Part shown: positions 1-64,000 of the stretch, piece by piece
How the letters are laid out: each line of letters begins with the position of its first letter
Numbering within the stretch: the first letter of the stretch is position 1
NCBI GenBank assembly: GCA_009829735.1
Contig: CM020619.1
Location: 4,231,727 to 4,295,726 of the forward strand
DNA from: Pyropia yezoensis
Taxonomy: Eukaryota > Rhodophyta > Bangiophyceae > Bangiales > Bangiaceae
Reading direction: 5' to 3'
DNA length: 64,000 nucleotides
Made by a program: the position numbers and the translations under genes
Notes under the pieces: model-generated
What the model saw: the letters and a program-made list of their open reading frames with translations, nothing else
Told to the model about the DNA's origin: nothing
Database searches by the model: none

Positions 1-591
1 CCATGCTGTGCTACGTGGGATGGTTATTGTCGATGCGTCAGCCCCCCCCGCCACGGATCTGAACGTCGTGGCTGCTCGAGCCAGACCTTGATGGAAGGGG
101 CACCGGGCAGGGCCCCTCGTCGGATGGAACTGGCTCTCTTGGAAGGCGGCGATGGCGCTCCCCGCCCGGCGACGTGGGCGCGAGAAGTGCGCCACGGGAC
201 GGTACGGGGGGGCCGCAGTGCTGGGCGGTGGGGGAGGGGGTTTGCCAGCTACCGAGAGGAGGGCCGCCGCAGCTGGCGTGACTGGGCGAGGGAGAGGGGA
301 GCCGGTGCCGCCCGACCCTACTCCGCTGGGCTGCTTCTCATGATGGATGGCAGCTACAAGAGCGCTGCCGGCGGCGGGGAGGGGAGCGCGTCGCAGTCAA
401 TCATAGCAACCTGTCCCACACGCCCACGGAACCGACGTAGCGCCCACTGCCCCCTCTGCCCTGCCCTTCCTCAGCCTCGCACCTTCCCCCCGCTTCCCTA
501 CCCCCGACTTGCCGCCGTCTACCTTGACCATTGACCTCGCCTCTCCCCTTCCCCCCCTCCCTGCCCCCGCTCGGCACCACCTGTACTCGTC
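1..591. other. No supported gene; upstream region of the GST gene
   Basis: GC-rich sequence with C-runs. Open frames here (for example 88-534) have the biased, repeat-poor composition typical of chance frames in GC-rich DNA and match no family I know. It probably holds the promoter and 5' UTR of the GST gene; the C/T-rich stretch at 535-590 directly before the ATG fits a 5' UTR. Confidence 0.5.
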
Positions 592-1260
592 ATGACCAAA
601 TCGAAGATGGAGCTCGGCTACTGGGGTATCCGTGGCCTAGCCAGCCCCCTGCGGCTGGCGCTCGAGTACGCTGGCGTCGACTACACGGACCGCCGCTTTG
701 CCTCTGCCGCCGAGTGGCACGCCCACCGGGACGGCGAGCTGGCGGCCGCCGGGGTGGTGGCCTTCCCGTCGCTCCCCTACCTGGTCGTGGACGACACGAC
801 GGCCGTGTCCCAGTCGCGCGTCATCCTCCGCTTCATTGCCGACCGGCACGGCTTTGGCGGCGACGGCGAGGCGGAGCGCACCGCGGCGGCCATGGTGCAG
901 GAGGAGGCCGCCGACCTCAACGCCGCATATCTAAAGGTGGCCCTCGCCGCCGACACAGAGTCGGCGCGCAAGGAGCAGGTGGCCGGGTCCATCACCACCC
1001 ACCTTGGGCGGCTGGAGGCCTTTTTGGGCGACAAGGAGTGGATTGCGGGGGGGGCGGCGCCCACCTACGCAGACATCCTCCTGTTTGACGTCCTCGAGTG
1101 GATGTGGCACCTCGATGCGGAGCTTGAGGCAGCCTACCCCAAGCTCCGCGCGCTGCGCAAGCGCGTCGGCGAGCTCCCCGCCATTGCTGCCTACGTCAAG
1201 CGCACAGACGGCGACAACCCGTACCTTTCGCGGCCGTTCACGCCGTTCAAGGTGGGCTAA
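592..1260 (+). CDS. Glutathione S-transferase, mu-like
   Basis: A single-exon, 222-residue protein, the usual length for a cytosolic GST, which conjugates glutathione to electrophiles. The N-terminal thioredoxin-like domain (about residues 6-85) opens with LGYWGIRGLA, the mu-class signature, placing the glutathione-activating tyrosine at Tyr10. The cis-proline loop is LPYL (Pro62), and the glutathione-contacting Gln-Ser pair is at 74-75 in VSQSRVILRFIADRHG, again mu-like. The helical C-terminal domain (about 95-215) contains FLGDKEWIAGG and PTYADILLFDVLEW, the conserved core of that domain. The start at 592 gives the full first beta strand; a second Met at codon 6 (607) is a possible alternative. 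It ends about 500 bp from the convergent VPS25 gene. The class is inferred from motifs only; no targeting peptide is visible. Confidence 0.93.
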   Translation: MTKSKMELGYWGIRGLASPLRLALEYAGVDYTDRRFASAAEWHAHRDGELAAAGVVAFPSLPYLVVDDTTAVSQSRVILRFIADRHGFGGDGEAERTAAAMVQEEAADLNAAYLKVALAADTESARKEQVAGSITTHLGRLEAFLGDKEWIAGGAAPTYADILLFDVLEWMWHLDAELEAAYPKLRALRKRVGELPAIAAYVKRTDGDNPYLSRPFTPFKVG

Positions 1261-1758
1261 GAGCAAGCGAGAGGCCGTCGGTCACAGCACGGCGCCCCGA
1301 CGATGGTGGCAGAGCAGAGGAGCTCAGGAGGGCGAGGGGTGTGTTGAAGGAGAGATAGGTACGGGCGGGGCGTGTGTGTGGGCTATGGCACGCTTGTAAA
1401 GAGAAGTGCTCATGGCAACCTTCTAGTCACCTGCTCTGGGCCGCGCGTACGGCGTGGCGAGCGCCGCACAGGGGCAGCAGCCAGCCACCAACACCCCGTG
1501 CAGACGTTGGCGGAGGCACCGGCGGCAGTGGGTAGGGCGCTCCACCCTCGCGCCGCGCAGTGGAAAGAAAATACAGCTCTGCCCCGGCGAGGCCTGCGGG
1601 CCTCTGCCTGGCCAGTACGTGCCTCACGGTATGGACGCAGCGGGCATGCACGGAGCACCCTCCCCGACGCGGCGGGTATGCACGAGAACCCCCCCCCGCC
1701 CCCCGCCAAGTCTCCTGAGCTGCCACCCCTCCCAAATGCTGCGCCCGTCGCGCGGCGG
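1261..1758. other. Convergent 3' regions of GST and VPS25
   Basis: No coding signal in either strand that I trust. The stretch separates the stop codon of the plus-strand GST gene from the stop codon of the minus-strand VPS25 gene and should contain both 3' UTRs. I see no canonical AATAAA; TGTAAAG at about 1395 is a possible plant/algal-type poly(A) signal for GST. Confidence 0.4.
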
Positions 1759-3920
1759 CTACAAAAACTTGACGCCCTACCATACGCACCCCCAGCCCCC
1801 CCCCCACACCACACCGCACACGTCACCCATACCAACGCACACGCCAGGCATGGCAAGCAACCCAAGAGACTGGTCAGTGGCGCTCGCGCCGGGGCTCGAC
1901 AGAGTTCATGGGGGCCGCCCCGCCACCGACCCCCCCCGCAGTGACAGACGAGACAGCCCGCCCGTGAAGGCACAGGCTGAGAGGACACGCACGGCATGCC
2001 AAAGCACAGACACCCTCCCTCTCCCCCCCCCCCGCCCCTCCACGGTACACCGCCTTCGTCCTCCCCCAGCACGCGACGCCCCCCGACAAATGACCATTGC
2101 CACAACGGCCTCGTTGGTCGCCGCACCGACTTCCTCCCCCCATCCCCCCTCTCCCCTCCGACGCGAGACGCGGCAACGAACCAGATCATCAGATGCGTCT
2201 GAAGAAAAGAGGGCGCACTTGCCTGCCGCCTGGAGGGCCGCGAGCGCGTCGCACGCCAGCTGCACGTCCAAGTCATAAAACTCTGGAAGCTCAGAGAGAG
2301 AGAGAAGGGAGAAGAGGGGGAGGAAGATAACAAAGACGGAAGGAGAAGGGAAGGAGGAGGGGGACGGATGGGAGAACCACCACGACAACGGCCACCAACA
2401 CAGCCAGGCGCAACGTCACAGCACCCCGCACCAAGACGTGGCCACGCACACACAACAACGGTGGTGAATTGGTGCCCCCCCTCGGTGGCCCCCGCGCGCG
2501 ACAAGCGTACCCGCTCGGGCACGCGGCCGACCTCCACGGCACCCTCTAACGTCATCCTTCACCACGCTACGAAGAACCCCTTCCCTCTTCCCCCAGCCAC
2601 CCCCAGGCAAGCGAGCGCTCGCCGCTCGGCAGCCGTGGCCCCTCATCCACGCCGTCCGCCCTCAAGCCCTGACGCTCGCTCCCCAGCCCTGCCGCCCTCA
2701 CCGCACCCCCCCCCCCTCCCCCAGTGCCACCACCATCACTACCATCCCCACCACTACGCCGCCATCTGCCCTCCAGCGGCACCTTCCCCCCACCACCCCC
2801 CAGCTGCACCTTCTCCCTACAACGCACCTTGCCCCCGCGCGTCCTCTCCCAGCCGCACCTCGTAAAGCGTCAAGACGGTACCATTCCGGGCGGTCGCCTC
2901 AACCCACTTGTAAATGAGGTCCCCCCACGCGGAGGGTGACCGCCAATACACGAGCACCCGTCCACCGCCAGCGCCGCTACTGCCGCTGCCGCCGACTGCC
3001 GCAGCCGCCCCTCCCCCGCCGGCAGTGCCTTCCCACCGGCCGCCCCCACGGGAGACGAGGGCGGAGAGGAAGAAATGGGCGTCCTTGGGGGACAGCCGAC
3101 GGCTGTGGGAGCACGGGGGGAGGAGAAGCCAAGACGAAAGTCAGACGGCCGCATCCCGGCCGCCCGCATAAAGCGCGGAGGGGCCCAGTGGGCAAAGCGG
3201 GGTGAGAGTGCCGCGTGTCAGTGGGTTGTCTGGTGAGCCCGGCGGTGGTAGGGGGGGGGAGGAGGGCAGGTGCCCGCGGCCGGGCACCCAAGGCCGGGCA
3301 CCCAATGTCGGCGGCGGGGTGGCGGCGGCAGAGGCTGCGGCGCCGCCACCGTTCTTGCCGCCAGTGGAGAACTGTCGTGCCGATGGCAGGTGCACCGTCG
3401 ACGACAACGGCGTTCGGCCGCTCTCCAACGATGTGGCAGCGACACCACGCCCCGCTCGTCCCTCCCATGCGACCTGGGCCGACGCAGCAGAGATGCGTAC
3501 ATCGCCTCTCCCCACCCCCCCATCCCCACCCTCCCATCCCCACACCCGCCCTCCCACCTTCACCCCCCCCACCCCGCCTCCTTTCCGCCCTCTCGCCACG
3601 CGTAGCGACCACCCACAAAGAACAAACGACGAGGGCAAAAAAACGTACTCGACCGCGTCGTTGCGAAAGAGCCCCCCGTGCCCCTCAACGCCGAGCCAAA
3701 ACAGCCGGTAGTGGCGGCAGTAGTCGAGGATGCACGCCACCCACAGCTCCACCTGCCGTGCGCGCGTCGCGGCCGCCGGCTGCACCGTGTAGGCGGGGGG
3801 GAAGGCGTGGAAGGGGGGGAAAACAAACGGCGTGACAGCGCCGCCGCCCCCGCCGCTGCCAGCCGCCGAGCTGCCGCCGCCGCTGCCGCCGTCGCCACCC
3901 GTGGTGGAGCGGGATGCCAT
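1759..3920 (-). CDS. VPS25: VPS25, ESCRT-II subunit (four exons)
   Basis: Exon model: 3649-3920, 2859-3102, 2182-2289, 1759-1776; 642 nt, 213 residues. All junctions are GT-AG and in phase: donor GA/GTACGT at 3648, acceptor CCCACAG at 3103, donor GAG/GTGCGG at 2858, acceptor after a CT run at 2290, a weaker donor GTTCGT at 2181, acceptor GGTAG at 1777. VPS25 is the paired winged-helix subunit of ESCRT-II that recruits ESCRT-III during multivesicular-body sorting. Family marks in order: FPPFHAFPPAYTVQP (the N-terminal PPF/PxYTLQP motif that binds the ESCRT-II core), GGLFRNDAV, RRLSPKDAHFFLSAL, VYWRSPSAWGDLIYKWV, NGTVLTLYE, LDVQLACDALAALQAAGKC, and the terminal GVKFL resembling the usual GVKFF. 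Unusual points: a Gly/Ser-rich N-terminal extension (about 8-28), a Gly/Ala-rich insertion in exon 2, and a last exon of only 18 nt. Start ATG at 3920. The exon 3/4 junction is the least certain part. Confidence 0.85.
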
Positions 3921-4657
3921 GTCGGGCAGCAAAAAAGGGGGAAGGGGTGGGAAACGGATGGGGATGCAAGCTGGGGAGGGGGGGGTGGCGGGCGGTGGTC
4001 GTGGCGTGACCGCTGGGCCGGCTTCATCCAGCCGTGCTGACACGTCACATCCCAGGATCCGTGCGCGCGTCTGCACGTACATGAATGTACTTGCACATGC
4101 CCGCGGTGCACTTCTTCCGCATTAGACAGAGAAGTCCACCGAAAACGCAAGCGAGATGGCCCAGATCCAGCAAGCCGCCTCCCGATCCGAGATGGACTGT
4201 AAAGCCGTGCAGCAGGCCCCACTCGGTGCACCGCATGCTGCGTGGAAGGTTGGCCACTCGGCCGCTAACCGTCTTGCGTCCCACTTCGACGCCTCTCGCC
4301 GGCCGGCATTGCCGCCGCGCCGCCTCGGCGGTCTCCTTTACCAAACTGACGACCTTCTGACCAACCACTCGCGTCGGCGCACCAGCGGGCGCCGTCCCTG
4401 GCACTACCTGGTACGACCGTCCGCCAGCGCGCCGCACGCGGTCGCGGTGCCCTCCTTTGGCCTCCAGCTTTGCCCGACTGGGTAACGTCGCCGACATCTG
4501 TCCCGCCCCCCTTTGCCGCCCCCCCCCCCCTCTCCCTCCCTCCCGTCCCCACCCGACTTTTCAGCTCCGCTTTTCCTCCTGCTGCTTGAACAAGGTTCCT
4601 TGGCGTCTGGTTTTTCCATTGGGACGACCACGTGCGCCCCTGCTCCCTCGTGCCGCC
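3921..4657. other. Intergenic region between divergent VPS25 and the zinc-finger gene
   Basis: The two flanking genes point away from each other, so this 737-bp stretch should hold both promoters and 5' UTRs. Open frames on both strands (4045-4497 minus, 4156-4485 plus) show no recognisable family. A C/T-rich tract at 4500-4560 precedes the plus-strand gene. Confidence 0.4.
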
Positions 4658-4963
4658 ATGGCCCCCCCCCCCTCCCCCGAAATCATCACCCACGCGGGTG
4701 CTGTCGCCGGCGCCGCCCTCACCGCCGTGGTGGTGGTGTTTGCGGCCTACTCCCGCCGTCGCCCGCAGCTGTGCTCTGCGTGTTCCGGCGAGGGCGGCTT
4801 CCCCTGCTTTGTCTGCGACGGCACCGGGGAGCAGCCGGCTGTGCCAGGGGGGGGGCTCGGCCGGCCACGGACGCCGCCCAAGTGCAAGGGCTGCCTCGGC
4901 CGTGGAAAGATGCTGTGCCGTGGGTGTGGCGGGACGGGGTATGTCAAGGACTTCGTTGGCTGA
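4658..4963 (+). CDS. Small membrane-anchored DnaJ-type zinc-finger protein
   Basis: A 101-residue protein whose ATG sits in a near-ideal Kozak context (GCCGCCATGG). Residues 9-31 form one hydrophobic segment rich in Ala and Val followed by SRRRPQ, which suggests a single N-terminal membrane anchor. The rest carries four CxxCxGxG motifs at 39-46, 50-57, 76-83 and 87-94, the exact repeat structure of the DnaJ cysteine-rich domain that binds two zinc ions. There is no J domain. Stand-alone domains of this type occur in plants and algae as chloroplast assembly or thiol-disulfide factors (BSD2- and LQY1-like proteins), so a chaperone or redox role at a membrane is plausible but inferred. A longer open frame reaches back to 4457 but lacks an ATG before 4658. 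The gene is divergent from VPS25. Confidence 0.8.
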   Translation: MAPPPSPEIITHAGAVAGAALTAVVVVFAAYSRRRPQLCSACSGEGGFPCFVCDGTGEQPAVPGGGLGRPRTPPKCKGCLGRGKMLCRGCGGTGYVKDFVG

Positions 4964-5960
4964 GCGTGGGGAGGTGGGTGGGGGGGGCAACAGGGTGGGG
5001 CCAGGGTGGATGGGGATCAAGTGGGAGGATGGGGTGGCGGGTGTGTGTGGAAGCTGGCTGGCCGAAAGAGAGTTGCAGATGGCCGCAGGAGGCGGTGTCG
5101 CCGCCGAGAACGGGCAGTGCGAACACGGGGGTGGGGCGGTGGATGGATGGTTGTGGAGGGGGGGGGGGGGGGGGGTCAGACGGCCGCGGCATCATGTAAC
5201 GACCTCGCCCGGCTGTGGCGCTCGTGGCGACCTGAGGATGGATGCATCTCGTTGCGTTGTTTGCGTCGCCCGTGTCGGGTCGTCTGCCGTGCGGCGGCCC
5301 TGCCGCGGGGGGGGCCGGCCCACCCGACGGACAGGCCGAGGGGCGACCTCGCCAGGCGGTCGTGGGATGGACAGAGGGCGAGCCCGCGCTCCGATTGGCA
5401 GGTGCGGGTCGGTCGCTGCGCTTGAACCTCACCTCCTCGGACTGTTGCAGGCACGCGACAGTGGCGGGCGGGGTAGGCACACCCCAATTCATGGCGTCAG
5501 TGGTGTGGCGGTGGAGTTGCGCGGGTGGTGGCGACGGCGGCAGCGGCGGCGGGCTTACGCAGCGGCGGTGGGGGCGGCGGCGGCGGTGGCGGCTGCGGTG
5601 GCTGTGGCAAGCGGCAGAAAGCGACGGCGGGCCCAGCTGGCCAGCGCAGCCAGCGGCGGCAGCTGTGACGGTGGTCGTCACACATGGCGCTCGTCGCCTG
5701 CTACGGCTGCGCGGTCTTCCTGTGGGCCTCGCATGGGGCATCGCAGCCGACCCGCCCCGCTGGGACGCCCGCGCATCAAAAGGGATGTGGGATGAAATAG
5801 GCAGCGCCGCTGGTGGTGGCAGCGCCTGTCTTAAGACTCAGCCCGCCGCGTCCTCCACGCCCATCAGACCCTGCCTGCTCCCCCATCACTCGAGCGCAGT
5901 ACCCTCCGTCCCCCACCAGTCGCCCTCGCCATCCCCCCTTCCAGCTTCCCCCCGCCACCA
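4964..5960. other. Convergent intergenic region, low complexity
   Basis: Overlapping frames on both strands are long only because of GC content. A poly-G run at about 5155-5176 and GGC/GCG repeats at 5530-5610 account for most of them. One frame at about 5550-5660 reads as an Ala/Val-rich hydrophobic stretch followed by basic residues and vaguely resembles the anchor of the upstream zinc-finger protein, but no CxxCxGxG motif follows, so I do not call a gene. A possible extra 3' exon of the NT-C2 gene could lie here. Confidence 0.35.
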
Positions 5961-7355
5961 CTACCTGGCACCCCCCCCAAAAAGCTTGCCACTCACCCCC
6001 GCGAGTGCAGCCATTCCCCCCCCCGCCCCCCCCCCCCCCCCTCCCCCATTTCCGCCCTTCTTCCGCAGTTGCCCAATGAGGGACTGTTTGTCCTCCTCTA
6101 GAAGCGCGAGCGCCAGCTTTGCATCGCGCAGCTGCGTCACGACATCCCCGTATGCGGGCTCCCGCGCGAGGACCGCCTTGAGGTCCGCCACCTCCGCGCC
6201 AACCGCGGCGGCTTCCGCCTCCGCTGCCGCCGCGCGGCCAGCGACACTTCGGAGGCGGCGGACCTCCTCTTCAGCCGCCTCCGCTTGCGCGGTGGCGTCG
6301 TCTGCACGGCGGGCCAGACGTGCATTGTCCCGGCGGAGGCGGTCTAGCTCGGCCAGGAGGTCGGGGTCGGGCGCCACGGCGGGCCCGGGGGGGGGGGCGT
6401 TTTTCCGCCGCCGGAGGGAGCCCAGGCCCGCCCGTGTGCTGCCGCTACGGTCGGGGGCCTCGTCCCGAGGGGGGGTGGGGTTCGCCGCGGAAATGGGCGC
6501 GTAGTCGCGCGATCCTGATGGCGACGCTGACCGCGATGACCGGTTGGGTGCGGCACCGGCGGCAGCGTAGCCGCCGCTACTCGGGGCGGCGTATCCGCCG
6601 CTCGGTGGGCGCGCCGGCGGCGCCGGTGCCGTCACGTCGGCTTCGGTGCGACCAACGTCAGACAGCGACCGAAAGCTGCCGCCATCGTCATCAATCTCCA
6701 AGTCGGTCAGGTCGTCCTGGTCGCTGCCTGCCCCGGCCCCGCCACCCCCAACGCTGCCGCCGCCACCGCCGCCGCCACCGCCACCCCCACTAAAGCTGGT
6801 GATGCCACTAGCCTCGGAGCCCGCTACGCTCCCTCCCCCCTTGGACTTTCCCATACCCAAAAAGGTACTGGTAATCGTAGCAATCAGGGTCGACCCGTTG
6901 GACAACTCTGCCGCCACCCGCCGAGACTGGGACGGCACGCCCGCATACTCGGCCATGTTGAGCCGAATCTTGCCCACCACCTTCGAATCCCCACCGCCAC
7001 CGCCGGCGACGCGAATAGCAAACTTGTACACCTTGTCGCCATAGCCGTTGCCCTTTTTAAACAACGTAATATCCTGCGACAGCCGTTCGCCACTGAACGC
7101 CGCTGTCCGCGACGTACGGTCAACGCGGACCGGGGGGGTGGCGAGGTCAGCTTTGCCTGACCGCTCCCATGAAAGGACGACGTCCGTCACGCCCGCTAGC
7201 CGGTCTACCGTCTCGGGGAGGAGGTCAAAGCGGAACTTGGCGGCGGCTTTGCCAACGTTACGCACCGACCGGGCCTTGCCGAGGAGCACCTTGGAGGAAG
7301 ACTTGCGTAGGCCATTCGGCGGGGGGGCGCCCGAGGCGGACCGGGCGGTAGCCAT
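5961..7355 (-). CDS. NT-C2 domain and coiled-coil protein (EEIG1/EHBP1/PMI1-like)
   Basis: 464 residues from the ATG at 7355, which lies in the Kozak context GCCACCATGG; an in-frame upstream Met at 7388 is less likely. Residues about 36-160 fit the N-terminal C2 (NT-C2) fold: FRFDLLPETVDRLAG, VVLSWERSGK, DITLFKKGNGY, KVYKFAIRV, KVVGKIRLNMAEYAG and ATITSTFLG follow the order of the family found in EEIG1, EHBP1 and plant PMI1-type proteins. NT-C2 domains bind membranes or link cargo to actin. A Gly/Ser/Ala-rich disordered middle (about 165-330) is followed by a coiled coil (about 335-430) with heptad Leu/Ala and charged residues. The C-terminus is Gly-rich. A GTGAGT donor-like site lies about 30 nt before the stop (around 5988), so the real C-terminus may be encoded by a further exon. 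It is convergent with the zinc-finger gene. The exact orthologue is not assignable. Confidence 0.8.
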   Translation of the reverse strand: MATARSASGAPPPNGLRKSSSKVLLGKARSVRNVGKAAAKFRFDLLPETVDRLAGVTDVVLSWERSGKADLATPPVRVDRTSRTAAFSGERLSQDITLFKKGNGYGDKVYKFAIRVAGGGGGDSKVVGKIRLNMAEYAGVPSQSRRVAAELSNGSTLIATITSTFLGMGKSKGGGSVAGSEASGITSFSGGGGGGGGGGGSVGGGGAGAGSDQDDLTDLEIDDDGGSFRSLSDVGRTEADVTAPAPPARPPSGGYAAPSSGGYAAAGAAPNRSSRSASPSGSRDYAPISAANPTPPRDEAPDRSGSTRAGLGSLRRRKNAPPPGPAVAPDPDLLAELDRLRRDNARLARRADDATAQAEAAEEEVRRLRSVAGRAAAAEAEAAAVGAEVADLKAVLAREPAYGDVVTQLRDAKLALALLEEDKQSLIGQLRKKGGNGGGGGGGAGGGMAALAGVSGKLFGGGAR

Positions 7356-10353
7356 GGTGGCCAACGACGGGGATAAGGGGAGGAACAAGCGGTCGTTGGT
7401 AGATGATTAAAAGAGGAGGGGAAGGGGTGGAGGGGTGAGATGCCGAACCTTGGCGGCAGAGATAGAGGTGCGCACCAGGAAAAGGGCCCGGCCACGAAGG
7501 GCACGTCGGAGGTCAACCAAAGAGCGCGCTGGGGGAGATTGGGAGTAAAGGAAGGAAAGAGGACACAAAGCGGGCAACCGCGAGCAGCAGCGACGCACGG
7601 CGGCAGGCGCGGCGGCAGCGGCAGGGGCGGCAACCGTGACAGCCAACGGCAATGGGGAGGGCGACAAGTGGTCAGCGCTGCCCCCGTCTGCGTCGGCCGG
7701 CAAGGCGCCCAGCCGCGAGGCGCGGCGAAAAAGACGCGAGGCAGCAACAAGGTGCTGGCGCCGGAAGGTGGGGCGAGTAGGGGGAGCGTCGATGAAGCGG
7801 GCCGCGCCACCGACCGCGTCACGGAGGTGTGGGCGCGGTGGGCACGGCGAGGGAGGGGGTGCAGCGCGTGCGCCGGGGCGGCGGGGCTCAAGGTGGCCGA
7901 CACCCACAGCCCCGGCCGTGGTGGCCCCGCTGTGGCACACGCCGCGGGTGTGGGCGGGCGCGCCCGTGCATGGCTGGCCAGGCGGGGGGCCCCCCTAGCT
8001 CGGCTAGGGGGGAGGAGCAGGGGGAGCCCACAGCCAGAGGGTGTCCCACGGGGCGCCGCCACATTGGGTATGTATGGATTGGCAGCACGGTCGCTGTAAG
8101 GATTCTCGGTGGCAGCACTGGCGACAGCAGGGGACGGATGCGCTGTGCCGCGCGCCGTGCGTCCGACCCTTTAGTACACACAGTACCCACAGCGCGCTCG
8201 CTGTTACTGTACCGCTAGCGATGGCGCTGTCGACGCCTCCATCACCGAAGGGTCGGTGGTGCGGGGGCGCGTTGTACTGTACTCATTCTCCCATGCGCGG
8301 CCGCACATCCCTGGCATGCGTTTTTCGCGGACAGGCGGCCGCGCATTGGCACGTCGGTGACGGTGGCGGCAGCGACGCTGCCTCCATCCGCTGCCACCGC
8401 TGTCGCTGCGACCGCAGCGGCCGCCGCTGCCGCGCTGCTGCCGTTGCAGTCGCCGTGAGGGTGCCATTTCGCCCCTTTTGGAGGCCACACGCCCGGCAGG
8501 GTGGCCGCCGCCACACCGCCCACGCGCAGCGGTGGGGGCTCGGCCGCTGGCAAGCAGGCGCTCCTGCCCAAGATGATCATGGGCTGGAGGCGCGCCCAGA
8601 TGATCAGATGGGGAGAAGGTCATGGAGTGCGCCACGGGTGTGGCCTGCTGCCTGCTGTGACCGTGCCACGGAAAAGAGGTGGGGGGGGGGGGGCGGGGGG
8701 GGGGGGCATGGCCACGGCGGCCGCCACTCCACGGTCTGCAGCTGGGTGGGACTATCTGCCGTATTTGAAGAGGAGGGGGACAGTGCTGCGATCCGTGGCC
8801 CCATGCGTCGAGCCTTGTCCTCGGTAAGAGGGGGGGAGAAGGGGGCAGAGGGGGAGCTGCGGAACATCATCCGCCACTTCTAACGGTGCGCTCCCAAAAT
8901 CCGCACCCGTGTTCTTGGAGACGATCAGGCGGCTGGCTTGTTGGGGCGGCGCACCCCACCGTCAACGGCCCAGCGCCCGATGGCGCCGCCCCAACGGCGG
9001 TCGCGGTCTACAGAGTAGCGCCGCGTCGCCTGGAGCGGCAGCGGGGCCCTGGCAGCCGTGTGGCCGTTTGGGGTGCTGGCTGGCGTCGCTTGGCACGGCA
9101 GCGGGGCCATGGCGGTCGCGAGGCGCGTCCTTGGAACGCCGGCCGATCCGCCACCCTTTCCCCCCCCCGGCTGGCCAGCCGCTTCCGCTTCGGCGCGCGG
9201 AAGCAGACGCGAGCGCACGTCGGCCGCGGTACGCTCAGGCGCCACCGCTGGTCAACGCCTCTCGGTGATGGCCGCGGAACAGGGGCACACGCCCACGCCG
9301 ACAACCGTGTCCCCCCCATCCAGATCCCAGGGCACATGGACGACGATGGTGCCGGCGGCGCCGTGCGCGTTTCCGCACGAAGGAGACGATCGTGCGCGCG
9401 TGTGTTCGATGCAAACCGCCTCAGACGATCGTCTTCTCGACCAGGCCCGTCCAATACTGGTCATTCATTTATCCCGTTGTGACATATGCCGTATTCACGA
9501 CAAGAAAATAGAAATGGCGTGAGTGACTCACGCTGGGTGCCCATTGGCTCATCGGCATCTTCCTCGTGTCGACCTACGTGTTTGACCAACCAGATGCCCG
9601 AATCAAACGGCATTGAAAGTCAAGGTTGCAGTCCTGCTTCGAGTCCAGCCACTTTTGGCAACCTCGCGACACACATCAGCTGTTTGCGAAGAACATCTTT
9701 AAATCCCCCGCCGGCGCCGACCGCCGCCAGCACCGCCCACCACTGTCCGTCGGGACACCGACGGGGTCTGAGGCGCGAGAGCGGGGCACCCTGCGTTGCC
9801 CTCCCACCGCCGCTGCCGCCGCCGCCACAGCCGCCGCCGCCGCAGCCAGCGCCGCAGCCAGCGCCGTAGCCGCCGCCGCAGCCGCCGCCGCAGCCGCCGC
9901 CGCAGCCGCCGCCGCAGCCGCCGCCTCAGCCGCCGCCGCCCCCGCCGCCGCCGCTGCCGTCGCGGCCGCCATCGGTGCTCTCATCGCCGTCGTCTGCGCA
10001 GCTGGCTGTGCTGCTGCGGCTGCCGCTCGCCAATTCCCTGCTGTCCCCATCGTCGCGCGAGCGACTTCGGGTGTGAGACGTCGGTGGACCGGCCCCGGGT
10101 CATTGTGCCTCGCGGCTGTGGCCAACGAGCTGTGGCTACTCCGTCGCGGCCGCCGCCGCTCTGTATCGACGGGGTATTGCACCAGCAGACGCGTACGACT
10201 TGGGCGACAGCTCCCCGCCGCTGAAACTGTGTTATTGCCTTCTCCTGCTCTGCCGCGCTGTGCTGCGTGTGATACCTCCCTCCGCCCCCCCTTTCTCTCT
10301 TTGCTGTCGCTGCCGTTCTGTCTGCACATCTTTTCCTTCGGGTGCCCCTCATC
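7356..10353. other. 3-kb divergent intergenic region without a supported gene
   Basis: It separates the minus-strand NT-C2 gene from the plus-strand PP5 gene. It contains a poly-G block at about 8682-8707, a GCC-repeat block at 9806-9972, and several long frames on both strands (8041-8883 plus, 8886-9482 plus, 9252-9464 minus) none of which shows a family motif. A local drop in GC around 9440-9540 and 9600-9710 could mark a 3' UTR. A multi-exon gene could be hidden here; I could not assemble one. Confidence 0.35.
9806..9972. repeat. GCC/GCA microsatellite-like repeat
   Basis: Nearly pure array of GCC triplets interrupted by CAG/GCA about every 9-12 nt. Two frames read as poly-Ala or Arg-rich runs, so the overlapping open frames are repeat artefacts. 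It lies about 380 bp upstream of the PP5 start. Confidence 0.85.
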
Positions 10354-12613
10354 ATGGCCGGGAGCACGAGGGTAGAGGCTCTTCGCAGCGAGGCTGAAGC
10401 GCTGCGGGAACGCGCCAACGCGGCCTACCGGGAGCAGAACATCAGCTCGGCCGAGGCTCTCTACTCGGAGGCGCTGGACAAGCTGCGGCAAGCTGCACCG
10501 CCGCTGCCAAAGCGCAAGTCCGCGACAACGGCGGCTGGGACGACGGGCGGCAAGGCAGGCAGCAAGACGATGCCGCCCGCCGCTAGCCAGGCCTCTCCGT
10601 CAGGGTCCGCCACAGAAGGCACCACGAATGGGGCCGGCGCGCCACCGGCGCCCGGCGCCGTTTCGGCTAGCGAGACGGACGCGACTGCCAGCGACGCGGC
10701 CGCTGCTGGGGATACCGACGACAATGATGATGCTGCGTCGACGGCGTCGTCTGTCAGCGAAACGCACATGCCCTCGGATGACGAGTCAGTGCCCCCCCCT
10801 GTGGCCATTGCTGATGCGGTCAATGAGCACACGGGCAACGGCTCTCTCGGAGAGCTCGTGAATGGCCACACAGACCAGACGGAGGATGCCGAAGCCACTG
10901 CCGCGGCTGCAGCGCTGTCGAAGGTGTCCGTTAAGGAGGTGCAGTCGGCAATGGCCGTACTTTTATCCAATCGCGCCCTCATGCGGCTGCGGCTGGAGCA
11001 ATACGGTGCGGCGGAGACGGACGCCACTGAGGCTATTGGCTGGGACCCCCGGTACGTGAAGGCGTACTACCGACGTGCATCGGCGTCGTTTGCGCTTGGC
11101 CACTACCGGCCGGCGCTGAAGGACCTAAAGCTGGTCACCCGTCTGGTACCGACAGACAAAGATGCTGCGGCCAAGCTCAAGGAGTGCAGCCGTCGCGCCA
11201 AGGAGGCGGCCTTCTCGGCAGCAATTGACTCGACCGCGCCGCCGACCCAGCCCCTCTCTGAGACATTTGACTTCAAGGACCTGGTTGTGGAGCAGTCCTA
11301 TGACGGGCCCAAGCTGGGCGCCGATGGCGTCGTCGACGAGGCGTTTTTGTCTTCACTCCTTGTGCGCTTCAGGTCACAAAAGCCTCTTGCTGCCCGCTAC
11401 GCCGCACAGATCGTCCTGGCTGCCCGGCGGCTGCTCGTGGCCCTCCCCAACATTGTGACCCTCCGTGTCGACGGCAGCCAGCCAAAGGTGACTGTCTGTG
11501 GCGACACCCACGGCCAGTACTATGACCTGCTCCACATCTTCGAACTCAATGGCTTGCCGTCGGCAACCAACCCGTACCTGTTCAACGGGGACTTCGTCGA
11601 TCGGGGAAGCTTCAGCGTCGAGGTCATCATGACGCTTCTGGCGTACAAGGTCGCGTGCCCAGAGTCGATGCACCTGACGCGCGGGAATCACGAGACGCTC
11701 TCCATGAATTCGGTATGTGTGACGGAAGGGGAGGGTCCGGGGCGTCGCTCTTGGGTAGAGTGGGTGGGTGAGGTGGTTCATCGTTGAGGGCCGCGGCTAG
11801 CACTCGTGCCTTGTTGGTGGGCGGACTGATGCTGCTTGCGCACTGCGTCGCGTTCGCGGCCTGTTGGCTCCTTTAGAGAGTCTGGCGGGTCGGTAGTCAC
11901 GGCGTCTGCTGTCCGTGCCCTCTTCATTTGAGTTTTGCGTATGTCTGTTGACCGTCGCATTTTGGTTGAGCTCTTTCTTTTGTTGTGTGACTTTTTCTGG
12001 TTCTGGCCCCCCTCCCCCGGTCGTTTCGCAGGTGTACGGCTTTCAAGGAGAGGTTAAGGCGAAGTACAACGACACGCTCTTCAAGCTGTTCTCCGAGTGC
12101 TTCCGTGCCATGCCGCTCGCCTACGTCCTTGACGGAACGGCAGTCGAATCGGGTCGCCGCGCACTTGTCCTTCATGGTGGCCTCTTCTCTAAGGATGGCG
12201 TCACTTTGGCAGACCTACAAGCGTTGAACCGGGACCGGGAGCCTGACTCTGGCCTTATGGCCGAGATGCTCTGGTCCGACCCCCAGAAGGAGGATGGCTG
12301 GGGGCCATCCAAGCGCGGTATCGGCGTTTCGTTTGGCCCTGACGTTACCTCTCGCTTCCTTGACGCCAACGACCTGGCTCTCGTCGTTCGCTCTCACGAG
12401 ATGAAAGAGGAAGGCTACGAGGTCGAGGCCAACGGGCGGCTCATCACCATCTTTTCTGCGCCGAACTATTGTGACGTGCAAGGAAACAAGGGGGCTTTTA
12501 TCACCTTCAAGTCCGAGATGGTGCCCGAGTTTACCCAGTTCTCGGCGGTCCCTCACCCGAACGTGCGGCCGATGGCATATGCAAGAGACGCGGCCATGAT
12601 GGGTCTGCTCTGA
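10354..12613 (+). CDS. PPP5C: Serine/threonine protein phosphatase 5 (TPR-PP5), two exons
   Basis: Exons 10354-11712 and 12032-12613, joined by a 319-bp intron with donor TCG/GTATGT and acceptor TTTCGCAG; 646 residues. PP5 is the PPP-family phosphatase with an autoinhibitory N-terminal TPR domain that binds the Hsp90 tail. TPR1 starts near residue 5 and TPR2-3 cover about 191-280 (LSNRALMRL, YVKAYYRRASASFALGHY). The metallophosphatase core shows every signature: GDTHGQYYDLL (Asp384, His386), GDFVDRG (Asp413, Arg417), RGNHE (Asn445, His446), HGGL (His501), RSHE (His575) and SAPNYCD. The segment PKLGADG before the core and the ending VPHPNVRPMAYA are PP5-specific. Odd: about 145 Ala/Ser/Thr/Asp-rich residues (roughly 45-190) are inserted between TPR1 and TPR2, so the protein is longer than the usual 480-500 residues. 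A GTG 12 nt upstream is in frame, but the first ATG is 10354. Confidence 0.95.
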
Positions 12614-12982
12614 GTGGCACAGCTTATCGCCCTATGGGAGGAGGGGGGGAGCGGATTGCGGGTGGCGGCCCTTTCACGCTCATGGTTCTCTTTTCTTTTT
12701 TGTTTGGCTGTTGTCTGTCTTGCGTGCATTGTTCCGCTCGATGGCTGCCCATACGGTAAGGTTGCACTCTCATCCGCGTGCGCTCATGGGCCATATGCAA
12801 GCTCCATAACTTTGGGAGACGTTCCTAGCCTCAAGAGCACCGTCCCTACACCTTGACGCTCTGCGTGTTTCCATCTGTCGCCCAGGCTGCCCCCCCATCC
12901 ACACAACAGCAGGGCCGTCGCGACAAGCGCTTCTCTGCCTCCGTCCCCCTCACCCCCACCAATTCCTGATTTGTCGCGGCGG
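12614..12982. other. Convergent 3' regions of PP5 and uridine phosphorylase
   Basis: No gene seen. T-rich sequence at 12680-12720 directly after the PP5 stop fits a 3' UTR. The minus-strand gene ends at 12983. Confidence 0.4.
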
Positions 12983-14377
12983 TCAGCTCGCCCCAACCTC
13001 AGTGGCGCCTGCGGCCTCTCCTTCCAGCCGGTGGCGCACAAAGCCAACGATTAGCCGAATGAGGTCCGCCTCCCAGGCCGCTAGCACCGCCGGCGGGGAC
13101 GACACCTGGTCCCCGTCAAGTCGGTTGATAAGTGCCACGCACGCCATGGCTGCGGGGATGCTGTGGCGGTGGGTAAACGCGGCGAACTCGAGGCCCTCCA
13201 TCTGTACAGAAATAGAAAAACGCCCGACCAAGAGACAAGGTGGCAGGTGAGTGGTTGTGTGGTTGTGAGGTGAAGGAAAGTGTGCGTTCCTGTCACGGCT
13301 GGTGGTCACCGAGCGCGCAAGTGGCCCGCGCAGCTTCCGTTCGCTGCCTGCTTGGACCACGCTGTGTGAAACATTCCGGCGCAAAGCGGTGGAACAAGGC
13401 CGCCCAAACTGCCCACCACGGAGCACCCTCCCCACTCTCGTCTTGCGAGCGCGAATCGCAGCAGGCATGCACATACGTACCTCAAAGTTGCGCACGCCCA
13501 CGTCATACGCGGTGCGTAACCATGCGGTCCGGTGGGCGTCGTCAAAGCTACACGAAGCGCCGTCCATGCGGCCCTGCTCCTCGTAAAAGCCGTCCAGGGT
13601 GGCGGTGGTGCCGACCACCACCCGACTCACAGCATCAGGCGCGCCGGCCCTCCCGTCGGCTTTGCCACCACCGCCCCAGTCCACTGTCCGGGCATAGGCC
13701 GCCAAAGCTGCAACAACACGATCGTCAAACACAGCAGGCTCGGAGCGAGGTACACCCAAGACCGTCGACGTTGCCTCGCCCCTCAGTTGCCCGTCCACGA
13801 CACGGGATGTCAACACCAGCGAACCCGCCGGTACCCCAATCCCCCCGCAAGTGCCAACGCGGTAGTAGGTGACAGGCGGAAGGTCCAAAGTGCCGCTGTC
13901 GACACCCCTGCGACCGTCACCCGCGCCCTCGGTGGCCTGGCTATCGCCGGCCCGCGCGTATCGGAACAACTTAGTCAGCTCGTTCAGCACCACGCTCACC
14001 GACGGCCGACCAATGCCGTGGGAAGCCACCACCACCCGCCCTCCTGCCGTACGGAACAGCGCATACCGGTCAGTGCGGGTAAGGTCAAGTAGCCCCTCGC
14101 CGGCGGGACCCGCAAAGGCCGCAGCCAACGAGCGAGCACGCGACCCCGAGCCGCACAGCACCGCATGAGTGACGGCACGAAAGAGGCCCACCACGTCATC
14201 TGTGCCGGGGGGGCACCGCCCACTGCCAGGCGACCGCGCCACCCGGAGGCCAAGGTGGAAGAGCACGTCCACGTCCTCGTTCAAGCCATCGATGGGGGCG
14301 CTCACGGAGGGGGGCACCCCCGGCAGGGCAGGAAGGGAGGACCCTTGGGAAGTGGTGCCGCGTTGGTCTTGAACCAT
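12983..14377 (-). CDS. Uridine phosphorylase, UPP1/UPP2 type (two exons)
   Basis: Exons 13481-14377 and 12983-13201, joined by a 279-bp intron (donor GAG/GTACGT, acceptor CTGTACAG); 371 residues. The enzyme cleaves uridine with phosphate to uracil and ribose-1-phosphate in pyrimidine salvage. It follows the vertebrate-type family closely: DVDVLFHLGL, TDRYALF, SHGIGRPSVSVVLNEL, the phosphate-site loop GTCGGIG (175-181), TTATLDGFYEEQGRMDGA containing the uracil-binding Gln-Gly-Arg (268-270), and NFE/MEGLEFAAF across the intron, the ribose-binding Glu-Met-Glu. The final exon carries CVALINRLDGDQVSSP, strongly conserved in the family. An insertion at about 145-168 and an N-terminal tail of about 30 residues make it longer than the 310-residue human enzyme. 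Without splicing, the frame reads through the intron as a false 464-residue ORF. It is convergent with PP5. Confidence 0.93.
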   Translation of the reverse strand: MVQDQRGTTSQGSSLPALPGVPPSVSAPIDGLNEDVDVLFHLGLRVARSPGSGRCPPGTDDVVGLFRAVTHAVLCGSGSRARSLAAAFAGPAGEGLLDLTRTDRYALFRTAGGRVVVASHGIGRPSVSVVLNELTKLFRYARAGDSQATEGAGDGRRGVDSGTLDLPPVTYYRVGTCGGIGVPAGSLVLTSRVVDGQLRGEATSTVLGVPRSEPAVFDDRVVAALAAYARTVDWGGGGKADGRAGAPDAVSRVVVGTTATLDGFYEEQGRMDGASCSFDDAHRTAWLRTAYDVGVRNFEVRMCMPAAIRARKTRVGRVLRGGQFGRPCSTALRRNVSHSVVQAGSERKLRGPLARSVTTSRDRNAHFPSPHNHTTTHLPPCLLVGRFSISVQMEGLEFAAFTHRHSIPAAMACVALINRLDGDQVSSPPAVLAAWEADLIRLIVGFVRHRLEGEAAGATEVGAS

Positions 14378-15350
14378 CGCGGACAGTAAAACAGGTGGGC
14401 AAGCGAAGTGTAGAAGAGGCGTCGGGCGGTTTCAGAGCGCAGGCGAGAGACGGACGTAGACCAAGGGAGAGCCCCAGGGAAGGAGAGTGCTGTCGGGTAC
14501 AGGCTAGGGGGCGGGGGCGGGGGGGACGTGGAGTGGCTGTCACGGCCAGCCGAAGGGCAGCAGAAAGCGACTGCCGTGAACGGCCGCGTCCATGTGTGCG
14601 GCTGCATGAACGCAGCAGTGCAGAGCAGCAGATGGCAGCAGGCCGAAAAAGGGGCAGGCACTCAGCGCAGTGGCGCCTCCAGAGGCTTGGACCTTGACAT
14701 ACAGTACAGCAAGTTGGTGCCGGAGATGGTATCTGGAAGCACGCTTCTCCCAGACGATTGATGAAAGAATTGTACGCCATTCTTGGCGGCACCAATTACA
14801 ACTTCAAATCTAGGCGACCATTGCAGCAGACGAGAGCCAGCCTGCAAGACCACGCCACCTTCCTACTTCGCACAGCGCAGTGGGACCACCCGCCAGTCGC
14901 TTAATCTCCTCACATTCGGCCCAAATCGCCTCTGCCGGATCTCACAAGTAGGGTTGTGCAGCACGCCCCTTTTCGCGGGGCGTGCGGGTGTGACGCGCCC
15001 TGCGGTGGATTCCATATAGCTAGGCCGGTCAGAAAAGCGACATAAATTCGTCGCTAATGATCTTATCGAGCTGAAACTCTTTCTCAGTACTCCTTGGTAT
15101 GTCTCGGGACTGTGGTGTTGAAGACGGCTCTTCAAACTAGCATGCAGCGTTGGTATGGCAGACGCATTGCGCTTCGTACCCTTCCTCTTGTTCCAGCTTC
15201 GCGGAGTACAGTCAGTATTGGGCATTGTCACGGCCCATGGCATGGCTGACACAACTGTATACCTTGCCCACCCCATTGCTATTTTTGGCAACGATCGACG
15301 TTTATCGCAGTGTGGAGGCCTCTGTAAGGCCATGATCGCCGATCGATCGT

Positions 15351-15386
15351 GACTGGGTATTGTCACGCGCGTGACAATACTCAGTC
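15351..15386. repeat. 36-nt near-perfect palindrome
   Basis: The sequence equals its own reverse complement except for one base pair (a G on one side against an A on the other); its core is GTCACGCGCGTGAC flanked by ATT/AAT. It begins with GACTG and ends with CAGTC. It may be a cruciform-forming site, a protein-binding site or a fused pair of transposon ends. Confidence 0.8.
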
Positions 15387-16465
15387 AAACAATACCCAAT
15401 ACTGACTGTACGGCCATCCGCTTCTGAGTCGCATGACATCGACAGAATCATGATAGTCACTGGGGGGGGCTACTAAATCAATGGCATGCGCGACTTGTGC
15501 CAATCGAACGGGCGGGGCATCCAAACGCTCCTCTCATTGAGACGTGAGTCTCTCCGTGGCGGAGGTGGGGGGGGGGGGGGATGCCCCCCTTGGCAACGTC
15601 GAGTAAGGTGACGGGAGCGCGCGTCCTACTGACTGGCTGGGAGGGGGGGGAGGTGTGAGCGAATGGCGTGCTAAGCCTAAAGGGAAAAGTGACGTGGAAC
15701 CTCTCTTACCTCTCCTCCTCATCCTCCATACCTTCGGAGCCTGCACCGCTGGCCCCACTACCTCCACTCTCTGAGCCCTCCGAGTAGGAGTTCACATCGG
15801 GAGCCTCCACCCTCTCAAGATCCCGCAGACGCTCCACCGCTCGGGAAGCGTCTGTAGAGGGCGCAGCAAGGCACCTGAGGGGGGCACACAGGGCGCCTGG
15901 GGCGGCTGCAGCCACGCCTGGTCAGCCACGCCAAAGGATATAAAAAGGCGGGCATCCAGCAGGCCGTATCAAGGTGGGATCACGGCAATGGGCGGGCACA
16001 TCAAAGATGGAATTGATTGTCAAGTAGCCCCCAGCATGTACCCCATCGAGCACATTCAATGTTGCAATCGGGTCCGAATCGACGCGTCCACCTGATCTGA
16101 CGGCGCTTCCTCTGCGCCAAGCCCTGAAGCGCACATCTGTGCGAAGCACTCAATGGTATGAAAGTTCGACACTCACGTGTCTCTTGACATGTTCTGCAGT
16201 CACGCCACTCGTCAAGACATGTTCACAGGCGGGCGAGCGCACTTTAAATGCACGTTAGTGCCCGATTTCACGGGGCTCGTGACGCATTTTTTTTTCTCAT
16301 GCTGCTTTGTACAGCAAGCAGACATGCTTGTCACAGACACCGAAAGCCCGTGAGTTGCTCTTCCTCTTGGAAAAATAGATGTGTAAAACGGGGCAATAGC
16401 GCCTGAGCTACGACCGGTCAAAAATGAACCGTGAAAACCGGCCTAGCTAAAGGGAATCATCCTTT

Positions 16466-16522
16466 AAGCACGCCTTCAGCACGCCCCAAAACGCCCGATC
16501 ACGCCCAACACGCCCCAGAACG
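16466..16522. repeat. Cluster of CACGCC hexamers
   Basis: Four CACGCC and one AACGCC lie within about 55 bp, spaced 9-14 bp apart. Similar CACGCC/GGCGTG groups recur at 17165-17250 and 14958-15000. Nothing else explains the regular spacing. Confidence 0.6.
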
Positions 16523-17487
16523 TATTATGGCAACTTCTGTCTTATATCTGAGATAGTGTATTTAAACTCTGCTGATCACGACTCATCGCGGAGCGCAACG
16601 GAAAGAAAAACTCTATCGAGGTGGGGTCGCCAGACACCGGGTCAGCAGTCCAAGGAATCCCAGTCGGCCTGTCGGCGCCTGCCCCTCAGCCGTCGATGTG
16701 GTCGCCCCTATTCATACGAGCGGCGCACGGGCAGACACGCGTCGATGCATACAGTGAACCACCCGTCAGCCTAAGGATGGGTAACGTGTATTGCAAAGGG
16801 GGCGCCGCGGGATCATCCCTGGATGGGCGGGCGCTGCGAAGGCTGCGGCGTGCCCCCCCTGCAAGACTGTCGTCGCCCCGGGCTGTGCCCGCCGGCATTG
16901 TCCCAAGGCACGTATCTATCCCATCAGGCTGCCACAGAGACGCGGGTCGGGAGTCTCCCGCGGGGGCTACAGCCAACGTGCCCCGTGAATCGGCCCAGAG
17001 CCCTCCCTGGCTTGGTGGGGCATACCCAGAACAAGACGGGGTGATAGCGGGGCGACCCCGTGAGGACGATCCACCCCAATGGATTTACACATTATTGGAG
17101 TGTCGTGGTCAGGGGTACATACTGCCCAGTCTCACTGTGCATAAAAGTCTCTCGTAAATGAAGTCACGCCCAAAAGCCCGCCTGGAAAGCCTGGGCGTGC
17201 GGGCGTGACATGCCCTCAAACACGCCTTAAAGCACGCCTGGCGTGCTCCTTAGAGCGATCCCAGGGCGGGCTGCACAACCTTACTCACAAGGTCGGCCCA
17301 GCGCGCCTCAGCGACCACATCGAGGCCGAGAACTCTACATGTTTAGCGTCCAGAGGACCTCACGAGGAGGGGGTTGCCCCATTCTTCTCGCCTTTTTCAA
17401 GAACACGACCACGATGACAAGGTGCTGCTCCTCGAGAAAGAACGGTAGCTCTCCGACCATTTCCGGCCGAAGTCGGACCTCTCAAAC

Positions 17488-18318
17488 TGTAAGGTGAAGC
17501 GCAGCGAATCGCCGTCCGCGACCGCACACTCGTGCTCGCACGGTCCCTCGCTCGCCACCCTACGCCCACCCTCAACGCACGCGCGGTACGACGGCGGATA
17601 ACCTACTCAGTGTCGGTCGGTCGCGCGCAACACGTGCGCGCGAAGAAGACGTCCGCGAAGAAGACTGGTGCGAAGGGGATGAGCTTGACGTCGGTCGTTC
17701 TCGGGTTCTAGGATTCAAAGGTGTTTATGTCGATGGGCTTGAGTCCTCCCTCCGTTCTCCACCCTCGGTCGCAGGCACGCACGCTTTCATACCCTCTGGC
17801 ACACCCCTCGGGTCGCTCACAGGGCCCTCGGCGTAGTCCCTCTTGTGTGCCACACCAGGTGGTCCGAAAACGCAGGTCAGCACTCGTCGCGGCACACCCC
17901 CCTCTCAGAAGGGTCAATCCGAGGGGGTGGGCTACTTGCAAGATCGTTCTTGCATACTATTGGTAAGCACGTTACACGCTCCCAAACGCTGTCCCAGAGC
18001 CTGGAAACGGGATATGCGATACTATTGGTTCCCGTCGAGCTCTGGCAATTCCAGCACCATTATGGGCCTTCCATAATGGGCCCTCTGGAGGGGTCCCAGG
18101 GCCACTGTACGCCACGCATCCTGCCACGTGTCAAGATATATTCGTGGAAGATCTTTGGGAGGTTCAAGATTCATCCGGAAGGCGTTCGAAGCTTTCGGAA
18201 GAATCTAGAATCCACAGGATGCGGTCCGAAGAAGATCACGGATCAAGTACGGATGTAGTTAGCATGACATCAGTGGCTTGACGACCAAATTGGATCAAGT
18301 AAGGGTCGAACCCTTACA
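17488..18318 (-). mobile_element. 3' LTR of a chromodomain Ty3/gypsy element
   Basis: An 831-bp segment bounded by TGTAAGG and CCTTACA (TG...CA with 7-bp inverted ends). It lies immediately downstream of an integrase-chromodomain ORF and is preceded in the element's direction by a purine-rich tract, the normal order of pol, PPT and 3' LTR. Its first 20 bp form a hairpin (18299-18317). The matching 5' LTR is not in the window, so the boundaries rest on end structure alone. Confidence 0.6.
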
Positions 18319-18331
18319 TCTCCCCCCCCTT
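18319..18331 (-). other. Polypurine tract
   Basis: On the minus strand this reads as A and G only, with an eight-G run, and abuts the TG of the LTR. That is the usual position of the plus-strand primer in LTR retrotransposons. Confidence 0.6.
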
Positions 18332-19364
18332 AAGACGCTCCCCGCTTGTGGAACGCCCGGAGCAGAGCAGGAGCATGGAGGTCCGCCTCCGAGATCCATT
18401 GGTTCTCCGTGTCATCGTAGCCTTTCCATGACACCAGATACTGCGTACGACCGCGTCGCTTGCGGGAGCGCAGGATCTTGTTGATTTCGTACTCCACAGT
18501 GCCGTCAGTCAGGGCTACCGATGGAGCCGGAACAGGGCGACGATCGAAGTTCTTGTCAGCCCTGTAAGGCGTCAGCAGGCTGGCGTGGAACGCATTGTGT
18601 ACGTTGCATTCCAGGACAGTGGTGGGCAGGTCTAGTCGGAAGGTCACCGGAGTAACAGCCTCCGTGATGCGGTAGGGTCCCGAGTACTTGGGCATCAGCT
18701 TGCGCGCCCCTTCATATGACTCAGGCATCAGGTTCTTGGTGCTTAGTAGGACGTAGTCGCCGACCTTCAGGTCGCAGGCACGCCGAGATCGATTGGCGTA
18801 CGCAGCTCGGTAGGCATTCGCTTGACGGATCGGGTCTGTTGCCGTCTTGTGAGCCGCGCTCAGAGATGAAAGCCTTTCGGCTGCAGCAGGTACCTTGTCG
18901 TTCGTTCCCCGAATGAGGTCGAAGGGGACGGTCTTGGGGTTGAATCCGTACGCCAGATAAAACGGCGTGTGAGTCGTAACGGAATTCGTGGATTGGTTGT
19001 ACGCCACTTCCACGTCCGTGAGAAGCAGGTCCCAGTTCGATTGATTGTGGTCGACAAAGCAGCGCAGCACTTCTTCGATCTTCTTGTTCATGATCTCCGT
19101 CTGTCCATCGGTCTGCGGGTGGTACGCTGACGATGGGCGCAGTCGCACACCCATCTTGTCCATCAGCGCCTTCCAGAACTTGGTCATGAAGACAGGGTCT
19201 CGGTCGCTTATGATGCTTGCAGGTAGACCGAAGTTGCTATACATGTGGTCGTAGAACAGCTTGGCCACGTGGGGCGCCGAGGCACCGCTCTTGGTCGCTG
19301 CTAGGCGTATCATCTTCGACAGTCGGTCGACGACGACCAGCAGTGTAGCGTAATGAAGCCCAGG
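18330..19364 (-). pseudogene. 5'-truncated Ty3/gypsy integrase with C-terminal chromodomain
   Basis: The frame begins abruptly in the integrase catalytic core: VVVDRLSKM (first Asp), SDRDPVFMTKFW (second Asp), YHPQTDGQTEIMNKKIEE (catalytic Glu). It continues through the GPYRI-type SH3-like domain (SGPYRITEAVTPVTFRLDL) into a chromodomain near the end (YLVSWKGYDDTENQWISE). Chromodomains on integrases target chromoviruses to heterochromatin. Protease, RT, RNase H and the integrase zinc finger are missing, so this is the tail of a dead element cut at about 19,360. The open frame runs back to 19,490, but the extra residues do not resemble integrase. It belongs to a lineage different from families 1 and 2 described below. 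Confidence 0.88.
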
Positions 19365-20482
19365 TTCCCGAAACAACAAACCACCAACACACACACAGAG
19401 ACCACAGTCCGGAGTCCAGGAAGGAGTAGGTAAGAGCCCTTGCTGGTCCACTCGCCCGCCACGATACGAGGCAAAGGTAATTTGGACCAAAGCCCTAGGG
19501 AGAAGGAACCCAAAGTACTGTTGATTTTACAAGATGGCCCCGGGCAGAACCCCGGAGCACCCCTTAAGACCCTCTCCCCCGGGCCCCTCCAGGGGCCTTG
19601 AACGAAGCCCCCAGAGGGCGCCCCCAGCGGGCCAAGTGCCAGCAAGGCACCGGCCGCTCACCGGGCCAACACACAAAAAGCAAGCGAAATCCCCCCACAC
19701 ACAGATGTCAATCCCCAAAAAAAACCCAGTGGGAAAAAGGGGAAAGACACGACATCACGCAAGGAAAACAAATGCGAAAAATGAAACAAATATCCCGAAG
19801 GTCAGTATGCCTCCAACCGGTCAAGTCCACCGCTCCGGGTGACCAATCAGGGCACCGGGCGTGTCGCCACTGCCCCGGGCCACCGATGCAGGGATCCTCG
19901 GCCAGCGCGTGGTTCCACGTAACGGTGCCACCCGGGTCCCAAGTCAGTTTCCCGGGTTCTAGCGGTCCCAAGGGCTCATAACGCCACACGCCGGACGGTG
20001 ACGGTGTGCGGGAACAATACGTGCGCCTGACGGGGACGGCGTGCGGGAACAAGACGCCCGCGGTGACGGTCGGCGCTGTGCGGCTGTGTGCGGGCGGGGC
20101 ATCTATGCGCGGTGGGCGCGCGGCTGTTGATAACACGCTGCGTGGGAGCCAAGGCGTGGTACACTGCTAGGGCACTTGAACCAACAGGGGGACTGAGCGT
20201 GCGTGCGCCTGGTGCCTGGAGCGACGGTCATCGGGCCGGAGCCTGTCTAGAATCCTCGGCGCGCGAGCGTGTCGACGTTTCATAAGGTCTACGTCCGACC
20301 CCCTCCGGGTAACACCGGTGCGCCGACAGGCTTGGGGAAGGGCGCCCGCAACCTGAACGGTGTGTGTCAGCCTCTGTGATGCGTCGCGGTACTTGCGTAC
20401 GTGGTTTTGACTCCGAGTGCCTCTGCTGCCCAAGTGGTCCGTCTCACCACCTGTGCTGCGCGCGATCTCTACTTCTTCAACG
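19365..20482. other. Unassigned sequence upstream of a retroelement gag
   Basis: It starts at the break in the integrase remnant. The first 480 bp are A/C-rich on the plus strand. Two imperfect 22-bp direct repeats occur at 19993 and 20035 (core GTGCGGGAACAA). The 5' LTR and leader of the gag at 20483 should lie here, but I could not fix its ends or a primer-binding site. Confidence 0.4.
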
Positions 20483-22157
20483 ATGGCGGACGCTTCTACC
20501 TCGACCCAAGGGGCGCTGCCCACCTTCATGGCTGCTGCTGATGGCAAGATGATGAATGAGGAACAGAAGGGCGTTGTAACGTCCATTCGCATGCTGGAGG
20601 CCGAAATGGCCGCCACGCCTATGTCGGAGGAGCAGGGCAACGCCACTGTTGCGGAGCTGCTTCCTGCTGCTGTACTGTTTGGTCCAAGCTTGGTGGCTCT
20701 TTTTTATCTGCACCGGGACCTGCGCAACTGGCTGAACACGCGTGGTGCCAACCTGGAGCAGCACAGCTCTCACCGAGTCAAGCTGACGCTGGCGACGGCG
20801 CTGTGCCCAGAGGCGGAGGAACGGACCGTGGCTACCGAGATGGCGTCGGAGGTGGAGGCGTCCGGTCTTCGCCTCCGTACCGCTGGAGCTCAGCTGGAGA
20901 GCTCGTCGTCGGCGGCTACCACTTCGATGTCGCGAGGTGCCGGTGTGGATCGCTCTGCTTATAACGTGGCCATGCGTTTTCAAGATCCGGCTGCAAAGTT
21001 CAGCGGCAACCTGAGCGAAAGCTGGAGCGAGTATGTCGCCGAGTACCAGCACGTGGCGCGTGAGTATGAGCTGACGGCGTCGCAGAAGGTACAGTACCTG
21101 CACAGCCTGCTGCGCGGCGACGGAAAGCGCTTTTTCCTTGACCGAGTGCACGGTACGGCTGCTACCTTCGCGCAGGCCGTGGACATGGTAGGCGCTGAGT
21201 ACAACTCCATCGTGCGCAACGACTGGGTCAAGAACTACCTCATCAGCATGCGGCTGAGCGCGTTGTTCAAGAACGGGACGGACATCACAGCGGCGCTGGA
21301 GAAGACGTACAAGACAATCAGTAAGCTGGCGCCGCAGGTGCCGCGATCGCATCACTGCGTGTCGTACAAGGTCGAGTTCCTGCGTAACGCAGTTGTCGGC
21401 AACGCCTGGGCAACGGAGCTCCTGAGCAGGATCGCGACGCATCGACTCACCTTCCAGCAACTGTATGGAGAGCTCGAGGCTGCGCTTCATCTGCACAACG
21501 AAGCACGCCTGGCCATTATGTGCGACGAGGTTGCCCAAGGCCTCCGGATACCTGAGGGCAACGTTCCTGGCATCCTGCTTGCTGGTCAAGGTCGCGAAGT
21601 GCGCAAGAACAAAGACATTGGCAAGCGGTTCGAGACGCCCAAGGGCAGCGGTGCCTTCAATCCATTGTCTCTTATGGGGTGCTTCAACTGCGACGATCGC
21701 TCGCACTCTCTCGGCGACTGCCCTCACCCTGTCAACGCCATCGAGGCCGCAAAGCGTAAGCTGGAGTAGTACGCCAGGAAGTGCGCCACGCGTCCTGCAG
21801 CCAGCGCCATCCTGCATGAGCTTTGTGCGCAGCTAGACGCGGCTGGAGTCACGGGCGATGAGGACGACGACGTCAATTAGCAGAGCGACGAAGCTAGCGA
21901 GGCGGCGGCGAACGAGGTCAGCATCTTTGAGGCTCTGGTAGATGGCTCCGAGCCTGTGCCCAAGGACGGCGACGGGACGACCAGCGACGATACGGATTTT
22001 GCGTAGAGGGCAAGAATCGTCGACTTGCCTTCGAGCGTAGACGGCGGGGACGACCCCCGCGAATCGAGGAGGATCCTGAGTCAGTGACGCTGTTGGAGAC
22101 GGTGGAGGACTTCCAAGGAGCCTGTGTGGACGCTGGAGCACAGTGTACGGTGATCGG
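20483..22157 (+). pseudogene. Broken Gag-protease of an LTR retrotransposon
   Basis: Gag runs from the ATG at 20483 to a TAG at 21767 (428 residues). It has a helical capsid-like region (FSGNLSESWSEYVAEYQHVA onward) and a CCHC zinc knuckle, CFNCDDRSHSLGDC, at about residue 400. The same frame stays protein-like past that TAG and meets two more TAGs at about 21878 and 22003. The coding signal then shifts frame and reads into a protease start with the motif VDAGAQCTVIG, an Asp-x-Gly-Ala active-site loop. Directly after that motif, at 22157, a family-1 LTR begins, so the element was interrupted by that insertion. RT and integrase are not found nearby, so copia or gypsy membership stays open. The three TAG codons and the frameshift make it non-functional. 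Confidence 0.85.
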
Positions 22158-22362
22158 TGTGGCAGCATTGACCCCCAGGTAGGGATGCAACACGTGCCAT
22201 GCAAAGGGCGGCAGGCCACTAGCCTGATCCGTTCCTCCCCCTGCATTTGGGTCCATATTCCCTCAGTTTGGGATAGTTAGCCTAGTAGTAAATCCAACTT
22301 GGATTTGAGGGTTTTCTGCACTTATCGTCTTGAATTTTCGTGTGGCCCGGTGGGCAGGTGCT
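22158..22362 (+). mobile_element. 5' 205 bp of a family-1 LTR (plus orientation)
   Basis: Starts TGTGGCAGCATTGACC and is the reverse complement of the end of the LTR at 22363-22832, with a few differences. It stops at GGTGGGCAGGTGCT, exactly where the next LTR begins. The missing remainder of an LTR of this orientation is found at 30222-30478, so I read these as two halves of one LTR split by a 7.9-kb insertion. The 5 bp before it (ATCGG) would be the left target-site copy. Confidence 0.75.
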
Positions 22363-22832
22363 TGTGGCAAAAACCACTTGCACACACAACACCCAAGTTG
22401 GGGCGGTGTACGAGGGTTGCCTCCCGTGTCGGGGGAACCGGAAGAAGTGCAAGTCGCACACACTCTGTCCCTGTTGTGGGGCAAACCCCCCACTGACAAA
22501 CAAGAGGATGGTTTGTGGTCCAACAGTTTCTTGGTCGGGACGGGGACGCAGGGCCAAGCCCCGCTGTCTCTCCCCTTATCCCCCCAGGGTCCCCTCAGAA
22601 TCTCGCCACTCAGAATCTCCCACCCCAGCACCTGCCCACCGGGCCACACGAAAATTCAAGACGATAAATGCAGAAAACCCTCAAATCCAAGTTGGATTTA
22701 CTACTAAGCTAACTATCCCAAACTTAGGGAATATGGACGCAAATGCAGGGGGAGGAACGGATCACGCTAGTGGCCTGCCGCCCCTTGCATGGCACGGATT
22801 TGCCCCCCTACCTGGGGGTCAATACTGCCACA
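22363..22832 (-). mobile_element. Complete family-1 LTR, 3' LTR of copy A
   Basis: 470 bp with ends TGTGGCA and TGCCACA. It matches the solo LTR at 40757-41225 along its whole length. It lies downstream of the minus-strand copy-A genes and next to a purine tract, so it is that copy's 3' LTR. It contains the palindromes CCCAAGTTGGG and AAATCCAAGTTGGATTT. Confidence 0.88.
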
Positions 22833-22848
22833 CTCCCCTCTCCTCTGT
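22833..22848 (-). other. Polypurine tract of family-1 copy A
   Basis: Reads CAGAGGAGAGGGGAG on the minus strand directly against the LTR TG. Confidence 0.65.
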
Positions 22849-23171
22849 TCCGACCGACCCGGTCGGCCCTGTGAGGGGGTGCGTAAACGCACGTCTCGGC
22901 GTGTGGGGCGCGACTTGCTGTCCCCCCATTGAGTAGGTAACGCGGACGCGGAGGCGGTCACGTTGACCGCCCCTCTCCTCAAGCTTGCTCACTCGGCAGC
23001 TTGCTCTCCTCAGTTCACACTTCACCATCACCACCACCTCCCCTTCACCTTCCACGGGGCCGCCCCACGCTGGGGAGGCCACCCGTCTACCCACGATCCG
23101 AGTCCCCCTCAACTCGAGGCGGGTCTCGTGCCGCTGTAGCCAGGGCGTCTCTCCCCAACTTGGGGAAAGCC

Positions 23172-25114
23172 ATGGCGACCCCGGGAGTGGAGACGGATTC
23201 TCTCGACGAGCGTATGGAGGACACCTCCTACGGTGCAGCGCCCGCCGGGACTTCCGGCGGGGGCTCCGCGATCGCTCCGGGGGATGGGACTCCCGCGTCA
23301 CCCGGCTTTGGGTTGACGGCGGGGTCTCCCCCGGAGGCGGGACAAGTTTTCCCGCTTGAGGCCTTGGGGCGGTGGTTTTACCCCGCTTGGCCTCTCTATG
23401 AGGAGGGGTTGACTGTTCTTCGCTGTGGCCGACTTGGCGCAGCGATGGGTCGGATATGGGACCGCCTACGGGAGAAGTATCCCCGTGAGTCGGGTTCCCT
23501 GCCGGCTTCAGGACGGACCAGTTTGCCTTCCTGGACGACGAGGAGGTCGAAGACGTACAGCGGGCCAAGGCCATGGTGGACCGCGGGGGAACTATCCCGG
23601 GTCCCGGCGACTTGCCGACCTTCACGTGGGACGCTGTGGCAACTCGCCCCCCGTACCTTCACAAGGCCGATCCGCACACTCATCACTTTGATTTGCGGAT
23701 GGAAAAGGACTTCCGGCGAGGTCCCTACTTGGTGACCTCGGCTCAACTTGAGATCCCTCAGCAATCTGCTGCCAGTAAGGAGCAGTACTATCCGAAGAAG
23801 CCCGAGTGGTGGCCTCAAGTTGAGGTCCCTTACGGGTTCCCGGCGTTGCTGCCACGGTTGCTTGACCACTTCGGCTCCGTCATGTTGACGGCTGGCCCTG
23901 ATCACCTGGTGTGGGCCATGTTGGCCACCCAGTGGCTCCTCGAGGTCATGTCGACCTGGGTGTCTTGTGTCCTGCGGCGGGGGATGCTCTGGCATCTCCC
24001 CCTCCGGCATATCCAAGGTTTGGAACAGCTCACCCCTCAGCTAGTTGCTGAGGGGTGCTCATCAGGACTACTCGCTCTACTTGAGGAGATGCTCCGCCTC
24101 CACAAGTTCATCGAGTGGGAGAGCATTAAGCACAAGCTGCGCCGGCCCACTCGTGGGCCCAACGATGATGGCGCACTTCGCCAGTTCGTGTGGGTCGCTC
24201 GTGAACTTCACGACGGCCGTGTGGTCCTACGAGCGGGGTTGGGCATCGGGGACTACCCGTATGCCCCGGCGGTGGATCGCCACACTGCGCCACCCCCGGA
24301 CAAGCCCATAGTTATGGCCGTGCCCTCATATGATGACCATTTGACTCAACCCACTGCGGGGGCCCCAAGTCGGGGTCGCAGTTACACCCGAGTCCCGCCA
24401 CCGCGGCGTGTTCCTCCGCTTCCTCCTGTCCCCTAAAAGCCGCACGGGGACATCCCGATTAGCGTGGCCATTGAGTCGTCCACCCCGGTGTCCCCCAACT
24501 TGGGGGCCACCCTCCTGACGGTATACCCCAAGTTGGTGTTGCCGCCCACGCCTCTAACCTCAGAGATGATGATCATCACGTTGGTGCGCACCATTTCCTG
24601 GTTGGCCGCGTCGACCGCAACCCTACAGAGTTCCGAGACTCCTCAACTTGAGGAGCGCGTTCGTACTGCAGTGGCGACCGCGAGTTGCGAGTCGGTGGCG
24701 GAGTTTATGACGGCCGAGTTGGCTCGCATTGGGGCTATTATGCCCCAGCCAGCCCCACTTGGGCGTGGCGAACGTCGCGCGAGCCGGGCGTACTCGCCTC
24801 CTCGCCGTCGTCGCCGCCACTCGCGGCGCTCTCCCTCCGTGTCGGCAAACGAGTTGTCTTATTCCGTCTCGGAGTCCTCTACTCCGTCAGAGTCGGAGTC
24901 GGTCCGGCGTCTGCGTCGCCAACTTGCGCGCAAGACTAAACGGAAGGGTAGCCGCGGTCGTCGCCACTTGCGCGACCGTGAGGGGCGCGACGGTTCCGAC
25001 TTGGAGCCGCCGGCCCCGCCGACTGGTGGGGAGCGTCGTCGGCGGGGGTCACGCCGCTCGCCTCCACGTGAGGGCGAGGGCCGCGGGGCTGGAGAGTCTA
25101 GCATGCATGCCTAG
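23172..25114 (+). pseudogene. Antisense accessory ORF of gypsy family 1, copy A
   Basis: It lies between pol and the 3' LTR of copy A, on the strand opposite to gag-pol, and converges on pol. It starts at an ATG in the context GCCATGGCG. The coding signal changes frame at about 23,500, continues (DDEEVEDVQRAKAMVDRGG onward), meets an in-frame TAA at 24434 and stays coding to the TAG at 25112. The central block contains YYPKKPEWWPQVEVPYGF and ATQWLLEVMS, which align with YYPKVIPQQQEVEIPVGF and ANHWLHEVLV in the intact antisense protein of family 2. The last 130 residues are Ser/Arg-rich (PPRRRRRHSRRSPS), like a nucleic-acid-binding or nuclear tail. I recognise no known domain. Other lineages, such as plant Tat-type Grande elements, also have antisense genes in this position; homology to those is not claimed. 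Confidence 0.72.
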
Positions 25115-25225
25115 TTGGCAGCTGCCTTTGTTGTGAGAGTGTGAGGGTTAGGGCTGTAGTTAAAAGCCACTCTGCGTACCGCTTCGACTTGAAGCACTCT
25201 CTTGGCACTACCTCCCGGCCTTCCC

Positions 25226-28200
25226 TCACGTTGTGGGAGGGCTGTTAGGGTCTATATCATTCCGGGCGCAGTATGCCCGGACCTTCTCAGCGGGAAGGTC
25301 CTCCACGTATTCCCACGTATCATCCTCGGCCTTGTAGCCGAACCAACGCAACCTCAACATGAGGCGGTCAGTGTCCTCATCCCAGCCGTGGTCGATGAAC
25401 TTATCGAACACGTACTCCTGCGGGCCCTGTCTGGCCGCAGGCAGCGAGGGGAGGCGCCACGCTTTCAGTGAACGCGCCCAAGCTGGGTCGCCTGCAGGCG
25501 GTGGTGCAACTTTGACCATGTCCTGTCCGTTCACTGTGCGGACCCCATCGTCACTTTCGATGGTGAACCGCCGCCCATCAGTACGAAGGACCGGGTACGG
25601 CCCCTTCGTCTGGAATACCAACTTACCCCCAGTTGGGGTGTGTGAGTGTACCAGCACCCAGTCACCCTGCTCGGGGACAGGCCTAGCATTGCGCACCTTT
25701 TTGTCAAAAGTACGCTTGTAGCGCTTTTGTGCTTTGTCCATCTCAGCCCTGACTTTAGGGATGAGGTTGTCAAGCCTAGCAGCGAACTCCGCCTTACTCT
25801 CAGTAGGCGTAGGCGTACTGCCACCATCCTCCCTAGTTGGGAGCAGCCGCCGCACGGCAATAGACCGCACGCGACGGGGGGTCACAAAAGCGAGGGGTAC
25901 TTCCCCGGTAGATGAGTGAACCTGCGAATTGTAGGCAGTGGTAAGAATAGAAATGTATTGGTCCCACGTTTTCACATGCTCACTCACATAGTGGCGCAGC
26001 TGCCGAACAATAGTTTTGTTGAAGCGCTCCACCTGCCCATTAGTTTGTGGGTGGTAGGGGGTAGTATAGTTTGCCTTAACCCCCAACATACCCAGCACTC
26101 CCTGAAACAGTACAGACGTAAATTGCGGTCCATTGTCCGATAGTGTACTATCCGGAATGCCATACGCGGCAACCCAGTGATCTAGGAAGGCTGACACGAC
26201 CGACATGGCCGTGATCTCTGCCAGTGGGATCGCTCGCGTAAGTTTCGTGAAGCGGTCACAGATGACCAGGAGGTACTGGTTGCCCTCCTCGGTCACTAGC
26301 AGTGGCCCAAGGATGTCCATCGCCAATGCGGCAAAGGGCTCCTTGGCCGGGAACAATAGCATAGCCGTAGTAGGCCGCCGTTCCATCAGACGGTTCTGTG
26401 CACAACTTGTGCAGGCAGCCACCCATCTGTAGATGTCCACCACCATGGACGGCCAGTAGTACCTGGTCCTCAGGGTCTGGTACAGTTTACTAGATCCCAG
26501 GTTTCCACCCATGGGAGCGTTGTGCTCCCTCTCAAGGATACTGTCCTTGAGGGATGCGGGGACGACAAGTTGTTCGGTCCCCTGGAATACCCCCCTCCTC
26601 ATGAGGAGGCCATCGTCTCCCAGAAAGAACCGCGTCTCCGCCACTGTATCCAGTGTATCCCTCTGCGACTTGCAGAAGGGATCCTCGGCCTGGGCCCTCA
26701 CCACCTCGTCCAGGGACAGGGGCAAGTACTTCTTGTTCCCTGGCGCCTCGGGGTTCAACACCTGACCCGAGCGCGTGACTACCCCCACGATGGGGATGTC
26801 CTCATCGACTGGGTTAGTGTCCAGCCCCTCGGTCGGTACCCGAGAGAGGCCGTCGGCAAGGGCATGTTGCCTGCCAGGTCGGTATTCAATGTCAAAGTTG
26901 AAGGGTGCCAGTCGCACCCTCCACCGATTGAGACGGGTGTTCGCGCAATCCGTCTTAAAGATGAACTGCAACGCGCGGTGGTCACAGCGGATGAAGAACT
27001 TCTCACCCTCTAGGTAGTGACGAAGTGACGTCACCGCCCACACCACTGCGAGTCCTTCCAACTCGGTGACTCCATAGTTCTTCTCGGCCGAGTTCAGCCC
27101 CTTGCTGAAGTATCCCACCGGCAAGTACTCCTTGTCCGGCTGCTGCTGAAGCAACACACAACCACGTTGGTCGTAGCTAGCGTCCACGTCCAGGATGTAG
27201 TGGCCTCTCAACCTGGGAATAGCCAAGATAGGGGGCTTCAGCAGAAGGTCCTGAAGAGTCTCAAAGGATTCCTGCTCCACCCGACTTGGGGGAGGTAGGT
27301 TCTTCGGTAGCGTTGAGTTAACGAGCTCATTCAGCGGGTTCGCCAACTTGGCGAAGCCTTTGGTGAGAGGTCGGTACACGTTACACATCCCGAGGAAGCT
27401 CCTCATCTGGGTCTGGGTCCGGGGGTACTGAGCCTTAGGGATGGCCCTCAAGTTCTTCTCGTTGACACTGAGACGTCCCGGACGGACAACATGTCCCAAG
27501 TATTCCACCTCCTGAGTGAAGAGGTGGCACTTACTAGCCTTCAGTGACACACCGGCGTCAGCAAGTAGCTTGAACACCTGGCCAAGATGGCCGATGTGCT
27601 CCTCCGGACTTTGGGAGAACACAATGATGTCATCTAGGTACACGAGACAGATCTGCCACCGTACTCCGGCCAGAATCATGTCCATAGCGCGCTGGAAAGT
27701 TGCCGGCGCGTTACACAGACCGAACGGTAGACGCTTGCACTGGTAGGTACCACAGTGACAGGTAAAGGTAGTTTTATGCCTGTCCTCCGGGGCAATGGGA
27801 ATTCGCCAGTACCCCGCGTTACAGTCTAGGGTAGAGAACACGTTTGCCTCCCCCAGAGAGTCCAGACAGTCGTCCATCCTAGGTAGGGGATAACTGTCCT
27901 TCACAGTACTCTCGTTGAGCTTACGGTAGTCGATACAGAACCGGGGGGTCTCATCAACTTTGGGGACGATAACCACCGGACTCGCCCACTCGGCGTTGCT
28001 GGCCTCGATCACATCGAGGGCCTCCATGCGAGCAACTTGCTCCTTAACGAGGGCCCTTGAACGGGGTCCTCCGCTATACGGTTGTTGGCGTATAGGGGGT
28101 GCACCGGGCTTCAACTCGATCCGGTGTTGGGTGGCTCTCATGAGTCCCAATTGACCATCCCACAACTTGTGATATTGGTCCAAGAGGCGTTCAACTTGAA

Positions 28201-29218
28201 CCCTCAACCTGGGTGGAACACCCTCCATGTTCACATGGGGCCAAGAAGAGGCGGCCGACTTGGCTTGATGCTTCTCCTTTCCGGACTTCGGGTCGCTACT
28301 TGCGCCCGCGTTGAGGGTGACCGCTACTACCGGTCCCTCGTGTTTGACGATATAGCCCAACTTGGCTCCCGACTTGAAGTACTTGGGCGACGAGCTCAGG
28401 TTCATCACCTGGATCCTCCACGGGACTCCGGCTTTGGAGTCCATCGTGCCAAGGCCAACATGCACTTGGTGCTTGCGAGCAAGACGGGGGTGAGGGTGCA
28501 CCAGCCCGTTCCCCGTATAATCAGTTACAACGTCAACGTGCGCCACCGAGTTGGGGAGCAACGTGACTTTACGGGCTAAACGCAGGGTAGCAGTAAACCC
28601 TTCTCTCACAGAGCAAACAGGCTTCGACTGTGAGACTGTCACGGGAGCCACAGACTCTCCCTTACCAAGGATGGGGATGGTCTCCCCATTCATCAACTTG
28701 ACCCAGTACTCAGGGCCACAAATCAAACGCACTTGTGTTACAACATAAGGGGTACCCAGAAGCAGGGGTACCGATATATTCTCGACTACGCCATAGGTCA
28801 CGTCGACCTCATGGGTTCCCAACCTAGTTGGTGGGGTCACGGCACCAACGATGGGAAGTACCCCGCCATTGATATCGATCAGATGGTCAGCTTTAGACTT
28901 TCAGCGTTGGAGCTTCATCTCCTTTGGTAATAGCGACTTGCGTATCAAGGAGGCTCCTGACCCGGTATCAAGTACGATACGGGCACAACAGGCGCGGCCG
29001 GGGGCAAGTTGCACCCGTCCAGCCACCTGGAAGTTCTCACCCGTCAGCACCGCGATGACCCGACGTGGGTTTACGTTCTTGGGGAGTCCTACCCGAGGTG
29101 GGCGGACTCCCTTAGGTCGCCGCAGTATCCGGCACGGTTGATTCGTCCTCTTGGCCCACTTGGCCGAGGCTGCCGTTGTGAGCTTCGGACGACCAGCTCC
29201 AACGGTCATTCGTTTCCC
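25226..29218 (-). pseudogene. Pol of gypsy family 1, copy A
   Basis: Mirror copy of the plus-strand pol at 32533-36525. It begins in the -1 frame at the GGGAAAC heptamer, contains the protease loop LDTGSGAS, then an in-frame TGA at 28901-28903, and stays open for 1204 residues: RT with YLDDIIVFS, RNase H (LDVDASYDQRG), integrase (SDNGPQF, NGQVERFNKT) and a chromodomain-like end (LRWFGYKAEDDTWEYVEDLP). It is convergent with the antisense ORF, 111 bp away. It differs from copy B at a handful of residues (for example KGFAKLA against KGFVKLA). Confidence 0.9.
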
Positions 29219-30221
29219 GCCGACTTGGCGTCCGAATCTGAGGACGAAGGGGAAGACGACGAGTCCGAGGACGACGTGTCCGCCCCCTCCGCAGAGGGTG
29301 TGGCGACCGCCACTACCGGTCGAGACCCACCCTCGCGGCGTGAACGTACTTCGTTCGTAGCCAACTTTTTACTCGCATTCCTAACAAGTTGTTGGATGCG
29401 TTTACTCAACTTGGGGCAATCATATGCCCAGTGACCACCGGAGTTGCAGTTCCAACACCGATTGTCTGTCCCGGGAGGGATCTTCCCAACTGGGGAAGAC
29501 GAAGGGATACCCTGGGAAGTTCCCACGGCAGCTACCACCCTCTCCTTGCGGGTTCGGCGTGCCTCTCTCAACCCCTCTGGCCTGGTGCGCCTCCTCGCGT
29601 TCCTTGGCCAACTCGGCCTGACGCTCCTGGCGTTGTTCCTCCCGCAACTTGCGCTAGGCCTCGCCTCTGCGGTAGGCGAATCTAGCCAACTCGGCCAGGG
29701 TCGCCCGGGCAGTGTTTTGCTCCCGAGTCTCCATCCGGACTGACCAATGGAGCCCCTCCACAAACCGACTCTTCACCACAGCTCGTGGATGAAGAAACCC
29801 ACAAAGATTGTTGAGCTTACGATCCCGCTCCGCAAAGGACAACTCGTCCTCCGCCTCTTCCTGATGGGCTTGCGTAAACTCCTCGACTTGAGAAGCCAAC
29901 GCCGCTTCATCAACCATGGCTCTCAACAACCAGTTGACGAGCTCCAAATAGGACGTCATCTCACCAGCGCCTCCACTCTAGGAACTGGGCATGACGGACA
30001 TAAGTTCTGTCCGCAGGTCGCCCTTCGTAAACTCCTGTAGCATATAGAAAGCCATGCCTTCACTTATGGCTTTGTCATCACAGGCTTTTGTGAATCGACG
30101 TAGGAACTCAAAGACACGGAGGGGGGGAGTTCCATCCCATTCCGCTTTGTGCCCAAAAGAGTGAAGTGCATTTTTCTTGGCACGGCCCATGGCTCGGGCC
30201 TGGTCAGGACGATACGCCACC
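29206..30221 (-). pseudogene. Gag of gypsy family 1, copy A (5' truncated)
   Basis: Mirror of 31530-32545. It includes the capsid-like segment (LRVFEFLRRFTKACDD), two internal TAG stops, a frame change and the CCHC knuckle CWNCNSGGHWAYDC. The N-terminal third is missing because the copy is joined to LTR sequence at about 30222. Confidence 0.85.
29212..29218 (-). promoter_or_regulatory. GGGAAAC slippery heptamer (copy A)
   Basis: Mirror of the site at 32533-32539; see there. Confidence 0.6.
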
Positions 30222-30478
30222 GAGATTCTGAGTGGCGAGGTTCTGAGGGGACGCTGGGGGGATGAGGGGAGAGACAGCGGGGCTTGGCCTTGCTTCCCCG
30301 TCCCGACCAAGAAACTGTTGGACCACACACCATCTTCTTGTTTGGCAGTGGGGGGTTTGCCCCACAACAGGGACAGAGTGTGTGCGACTTGGACTTCTTC
30401 TGGTTCCCCCGACACGGGAGGCAGCCCTTGTGCACCGCCTCAACTTGGGGGTCGTGTGTGCAAGTGGTTTTTGCCACA
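30222..30478 (+). mobile_element. 3' part of a family-1 LTR, 5' LTR of copy B
   Basis: Begins at GAGATTCTGAGTGGCG, matching position about 215 of the complete LTR, and ends TTTTTGCCACA, the LTR terminus. The PBS follows after two bases. Its missing first half is most simply the fragment at 22158-22362. Confidence 0.82.
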
Positions 30479-30480
30479 TT

Positions 30481-30497
30481 TGGTGGAGCAGCAGAGG
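30481..30497 (+). other. tRNA primer-binding site, copy B
   Basis: TGGTGGAGCAGCAGAGG, starting with the obligatory TGG two bases after the LTR. The first 14 bases are identical to the PBS of family 2, implying the same primer: a tRNA whose acceptor stem begins GGAGCAG. I did not identify its amino acid. Confidence 0.75.
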
Positions 30498-30597
30498 ATA
30501 GAGGTGAACTTTACCTCCGGGTGCACCCGGGTGTAGGGGGCCCTCTGTCTCAGAGGCACGGTGGACTTGGACCGTGTCATACGGATCGTTAGCCAAC

Positions 30598-32545
30598 ATG
30601 GCCGGTTCGGACCCCCCGTCGTCCGGGGAGTACACGGGTGACGCACGTACTTCAGTGCCTCCGAATACTGGTGAGACACAGGTGGGTTTACCTGGGGTCG
30701 CAGAGGGACTAGAGGTCCCTCAAGCCAGCAGGACTGGAAGTGCGGGCGGGCAACAGGCCACCCCGACTCAGTCGGGAGTTCACTCGGGTGACACTTCTGA
30801 TGTGGGTGGGCCGAAGTCTGGCCACCGTGTGGCACACTCAACGGGAACGTCCCAAGGGGTGAGGACTGTCCCCGCGGGTTCTACTCGGGTTGGAACCAAC
30901 TTTGGCTCCGAGCCGTCGCCAGTTAGGCTTTCGGAGGACGGCGGACCTCCGTTGGTCCGCGATGGGCTCGCGCCCATGCCCCCGGTTGAGACCCAAGAAG
31001 ATAGTGGTTACCCCTCAGGTGGACTCCTGGAGGCGGACCGAGACTCAACTTGAGTCGACAATCCACTCCTCGCGGAAACTGTCCGGCGGGAGGCGACCAA
31101 TGTGTTGCGGCAGACTTTGCCGGACCTGGTGGTCACAATGGCGAATACTATTCTGAATCAGATTGCGGCGAGTTTGCCAGACGGCTTCAATGTCCAGACC
31201 GGATTGGGGCTTTCGAGCCCGCAGGCGCAGGCGGGATCTCCCCCGACGCCTGTTTCGGGTCGCCCGGAACAGGGGGCGACACCTGTGACTCCAAACGAGG
31301 GAGCCACACCACTCTCGGTGGGGCGTACGCGCCTCACGTGGGAGTCCCCCTCGGAAACGGCGGCGGCTACACGAGGCTCGCCGCGGCAGACAGCAGGCAC
31401 GGCGGGTCAACTTACCCCAGTGCCTCAGCGGCTTTTTCTCCAACGTGAGGTGCCGCCCAAGATCCAGGTAGCCAACCCGGTCTACCAGAGGATCTTTGAC
31501 TGTGAGACCTATGCCCTCCACAACAAGTCGGTGGCGTCCGGTCCTATTCAGGCCCGAGCCAAGGGCCGTGCCAAGAAAAATGCACTTCACTCTTTTGGGC
31601 ACAAAGCGGAATGGGATGGAACTCCCCCCCTCCGTGTCTTTGAGTTCCTACGTCGTTTCACAAAAGCCTGTGACGACAAAGCCATAAGTGAAGGCATGGC
31701 TTTCTATATGCTACAGGAGTTTACGAAGGGCGACCTGCGGACAGAACTTATCTCCGTCATGCCCAGTTCCTAGAGTGGAGGCGCTGGTGAGATGATGTCC
31801 TATTTGGAGCTCGTCAACTGGTTGTTGAGAGCCATGGTTGATGAAGCGGCGTTGGCTTCTCAAGTCGAGGAGTTTACGCAAGCCCATCAGGAAGAGGCGG
31901 AGGACGAGTTGTCCTTTGCGGAGCGGGATCGTAAGCTCAACAATCTTTGTGGGTTTCTTCATCCACGAGCTGTGGTGAAGAGTCGGTTTGTGGAGGGGCT
32001 CCATTGGTCAGTCCGGATGGAGACTCGGGAGCAAAACACTGCCCGGGCGACCCTGGCCGAGTTGGCTAGATTCGCCTACCGCAGAGGCGAGGCCTAGCGC
32101 AAGTTGCGGGAGGAACAACGCCAGGAGCGTCAGGCCGAGTTGGCCAAGGAACGCGAGGAGGCGCACCAGGCCAGAGGGGTTGAGAGAGGCACGCCGAACC
32201 CGCAAGGAGAGGGTGGTAGCTGCCGTGGGAACTTCCCAGGGTATCCCTTCGTCTTCCCCAGTTGGGAAGATCCCTCCCGGGACAGACAATCGGTGTTGGA
32301 ACTGCAACTCCGGTGGTCACTGGGCATATGATTGCCCCAAGTTGAGTAAACGCATCCAACAACTTGTTAGGAATGCGAGTAAAAAGTTGGCTACGAACGA
32401 AGTACGTTCACGCCGCGAGGGTGGGTCTCGACCGGTAGTGGCGGTCGCCACACCCTCTGCGGAGGGGGCGGACACGTCGTCCTCGGACTCGTCGTCTTCC
32501 CCTTCGTCCTCAGATTCGGACGCCAAGTCGGCGGGAAACGAATGA
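30598..32545 (+). pseudogene. Gag of gypsy family 1, copy B
   Basis: The ATG at 30598 follows the PBS by 100 bp. The protein starts with a long Ser/Gly/Pro-rich region, then a capsid-like part (LRVFEFLRRFTKACDDKAIS) and the CCHC knuckle CWNCNSGGHWAYDC near 32300. In-frame stops occur at 31051 (TGA), 31771 (TAG) and 32095 (TAG), each followed by continued protein-like sequence, and the frame changes between about 32100 and 32220. It ends at 32545 just after the slippery heptamer. Each of the three stops is one C-to-T change from a sense codon. The same defects occur in copy A wherever it has the sequence. Family-2 Gag has the same organisation but is intact. Confidence 0.85.
32533..32539 (+). 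promoter_or_regulatory. GGGAAAC -1 frameshift heptamer
   Basis: In the gag frame it reads G GGA AAC GAA TGA, the canonical X XXY YYZ slippery pattern, one codon before the gag stop. Protease and pol continue in the -1 frame (GGG AAA CGA). Family 2 has the same heptamer at the same place. Confidence 0.65.
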
Positions 32546-35500
32546 CCGTTGGAGCTGGTCGTCCGAAGCTCACAACGGCAGCCTCGGCCAAGTGGGCCAA
32601 GAGGACGAATCAACCGTGCCGGATACTGCGGCGACCTAAGGGAGTCCGCCCACCTCGGGTAGGACTCCGCAAGAACGTAAACCCACGTCGGGTCATCGCG
32701 GTGCTGACGGGTGAGAACTTCCAGGTGGCTGGACGGGTGCAACTTGCCCCCGGCCGCGCCTGTTGTGCCCGTATCGTACTTGATACCGGGTCAGGAGCCT
32801 CCTTGATACGCAAGTCGCTATTACCAAAGGAGATGAAGCTCCAACGCTGAAAGTCTAAAGCTGACCATCTGATCGATATCAATGGCGGGGTACTTCCCAT
32901 CGTTGGTGCCGTGACCCCACCAACTAGGTTGGGAACCCATGAGGTCGACGTGACCTATGGCGTAGTCGAGAATATATCGGTACCCCTGCTTCTGGGTACC
33001 CCTTATGTTGTAACACAAGTGCGTTTGATTTGTGGCCCTGAGTACTGGGTCAAGTTGATGAATGGGGAGACCATCCCCATCCTTGGTAAGGGAGAGTCTG
33101 TGGCTCCCGTGACAGTCTCACAGTCGAAGCCTGTTTGCTCTGTGAGAGAAGGGTTTACTGCTACCCTGCGTTTAGCCCGTAAAGTCACGTTGCTCCCCAA
33201 CTCGGTGGCGCACGTTGACGTTGTAACTGATTATACGGGGAACGGGCTGGTGCACCCTCACCCCCGTCTTGCTCGCAAGCACCAAGTGCATGTTGGCCTT
33301 GGCACGATGGACTCCAAAGCCGGAGTCCCGTGGAGGATCCAGGTGATGAACCTGAGCTCGTCGCCCAAGTACTTCAAGTCGGGAGCCAAGTTGGGCTATA
33401 TCGTCAAACACGAGGGACCGGTAGTAGCGGTCACCCTCAACGCGGGCGCAAGTAGCGACCCGAAGTCCGGAAAGGAGAAGCATCAAGCCAAGTCGGCCGC
33501 CTCTTCTTGGCCCCATGTGAACATGGAGGGTGTTCCACCCAGGTTGAGGGTTCAAGTTGAACGCCTCTTGGACCAATATCACAAGTTGTGGGATGGTCAA
33601 TTGGGACTCATGAGAGCCACCCAACACCGGATCGAGTTGAAGCCCGGTGCACCCCCTATACGCCAACAACCGTATAGCGGAGGACCCCGTTCAAGGGCCC
33701 TCGTTAAGGAGCAAGTTGCTCGCATGGAGGCCCTCGATGTGATCGAGGCCAGCAACGCCGAGTGGGCGAGTCCGGTGGTTATCGTCCCCAAAGTTGATGA
33801 GACCCCCCGGTTCTGTATCGACTACCGTAAGCTCAACGAGAGTACTGTGAAGGACAGTTATCCCCTACCTAGGATGGACGACTGTCTGGACTCTCTGGGG
33901 GAGGCAAACGTGTTCTCTACCCTAGACTGTAACGCGGGGTACTGGCGAATTCCCATTGCCCCGGAGGACAGGCATAAAACTACCTTTACCTGTCACTGTG
34001 GTACCTACCAGTGCAAGCGTCTACCGTTCGGTCTGTGTAACGCGCCGGCAACTTTCCAGCGCGCTATGGACATGATTCTGGCCGGAGTACGGTGGCAGAT
34101 CTGTCTCGTGTACCTAGATGACATCATTGTGTTCTCCCAAAGTCCGGAGGAGCACATCGGCCATCTTGGCCAGGTGTTCAAGCTACTTGCTGACGCCGGT
34201 GTGTCACTGAAGGCTAGTAAGTGCCACCTCTTCACTCAGGAGGTGGAATACTTGGGACATGTTGTCCGTCCGGGACGTCTCAGTGTCAACGAGAAGAACT
34301 TGAGGGCCATCCCTAAGGCTCAGTACCCCCGGACCCAGACCCAGATGAGGAGCTTCCTCGGGATGTGTAACGTGTACCGACCTCTCACCAAAGGCTTCGT
34401 CAAGTTGGCGAACCCGCTGAATGAGCTCGTTAGCTCAACGCTACCGAAGAACCTACCTCCCCCAAGTCGGGTGGAGCAGGAATCCTTTGAGACTCTTCGG
34501 GACCTTCTGCTGAAGCCCCCTATCTTGGCTATTCCCAGGTTGAGAGGCCACTACATCCTGGACGTGGACGCTAGCTACGACCAACGTGGTTGTGTGTTGC
34601 TTCAGCAGCAGCCGGACAAGGAGTACTTGCCGGTGGGATACTTCAGCGAGGGGCTGAACTCGGCCGAGAAGAACTATGGAGTCACCGAGTTGGAAGGACT
34701 CGCAGTGGTGTGGGCGGTGACGTCACTTCGTCACTACCTAGAGGGTGAGAAGTTCTTCATCCGCTGTGACCACCGCGCGTTGCAGTTCATCTTTAAGACG
34801 GATTGCGCGAACACCCGTCTCAATCGGTGGAGGGTGCGACTGGCACCCTTCAACTTTGATATTGAGTACCGCCCTGGCAGGCAACATGCCCTTGCCGACG
34901 GCCTTTCTCAGGTACCTACCGAGGGGCTGGACACTAACCCAGTCGATGAGGACATCCCCATCGTGGGGGTAGTCACGCGCTCGGGTCAGGTGTTGAACCC
35001 CGAGGCGCCAGGGAACAAGAAGTACTTGCCCCTGTCCCTGGACGAGGTGGTGAGGGCCCAGGCCGAGGATCCCTTCTGCAAGTCGCAGAGGGATACACTG
35101 GATACAGTGGCGGAGACGCGGTTCTTTCTGGGAGACGATGGCCTCCTCATGAGGAGGGGGGTATTCCAGGGGACCGAACAACTTGTCGTCCCCGCATCCC
35201 TCAAGGACAGTATCCTTGAGAGGGAGCACAACGCTCCCATGGGTGGAAACCTGGGATCTAGTAAACTGTACCAGACCCTGAGGACCAGGTACTACTGGCC
35301 GTCCATGGTGGTGGACATCTACAGATGGGTGGCTGCCTGCACAAGTTGTGCACAGAACCGTCTGATGGAACGGCGGCCTACTACGGCTATGCTATTGTTC
35401 CCGGCCAAGGAGCCCTTTGCCGCATTGGCGATGGACATCCTTGGGCCACTGCTAGTGACCGAGGAGGGCAACCAGTACCTCCTGGTCATCTGTGACCGCT

Positions 35501-36525
35501 TCACGAAACTTACGCGAGCGATCCCACTGGCAGAGATCACGGCCATGTCGGTCGTGTCAGCCTTCCTAGATCACTGGGTTGCCGCGTATGGCATTCCGGA
35601 TAGTACACTATCGGACAATGGACCGCAATTTACGTCTGTACTGTTTCAGGGAGTGCTGGGTATGTTGGGGGTTAAGGCAAACTATACTACCCCCTACCAC
35701 CCACAAACTAATGGGCAGGTGGAGCGCTTCAACAAAACTATTGTTCGGCAGCTGCGCCACTATGTGAGTGAGCATGTGAAAACGTGGGACCAATACATTT
35801 CTATTCTTACCACTGCCTACAATTCGCAGGTTCACTCATCTACCGGGGAAGTACCCCTCGCTTTTGTGACCCCCCGTCGCGTGCGGTCTATTGCCGTGCG
35901 GCGGCTGCTCCCAACTAGGGAGGATGGTGGCAGTACGCCTACGCCTACTGAGAGTAAGGCGGAGTTCGCTGCTAGGCTTGACAACCTCATCCCTAAAGTC
36001 AGGGCTGAGATGGACAAAGCACAAAAGCGCTACAAGCGTACTTTTGACAAAAAGGTGCGCAATGCTAGGCCTGTCCCCGAGCAGGGTGACTGGGTGCTGG
36101 TACACTCACACACCCCAACTGGGGGTAAGTTGGTATTCCAGACGAAGGGGCCGTACCCGGTCCTTCGTGCTGATGGGCGGCGGTTCACCATCGAAAGTGA
36201 CGATGGGGTCCGCACAGTGAACGGACAGGACATGGTCAAAGTTGCACCACCGCCTGCAGGCGACCCAGCTTGGGCGCGTTCACTGAAAGCGTGGCGCCTC
36301 CCCTCGCTGCCTGCGGCCAGACAGGGCCCGCAGGAGTACGTGTTCGATAAGTTCATCGACCACGGCTGGGATGAGGACACTGACCGCCTCATGTTGAGGT
36401 TGCGTTGGTTCGGCTACAAGGCCGAGGATGATACGTGGGAGTATGTGGAGGACCTTCCCGCTGAGAAGGTCCGGGCATACTGCGCCCGGAATGATATAGA
36501 CCCTAACAGCCCTCCCACAACGTGA
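32533..36525 (+). pseudogene. Pol of gypsy family 1, copy B
   Basis: Read from the frameshift site: a basic linker, aspartic protease (LDTGSGAS at about 32780), an in-frame TGA at 32848, then an uninterrupted 1204-residue stretch. RT motifs include RFCIDYRKLN, STLDCNAGYW, LPFGLCNAPATFQRAMD and the catalytic YLDDIIVF. RNase H has DVDASYDQRG. The integrase zinc finger has HNAPMGGNLG, where the second zinc His of the usual HHCC pattern is Asn, then CTSCAQN. The DDE core shows MDILGPL, SDNGPQF and NGQVERFNKT. The C-terminus (LRWFGYKAEDDTWEYVEDLP) is chromodomain-like. Gag-side and protease-side stops make it non-autonomous. The same TGA is present in copy A. Confidence 0.92.
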
Positions 36526-36636
36526 GGGAAGGCCGGGAGGTAGTGCCAAGAGAGTGCTTCAAGTCGAAGTGGTACGCAGAGTGGCTTTTAACTACAGCCC
36601 TAACCCTCACACTCTCACAACAAAGGCAGCTGCCAA

Positions 36637-37975
36637 CTAGGCATGCATGCTAGACTCTCCAGCCCCGCGGCCCTCGCCCTCACGTGGAGGCGAGCGGCGT
36701 GACCCCCGCCGACGACGCTCCCCACCAGTCGGCGGGGCCGGCGGCTCCAAGTCGGAACCGTCGCGCCCCTCACGGTCGCGCAAGTGGCGACGACCGCGGC
36801 TACCCTTCCGTTTAGTCTTGCGCGCAAGTTGGCGACGCAGACGCCGGACCGACTCCGACTCTGACGGAGTAGAGGACTCCGAGACGGAATAAGACAACTC
36901 GTTTGCCGACACGGAGGGAGAGCGCCGCGAGTGGCGGCGACGACGGCGAGGAGGCGAGTACGCCCGGCTCGCGCGACGTTCGCCACGCCCAAGTGGGGCT
37001 GGCTGGGGCATAATAGCCCCAATGCGAGCCAACTCGGCCGTCATAAACTCCGCCACCGACTCGCAACTCGCGGTCGCCACTGCAGTACGAACGCGCTCCT
37101 CAAGTTGAGGAGTCTCGGAACTCTGTAGGGTTGCGGTCGACGCGGCCAACCAGTAAATGGTGCGCACCAACGTGGTGATCATCATCTCTGAGGTTAGAGG
37201 CGTGGGCGGTAACACCAACTTGGGGTATACCGTCAGGAGGGTGGCCCCCAAGTTGGGGGACACCGGGGTGGACGACTCAATGGCCACGCTAATCGGGATG
37301 TCCCCGTGCGGCTTTTAGGGGACAGGAGGATGCGGAGGGGCACGCCGCGGTGGCGGTGCTCGAGTGTAATTGCGAGCCCTACTCGGGGCCCCCGCAGTGG
37401 GTTGCGGCAGTAAACCCTCGTGAGTAGGCACGGCCATAACTATGGGCTTGTCCGGGGGTGGCGCAGTGTGGCGATCCATCCCCGGGGCATACGGGTAGTC
37501 CCCGATGCCCAGCCCCTCTCGTAGTACCACACGGCCGTCGTGAAGTTCACAAGCGACCCATACGAACTGGCGAAGTGGGCCATCGTCCTTGGGCCCGCGG
37601 TTGGGGCGGCGCAGCTTGTGCTTAATGCTGTCCCCCTCGATAAACTTATGGAGCCGGAGCATCTCCTCAAGTAGAGCGAGTAGTCCTGATGAGCACCCCT
37701 CAGCGACTAGCTGAGGGGTGAGCTGTTCCAAACCTTGGATAAGCCGAAGGGGAAGATGCCAGAGCATCCCCCGCCGCAGGACACAAGACACCCAGGTCGA
37801 CATGACCTCGAGGAGCCACTGGGTGGCCAACATGGCCCACACCAGGTGATCAGGGCCAGCCGTCAACATGACGGAGCCGAAGTGGTCGAGTAACCGTGGT
37901 AGCAACGCAGGGAACCCGTAGGGGACCTCAACTTGAGGCCACCACTCGGGCTTCTTGGAGTAGTACTGCTCCGGT
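36637..37975 (-). pseudogene. Antisense accessory ORF of gypsy family 1, copy B (truncated)
   Basis: Mirror of 23777-25114. The distal part (36637-37287) is nearly identical to copy A, and the same in-frame stop lies at 37315-37317. Beyond it (37318-37905) the two copies differ at roughly one residue in eight (for example VVLREGLGIGDYPYAPGMD against VVLRAGLGIGDYPYAPAVD). The gene is cut at about 37975, before its N-terminus, and unrelated sequence follows. Confidence 0.72.
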
Positions 37976-38146
37976 CAAAATGACGTCACCCTGTGGGGGC
38001 GCTTTTGAAAAGGGGACACGCTCCTGGACTATTGCTTCCAGCTGTTCCAATGAAACGACATCGACTTGACGCGCGTCACACCAGATATTGGTCGCGATGG
38101 CGTGGAGGGAGACGACCGGACGCCTCCCTAACAAGCGACTCGCGTG
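37976..38146. other. Unassigned sequence between copy B and the Harbinger element
   Basis: A minus-strand frame (38134 down to about 37976) reads MLGRRPVVSLHAIATNIW... without a stop and is protein-like, but I recognise no family. It may be a fragment of a gene or element cut by the rearrangement that truncated copy B. Confidence 0.3.
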
Positions 38147-38488
38147 ATGGCCACGAACAGAGGCAAGCGAAAGCGGATGGGCGACCAGGGCGCGATGGCC
38201 TCGCTAGCTGCCAATTCAACCGCCCTCACCCAAGCTATCACTAAGCAGGCTGGCTTTAGTGAGCTGGCCACGCTCTCTGAGACTTTAAAAAACCTGCGCG
38301 AGGCCGACGCTGATCCGCGCTTCATTTCCGCTGTGGAGCAGAAGCTGGAGCGGATTCTGTTCCCGCCGTCTGTACCTGCGGCGCCGGGGACGGACGCAAG
38401 TGGTGCCGGATCGTCGCGTGCCGAATCCGAGGGTGAGCGTGTGGGTGATTGTGTTGGGCGGGAGGATGAGGCAGAGACGTTCATGTAG
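38147..38488 (+). CDS. Possible second ORF of the PIF/Harbinger element (C-terminal part)
   Basis: 113 residues, beginning basic (NRGKRKRMGDQG), followed by an amphipathic helical region (ATLSETLKNLREADADPRFISAVEQKLERILF) and an acidic Ser/Glu-rich tail. It converges on the transposase with 74 bp between stops. PIF/Harbinger elements typically encode a transposase and a separate Myb/SANT-like DNA-binding protein, and the helical C-terminus would fit the latter, but no Myb repeat is visible. Its 5' part may have been lost at the 37975 junction or lie in an unseen exon. The assignment rests on context only. Confidence 0.45.
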   Translation: MATNRGKRKRMGDQGAMASLAANSTALTQAITKQAGFSELATLSETLKNLREADADPRFISAVEQKLERILFPPSVPAAPGTDASGAGSSRAESEGERVGDCVGREDEAETFM

Positions 38489-38562
38489 GCTTTTCTGTCT
38501 TATCGGTTTTATTACTTTGTGTCGCAGGTGACTTAGGTTTACGCATGCACAAGCCGTCTGCC

Positions 38563-39753
38563 TCAGAACACAGGCCCCGCACCCGGGCGAAGCAGCCCCA
38601 TATCCTCCACTCCGCGCGTCATTCTAACCCTCAGGTCGGAACGCTCACGGTCCCGGCGGCGCCCACGTTGGTCAGGACCGACCATATCTGTCGGAGGGAG
38701 TGACGCTTGACCCCCAACTTGGTCGTTACCCCACGGCCCATGGGCACAGTTCCTTGCAGAAGCATCGCCCTGGCAAAAGTTATGCAAGCGAAAACACGAA
38801 CGCAGAAGGCTCGGTCTCTTGGGAAAAGGCACACGCAAAGGGCGCCAAAACACACCCCATCGCCACGAAAGCATGCCAAAAACATGCTCGATGTGGATGC
38901 GGCTTGATGACTGATAAAAGGTGTAACCATCCTTCCAGCGTTCACCTCGCCCACCGCCTGGCCAAGGTACGGCCAATACCTCGCTGGCAGCATATGCATC
39001 GTCAGCCACAATGCAATGGCCGTTGGCAATCAAAGCCGCCGTCAGCTCGTGGACAGGGTTCAATAACGTCCGACCAAGTCGCGTGCAGGCAAACGCTGTC
39101 GAGTCATGGGTAGCACCAGGGCTCGTGCAGCTCATCCACCGAAACTTGTAATCGGCGTCGCAGATCGCCTGGGCGTCGAACGAGTAGAAGCCCTTCTTTG
39201 AGTAGTAATCCGCGACGCATTGGACGTCAGACGGCAGAGGCTGCTGCTGGCGTATCGCGACGCCGTTCAAAGCCCCAATCACGTTCCCAAACGGGGACCC
39301 CCGACGGCGCTGGAAGCCACCCGCGTAATCCAGCCGTCGGTCTCGGCTGCTCAGCTTGAAGTCAGGATCCAGCGCTGGAGTGGCATTGATGGCATCAATC
39401 ACCTCCCAGAGCGCCAGGTAGAACGTGGCGGGGTGGACACCAAAAACCGCGCAGATGTCCACATAGCTGCCGCCGCCCAAGTACCTGAGCGCCGGAGCCG
39501 TGCGATGCAGTGGGGACAGTCCGCGGCGCGGAAGGCGGGGGCGCAAGACAGCCACCAAGCTCCTGACAGCGTCTGCCGGCATCCGCATTGCGCGGGCGAA
39601 GTTGGCACCGTAGCGGGCCTTCACATCCTCAACAGTAATAGGGATGTTTACATCAGGGGGAGGAGAAGCAAACAACCCGGGCCAACTATACATGGTGGCC
39701 GCTACGTTGATGTCGTGGGCTGTAGCGGCAGTCCGCCAGGCCGGGCGGTACAT
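38563..39753 (-). CDS. PIF/Harbinger transposase (HARBI1-like), first catalytic Asp replaced
   Basis: 396 residues from the first ATG at 39753; the frame is open to 39849, where only TTG is available, so an upstream exon is possible. It carries the DDE_Tnp_4 layout: a helix-turn-helix-like part (PALRYLGGGSYVDICAVFGVHPATFYLALWE), FGNVIGALNGVAI, FYSFDAQAICDADYKF, SCTSPGATHDSTAF, CIVADDAYAAS and HIEHVFGMLSWRWGVF. In active family members the first catalytic Asp lies in GxxDGxxI; here it is Asn (residue 163). The later acidic residues are kept: Asp217 in THDS, Asp251 and Glu289. The frame is otherwise intact. It may be a recently inactivated transposase or a binding-only derivative; a sequencing error at one base is also possible. 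Confidence 0.85.
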   Translation of the reverse strand: MYRPAWRTAATAHDINVAATMYSWPGLFASPPPDVNIPITVEDVKARYGANFARAMRMPADAVRSLVAVLRPRLPRRGLSPLHRTAPALRYLGGGSYVDICAVFGVHPATFYLALWEVIDAINATPALDPDFKLSSRDRRLDYAGGFQRRRGSPFGNVIGALNGVAIRQQQPLPSDVQCVADYYSKKGFYSFDAQAICDADYKFRWMSCTSPGATHDSTAFACTRLGRTLLNPVHELTAALIANGHCIVADDAYAASEVLAVPWPGGGRGERWKDGYTFYQSSSRIHIEHVFGMLSWRWGVFWRPLRVPFPKRPSLLRSCFRLHNFCQGDASARNCAHGPWGNDQVGGQASLPPTDMVGPDQRGRRRDRERSDLRVRMTRGVEDMGLLRPGAGPVF

Positions 39754-40751
39754 GGCCGCGCGTCTGTCGCGGAGGAGACCACTGCCATCGATATCGGGTA
39801 GGAGTGTTTGTAAATGGCGCACCAAGGTCGAGGCTAAATCGACACGCAATTCTTACATTTATCTTCCTCGGCTGTGTAGTTACTTGTCGTGCGGTTGTGC
39901 CTGCGCTCATCCTTTCGCAGCCCCGGGCCCCGGGGATGCGCTGCGTGTGCCCTGCGAACACCGTCTGCGAACAGGCATGAGCTTAAACCGTAGCCGGTGT
40001 GACCTTCTTGCGCCGCTTGTGGCGCCCCACGCCAGGTTGGCCAGGCACCTACGCGGAAATTCCAGAGGGTTTTGACTAACCCTATTGTCCTTGGCCCTGG
40101 CCTTGGCACTCCGGACGCGCTGGACAAGCCTCGCCTCACGTAGCGTGTCGACTACTTCCGGTCGCCAGCTCGTGAGAGCGTTCCTTCGCGTAGTAATATA
40201 AGTCTCGAGAATGGCGACGTCCTCCGTTGCCGGGTCAGCTTCAAGAAATATCACAATGACCGCGCACACCATGGCAGCCACCTCTTGGGTGTTGGTGGCG
40301 GAACAGGAGCAACGCTTGCTATGACTGGGCGTAGCCAGCCCATGATGGGTGGGGGGGTCTCAAAGATGTGCGGTGGACGGGAACCGAGGCAAGGGCGCTA
40401 GACCTCTCTGGCAAGGTGCACAGTGCGGCGGGCAGGGAGGGGTGTTTGCGTGATTGACGTGCCTCGTGTCTGTTCTACTTCTCCTCGACGACCAATTGAT
40501 CCGTTCGTGAGGATCAATCGTTCCGGTCCCGGAATCGTCGATTCCGGCTTCTCCTCGTACGAAAACGACGCTTCGGGAGACTTCGATATTGCCATTTGAC
40601 GCTTCACAGCTGTTCAGGCGTTCACGCACGAGTGGCGGTGGCACACTCTGTAGCTGACGAGGAGCTGCATGCCATGCACAAAACGCTTCGTTGCAGTTCT
40701 GCTTTCCGCTGCCCGCCCCCGCTCAATGTGGCACCAATGAACATGGCCCAA
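39754..40751. other. Unassigned region upstream of the Harbinger transposase
   Basis: A minus-strand frame at 40281-39907 begins MAAMVCAVIVIFLEADPATEDVAILETYITTRRNAL and could be a 5' exon of the transposase gene, since that gene lacks a good start, but I found no convincing splice pair. From 40,320 to 40,750 I see no coding signal. Confidence 0.3.
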
Positions 40752-41230
40752 CATCCTGTGGCAAAAACCACAAGCACACACGGCACCCAAGTTGGGGCGG
40801 TGTGCTAGGGCTGCCTCCCGTGTCGGGGGAACCGGAAGAAGTGCAAGTCGCACACACTCTGTCCCTGTTGTGGGGCAAACCCCCCACGGACAAACAAGAG
40901 GATGGTGTGTGGTCCAACAGTTTCTTGGTCGGGACGGGGACGCAGGGCCAAGCCCCGCTGTCCCTCCCCTTATCCCCCCAGGGTCCACTCAGAATCTCGC
41001 CACTCAGAATCTCCCACCCCAGCACCTGCCCACCGGGCCACACGAAAATTCAAGACGATAAATGCAGAAAACCCTCAAATCCAAGTTGGATTTACTACTA
41101 AGCTAACTATCCCAAACTTAGGGAGTATGGACCCAAATGCAGGGGGAGGAACGGATCAGGCTAGTGGCCTGCCGCCCCTTGCATGGCACGTGTTGCCCCC
41201 CTACCTGGGGGTCAATACTGCCACACATCC
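40752..41230 (-). mobile_element. Solo LTR of gypsy family 1 with 5-bp target duplication
   Basis: The LTR spans 40757-41225 (469 bp), TGTGGCA...TGCCACA, flanked on both sides by CATCC (40752-40756 and 41226-41230). No internal sequence is present, as expected after recombination between the two LTRs of a full insertion. It fixes the true LTR boundaries of family 1. Confidence 0.92.
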
Positions 41231-41771
41231 CACAAAAGTCCCACCATCACCCCCCCCCCCGTCCCCCCCCCCCCCCCACGCCCAATTTCACACCGCTGCG
41301 GCATCCCTCTCGTGTCCTCCGCCCGCCCCCAAACCGCCACCCCCTCGGGCCCCTTTCATCTCCCCCGAGTCGCCACCACTTGGAGCCGCGGCCACCCTTG
41401 GAGTCCCCCGGCCGCCCCCACTCCGCGACCCCACGGCGCCGCTCGCGCCCGAGCAATCCGCCACACGCTGACGCCACGGCCACCGTCCGCGTCCGTGCGC
41501 CGCCCCCACATCGCGGCTCCACGGCGCCGCTCGCGCCCCGCCACGCTCGGCAGGGGCGAGATGAAGAGGAGAGCGATGAGCGCGGGCCACGCAGCGGGCC
41601 ACAATCGATGTGTCAAGAACCATGTGGGGGGGCGCCGGGGGAAGTGGGACCCAATGTGTGGGCGGTCGGGGGGGGGTGGGGGGGATGGTGGAGGGGGGGC
41701 GGGCGCGGAGCGACGCACCTTTCCGGCAAGGGCAGCGTTGCTCTCTCAGATAAGAGGCGGGCACTCTGTTG
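41231..41771. other. C-rich low-complexity region
   Basis: Includes C-runs at about 41248-41278 and GC-rich sequence with long overlapping frames on both strands and no recognisable protein. It ends at the target-site copy of the family-2 array. Confidence 0.4.
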
Positions 41772-41776
41772 GCGAC

Positions 41777-42350
41777 TGTGGTATAAAACTCGATCCTCTC
41801 AGACACGTGTCAATATCCCTCGGGGGAAAGGGACAGGTAACGCAGAAAGGGGAACTACGAGAATGGTATGCCTGTTGCCTCACGTGCCTGCTCGCAGGGC
41901 AAACAGATACGCACGGTAGTGCACACGGGGAAGAGGAAAGCAAACGCGCAGTTGTCTTTTTCCCTGAGGGCGCGGGCCGAGGGCGCCTCGCTGTCCCTCT
42001 TAACGTGCATCTGGGGGAACCCCGGCACGTTGGCCCGGTAGCCCCCCCCCATAACCCCGAGTGGCCCCGACCCGAGTCTAACCTCGTCAGGTCGGGGGCC
42101 ACTATCACTACTAATTCTATTCCCACTCACTAATCTCACACTCAAATTCTCTCAAATCAAGTCCCTCACAAATATGCAAAAACACATCAGAAATCCCTCT
42201 CTCGCGTGTGGATAGCGTAGTCCACCGCATCCCAGTGCCGGGCACGGGCCACGGCCGCCAACCATCGCCACACGGCGGGCGTGTTCTGGCACCTGGTGCC
42301 CTCTGGTTGCAGTCCCGGGTCGGCGCCAAGTCGGGGCCAGGGATGCTACA
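41777..42350 (-). mobile_element. Family-2 LTR 1 (3' LTR of the left unit)
   Basis: 574 bp, TGTGGTATAAAAC...GGGATGCTACA. It is identical to LTR 4 in the length-variable tracts (nine C, four A). A TATAAAA at 41782-41788 lies in the plus orientation, pointing towards the antisense ORF. Confidence 0.93.
42061..42102. other. LTR hairpin
   Basis: GTGGCCCCGACCC pairs with GGTCGGGGGCCAC across a 16-nt loop with one bulge. The same hairpin is present in every family-2 LTR (for example 51143-51184). It would fold in either transcript strand. Confidence 0.7.
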
Positions 42351-42351
42351 T

Positions 42352-42363
42352 AGCTCCCTCCCT
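42352..42363 (-). other. Polypurine tract of family 2
   Basis: Minus-strand AGGGAGGGAGC next to the 3' LTR; a short TA separates it from the LTR end. Confidence 0.5.
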
Positions 42364-42537
42364 AGTCCGGCACGTCCTCGGGCCGAACCAGGTGCCACCG
42401 TGCACAGCCTCGAGCACGTCCACACCGGTGCCGAGGTCGAGCGTCTTCACCCCGGTCACGATCACCTGCCCCGATTCTGCCCCCCCCCCCCTTCGCTCCT
42501 TCACCTTGGCCTTCTCGTTCCCCGGAGTCTGGACGGT

Positions 42538-44655
42538 ATGTCCAGTTCCGAGATCCAAGCTGGGCCCGTGGTTCCGGCGGCGAGTGTTGCGGAGGAGAAC
42601 TCGGGTCGTCGTGCCCCTCTCCTGCCTCCGGTTCCTCGGATGTCGGTGCCGGCGCCGGTCGCCACGGCGGGGACGGATCGAGTTCCCCCGGCTTCCGCGA
42701 TGCACCCGGTCGAGGCCCCCCCGGAGGGTCTCCCGGAGATGCTTCTTGGGCAGGACCCTCTGGCGGCCCGGCGTTACTCCACGGTGGTCGGCAACGCCGG
42801 CGCGGCCCAGTGCCAGCAGGATTGCATGGACCTCTGGCGCAAGGAACTCCAGCGCGGGGTCTTGACCGAGATGGACAAGGCACGTCTTCATACGGCGGAC
42901 CAGATGCGCCTGGCACAAGACCGCTCCCAGAGCTTCTCGGGTTCCTCTTGGGCTGCTCGTCTGGAGGATCTCCCCTTCGCGCTGGTACTGGATCTACCCC
43001 TGACCGAGCGTCGCGTGTCCGCGTCCGTTCTCCGGTGGCCGGAGGAGGAAGGGTACGTCCACCGGGCGCTCAAGGTCTGGGACGAGGCGCTCAAGGGGTC
43101 GGGAAGCTTGAACTGCGACCCCCGTCCGAGCATGGTCGCTCTGGAGCCGCCTTTCTTGACCCGGAAATACTCCAAGTTGTCGCCGGCACGGGAGCAGGGT
43201 GAGCGACGCGGGCGTCAGCGTGACTTCCTTGTAAGCTGCAACCACCAGGAGTTCTGGAAGCTGGACAAGGCTAACCGGGCGGCATACTACCCCAAGGTCA
43301 TCCCGCAGCAGCAGGAAGTCGAGATCCCGGTCGGGTTTGCTCCTTCCAGCATCCCTTGCACCTGGTACTTCTTGGACGCCTTGACTCAGGCGTCGATCAA
43401 GGGCTTCTTCCACTCAATCCCGTACATGATGTACACGTCCGAGATGACAGTCTTGGCGGCCAACCACTGGCTTCATGAGGTCTTGGTGTCCAACCGGCTT
43501 TGGTTTCTCCCTGACCTCCTGATGGTCTGGATTGTCGACAAGTTGACCGTCAACTTCCTGTGCAGCCAGGACGAGGAGTACAAGGAGCTCTTCCAGGCGA
43601 TGATCGACTTCCGGCGTCTGGTGCCGGTGCATGACCGGCACTTCTTGAACGCGATTGCCGACCAGAACCGCCCGCGTCGGGATGGCTTCGGTTGGGCGCA
43701 GGTGGTCTACCAGTCTTCTCCGGCCAAGGTGCAGCTGGCGACGCCGCTTCCGGCGTGGCCGCAGCTAGGTAGCTTTCCTGCTCCGGCCGCCCTTGATCTT
43801 CTGCCAGTTGGACCGCCGGTGCAGGAGTCGGGATGGGCCGCGGCGGTCGGTCGGGCGTCTGCGGCGGCTCCACTTCCTCCGGTTGCCCCTGTCGCCCCGG
43901 TCGCCTCGCCTGAACCGTCACCGGCACGTCCGCGCCCTGTTCCGGCTGTGCCAGTACTTCAAGCTCCTCCGGCACCGCGCTTGTCTGCGGCGAGTCTGGG
44001 AGTGGCCGTGCGGTCGCCGATTACTCCGGCCGCTCTACCCCGGACGCCTTCTTCCAACGCCGGCGGCGCTGTGCCTCCGCTGGAGTTGGGTACTCCGGTC
44101 TCGGGGGCCGTTGTGGACCGTCCGGTAGTGTCATCCTCGGGCCGGTTCGAGATTCCGGCGCCGACTCTGCGCCTCACCCGCTTCCGGGTGCCTGACTGGT
44201 ACCTGAACCAAGGTGGTCCAACATGCGACCAGTACGACGTCGGCATGATTGAAGACCAGCTGGGTCGTCTTCCGGTGCAGGTTGAAGGCGTCGGGTCCTC
44301 TCTGGTGCTGGGTACTTACGCCAGCGTCTTGAACGACGTGGTCGACCGGGTGTTTGCTTGCGCGGACAGCGGCCAGATGTCGAACAACCCGGTGGTTGGC
44401 GAACTTCTGGCGACTTTGACGCGGCATGGCCTGGCCCAGCAGTGGTCAGAGACCTTCACGGGCTTCCAGCGGCGCCGACGGACATATCTGGATGAGCGGG
44501 AGCCACCGGCAACTACTGGTACTACTCCGATGGCGTCATACCGGGATGCGCCGCGTCCACCGCACTACGTCATCCCGTCTTCCTCCGGTTCCCGTCGTAC
44601 CGCGGAGGCAACGCCGGAGGACACTCCCGCGGCTCAGCGTCCGCGCCGGGAGTAG
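42538..44655 (+). CDS. Antisense accessory ORF of gypsy family 2 (copy 1, intact)
   Basis: A 705-residue protein on the strand opposite to gag-pol, between the 3' LTR and pol. Its stop is 145 bp from the pol stop. The frame is also open upstream through the LTR, but the first ATG after the LTR is at 42538. Layout: a Pro/Ala-rich N-terminus (1-75), a charged helical region (80-180), a conserved core (about 170-420) with YVHRALKVWDEALKGSG, YYPKVIPQQQEVEIPVGF and ANHWLHEVLVSNRLWFLPDL, a Pro/Ala linker (430-540), a second folded-looking region (WYLNQGGPTCDQYDVGMIED, VLNDVVDRVFACADSG) and a polar tail ending QRPRRE. The core aligns with the antisense ORF of family 1. No zinc finger, protease or polymerase motif is seen and I know no matching domain. 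A 705-codon frame kept open and identical in two copies, with a homologue in a diverged family, argues for function. Promoter: possibly the antisense TATAAAA in the LTR. Confidence 0.8.
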   Translation: MSSSEIQAGPVVPAASVAEENSGRRAPLLPPVPRMSVPAPVATAGTDRVPPASAMHPVEAPPEGLPEMLLGQDPLAARRYSTVVGNAGAAQCQQDCMDLWRKELQRGVLTEMDKARLHTADQMRLAQDRSQSFSGSSWAARLEDLPFALVLDLPLTERRVSASVLRWPEEEGYVHRALKVWDEALKGSGSLNCDPRPSMVALEPPFLTRKYSKLSPAREQGERRGRQRDFLVSCNHQEFWKLDKANRAAYYPKVIPQQQEVEIPVGFAPSSIPCTWYFLDALTQASIKGFFHSIPYMMYTSEMTVLAANHWLHEVLVSNRLWFLPDLLMVWIVDKLTVNFLCSQDEEYKELFQAMIDFRRLVPVHDRHFLNAIADQNRPRRDGFGWAQVVYQSSPAKVQLATPLPAWPQLGSFPAPAALDLLPVGPPVQESGWAAAVGRASAAAPLPPVAPVAPVASPEPSPARPRPVPAVPVLQAPPAPRLSAASLGVAVRSPITPAALPRTPSSNAGGAVPPLELGTPVSGAVVDRPVVSSSGRFEIPAPTLRLTRFRVPDWYLNQGGPTCDQYDVGMIEDQLGRLPVQVEGVGSSLVLGTYASVLNDVVDRVFACADSGQMSNNPVVGELLATLTRHGLAQQWSETFTGFQRRRRTYLDEREPPATTGTTPMASYRDAPRPPHYVIPSSSGSRRTAEATPEDTPAAQRPRRE

Positions 44656-44800
44656 TAGTTGGATGCAAGGAGGGTGAGGGTCTTGGGAGAAGCGAGGAGG
44701 GAAGAGGCGGAGAGAAGGGTTGCTCGAGCGGGTGCTTGTTTTCCTTGATTGTTCCATGCTTGCGTTGCGTGTTATCCTTGATATACCCGTTCCCTTCTTC

Positions 44801-47800
44801 TCAATCCTCTTGTTCCGCATCCGTTGCGGGCGAGCTCGTCTCGTCCCGAGGGTCTTGGTTGGCCCCGTCCTCTTGGTCCTCCTCCGTGTCCGACTCCAGA
44901 ATCTTGCCGGCTCTGGCCACTGGAGTGCCCTCGATCCCGTTCCGTCGCGTGTAGGCACAGACGTCCGCGATGGGTAGCCGGTTTGAGGGTTCCCATGTAT
45001 CATCTGCTGGGTTAAAGCCGAACCAGCGTACTCGCAGGTACAGGCGTCCATCTCTCCAGGCATGGTCGACAAACTTGACGTAGACAAATTCCCGACCTTC
45101 TTCTTGGGATAGCCAGGGTATCGCAGTCCGCTTACGCCGGGTCAAGTCCCGTTGGCTTGGCGGTGGAGCTCGGGTGACATGGTCGCTGCTCACCCGGTAC
45201 GGAGAGCCATCCACGTCTAGAAGGAAGGTCCAGCCATCCGTATTGAGAATCTCATAAGGTCCATCCGTCTTAGAGTCCAGCTTCCCCCGGGTCTTGCTAT
45301 GGTTGTCCACAAAAACCCAGTCGCCACCACCCAGTTCCTTGTTCTTTTCCCGGACACCCTTGTCATAGTCCCGCTTGTATCGCTCCTGGGTCTTTGAGAT
45401 TGACTCCTTGACTCTTGGGAGCAGGAGCTTTAGTTGTTCCAGGAACTCATCCTTTGCCTTGGGACCTGACTTCAGTGCAGGCTGGAGACCATCCGGTATT
45501 CTTTCCAGGGAGAAGTTGGTCAGCCGCCTTGGGGTGACAAAGTCGAGTGGAGCGACTCCCGTTGTCCGGTGAACTCGGGAGTTGTAGGCTAGAGTGAGGA
45601 CAGCCAGGAGCTCGTCCCAGTCTTCTTGGTGCTCCTCCACGTAGTGCCGTAGCATGTCCACTAGGGTCCGGTTGAATCGTTCCACCTGACCGTTCGTTTG
45701 AGGGTGGTACGTCGTGGTGTACAAGTTCTTGATGCCCATCAGGTCACAGACTCCTTGGAAGAACAGGGATGCAAACTGGGGACCGTTGTCGGTTAAGACG
45801 GAGTCTGGAGGGCCGTAGGCAGCTATCCAGTACTCGCAGAAGGCCGACGTGACATCCAGAGCCGTGATGGTTCTCAACGGGATTGCTCGAGTGAACTTGG
45901 AGAACCGGTCACAAATGATGAGCAGGTATATGTTGCCACTGGAGGTCTCAGGTAGGGGCCCCAGGATGTCCATGCTTAAGCTTGCAAAGGGCTCCGCCGC
46001 AGGGAATAGGCGTAGCTTAGAAGTCTTCTTCCTCTGGGACAACCGGTTCCTTGCACAAGAAATACAAGCCTCCAGGCACTTATGGACGTCACTGGCCATG
46101 GTTTCCCAGTAATAATGTCGTCTCATGGAAGCATACATCCGATTGATACCAGGATGCCCGGCCTGGGGAGACGAGTGCTCCAGGCGTAGGATGTCAGTCC
46201 GTAGGCTCCGGGGTACGTAGACTTGAGTTGCCCCATCGAAGGGTGACACCCGTACCAGGAGTCCGTCTGTAGACTCGGAGAAGCGACTGTTCCGGTTCAG
46301 GTCCATTTGGTGGCGAAGCTCCAAGCATTGAGGGTCCGTCAATTGTGCCTCCAGCATCCGGTGAATGGTTACCGGTTGATGAGCGTCAGGTGTCTCGTAC
46401 AGGGGAGCGTGCCAGCCACGTCCGACATTCGGGAGGATGAAGCAAGGTATTTCCTCCGGGATAGGACCGGTATCGGCTGCAGGAGTCTCCAGCCGGGACA
46501 TGGTGTCGGCGCAGTGGTGCTCCCTCCCTGCTCTGGTGCACACCTTGTACTTGAACTCCGGAAGGCGTAGGCGCCACCGGGCGACCCTTCCTTGACTGCT
46601 GTCCATGCATAGCAGCCACCTTAGACTGGCGTGGTCCGTCCGGATGAGGAACTCTTGTCCTTCAAGATATGGACGTAACAGGAAGCAAGCCCAGACGACC
46701 GCCAAGCACTCGCGCTCGGTCGTGGAATAGTTCTTCTCGGCTGGAGTCAAGACGCGACTGTAGTAGCCTATCGGGAGGAAGTGCCCATCAGGTTGTTGCT
46801 GGAGTAGTGAGCACCCCACCTGGACGCTACAGGCGTCAGTCTCCAGAACAAACTGACCCTCCCGCTTGGGTAACGCCAGTACTGGAGTGGTGGTCAGGCG
46901 CTTCTTGAGCTCTTCGAAGGCTGCTGTCTGCTTCTCGTCGAACACCGGGAGTTGTGCTGGAAGCTTCTTGCTAGTAAGCTTGGTCAAGGGCCGGGCAATC
47001 AGAGCGTAGTCCCGTACGAACCGGCGGTAGACGTTGCACATACCCAGGAAGCTCTTGAGTTCCGTCTGGGTTTTAGGTTGCCGTGCATGCCGGAGGGCCT
47101 TGATGTTCTTCTCGTTGACTCGGAGCTCCCCCGGACTCAGCACGTGCCCCAGGTACTCCACCTCAGTCTCAAACAGGTGGCACTTCTCGGCCTTGAGGGT
47201 AACTCCAGCCTTGGACAGGAGGGCCAGGACCTCTCGAAGGTGCTCCAGGTGTTCCGCTGGGGTCTTGGAGAAAACGATGATGTCGTCCAGGTAGACCAAA
47301 CATGTTCTCCACCTTAGCCCCGACAGGATGATGTCGATGGCTCTCTGGAAGGTTGCCGGAGCATTAGTGAGACCAAAAGGGAGACGCTTGCACCGGAACA
47401 GTCCCATGTGGCACGTGAAGGTTGTCTTGTCCTTGTCCTCGTCAGCCAGAGGGATCTGCCAGTAACCGGCATTACAATCCAGCGTCGAGAAGAGGGTGGC
47501 ATCACCAAGAAAGTCGAGGCAATCATCCATCCGGGGTATCGGGTATACATCCTTGACTGTCATCTCGTTCAGGCGTCTGTAGTCAACGCAGAAACGGAAG
47601 TGACCGCCAGGTTTCGGGACGACTACCACCGGGAAAGCCCACTCGCCATCAGACGGCTCGATAACATCCATCTTGAGCATCTTGTTAACCTGCTTCTCAA
47701 TCTCATCCCGGCGATGAGGTCCAGCCCGGTATGGGTGCATGTGCACTGGTTTGGCATCTGGCTTGAGTTGAATCCGGTGTAGGGTGGCGTCCATCTTGCC

Positions 47801-48901
47801 CAGCTCTCCGGACCACAGGTGCCGATATTCCTGGAGAAGCTTCTCCAGTGCCTCCTTCAAGTCGAGAGGGACGTTTTCTTGGTTGACCTTCGGCATCCCG
47901 GGCGGTGCTTGTTCCGGCTTCGGAGTAGTACGGCCAGCCTGCTCTTGTTCCGGAGATACGTCTAAGGCCGTCAAGTTGGATGCCAGCTCTTGTTGCAGGT
48001 TGAAGAGGTCTTCCTTGCTCATAGCGCGGGCGGACCCCCGGTAAGGCTCTGCTGTACCAACTCGAGTGCCCTTGGCGAGGGTTATTGGCTTCCGGCTCAC
48101 GTTGACGATCAGCACCGAGAACGGGGTGTGCCTCTCCACCTTCTTGTGGTGTCCGTGGGCTAGGTATAATCGGTGTTTCGCCAGAAATTCCTTGCGTCCG
48201 TAGATCAGGCATTGACCTGCAGTCCGGGTCGTGACTTGAACCTTGGTCTCCGAGCGAGGAGGTAGGAGCACCGGTTTGATGAGGGTCAAGGTAGAGGGTG
48301 GGATGCGTTCCTTCTGGTTCTTGGCCACACGAACCTTGGTGTCCAGGTGCTCCAGCACTGGTGACACAAACCCATGGTTGAACTGCACCTTTCCTTCTCC
48401 GGGTAGGATGCTCTTGACATGCTGCTTCTGGAAGTCCCAGCCTAGGATGAGGGGGACTGATAAGGTCTTGACTACTAGAAAGGGAAAAAGCATTGGTTCA
48501 TTGTTGACATAGATGGCGACGGGAAGACGGCCAAGCGGTCGTAGGGTTTGACCTGATGCGTCTACAATCCGGGTCTTGGTAGGCGCTCTCCAGGCATGTC
48601 GACGCCAGCCCGGAGGTAACAGGTTCTCAGTGATGACGCTTGGTCCGGCTCCCGTGTCGACCACCGGCGTAACAGCTTGGGGGAGGCTATCCCCCACACG
48701 CATACGAGCATTAATCTTGAGGTTTTCCTTACGCAGGACGAGCAAGGTCCCCTTGAACAAACAGGGTGTCCAGGCGGCTACCGGTTGAGCAGGTAACTGC
48801 CGTCCTTTCTCCCGGCACGCAAGGGGAGAACAGGTAGAAGTACCCTGCCGTTGGAGATTCGGGAAGACACTTGGGGAGAGCGCCTGCCCTACTCGTTTCC
48901 C
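44801..48901 (-). CDS. pol: Pol of gypsy family 2 (copy 1): protease, RT, RNase H, integrase, chromodomain
   Basis: Read in the -1 frame from the GGGAAAC heptamer at the end of gag: 1366 residues without a stop. Order: basic linker; aspartic protease with VVDTGAGPSV and LILGWDF; RT with FCVDYRRLNEMT, TLDCNAGYWQIPL, LPFGLTNAPATFQRAID and the catalytic YLDDIIVF; RNase H with ETDACSVQVG; integrase HHCC finger (EHSSPQAGHPG ... CISCARN), first Asp in MDILGPLP, second in TDNGPQF, Glu in NGQVERFNRT; GPYEILNTDG domain; chromodomain-like LRVRWFGFNPADDTWEP; acidic tail. All catalytic residues I can check are present. The uninterrupted frame has no usable ATG at its beginning, consistent with translation only as a Gag-Pol fusion. 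The domain order (integrase last) marks Ty3/gypsy, and the chromodomain marks the chromovirus branch. Confidence 0.95.
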   Translation of the reverse strand, partial: GKRVGQALSPSVFPNLQRQGTSTCSPLACREKGRQLPAQPVAAWTPCLFKGTLLVLRKENLKINARMRVGDSLPQAVTPVVDTGAGPSVITENLLPPGWRRHAWRAPTKTRIVDASGQTLRPLGRLPVAIYVNNEPMLFPFLVVKTLSVPLILGWDFQKQHVKSILPGEGKVQFNHGFVSPVLEHLDTKVRVAKNQKERIPPSTLTLIKPVLLPPRSETKVQVTTRTAGQCLIYGRKEFLAKHRLYLAHGHHKKVERHTPFSVLIVNVSRKPITLAKGTRVGTAEPYRGSARAMSKEDLFNLQQELASNLTALDVSPEQEQAGRTTPKPEQAPPGMPKVNQENVPLDLKEALEKLLQEYRHLWSGELGKMDATLHRIQLKPDAKPVHMHPYRAGPHRRDEIEKQVNKMLKMDVIEPSDGEWAFPVVVVPKPGGHFRFCVDYRRLNEMTVKDVYPIPRMDDCLDFLGDATLFSTLDCNAGYWQIPLADEDKDKTTFTCHMGLFRCKRLPFGLTNAPATFQRAIDIILSGLRWRTCLVYLDDIIVFSKTPAEHLEHLREVLALLSKAGVTLKAEKCHLFETEVEYLGHVLSPGELRVNEKNIKALRHARQPKTQTELKSFLGMCNVYRRFVRDYALIARPLTKLTSKKLPAQLPVFDEKQTAAFEELKKRLTTTPVLALPKREGQFVLETDACSVQVGCSLLQQQPDGHFLPIGYYSRVLTPAEKNYSTTERECLAVVWACFLLRPYLEGQEFLIRTDHASLRWLLCMDSSQGRVARWRLRLPEFKYKVCTRAGREHHCADTMSRLETPAADTGPIPEEIPCFILPNVGRGWHAPLYETPDAHQPVTIHRMLEAQLTDPQCLELRHQMDLNRNSRFSESTDGLLVRVSPFDGATQVYVPRSLRTDILRLEHSSPQAGHPGINRMYASMRRHYYWETMASDVHKCLEACISCARNRLSQRKKTSKLRLFPAAEPFASLSMDILGPLPETSSGNIYLLIICDRFSKFTRAIPLRTITALDVTSAFCEYWIAAYGPPDSVLTDNGPQFASLFFQGVCDLMGIKNLYTTTYHPQTNGQVERFNRTLVDMLRHYVEEHQEDWDELLAVLTLAYNSRVHRTTGVAPLDFVTPRRLTNFSLERIPDGLQPALKSGPKAKDEFLEQLKLLLPRVKESISKTQERYKRDYDKGVREKNKELGGGDWVFVDNHSKTRGKLDSKTDGPYEILNTDGWTFLLDVDGSPYRVSSDHVTRAPPPSQRDLTRRKRTAIPWLSQEEGREFVYVKFVDHAWRDGRLYLRVRWFGFNPADDTWEPSNRLPIADVCAYTRRNGIEGTPVARAGKILESDTEEDQEDGANQDPRDETSSPATDAEQED

Positions 48902-50649
48902 GGCTCCGAGGAGTCCTTAGAGGTTTCGGTCTCCAGGTCAAAGTCCGTAGGAGCTTCCCTTGCCAGAGCCTCCGTGATGCTCTGTAAGGTTGCCACTCGG
49001 ATGGCATGTATCTGTGCCTTGTCCATCTTGGAGGGTGCCCGCCGGTCAGCCCAGTTGACCGCCTTTGCAAACACCAGTCCTTGACGCTTGAGTTTCTCCT
49101 GGAGATCCTCGGGAATGGTCGGGCACTGGTAGGACATATGATCCTCCTTCTGGCACAGCCAGCAAGACCGGAACCGCTGGTTCCTGATCTGCTTGGGGGC
49201 GACCAGGGAAGGTTGCTCCTTAGAAACGAAGCCGCCCCACTTGTCCCTTGACTCCATGGGTGAGGCCTCGCCAACTGCGAGTACCGGTACAGGGTTATCA
49301 CCTCCCTTATACTTGTCGGGTCCGGGACGAACTCGCGACAACGGCTTGGGGGTTGATACCATAGGAGCCTGGAGGGCCTTGGCTTGCCGGTGCTTGCCCT
49401 GGGTGTAGGCCATCAACTGCTGGAAGGTATGTTCTTGATGTTCCTGGTTGTAGTTCTCCGCATCCACTTGAAGATATTCAGGAAGCCCCTCCGAGAAGAT
49501 CATCTTGAGCCTGTCCTCAGGGTAAACGTTGCCGCAAGCATCGCTCATCTCCCGGACACGACGGGCGAACGCCTCTGGAGTCTCTTGTCTCTCCATGGTT
49601 GCCCGGTTCAGCCTACCGACTGCCTTACGCAGGGAGTCCGCGTCTGCGTAGTTGGACAGGAGCCAGTTGACCGCCTCTGGATAACTCGCGACGGTACGTC
49701 CAACAATGTGCCCGGCAGAGTCTGGTAGAACCTGTGCAAACCGCTGTTCCGCTTCTCCGGTCATGAAGTTAACCAAGAGATAGAGAGCCTTGCCCTCGGA
49801 CACATCGTTGTCATTGCATGCCTTGACAAACCGGCGCAGGAAGGCAAAGATAAGCGCCGGTCTCTTCCCGGAAAACTTAGGATGTCCCCCAAAGCTCGGC
49901 TGCATTCGCCGGTTCAGGGATGCCATCTTCTTGGCCATCTTCCGGGTGTAACCTTGGTCTTGGTTCTCCAGCCGGTAGTTACCCCAATACGTGACCTTGT
50001 TCAGGGTGGCATCTCCCACTTGGTGGGCAGGGAAGTCGAACTCGACTAGCCTGCGCCGGGTAGGACCGGGAGATGCATCCCAGTCATATCCCTCCTCAGA
50101 GCTGGAGGAACTGGTCTCGCTGGTGCTAGAGCGGCGGCGACGACGCCGACGCCTACGGCTGCTCCGGTCACCGGTCTTGGAGCTCCCCGCCCCATAGGAC
50201 GCAAGGGGAGGAAAAGCTTGGCCGGTCCCAGGAGTCGAAGTCTCAGGAAGACCCGTAGAACCAGTCATAGCGGTGCCTCTGGCACTGCTAGTGCCCACAG
50301 GAAGAGGTGTATACACCCAGCTGCCATGTGTGGGTCCAGGAGTAAACACACCAGGGGCTATCCCTGGAGGTTGAAGAGTAGAACCGACAGGAGGGAGACG
50401 CCTGCTGCGAGCGGACTCAAACGCCGTTGACCCCGGGGTGGCTCCCACAGGAGGAACAGCCGGAGGAACAAGAGCAGGCGGTACTTGGCCGCCTGTAGAC
50501 TCCAGTCCACTACCGGATGTCACGCCCAGGTCTGCTTCACCCGTAGGGAGAACGCCGGGTTGGGCACCATCCCCCGCGGTGACCAGGGATGCGTCAAGGG
50601 ACGCGGGGTCTACCCCTTCGGGCACCGTCGTGCCAGGGAGGGTAGCCAT
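48889..50649 (-). CDS. gag: Gag of gypsy family 2 (copy 1)
   Basis: 586 residues from the ATG at 50649. The first 150 residues are Pro/Gly/Ser/Thr-rich; an RRRRRRRRRR stretch and a Ser/Glu block follow (about 165-190). The capsid-like domain (about 250-440) includes LIFAFLRRFVKACNDNDVSEG, clearly related to LRVFEFLRRFTKACDD of family 1, and ETPEAFARRVREMSD. A CCHC knuckle, CWLCQKEDHMSYQC, lies near residue 510. The protein ends PGNE, and its last codons contain the slippery heptamer for Pol. It forms the virus-like particle core and binds element RNA. The leader between PBS and ATG is 188 nt. Confidence 0.93.
   Translation of the reverse strand: MATLPGTTVPEGVDPASLDASLVTAGDGAQPGVLPTGEADLGVTSGSGLESTGGQVPPALVPPAVPPVGATPGSTAFESARSRRLPPVGSTLQPPGIAPGVFTPGPTHGSWVYTPLPVGTSSARGTAMTGSTGLPETSTPGTGQAFPPLASYGAGSSKTGDRSSRRRRRRRRRSSTSETSSSSSEEGYDWDASPGPTRRRLVEFDFPAHQVGDATLNKVTYWGNYRLENQDQGYTRKMAKKMASLNRRMQPSFGGHPKFSGKRPALIFAFLRRFVKACNDNDVSEGKALYLLVNFMTGEAEQRFAQVLPDSAGHIVGRTVASYPEAVNWLLSNYADADSLRKAVGRLNRATMERQETPEAFARRVREMSDACGNVYPEDRLKMIFSEGLPEYLQVDAENYNQEHQEHTFQQLMAYTQGKHRQAKALQAPMVSTPKPLSRVRPGPDKYKGGDNPVPVLAVGEASPMESRDKWGGFVSKEQPSLVAPKQIRNQRFRSCWLCQKEDHMSYQCPTIPEDLQEKLKRQGLVFAKAVNWADRRAPSKMDKAQIHAIRVATLQSITEALAREAPTDFDLETETSKDSSEPGNE
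48895..48901 (-). promoter_or_regulatory. GGGAAAC -1 frameshift heptamer (copy 1)
   Basis: Gag-frame reading G GGA AAC GAG TAG; shifting back one base gives GGG AAA CGA GTA, which opens the pol frame with no stop until 44801. The position is identical relative to the gag stop in family 1. Confidence 0.75.
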
Positions 50650-50837
50650 GTTGGTCTCTTGACAGCCACAGTCCAGTTACCTGCGTGTCCAAAGATCGCA
50701 AGACCACAAGAGAGGGGTTGGAGAGCCAGGAATGGGGTTCCCGTGAACGGGTGCAAATAATTCCCAAACCACAGAAAAAGACAGAATAGGAACAACGCAA
50801 CCGCTGCTCCCAAATGTCTCTTCTCAAACACTCCAAT

Positions 50838-50854
50838 CCCCTGCTGCTCCACCA
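50838..50854 (-). other. tRNA primer-binding site (copy 1)
   Basis: TGGTGGAGCAGCAGGGG on the minus strand, four bases inside LTR 2. It differs from the family-1 PBS only at position 15. Confidence 0.75.
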
Positions 50855-50858
50855 AATA

Positions 50859-51432
50859 TGTGGTATAAAAACTCGATCCTCTCAGACACGTGTCAATATC
50901 CCTCGGGGGAAAGGGACAGGTAACGCAGAAAGGGGAACTACGAGAATGGTATGCCTGTTGCCTCACGTGCCTGCTCGCAGGGCAAACAGATACGCACGGT
51001 AGTGCACACGGGGAAGAGGAAAGCAAACGCGCAGTTGTCTTTTTCCCTGAGGGCGCGGGCCGAGGGCGCCTCGCTGTCCCTCTTAACGTGCATCTGGGGG
51101 AACCCCGGCACGTTGGCCCGGTAGCCCCCCCCATAACCCCGAGTGGCCCCGACCCGAGTCTAACCTCGTCAGGTCGGGGGCCACTATCACTACTAATTCT
51201 ATTCCCACTCACTAATCTCACACTCAAATTCTCTCAAATCAAGTCCCTCACAAATATGCAAAAACACATCAGAAATCCCTCTCTCGCGTGTGGATAGCGT
51301 AGTCCACCGCATCCCAGTGCCGGGCACGGGCCACGGCCGCCAACCATCGCCACACGGCGGGCGTGTTCTGGCACCTGGTGCCCTCTGGTTGCAGTCCCGG
51401 GTCGGCGCCAAGTCGGGGCCAGGGATGCTACA
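50859..51432 (-). mobile_element. Family-2 LTR 2
   Basis: 574 bp, same ends as LTR 1. It differs only in tract lengths (eight instead of nine C, five instead of four A). It is followed directly by internal sequence (TAGCTCCCTCCC at 51433) rather than by a flank, so it is shared between two units of the array or marks an assembly loop. Confidence 0.9.
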
Positions 51433-51541
51433 TAGCTCCCTCCCTAGTCCGGCACGTCCTCGGGCCGAACCAGGTGCCACCGTGCACAGCCTCGAGCACG
51501 TCCACACCGGTGCCGAGGTCGAGCGTCTTCACCCCGGTCAC

Positions 51542-51709
51542 NNNNNNNNNNNNNNNNNNNNNNNNNNNNNNNNNNNNNNNNNNNNNNNNNNNNNNNNNNN
51601 NNNNNNNNNNNNNNNNNNNNNNNNNNNNNNNNNNNNNNNNNNNNNNNNNNNNNNNNNNNNNNNNNNNNNNNNNNNNNNNNNNNNNNNNNNNNNNNNNNNN
51701 NNNNNNNNN
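51542..51709. other. Assembly gap (168 N)
   Basis: Run of N between a piece of internal sequence (51433-51541) and the middle of LTR 3. The true length and content are unknown; a whole 9.2-kb unit could be missing. Open frames running across it have no meaning. Confidence 0.99.
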
Positions 51710-52160
51710 GCAAACAGATACGCACGGTAGTGCACACGGGGAAGAGGAAAGCAAACGCGCAGTTGTCTTTTTCCCTGAGGGCGCGGGCCGAGGGCGCCTC
51801 GCTGTCCCTCTTAACGTGCATCTGGGGGAACCCCGGCACGTTGGCCCGGTAGCCCCCCCCATAACCCCGAGTGGCCCCGACCCGAGTCTAACCTCGTCAG
51901 GTCGGGGGCCACTATCACTACTAATTCTATTCCCACTCACTAATCTCACACTCAAATTCTCTCAAATCAAGTCCCTCACAAATATGCAAAAACACATCAG
52001 AAATCCCTCTCTCGCGTGTGGATAGCGTAGTCCACCGCATCCCAGTGCCGGGCACGGGCCACGGCCGCCAACCATCGCCACACGGCGGGCGTGTTCTGGC
52101 ACCTGGTGCCCTCTGGTTGCAGTCCCGGGTCGGCGCCAAGTCGGGGCCAGGGATGCTACA
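51710..52160 (-). mobile_element. Family-2 LTR 3 (partial, gap-truncated)
   Basis: Matches LTR 1 from its position 123 to its end (GGGATGCTACA). It has eight C in the C-tract, as in LTR 2. The first 122 bp fall in the gap. Confidence 0.9.
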
Positions 52161-52346
52161 TAGCTCCCTCCCTAGTCCGGCACGTCCTCGGGCCGAACCA
52201 GGTGCCACCGTGCACAGCCTCGAGCACGTCCACACCGGTGCCGAGGTCGAGCGTCTTCACCCCGGTCACGATCACCTGCCCCGATTCTGCCCCCCCCCCC
52301 TTCGCTCCTTCACCTTGGCCTTCTCGTTCCCCGGAGTCTGGACGGT

Positions 52347-54464
52347 ATGTCCAGTTCCGAGATCCAAGCTGGGCCCGTGGTTCCGGCGGCGAGTGTTGCG
52401 GAGGAGAACTCGGGTCGTCGTGCCCCTCTCCTGCCTCCGGTTCCTCGGATGTCGGTGCCGGCGCCGGTCGCCACGGCGGGGACGGATCGAGTTCCCCCGG
52501 CTTCCGCGATGCACCCGGTCGAGGCCCCCCCGGAGGGTCTCCCGGAGATGCTTCTTGGGCAGGACCCTCTGGCGGCCCGGCGTTACTCCACGGTGGTCGG
52601 CAACGCCGGCGCGGCCCAGTGCCAGCAGGATTGCATGGACCTCTGGCGCAAGGAACTCCAGCGCGGGGTCTTGACCGAGATGGACAAGGCACGTCTTCAT
52701 ACGGCGGACCAGATGCGCCTGGCACAAGACCGCTCCCAGAGCTTCTCGGGTTCCTCTTGGGCTGCTCGTCTGGAGGATCTCCCCTTCGCGCTGGTACTGG
52801 ATCTACCCCTGACCGAGCGTCGCGTGTCCGCGTCCGTTCTCCGGTGGCCGGAGGAGGAAGGGTACGTCCACCGGGCGCTCAAGGTCTGGGACGAGGCGCT
52901 CAAGGGGTCGGGAAGCTTGAACTGCGACCCCCGTCCGAGCATGGTCGCTCTGGAGCCGCCTTTCTTGACCCGGAAATACTCCAAGTTGTCGCCGGCACGG
53001 GAGCAGGGTGAGCGACGCGGGCGTCAGCGTGACTTCCTTGTAAGCTGCAACCACCAGGAGTTCTGGAAGCTGGACAAGGCTAACCGGGCGGCATACTACC
53101 CCAAGGTCATCCCGCAGCAGCAGGAAGTCGAGATCCCGGTCGGGTTTGCTCCTTCCAGCATCCCTTGCACCTGGTACTTCTTGGACGCCTTGACTCAGGC
53201 GTCGATCAAGGGCTTCTTCCACTCAATCCCGTACATGATGTACACGTCCGAGATGACAGTCTTGGCGGCCAACCACTGGCTTCATGAGGTCTTGGTGTCC
53301 AACCGGCTTTGGTTTCTCCCTGACCTCCTGATGGTCTGGATTGTCGACAAGTTGACCGTCAACTTCCTGTGCAGCCAGGACGAGGAGTACAAGGAGCTCT
53401 TCCAGGCGATGATCGACTTCCGGCGTCTGGTGCCGGTGCATGACCGGCACTTCTTGAACGCGATTGCCGACCAGAACCGCCCGCGTCGGGATGGCTTCGG
53501 TTGGGCGCAGGTGGTCTACCAGTCTTCTCCGGCCAAGGTGCAGCTGGCGACGCCGCTTCCGGCGTGGCCGCAGCTAGGTAGCTTTCCTGCTCCGGCCGCC
53601 CTTGATCTTCTGCCAGTTGGACCGCCGGTGCAGGAGTCGGGATGGGCCGCGGCGGTCGGTCGGGCGTCTGCGGCGGCTCCACTTCCTCCGGTTGCCCCTG
53701 TCGCCCCGGTCGCCTCGCCTGAACCGTCACCGGCACGTCCGCGCCCTGTTCCGGCTGTGCCAGTACTTCAAGCTCCTCCGGCACCGCGCTTGTCTGCGGC
53801 GAGTCTGGGAGTGGCCGTGCGGTCGCCGATTACTCCGGCCGCTCTACCCCGGACGCCTTCTTCCAACGCCGGCGGCGCTGTGCCTCCGCTGGAGTTGGGT
53901 ACTCCGGTCTCGGGGGCCGTTGTGGACCGTCCGGTAGTGTCATCCTCGGGCCGGTTCGAGATTCCGGCGCCGACTCTGCGCCTCACCCGCTTCCGGGTGC
54001 CTGACTGGTACCTGAACCAAGGTGGTCCAACATGCGACCAGTACGACGTCGGCATGATTGAAGACCAGCTGGGTCGTCTTCCGGTGCAGGTTGAAGGCGT
54101 CGGGTCCTCTCTGGTGCTGGGTACTTACGCCAGCGTCTTGAACGACGTGGTCGACCGGGTGTTTGCTTGCGCGGACAGCGGCCAGATGTCGAACAACCCG
54201 GTGGTTGGCGAACTTCTGGCGACTTTGACGCGGCATGGCCTGGCCCAGCAGTGGTCAGAGACCTTCACGGGCTTCCAGCGGCGCCGACGGACATATCTGG
54301 ATGAGCGGGAGCCACCGGCAACTACTGGTACTACTCCGATGGCGTCATACCGGGATGCGCCGCGTCCACCGCACTACGTCATCCCGTCTTCCTCCGGTTC
54401 CCGTCGTACCGCGGAGGCAACGCCGGAGGACACTCCCGCGGCTCAGCGTCCGCGCCGGGAGTAG
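52347..54464 (+). CDS. Antisense accessory ORF of gypsy family 2 (copy 2, intact)
   Basis: Same 705-residue protein as 42538-44655 with no difference that I can see; only an upstream C-run is shorter by one. Its organisation relative to LTR 3 and pol is the same: between the 3' LTR and pol, opposite strand, stop 145 bp from the pol stop. See copy 1 for the description. Confidence 0.8.
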   Translation: MSSSEIQAGPVVPAASVAEENSGRRAPLLPPVPRMSVPAPVATAGTDRVPPASAMHPVEAPPEGLPEMLLGQDPLAARRYSTVVGNAGAAQCQQDCMDLWRKELQRGVLTEMDKARLHTADQMRLAQDRSQSFSGSSWAARLEDLPFALVLDLPLTERRVSASVLRWPEEEGYVHRALKVWDEALKGSGSLNCDPRPSMVALEPPFLTRKYSKLSPAREQGERRGRQRDFLVSCNHQEFWKLDKANRAAYYPKVIPQQQEVEIPVGFAPSSIPCTWYFLDALTQASIKGFFHSIPYMMYTSEMTVLAANHWLHEVLVSNRLWFLPDLLMVWIVDKLTVNFLCSQDEEYKELFQAMIDFRRLVPVHDRHFLNAIADQNRPRRDGFGWAQVVYQSSPAKVQLATPLPAWPQLGSFPAPAALDLLPVGPPVQESGWAAAVGRASAAAPLPPVAPVAPVASPEPSPARPRPVPAVPVLQAPPAPRLSAASLGVAVRSPITPAALPRTPSSNAGGAVPPLELGTPVSGAVVDRPVVSSSGRFEIPAPTLRLTRFRVPDWYLNQGGPTCDQYDVGMIEDQLGRLPVQVEGVGSSLVLGTYASVLNDVVDRVFACADSGQMSNNPVVGELLATLTRHGLAQQWSETFTGFQRRRRTYLDEREPPATTGTTPMASYRDAPRPPHYVIPSSSGSRRTAEATPEDTPAAQRPRRE

Positions 54465-54609
54465 TAGTTGGATGCAAGGAGGGTGAGGGTCTTGGGAGAA
54501 GCGAGGAGGGAAGAGGCGGAGAGAAGGGTTGCTCGAGCGGGTGCTTGTTTTCCTTGATTGTTCCATGCTTGCGTTGCGTGTTATCCTTGATATACCCGTT
54601 CCCTTCTTC

Positions 54610-57600
54610 TCAATCCTCTTGTTCCGCATCCGTTGCGGGCGAGCTCGTCTCGTCCCGAGGGTCTTGGTTGGCCCCGTCCTCTTGGTCCTCCTCCGTGTCC
54701 GACTCCAGAATCTTGCCGGCTCTGGCCACTGGAGTGCCCTCGATCCCGTTCCGTCGCGTGTAGGCACAGACGTCCGCGATGGGTAGCCGGTTTGAGGGTT
54801 CCCATGTATCATCTGCTGGGTTAAAGCCGAACCAGCGTACTCGCAGGTACAGGCGTCCATCTCTCCAGGCATGGTCGACAAACTTGACGTAGACAAATTC
54901 CCGACCTTCTTCTTGGGATAGCCAGGGTATCGCAGTCCGCTTACGCCGGGTCAAGTCCCGTTGGCTTGGCGGTGGAGCTCGGGTGACATGGTCGCTGCTC
55001 ACCCGGTACGGAGAGCCATCCACGTCTAGAAGGAAGGTCCAGCCATCCGTATTGAGAATCTCATAAGGTCCATCCGTCTTAGAGTCCAGCTTCCCCCGGG
55101 TCTTGCTATGGTTGTCCACAAAAACCCAGTCGCCACCACCCAGTTCCTTGTTCTTTTCCCGGACACCCTTGTCATAGTCCCGCTTGTATCGCTCCTGGGT
55201 CTTTGAGATTGACTCCTTGACTCTTGGGAGCAGGAGCTTTAGTTGTTCCAGGAACTCATCCTTTGCCTTGGGACCTGACTTCAGTGCAGGCTGGAGACCA
55301 TCCGGTATTCTTTCCAGGGAGAAGTTGGTCAGCCGCCTTGGGGTGACAAAGTCGAGTGGAGCGACTCCCGTTGTCCGGTGAACTCGGGAGTTGTAGGCTA
55401 GAGTGAGGACAGCCAGGAGCTCGTCCCAGTCTTCTTGGTGCTCCTCCACGTAGTGCCGTAGCATGTCCACTAGGGTCCGGTTGAATCGTTCCACCTGACC
55501 GTTCGTTTGAGGGTGGTACGTCGTGGTGTACAAGTTCTTGATGCCCATCAGGTCACAGACTCCTTGGAAGAACAGGGATGCAAACTGGGGACCGTTGTCG
55601 GTTAAGACGGAGTCTGGAGGGCCGTAGGCAGCTATCCAGTACTCGCAGAAGGCCGACGTGACATCCAGAGCCGTGATGGTTCTCAACGGGATTGCTCGAG
55701 TGAACTTGGAGAACCGGTCACAAATGATGAGCAGGTATATGTTGCCACTGGAGGTCTCAGGTAGGGGCCCCAGGATGTCCATGCTTAAGCTTGCAAAGGG
55801 CTCCGCCGCAGGGAATAGGCGTAGCTTAGAAGTCTTCTTCCTCTGGGACAACCGGTTCCTTGCACAAGAAATACAAGCCTCCAGGCACTTATGGACGTCA
55901 CTGGCCATGGTTTCCCAGTAATAATGTCGTCTCATGGAAGCATACATCCGATTGATACCAGGATGCCCGGCCTGGGGAGACGAGTGCTCCAGGCGTAGGA
56001 TGTCAGTCCGTAGGCTCCGGGGTACGTAGACTTGAGTTGCCCCATCGAAGGGTGACACCCGTACCAGGAGTCCGTCTGTAGACTCGGAGAAGCGACTGTT
56101 CCGGTTCAGGTCCATTTGGTGGCGAAGCTCCAAGCATTGAGGGTCCGTCAATTGTGCCTCCAGCATCCGGTGAATGGTTACCGGTTGATGAGCGTCAGGT
56201 GTCTCGTACAGGGGAGCGTGCCAGCCACGTCCGACATTCGGGAGGATGAAGCAAGGTATTTCCTCCGGGATAGGACCGGTATCGGCTGCAGGAGTCTCCA
56301 GCCGGGACATGGTGTCGGCGCAGTGGTGCTCCCTCCCTGCTCTGGTGCACACCTTGTACTTGAACTCCGGAAGGCGTAGGCGCCACCGGGCGACCCTTCC
56401 TTGACTGCTGTCCATGCATAGCAGCCACCTTAGACTGGCGTGGTCCGTCCGGATGAGGAACTCTTGTCCTTCAAGATATGGACGTAACAGGAAGCAAGCC
56501 CAGACGACCGCCAAGCACTCGCGCTCGGTCGTGGAATAGTTCTTCTCGGCTGGAGTCAAGACGCGACTGTAGTAGCCTATCGGGAGGAAGTGCCCATCAG
56601 GTTGTTGCTGGAGTAGTGAGCACCCCACCTGGACGCTACAGGCGTCAGTCTCCAGAACAAACTGACCCTCCCGCTTGGGTAACGCCAGTACTGGAGTGGT
56701 GGTCAGGCGCTTCTTGAGCTCTTCGAAGGCTGCTGTCTGCTTCTCGTCGAACACCGGGAGTTGTGCTGGAAGCTTCTTGCTAGTAAGCTTGGTCAAGGGC
56801 CGGGCAATCAGAGCGTAGTCCCGTACGAACCGGCGGTAGACGTTGCACATACCCAGGAAGCTCTTGAGTTCCGTCTGGGTTTTAGGTTGCCGTGCATGCC
56901 GGAGGGCCTTGATGTTCTTCTCGTTGACTCGGAGCTCCCCCGGACTCAGCACGTGCCCCAGGTACTCCACCTCAGTCTCAAACAGGTGGCACTTCTCGGC
57001 CTTGAGGGTAACTCCAGCCTTGGACAGGAGGGCCAGGACCTCTCGAAGGTGCTCCAGGTGTTCCGCTGGGGTCTTGGAGAAAACGATGATGTCGTCCAGG
57101 TAGACCAAACATGTTCTCCACCTTAGCCCCGACAGGATGATGTCGATGGCTCTCTGGAAGGTTGCCGGAGCATTAGTGAGACCAAAAGGGAGACGCTTGC
57201 ACCGGAACAGTCCCATGTGGCACGTGAAGGTTGTCTTGTCCTTGTCCTCGTCAGCCAGAGGGATCTGCCAGTAACCGGCATTACAATCCAGCGTCGAGAA
57301 GAGGGTGGCATCACCAAGAAAGTCGAGGCAATCATCCATCCGGGGTATCGGGTATACATCCTTGACTGTCATCTCGTTCAGGCGTCTGTAGTCAACGCAG
57401 AAACGGAAGTGACCGCCAGGTTTCGGGACGACTACCACCGGGAAAGCCCACTCGCCATCAGACGGCTCGATAACATCCATCTTGAGCATCTTGTTAACCT
57501 GCTTCTCAATCTCATCCCGGCGATGAGGTCCAGCCCGGTATGGGTGCATGTGCACTGGTTTGGCATCTGGCTTGAGTTGAATCCGGTGTAGGGTGGCGTC

Positions 57601-58710
57601 CATCTTGCCCAGCTCTCCGGACCACAGGTGCCGATATTCCTGGAGAAGCTTCTCCAGTGCCTCCTTCAAGTCGAGAGGGACGTTTTCTTGGTTGACCTTC
57701 GGCATCCCGGGCGGTGCTTGTTCCGGCTTCGGAGTAGTACGGCCAGCCTGCTCTTGTTCCGGAGATACGTCTAAGGCCGTCAAGTTGGATGCCAGCTCTT
57801 GTTGCAGGTTGAAGAGGTCTTCCTTGCTCATAGCGCGGGCGGACCCCCGGTAAGGCTCTGCTGTACCAACTCGAGTGCCCTTGGCGAGGGTTATTGGCTT
57901 CCGGCTCACGTTGACGATCAGCACCGAGAACGGGGTGTGCCTCTCCACCTTCTTGTGGTGTCCGTGGGCTAGGTATAATCGGTGTTTCGCCAGAAATTCC
58001 TTGCGTCCGTAGATCAGGCATTGACCTGCAGTCCGGGTCGTGACTTGAACCTTGGTCTCCGAGCGAGGAGGTAGGAGCACCGGTTTGATGAGGGTCAAGG
58101 TAGAGGGTGGGATGCGTTCCTTCTGGTTCTTGGCCACACGAACCTTGGTGTCCAGGTGCTCCAGCACTGGTGACACAAACCCATGGTTGAACTGCACCTT
58201 TCCTTCTCCGGGTAGGATGCTCTTGACATGCTGCTTCTGGAAGTCCCAGCCTAGGATGAGGGGGACTGATAAGGTCTTGACTACTAGAAAGGGAAAAAGC
58301 ATTGGTTCATTGTTGACATAGATGGCGACGGGAAGACGGCCAAGCGGTCGTAGGGTTTGACCTGATGCGTCTACAATCCGGGTCTTGGTAGGCGCTCTCC
58401 AGGCATGTCGACGCCAGCCCGGAGGTAACAGGTTCTCAGTGATGACGCTTGGTCCGGCTCCCGTGTCGACCACCGGCGTAACAGCTTGGGGGAGGCTATC
58501 CCCCACACGCATACGAGCATTAATCTTGAGGTTTTCCTTACGCAGGACGAGCAAGGTCCCCTTGAACAAACAGGGTGTCCAGGCGGCTACCGGTTGAGCA
58601 GGTAACTGCCGTCCTTTCTCCCGGCACGCAAGGGGAGAACAGGTAGAAGTACCCTGCCGTTGGAGATTCGGGAAGACACTTGGGGAGAGCGCCTGCCCTA
58701 CTCGTTTCCC
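54610..58710 (-). CDS. pol: Pol of gypsy family 2 (copy 2)
   Basis: Identical in protein sequence to 44801-48901 as far as I compared, shifted by 9809 bp. All domains and the -1 frame start are retained. Confidence 0.94.
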   Translation of the reverse strand, partial: GKRVGQALSPSVFPNLQRQGTSTCSPLACREKGRQLPAQPVAAWTPCLFKGTLLVLRKENLKINARMRVGDSLPQAVTPVVDTGAGPSVITENLLPPGWRRHAWRAPTKTRIVDASGQTLRPLGRLPVAIYVNNEPMLFPFLVVKTLSVPLILGWDFQKQHVKSILPGEGKVQFNHGFVSPVLEHLDTKVRVAKNQKERIPPSTLTLIKPVLLPPRSETKVQVTTRTAGQCLIYGRKEFLAKHRLYLAHGHHKKVERHTPFSVLIVNVSRKPITLAKGTRVGTAEPYRGSARAMSKEDLFNLQQELASNLTALDVSPEQEQAGRTTPKPEQAPPGMPKVNQENVPLDLKEALEKLLQEYRHLWSGELGKMDATLHRIQLKPDAKPVHMHPYRAGPHRRDEIEKQVNKMLKMDVIEPSDGEWAFPVVVVPKPGGHFRFCVDYRRLNEMTVKDVYPIPRMDDCLDFLGDATLFSTLDCNAGYWQIPLADEDKDKTTFTCHMGLFRCKRLPFGLTNAPATFQRAIDIILSGLRWRTCLVYLDDIIVFSKTPAEHLEHLREVLALLSKAGVTLKAEKCHLFETEVEYLGHVLSPGELRVNEKNIKALRHARQPKTQTELKSFLGMCNVYRRFVRDYALIARPLTKLTSKKLPAQLPVFDEKQTAAFEELKKRLTTTPVLALPKREGQFVLETDACSVQVGCSLLQQQPDGHFLPIGYYSRVLTPAEKNYSTTERECLAVVWACFLLRPYLEGQEFLIRTDHASLRWLLCMDSSQGRVARWRLRLPEFKYKVCTRAGREHHCADTMSRLETPAADTGPIPEEIPCFILPNVGRGWHAPLYETPDAHQPVTIHRMLEAQLTDPQCLELRHQMDLNRNSRFSESTDGLLVRVSPFDGATQVYVPRSLRTDILRLEHSSPQAGHPGINRMYASMRRHYYWETMASDVHKCLEACISCARNRLSQRKKTSKLRLFPAAEPFASLSMDILGPLPETSSGNIYLLIICDRFSKFTRAIPLRTITALDVTSAFCEYWIAAYGPPDSVLTDNGPQFASLFFQGVCDLMGIKNLYTTTYHPQTNGQVERFNRTLVDMLRHYVEEHQEDWDELLAVLTLAYNSRVHRTTGVAPLDFVTPRRLTNFSLERIPDGLQPALKSGPKAKDEFLEQLKLLLPRVKESISKTQERYKRDYDKGVREKNKELGGGDWVFVDNHSKTRGKLDSKTDGPYEILNTDGWTFLLDVDGSPYRVSSDHVTRAPPPSQRDLTRRKRTAIPWLSQEEGREFVYVKFVDHAWRDGRLYLRVRWFGFNPADDTWEPSNRLPIADVCAYTRRNGIEGTPVARAGKILESDTEEDQEDGANQDPRDETSSPATDAEQED

Positions 58711-60458
58711 GGCTCCGAGGAGTCCTTAGAGGTTTCGGTCTCCAGGTCAAAGTCCGTAGGAGCTTCCCTTGCCAGAGCCTCCGTGATGCTCTGTAAGGTT
58801 GCCACTCGGATGGCATGTATCTGTGCCTTGTCCATCTTGGAGGGTGCCCGCCGGTCAGCCCAGTTGACCGCCTTTGCAAACACCAGTCCTTGACGCTTGA
58901 GTTTCTCCTGGAGATCCTCGGGAATGGTCGGGCACTGGTAGGACATATGATCCTCCTTCTGGCACAGCCAGCAAGACCGGAACCGCTGGTTCCTGATCTG
59001 CTTGGGGGCGACCAGGGAAGGTTGCTCCTTAGAAACGAAGCCGCCCCACTTGTCCCTTGACTCCATGGGTGAGGCCTCGCCAACTGCGAGTACCGGTACA
59101 GGGTTATCACCTCCCTTATACTTGTCGGGTCCGGGACGAACTCGCGACAACGGCTTGGGGGTTGATACCATAGGAGCCTGGAGGGCCTTGGCTTGCCGGT
59201 GCTTGCCCTGGGTGTAGGCCATCAACTGCTGGAAGGTATGTTCTTGATGTTCCTGGTTGTAGTTCTCCGCATCCACTTGAAGATATTCAGGAAGCCCCTC
59301 CGAGAAGATCATCTTGAGCCTGTCCTCAGGGTAAACGTTGCCGCAAGCATCGCTCATCTCCCGGACACGACGGGCGAACGCCTCTGGAGTCTCTTGTCTC
59401 TCCATGGTTGCCCGGTTCAGCCTACCGACTGCCTTACGCAGGGAGTCCGCGTCTGCGTAGTTGGACAGGAGCCAGTTGACCGCCTCTGGATAACTCGCGA
59501 CGGTACGTCCAACAATGTGCCCGGCAGAGTCTGGTAGAACCTGTGCAAACCGCTGTTCCGCTTCTCCGGTCATGAAGTTAACCAAGAGATAGAGAGCCTT
59601 GCCCTCGGACACATCGTTGTCATTGCATGCCTTGACAAACCGGCGCAGGAAGGCAAAGATAAGCGCCGGTCTCTTCCCGGAAAACTTAGGATGTCCCCCA
59701 AAGCTCGGCTGCATTCGCCGGTTCAGGGATGCCATCTTCTTGGCCATCTTCCGGGTGTAACCTTGGTCTTGGTTCTCCAGCCGGTAGTTACCCCAATACG
59801 TGACCTTGTTCAGGGTGGCATCTCCCACTTGGTGGGCAGGGAAGTCGAACTCGACTAGCCTGCGCCGGGTAGGACCGGGAGATGCATCCCAGTCATATCC
59901 CTCCTCAGAGCTGGAGGAACTGGTCTCGCTGGTGCTAGAGCGGCGGCGACGACGCCGACGCCTACGGCTGCTCCGGTCACCGGTCTTGGAGCTCCCCGCC
60001 CCATAGGACGCAAGGGGAGGAAAAGCTTGGCCGGTCCCAGGAGTCGAAGTCTCAGGAAGACCCGTAGAACCAGTCATAGCGGTGCCTCTGGCACTGCTAG
60101 TGCCCACAGGAAGAGGTGTATACACCCAGCTGCCATGTGTGGGTCCAGGAGTAAACACACCAGGGGCTATCCCTGGAGGTTGAAGAGTAGAACCGACAGG
60201 AGGGAGACGCCTGCTGCGAGCGGACTCAAACGCCGTTGACCCCGGGGTGGCTCCCACAGGAGGAACAGCCGGAGGAACAAGAGCAGGCGGTACTTGGCCG
60301 CCTGTAGACTCCAGTCCACTACCGGATGTCACGCCCAGGTCTGCTTCACCCGTAGGGAGAACGCCGGGTTGGGCACCATCCCCCGCGGTGACCAGGGATG
60401 CGTCAAGGGACGCGGGGTCTACCCCTTCGGGCACCGTCGTGCCAGGGAGGGTAGCCAT
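58698..60458 (-). CDS. gag: Gag of gypsy family 2 (copy 2)
   Basis: Identical to 48889-50649 in protein sequence: same ATG context, CCHC knuckle and ending. Confidence 0.92.
   Translation of the reverse strand: MATLPGTTVPEGVDPASLDASLVTAGDGAQPGVLPTGEADLGVTSGSGLESTGGQVPPALVPPAVPPVGATPGSTAFESARSRRLPPVGSTLQPPGIAPGVFTPGPTHGSWVYTPLPVGTSSARGTAMTGSTGLPETSTPGTGQAFPPLASYGAGSSKTGDRSSRRRRRRRRRSSTSETSSSSSEEGYDWDASPGPTRRRLVEFDFPAHQVGDATLNKVTYWGNYRLENQDQGYTRKMAKKMASLNRRMQPSFGGHPKFSGKRPALIFAFLRRFVKACNDNDVSEGKALYLLVNFMTGEAEQRFAQVLPDSAGHIVGRTVASYPEAVNWLLSNYADADSLRKAVGRLNRATMERQETPEAFARRVREMSDACGNVYPEDRLKMIFSEGLPEYLQVDAENYNQEHQEHTFQQLMAYTQGKHRQAKALQAPMVSTPKPLSRVRPGPDKYKGGDNPVPVLAVGEASPMESRDKWGGFVSKEQPSLVAPKQIRNQRFRSCWLCQKEDHMSYQCPTIPEDLQEKLKRQGLVFAKAVNWADRRAPSKMDKAQIHAIRVATLQSITEALAREAPTDFDLETETSKDSSEPGNE
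58704..58710 (-). promoter_or_regulatory. GGGAAAC -1 frameshift heptamer (copy 2)
   Basis: Same site as 48895-48901. Confidence 0.75.
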
Positions 60459-60646
60459 GTTGGTCTCTTGACAGCCACAGTCCAGTTACCTGCGTGTCCA
60501 AAGATCGCAAGACCACAAGAGAGGGGTTGGAGAGCCAGGAATGGGGTTCCCGTGAACGGGTGCAAATAATTCCCAAACCACAGAAAAAGACAGAATAGGA
60601 ACAACGCAACCGCTGCTCCCAAATGTCTCTTCTCAAACACTCCAAT

Positions 60647-60663
60647 CCCCTGCTGCTCCACCA
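60647..60663 (-). other. tRNA primer-binding site (copy 2)
   Basis: Identical to 50838-50854, four bases from LTR 4. Confidence 0.75.
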
Positions 60664-60667
60664 AATA

Positions 60668-61241
60668 TGTGGTATAAAACTCGATCCTCTCAGACACGTG
60701 TCAATATCCCTCGGGGGAAAGGGACAGGTAACGCAGAAAGGGGAACTACGAGAATGGTATGCCTGTTGCCTCACGTGCCTGCTCGCAGGGCAAACAGATA
60801 CGCACGGTAGTGCACACGGGGAAGAGGAAAGCAAACGCGCAGTTGTCTTTTTCCCTGAGGGCGCGGGCCGAGGGCGCCTCGCTGTCCCTCTTAACGTGCA
60901 TCTGGGGGAACCCCGGCACGTTGGCCCGGTAGCCCCCCCCCATAACCCCGAGTGGCCCCGACCCGAGTCTAACCTCGTCAGGTCGGGGGCCACTATCACT
61001 ACTAATTCTATTCCCACTCACTAATCTCACACTCAAATTCTCTCAAATCAAGTCCCTCACAAATATGCAAAAACACATCAGAAATCCCTCTCTCGCGTGT
61101 GGATAGCGTAGTCCACCGCATCCCAGTGCCGGGCACGGGCCACGGCCGCCAACCATCGCCACACGGCGGGCGTGTTCTGGCACCTGGTGCCCTCTGGTTG
61201 CAGTCCCGGGTCGGCGCCAAGTCGGGGCCAGGGATGCTACA
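60668..61241 (-). mobile_element. Family-2 LTR 4 (5' LTR of the right unit)
   Basis: 574 bp, matching LTR 1 including tract lengths (nine C, four A). The right flank begins GCGAC, the same 5 bp that precede LTR 1. Confidence 0.93.
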
Positions 61242-61246
61242 GCGAC

Positions 61247-63046
61247 CGGTTGCGTGACAACGCTGGCCGACAGCCACAGGCAACGTGCAGTGCAGGCTGC
61301 CACAGCACAGTGCCTGCTACATCGTCTCAAAAAGGCATGCTTTTTCTTTGCTTGGCAGACCCCGCAAGCCTTCGTCGGCCGTTGTTTTGGCAGTTTGGGC
61401 CCAGGCGATTATCGATTTTTTGTTTTTCACTTACATTGCAAGGGTTAGGTCCATTGACGGCCTTCATTTTTTACGGAAAAAAGCGTCAGGAGCAAGGCTG
61501 TCTGGGCGTTTAAAACCAGCAGGGCAAACTGACTTAATTACTAGTTAAATCATTACTGACTTAACATATTCAATGTGCGTCCAGGTTGTGAATCCATAGC
61601 TGATGGAGCCTGCGTCACATTGCTGTCCGACGCGGCCCAGTCATTACTAGATGGTTCTGGATGATCTTGCATGTTGCGATCGCTGCTGACGGTGACACCA
61701 CGCGAGTTCCATAGTGGTCGAAACCGTGATTGCGTAAGACTCTGGAAGGTGATGGAATGTTACGGAGCCAATCGCGTGGTTCCATCAGATTTCGTCAGCC
61801 GTGCTGCCACATGTCGGCCGCGCTGGCAGTTTGACGCTGCATCCTCGCGCTGCGTTGTGTGCTTGTTTTGCCTTGTGTGCATGCTTTGCCTGTGGGGTGT
61901 GGAGTGCCGTCTCACGCCTGTGGTGAGACACTCCGCGCCTATACAAGCGCTCCCTCGCATCGAGTAGCTAGGAGGGAGGAGGGAGAAGACAAGCGGGGCT
62001 CACTGCATAGACTCGTGCTTGGGTGCGCACAGACGACGGCCACCCTCTGCTCGATTGCCCGGTCGGTTCGAAAGCCGTCGGCTCCCACTTTCTACTTCTA
62101 AATAGACTCTTTCACTAGGAATCCACACAGGTCACTTGGCTTTGATTTCGCTCACGTCCTCCCCTTGCACAGTCTGCCCGAACTCAGGAAACGTCTTGGT
62201 CAGTGGCACGAACTGCCACCAAACCGACTGGATCTCGACCGGAGTGCGGGTACAGCTGAGGCCACGGCTTTGGCATAGCGACGAAAATACCTCTGGCCCT
62301 GATTCACTACTCGGACCGGTGCAACGCTGTCGCGTGGAACGGAAGCTGAATGGTTCTATCGCTCGGCTACTCTGACCGAATCGTACATGCGGTGTGCTCC
62401 ATGCGCCGTTTTACGTCATACCGACGTTTCATGATGAAGCGCAGCTCGGAGCCTGCCGTATATTCAATGTGCGTCCATGTCACCTGGCTTTCATTTCGTG
62501 CACGTCCTCCCCTTGCACAGTCCGCCCGAACTCAGAAAATGTCTTGGGCAGTAGTACAAGCTGCCACCGAACCGACTGGATCTCGACCGGAGTGCGGGTA
62601 CAGCTGAGGCCACGGCTTCGGCATAGCGACGAAAATACCCCTGGCCCTGATTCACGAGTCGGACCCGTGTAACGTGGTCGCGTGGAACGAGAGCTGAATG
62701 GCAATATAGTTAGGCAATTTGACGGAATGGTACGTGCTGTGTGCTCCATGATCCGCTCACATCGAATCATTTTACATTATTCCGCCGTTTTATAATGCGC
62801 CGCCGCTCAGAGCCTGCGAAGCCTGTCGAGCACGTTTGTCGGTGCGCTAGAATTCACGTGGGACACGGCATATGTTATGCATATTCATCTTGGCATGTCT
62901 ATAGGTCAACCGCCGATCGCTCGTCCATCATATCCGATGTTCAGTCAACCAAGTCTTTTTTTTTTCGCGAGTTTGCACGGGCGAGTGTTATTAGATGATG
63001 TGTTTCCTTATGCATATAGAGTGAGCCCTCCTAAGATGCATTCTGG
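61247..63046. other. Non-coding, moderately AT-rich flank with a tandem duplication
   Basis: No supported gene. Short frames (for example 61671-61967, 62136-62375) match nothing I recognise. The only clear structure is the duplication at 62,120-62,815. The phrase TATTCAATGTGCGTCCA also occurs near 61567 and 62461, suggesting a further diverged unit to the left. Confidence 0.45.
62120..62815. repeat. Tandem duplication, unit about 348 bp
   Basis: Two adjacent diverged copies (roughly 62,120-62,467 and 62,468-62,815). Matching landmarks are CACGTCCTCCCCTTGCACAG (62153 and 62501), ACCGACTGGATCTCGACCGG and GGCATAGCGACGAAAATACC. Point differences are scattered, so the duplication is not recent. 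No ORF is conserved between the copies beyond short frames. Confidence 0.85.
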
Positions 63047-64000
63047 CAGAGGTGGACGGTGATTTTAATGTTATTTAAATCACCTTGATTTTAACGATTT
63101 TAATCATTAAAATCAGGGCTGTTGTGATTTAAATCACATGCCCTATCCCAGCAAATGCTGCATACTTAAGATTCTGCCAGGGAATTCGACCTGTTGACCA
63201 AGACGGCGCAGCTGCGCTCGGTGGGGAGGGCGTGGCAACGACTCCCCAGGCGCACCTGGCGCAAACACAAGGCGAGGGCGGCACGGCCGGCACTCGTACG
63301 CGCACACCTGCGCACGCGTTAGCGACGACGACGCGCTTCTTGTTCCTCCGCATCTACTAGCAATCTTATTCTTTCTCTCGCCATCATCGCGCTTCCCTAC
63401 GGTACGTGCCGTGCACCTCCTGTGGGATTGCCGCCGTGGCACCTCGACCCCCTTGTTCTTGACCCTGTCGCTTGGTCTGCTTGTGCTCAGTCGGATGGTC
63501 TCTGACGCTTCTGCCCTCTTTTGCTTTGGCCCTCCCCACTTGTGCCTTTCTACTCCGCGTCAATGTCTATCTCTCTTTTGCGTCTGCACACAGGCTGCCG
63601 TGGGGGATGAATCCCCTTCTGACAGTGCCGTCCCATCTGGCGGGCCCGCATCGCCAGAGCGGACATTGACGAAGCGTGGGCGACCCGCCAGCGAGTGCTC
63701 GTCACACTACGTGTTTGACAAGGTCCGCCGCAAGATGACGTGCCGGGCGTGTCTCGTGTGCTTCTCTTTGCAGCCCGGCCGCTACAGGGCCCACCTTCTG
63801 TCGTGCACAAAGTTTAAGACGAAGGATGTATAAGAGTACAACCGGCTGGCAGGTGCAACGGTCTTCACGGACGGCATACGTCGGGAATCCGCGAGTCAGG
63901 GCGTTGGTGCCGACGTGGGCGTAAGGATTTCCCCCCTAATCCCATGCCTCATACCTAAGGGATAATATCTGGGCCCTCTCCTTACAGATCCTGCCGAACC
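63047..64000 (+). mobile_element. 5' end of a probable hAT element (continues past the window)
   Basis: Begins CAGAGGTGGACGGTGATTTT, a typical hAT-like terminus, followed by AT-rich subterminal repeats built on GATTTTAA and TTTAAATCA, including the 14-bp palindrome GTGATTTAAATCAC at 63124-63137. About 450 bp later comes an exon encoding a BED-type zinc finger, the usual N-terminal domain of hAT transposases. The 3' end and the target duplication cannot be seen. Confidence 0.5.
63594..63920 (+). pseudogene. BED zinc-finger exon of a hAT-type transposase, with an in-frame stop
   Basis: Predicted exon between an acceptor (CTGCACACAG at 63593) and a donor (GGGC/GTAAGG at 63920/63921); a following acceptor TCCTTACAG ends at 63987. 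It encodes TKRGRPASECSSHYVFDKVRRKMTCRACLVCF and then HLLSC: the aromatic, Cys-x2-Cys and His-x3-Cys spacing of BED fingers, which bind DNA in hAT transposases. A TAA at 63831 interrupts the frame, but protein-like sequence continues for 29 codons to the donor, so the stop looks like a mutation (one C-to-T step). The 5' exon with the start codon is not identified. Confidence 0.5.

Follow-up and report, generated by a model that had tools for sequence, protein, structure and literature searches.

Purifying selection on an antisense frame between pol and the 3' LTR of Ty3/gypsy retrotransposons in the red alga Pyropia yezoensis

Opposite gag-pol in a Ty3/gypsy retrotransposon of the red alga Pyropia (Neopyropia) yezoensis lies an uninterrupted frame of 705 codons that is under purifying selection at the amino-acid level, of a strength close to that measured for the 3' end of pol. 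The frame is almost certainly a real protein-coding accessory gene of the element. Our reading as a whole, to which we give a probability of about 0.45, is that of a coding accessory gene of a bangialean Ty3/gypsy lineage of the chromodomain type that would be expressed from an antisense mRNA, supplied in trans and act as a nuclear regulator. Most reports of genes on the reverse strand of LTR retrotransposons concern flowering plants. The present case comes from a distant lineage, has selection measured at the protein level and extends over three element families that have diverged from one another and over a second species.

In the window (the whole stretch of 64,000 bp that was analysed) the frame runs on the plus strand from an ATG to a TAG at 42538-44655, which confirms the claim of the original prediction that an uninterrupted frame extends opposite gag-pol from the 3' LTR towards pol. 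A leader of 187 bp (42351-42537, plus strand), a candidate antisense promoter or 5' UTR, separates its ATG from the 3' LTR (41777-42350, minus strand; 574 bp, TG...CA). This LTR is the same as that at 60668-61241 over 574 bp and is immediately preceded, at the position of the PPT, by the purine run GGGAGGGAG. At its other end the frame faces the family-1 pol (44801-48760, minus strand), a frame of 1319 aa encoding RT, RNase H and INT, and the two genes stand tail-to-tail with their stop codons 145 bp apart. The family-1 gag (48889-50649, minus strand; 586 aa) gives a zf-CCHC (zinc knuckle) match with an E-value of 0.018, below the cut-off. A DUF1759-like gag is also found in the window.

A second copy of the element follows, with an identical antisense gene (52347-54464, plus strand), pol (54610-58569, minus strand), gag (58698-60458, minus strand) and the 5' LTR of the right-hand copy (60668-61241, minus strand), which has a PBS-like TGG 4 nt inside. 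Across 9.5 kb the two copies are 99.96% identical. Between them lie an LTR (50859-51432, minus strand), common to both if the tandem is real, and an assembly gap filled with N (51542-51709), on either side of which stands the same 560 bp (50982-51541 and 51710-52269). One target-site duplication, the 5-bp GCGAC, flanks the outer ends of the whole pair (41772-41776 on the left and 61242-61246 on the right). Either the elements stand in a real tandem of the form LTR-internal-LTR-internal-LTR or the assembly has duplicated one of them. While the second copy does hold an identical 705-aa frame, as had been stated, it is not independent evidence because an assembly gap lies inside the pair and a single target-site duplication surrounds it. 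It was dropped as evidence, and independent support comes from other genomic copies.

The domains of the family-1 pol follow the gypsy order RT-RNase H-INT (RVT_1 at residues 381-540, RNase H at 634-736 and rve at 923-1020), with a protease match below the Pfam cut-off. The C-terminus of pol gives a Chromo match in all three element families treated here (E-values of 0.00045, 0.014 and 0.0036), with scores of 20.5, 15.8 and 17.6 bits that are each under the curated Pfam cut-off of 25.1, and these matches likely represent diverged chromodomains. The family-1 element is similar to chromoviruses in its RT, RNase H and INT, its chromodomain-like C-terminus, its LTRs and its 5-bp duplication, but differs from them by the extra antisense gene and by chromodomain matches that stay below the cut-off. 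A 2012 survey reports no retrotransposon chromodomain in the Porphyra yezoensis sequence of that time (PMC3350952).

The length of the frame alone is a strong, but not an extreme, indication of coding in GC-rich DNA. In Markov simulations of the 2450-bp region, the longest plus-strand ATG frame had 601 codons with first-order models (3000 runs; mean of 149) and 627 with second-order models (1500 runs; mean of 206), compared with the 705 observed. The other five frames of the region contain 8-18 stops each, and codon usage sets the antisense frame apart weakly (0.101 vs 0.094 for the next best frame).

A protein search of the 107,475,971-bp assembly yielded 23,070 first-look candidates, of which the best 63 were scored. 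None of these 63 family-1 places contains an internal stop, and the scored copies are 98-100% identical. The main selection test was based on the best 40 of the 63 by protein score, an order that favours conserved copies, and used the window copy as the reference for substitutions and indels. Of the 117 distinct substitutions in the frame across the 40 copies, 39 are nonsynonymous and 78 synonymous, none creates a stop and 77 lie at third codon positions. A neutral expectation of 36.9 synonymous changes and 3.8 stops came from redistributing the observed base changes at random over sites that match in base and CpG class, and 78 synonymous changes were reached in none of 500 simulations. The N/S of the frame is 0.23 of neutral. 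None of the 39 other copies differs from the reference by an indel column inside the frame, and 35 of the 39 have length changes in the 300 bp upstream, which comprise the leader and the LTR end. Under the same handling, the 3' end of pol showed 27 nonsynonymous and 65 synonymous changes and no stop, a ratio of 0.19, with L024 and L052 excluded for their rearranged pol.

Constraint is distributed unevenly along the protein, with ratios of 0.20 for residues 76-400, 0.31 for residues 401-545 and 0.18 for residues 546-705. For residues 1-75 the ratio is 0.79 on 12 variants (8 nonsynonymous, 4 synonymous), and no constraint was detected in this segment. In four of the other five frames the synonymous count is under expectation. 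The minus-strand frame with which the antisense gene has its third codon positions in common shows a synonymous excess too (67 vs 36.2); 8 of its variants create stops, and it already contains 11.

The bias of score ranking was checked with copies found through pol, using 1500 bp of pol as the query, which gave 40 matches. A listed intact frame adjoins 27 of them; 12 of the remaining 13 were fetched, and the thirteenth was judged from the DNA-match table to have a partial frame. Among the fetched copies L070 is intact, six (L060, L065, L066, L068, L069 and L071) have all or nearly all of the frame with 1-19 bases in indels, and five (L061-L064 and L067) are truncated or interrupted by N. In total, 28 of the 40 pol-anchored copies are intact, and the frame is partly present in the other 12, of which 6 have small indels and 6 a truncation or an interruption by N. 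Some of the single-base indels may be assembly errors. Seven pol-anchored copies (L063, L065, L066 and L068-L071) carry 27 nonsynonymous and 51 synonymous changes and no stop, a ratio of 0.25, and pooling all twelve leaves the same 78 variants and the same 0.25; the check answers the ranking bias for these 12 copies only. The dN/dS comparison across copies that had been suggested for this frame is in both samples far from neutral (0.23 for score-ranked and 0.25 for pol-anchored copies). When the frame was used as a DNA query, 41 matches were obtained; 39 cover its full length, and comparison by eye places all of these among the 63 scored.

Homologues of the gene occur in other element families. 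Within the window, tblastn of the 705-aa protein matched 23636-24112 (plus strand; 23% identity, E-value of 4e-6) and 37965-37639 (minus strand; E-value of 0.015). The window copies of this second family are decayed. In one, a piece of the antisense gene with a core homologous to the 705-aa protein (23573-24436, plus strand) and an Arg/Ser-rich C-terminal piece in a separate reading (24464-25114, plus strand) are followed by a pol with RT, RNase H, INT and a weak chromodomain match (25226-28840, minus strand). The inverted copy has its pol at 32911-36525 (plus strand) and pieces of the antisense gene at 36637-37905 (minus strand; 36637-37287 and 37315-37905). Genome-wide, all 136 scored family-2 places are free of stops over the 287-residue query, most of them within a 724-codon frame, and an intact protein of 647 aa is present in 7 of 10 fetched loci. 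These seven intact copies differ by 14 nonsynonymous and 49 synonymous changes, with 19.1 synonymous changes expected. The best pol match in 9 of the 10 loci is the integrase end, which adjoins the antisense gene on the opposite strand, and at the tenth, L012, a different part of pol was matched. BLASTP between the family-1 and family-2 proteins gives 36.2 bits (best of 100 shuffles, 23.9), and phmmer did not report this pair.

A profile search led, by way of the protein P0003, to a third family, for which 72 genomic matches with 32-35% identity were scored; these probably all belong to it. At L059, the one family-3 locus fetched, an antisense frame of 638 aa with its ATG at 714 converges with pol. 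The family-3 protein is related to that of family 1 with E-values of 1e-8 (tblastn) and 7e-6 (BLASTP) and to that of family 2 with 4e-44 (tblastn) and 1e-38 (BLASTP); the comparison of the family-1 protein with P0003 alone was not significant (E-value of 0.95). Similarity of the family-1 protein to the other two is limited to about 130-160 residues at 25-26% identity, significant around residues 186-342, and that between families 2 and 3 covers about 390 residues. Between families the antisense proteins are 25-36% identical and the pols 44% (families 1 and 2), 46% (1 and 3) and 63% (2 and 3), and in pairwise comparison both rank the families alike, which is what descent of the gene with the element would produce. 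The pol end adjoins the antisense gene in 38 of 40 family-1 loci and in L059. Because a homologue stands in the same place in three families, the gene appears to have descended with pol and was probably present in their common ancestor.

The family profile was also run against other protein sequences (7997 candidates scored), a search that reaches only relatives with short words in common. It found eight proteins, namely P0004 (99% identical to the family-3 protein), three others, and four proteins of Pyropia vietnamensis, labelled 'hypothetical' at NCBI, with 51-57% identity to the family-3 protein (E-values of 3e-85 to 5e-132). P0006, from Pyropia vietnamensis, aligns to the Pyropia yezoensis copies over residues 3-631 of 633 at about 54%, and 63 of its 71 genomic matches have no stop. 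Among the relatives found, all four with a named organism are from Pyropia, and a scan of viral contigs found no relatives. The proposal that the element encodes an accessory protein not described before is supported by N/S ratios of 0.23-0.25, by two further families and by a second species.

As judged from its sequence, the antisense protein matches no described family among those searched (Pfam and PDB). The original prediction had recognised no domain in it, and likewise no Pfam family was found for 12 members at E-values up to 10, nor any match in a profile search of PDB. Five weak matches to a Rieske subunit in a single-sequence PDB search (best E-value of 0.005) fall on residues 474-555, which are Pro/Ala-rich, and were rejected as compositional. 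AlphaFold gave no usable model (mean pLDDT of 31.4 and 36.5), and no structural conclusion can be drawn from it. The family-1 protein consists of a variable Pro/Ala/Ser-rich N-terminus, a conserved core, a Pro-rich linker and a C-terminal segment, and the residues invariant in a 12-row alignment include G266, F267, P269, P273 and W311. A run of RRRR lies near the family-1 C-terminus and the family-2 protein has an Arg/Ser-rich tail; the family-3 and Pyropia vietnamensis proteins have no basic C-terminal tail. No transmembrane-like window (hydropathy of at least 1.6) was found in P0001, the family-2 and family-3 proteins or P0006, and two windows of P0003 reach this value. A zinc-knuckle-like pattern is absent from the five proteins inspected, and none of 11 proteins is similar to the gag of family 1, the family-2 gag part or the DUF1759-like gag (best E-value of 0.27).

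Several other explanations of the frame can be weighed against these data. Simulated frames of 601-627 codons and scored copies that are 98-100% identical are what a chance frame in GC-rich DNA, open only through the youth of its copies, would lead one to expect, but the probability of this is virtually nil: the synonymous excess is also seen in copies not ranked by frame and homologues exist across families and species, so that 78 synonymous changes against 36.9 expected, the pol-anchored ratio of 0.25 and the Pyropia vietnamensis homologues in our reading refute it. Alternatively, the antisense transcript rather than the protein could matter, pairing with gag-pol RNA for dsRNA or small-RNA regulation of the element with the frame being incidental. 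The convergent layout could yield dsRNA over the 3' end of pol, and dsRNA is discussed as possible for plant elements in one report (PMC7264820). However, constraint acts on amino acids, with 77 of 117 variants at third positions and neither stops nor frame indels in 40 copies, and homology at the amino-acid level persists between families. Regulation by the transcript alone is therefore very unlikely, although both roles could coexist.

A captured host gene, carried as cargo by recently amplified elements, would fit with young and near-identical copies that could carry such cargo and with the annotation of the Pyropia vietnamensis relatives as ordinary genes. Cargo would be hard to reconcile with a position and orientation shared by three families, between which the pols are 44-63% and the antisense proteins 25-36% identical, or with a pol end adjoining the gene in 38/40 family-1 loci, 9/10 family-2 loci and L059, and we regard it as improbable. 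It is likewise unlikely that the frame encodes, in reverse, a second structural particle component of the Gag or capsid type. The very weak predicted models suggest mainly helices, and the Pro-rich linker and basic tail may resemble Gag in composition, but the sense frame already encodes Gag, and a relation to Gag was rejected on the lack of gag similarity among the 11 proteins (best E-value of 0.27) and of a zinc knuckle in the five. The position between pol and the 3' LTR is that of env, and the two hydropathy windows of P0003 could be taken for those of a membrane protein; with the gene on the opposite strand and the other four of five proteins devoid of such a window or a hydrophobic N-terminus, a relation to Env was rejected and an envelope-like or membrane protein is extremely improbable.

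We therefore return to an accessory protein encoded by the element itself, which is probably made from its own antisense transcript. The mRNA would start in the 187-bp leader or in the neighbouring LTR, and a separate antisense mRNA would free expression from the gag-pol transcript. Many scattered copies could then supply the protein in trans. Rather than being an envelope, the protein would regulate the element in the nucleus, where it might counter host silencing or control transcription or integration. Such a nuclear regulatory or anti-silencing role, at somewhat less than an even chance, is suggested by analogy with Grande gene23 and by the basic tails of the family-1 and family-2 proteins.

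By its layout, the red-algal gene belongs to the aORF-3R class defined from plant elements. Two reports describe Grande gene23, RIRE2 and the Retand aORF-3R as standing in the same place on the opposite strand, as present in most copies of a family and as conserved (PMC7264820, PMC11963269). The corresponding traits here are a frame intact in 28 of 40 pol-anchored copies and a ratio of 0.23 vs 0.19 for the 3' end of pol. The Grande gene23 protein is described as nuclear, and a promoter upstream of gene23 as driving its transcription (PMC7264820); Transposase_28 is present in 97% of Retand clusters (PMC11963269). The relation to Tat-lineage elements that had been raised holds for the layout but not for Retand's Transposase_28 (PF04195), which was rejected as a relative since it is absent from 5 and from 12 proteins at E-values up to 10 and has no match in the genome. 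Grande and RIRE2 are likened by their described layout, and the contrast at the sequence level covers the Transposase_28 of Retand only. Moreover, Retand is classed as a non-chromovirus lineage (PMC11963269), whereas pol here has a chromodomain-like end, and the hosts are plants in one case and a red alga in the other. The red-algal antisense proteins look like a separate, undescribed family, set apart from the Retand type by the absence of Transposase_28.

Antisense ORFs likewise lie between pol and the 3' LTR in Boty of Botrytis and PvRetro13 of bean, as listed in one report (PMC7264820), which also gives PvRetro13 ORF2 an SMC domain, whereas the red-algal proteins have no Pfam domain. Deltaretroviruses (HTLV), with a protein gene opposite gag-pol, are cited as an analogue in a passage of another (PMC11963269), and the likeness to the gene studied here would be one of analogy. 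In the open-licence literature, as covered by titles and the starts of abstracts, no antisense gene in red-algal elements was found. More tentatively, and with the odds against it, the proteins may form an ancient undescribed family that is specific to bangialean chromodomain-type elements and independent of the Tat-lineage genes, and that does the same job as a nuclear anti-silencing or integration-steering factor. If true, LTR retrotransposons would have evolved reverse-strand accessory genes repeatedly as a strategy, and these would be no plant oddity. The genome of Pyropia yezoensis consists of 48.0% repeats, mainly LTR retrotransposons (PMC7423979), and a protein that can be made by many copies may shape silencing or invasion of this crop seaweed genome. 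As the frame is open in many copies (28 of the 40 pol-anchored), its expression and localisation are directly testable.

A single GCGAC duplication (41772-41776 and 61242-61246) bounds the entire family-1 double element, which comprises both copies of the chromodomain-type Ty3/gypsy element and their LTRs. Between the copies, a run of Ns at 51542-51709 joins identical 560-bp stretches (50982-51541 and 51710-52269); at this junction contig ends lie inside a repeat, and they possibly overlap.

In the Pyropia vietnamensis genome, four proteins related to the antisense product (P0006-P0008 and P0010) are labelled as hypothetical proteins (MMPV_009580 and others). If these genes lie inside elements, host gene counts in that species may be too high. 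The family-3-type proteins, represented by P0004-P0006, P0008-P0011 and the fetched locus L059, have in common an N-terminal LGTEES motif upstream of a second ATG, possibly reflecting an alternative start or a functional peptide.

Two family-2 elements at 23779-30223 and 31528-37972 form a 6.4-kb inverted repeat, the arms of which are 98.7% identical and spaced 1.3 kb apart. This arrangement would represent either insertions side by side or, alternatively, a palindromic duplication. A repeat of 200-480 bp also occurs several times in both orientations (22157-22837, 30222-30478 and 40757-41231); it holds an internal inverted repeat (arms 22193-22362 and 22627-22796) and may be a small non-autonomous element.

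The window also holds a frame of 428 codons at 38563-39849 (minus strand) that encodes a DDE_Tnp_4 transposase domain (E = 7.5e-19). A gag-like frame at 20417-21769 (plus strand) matches DUF1759 slightly under the cut-off. A further element is represented at 18330-19490 (minus strand) by an integrase/SH3/chromodomain fragment, which shares 26% identity with the family-1 integrase.
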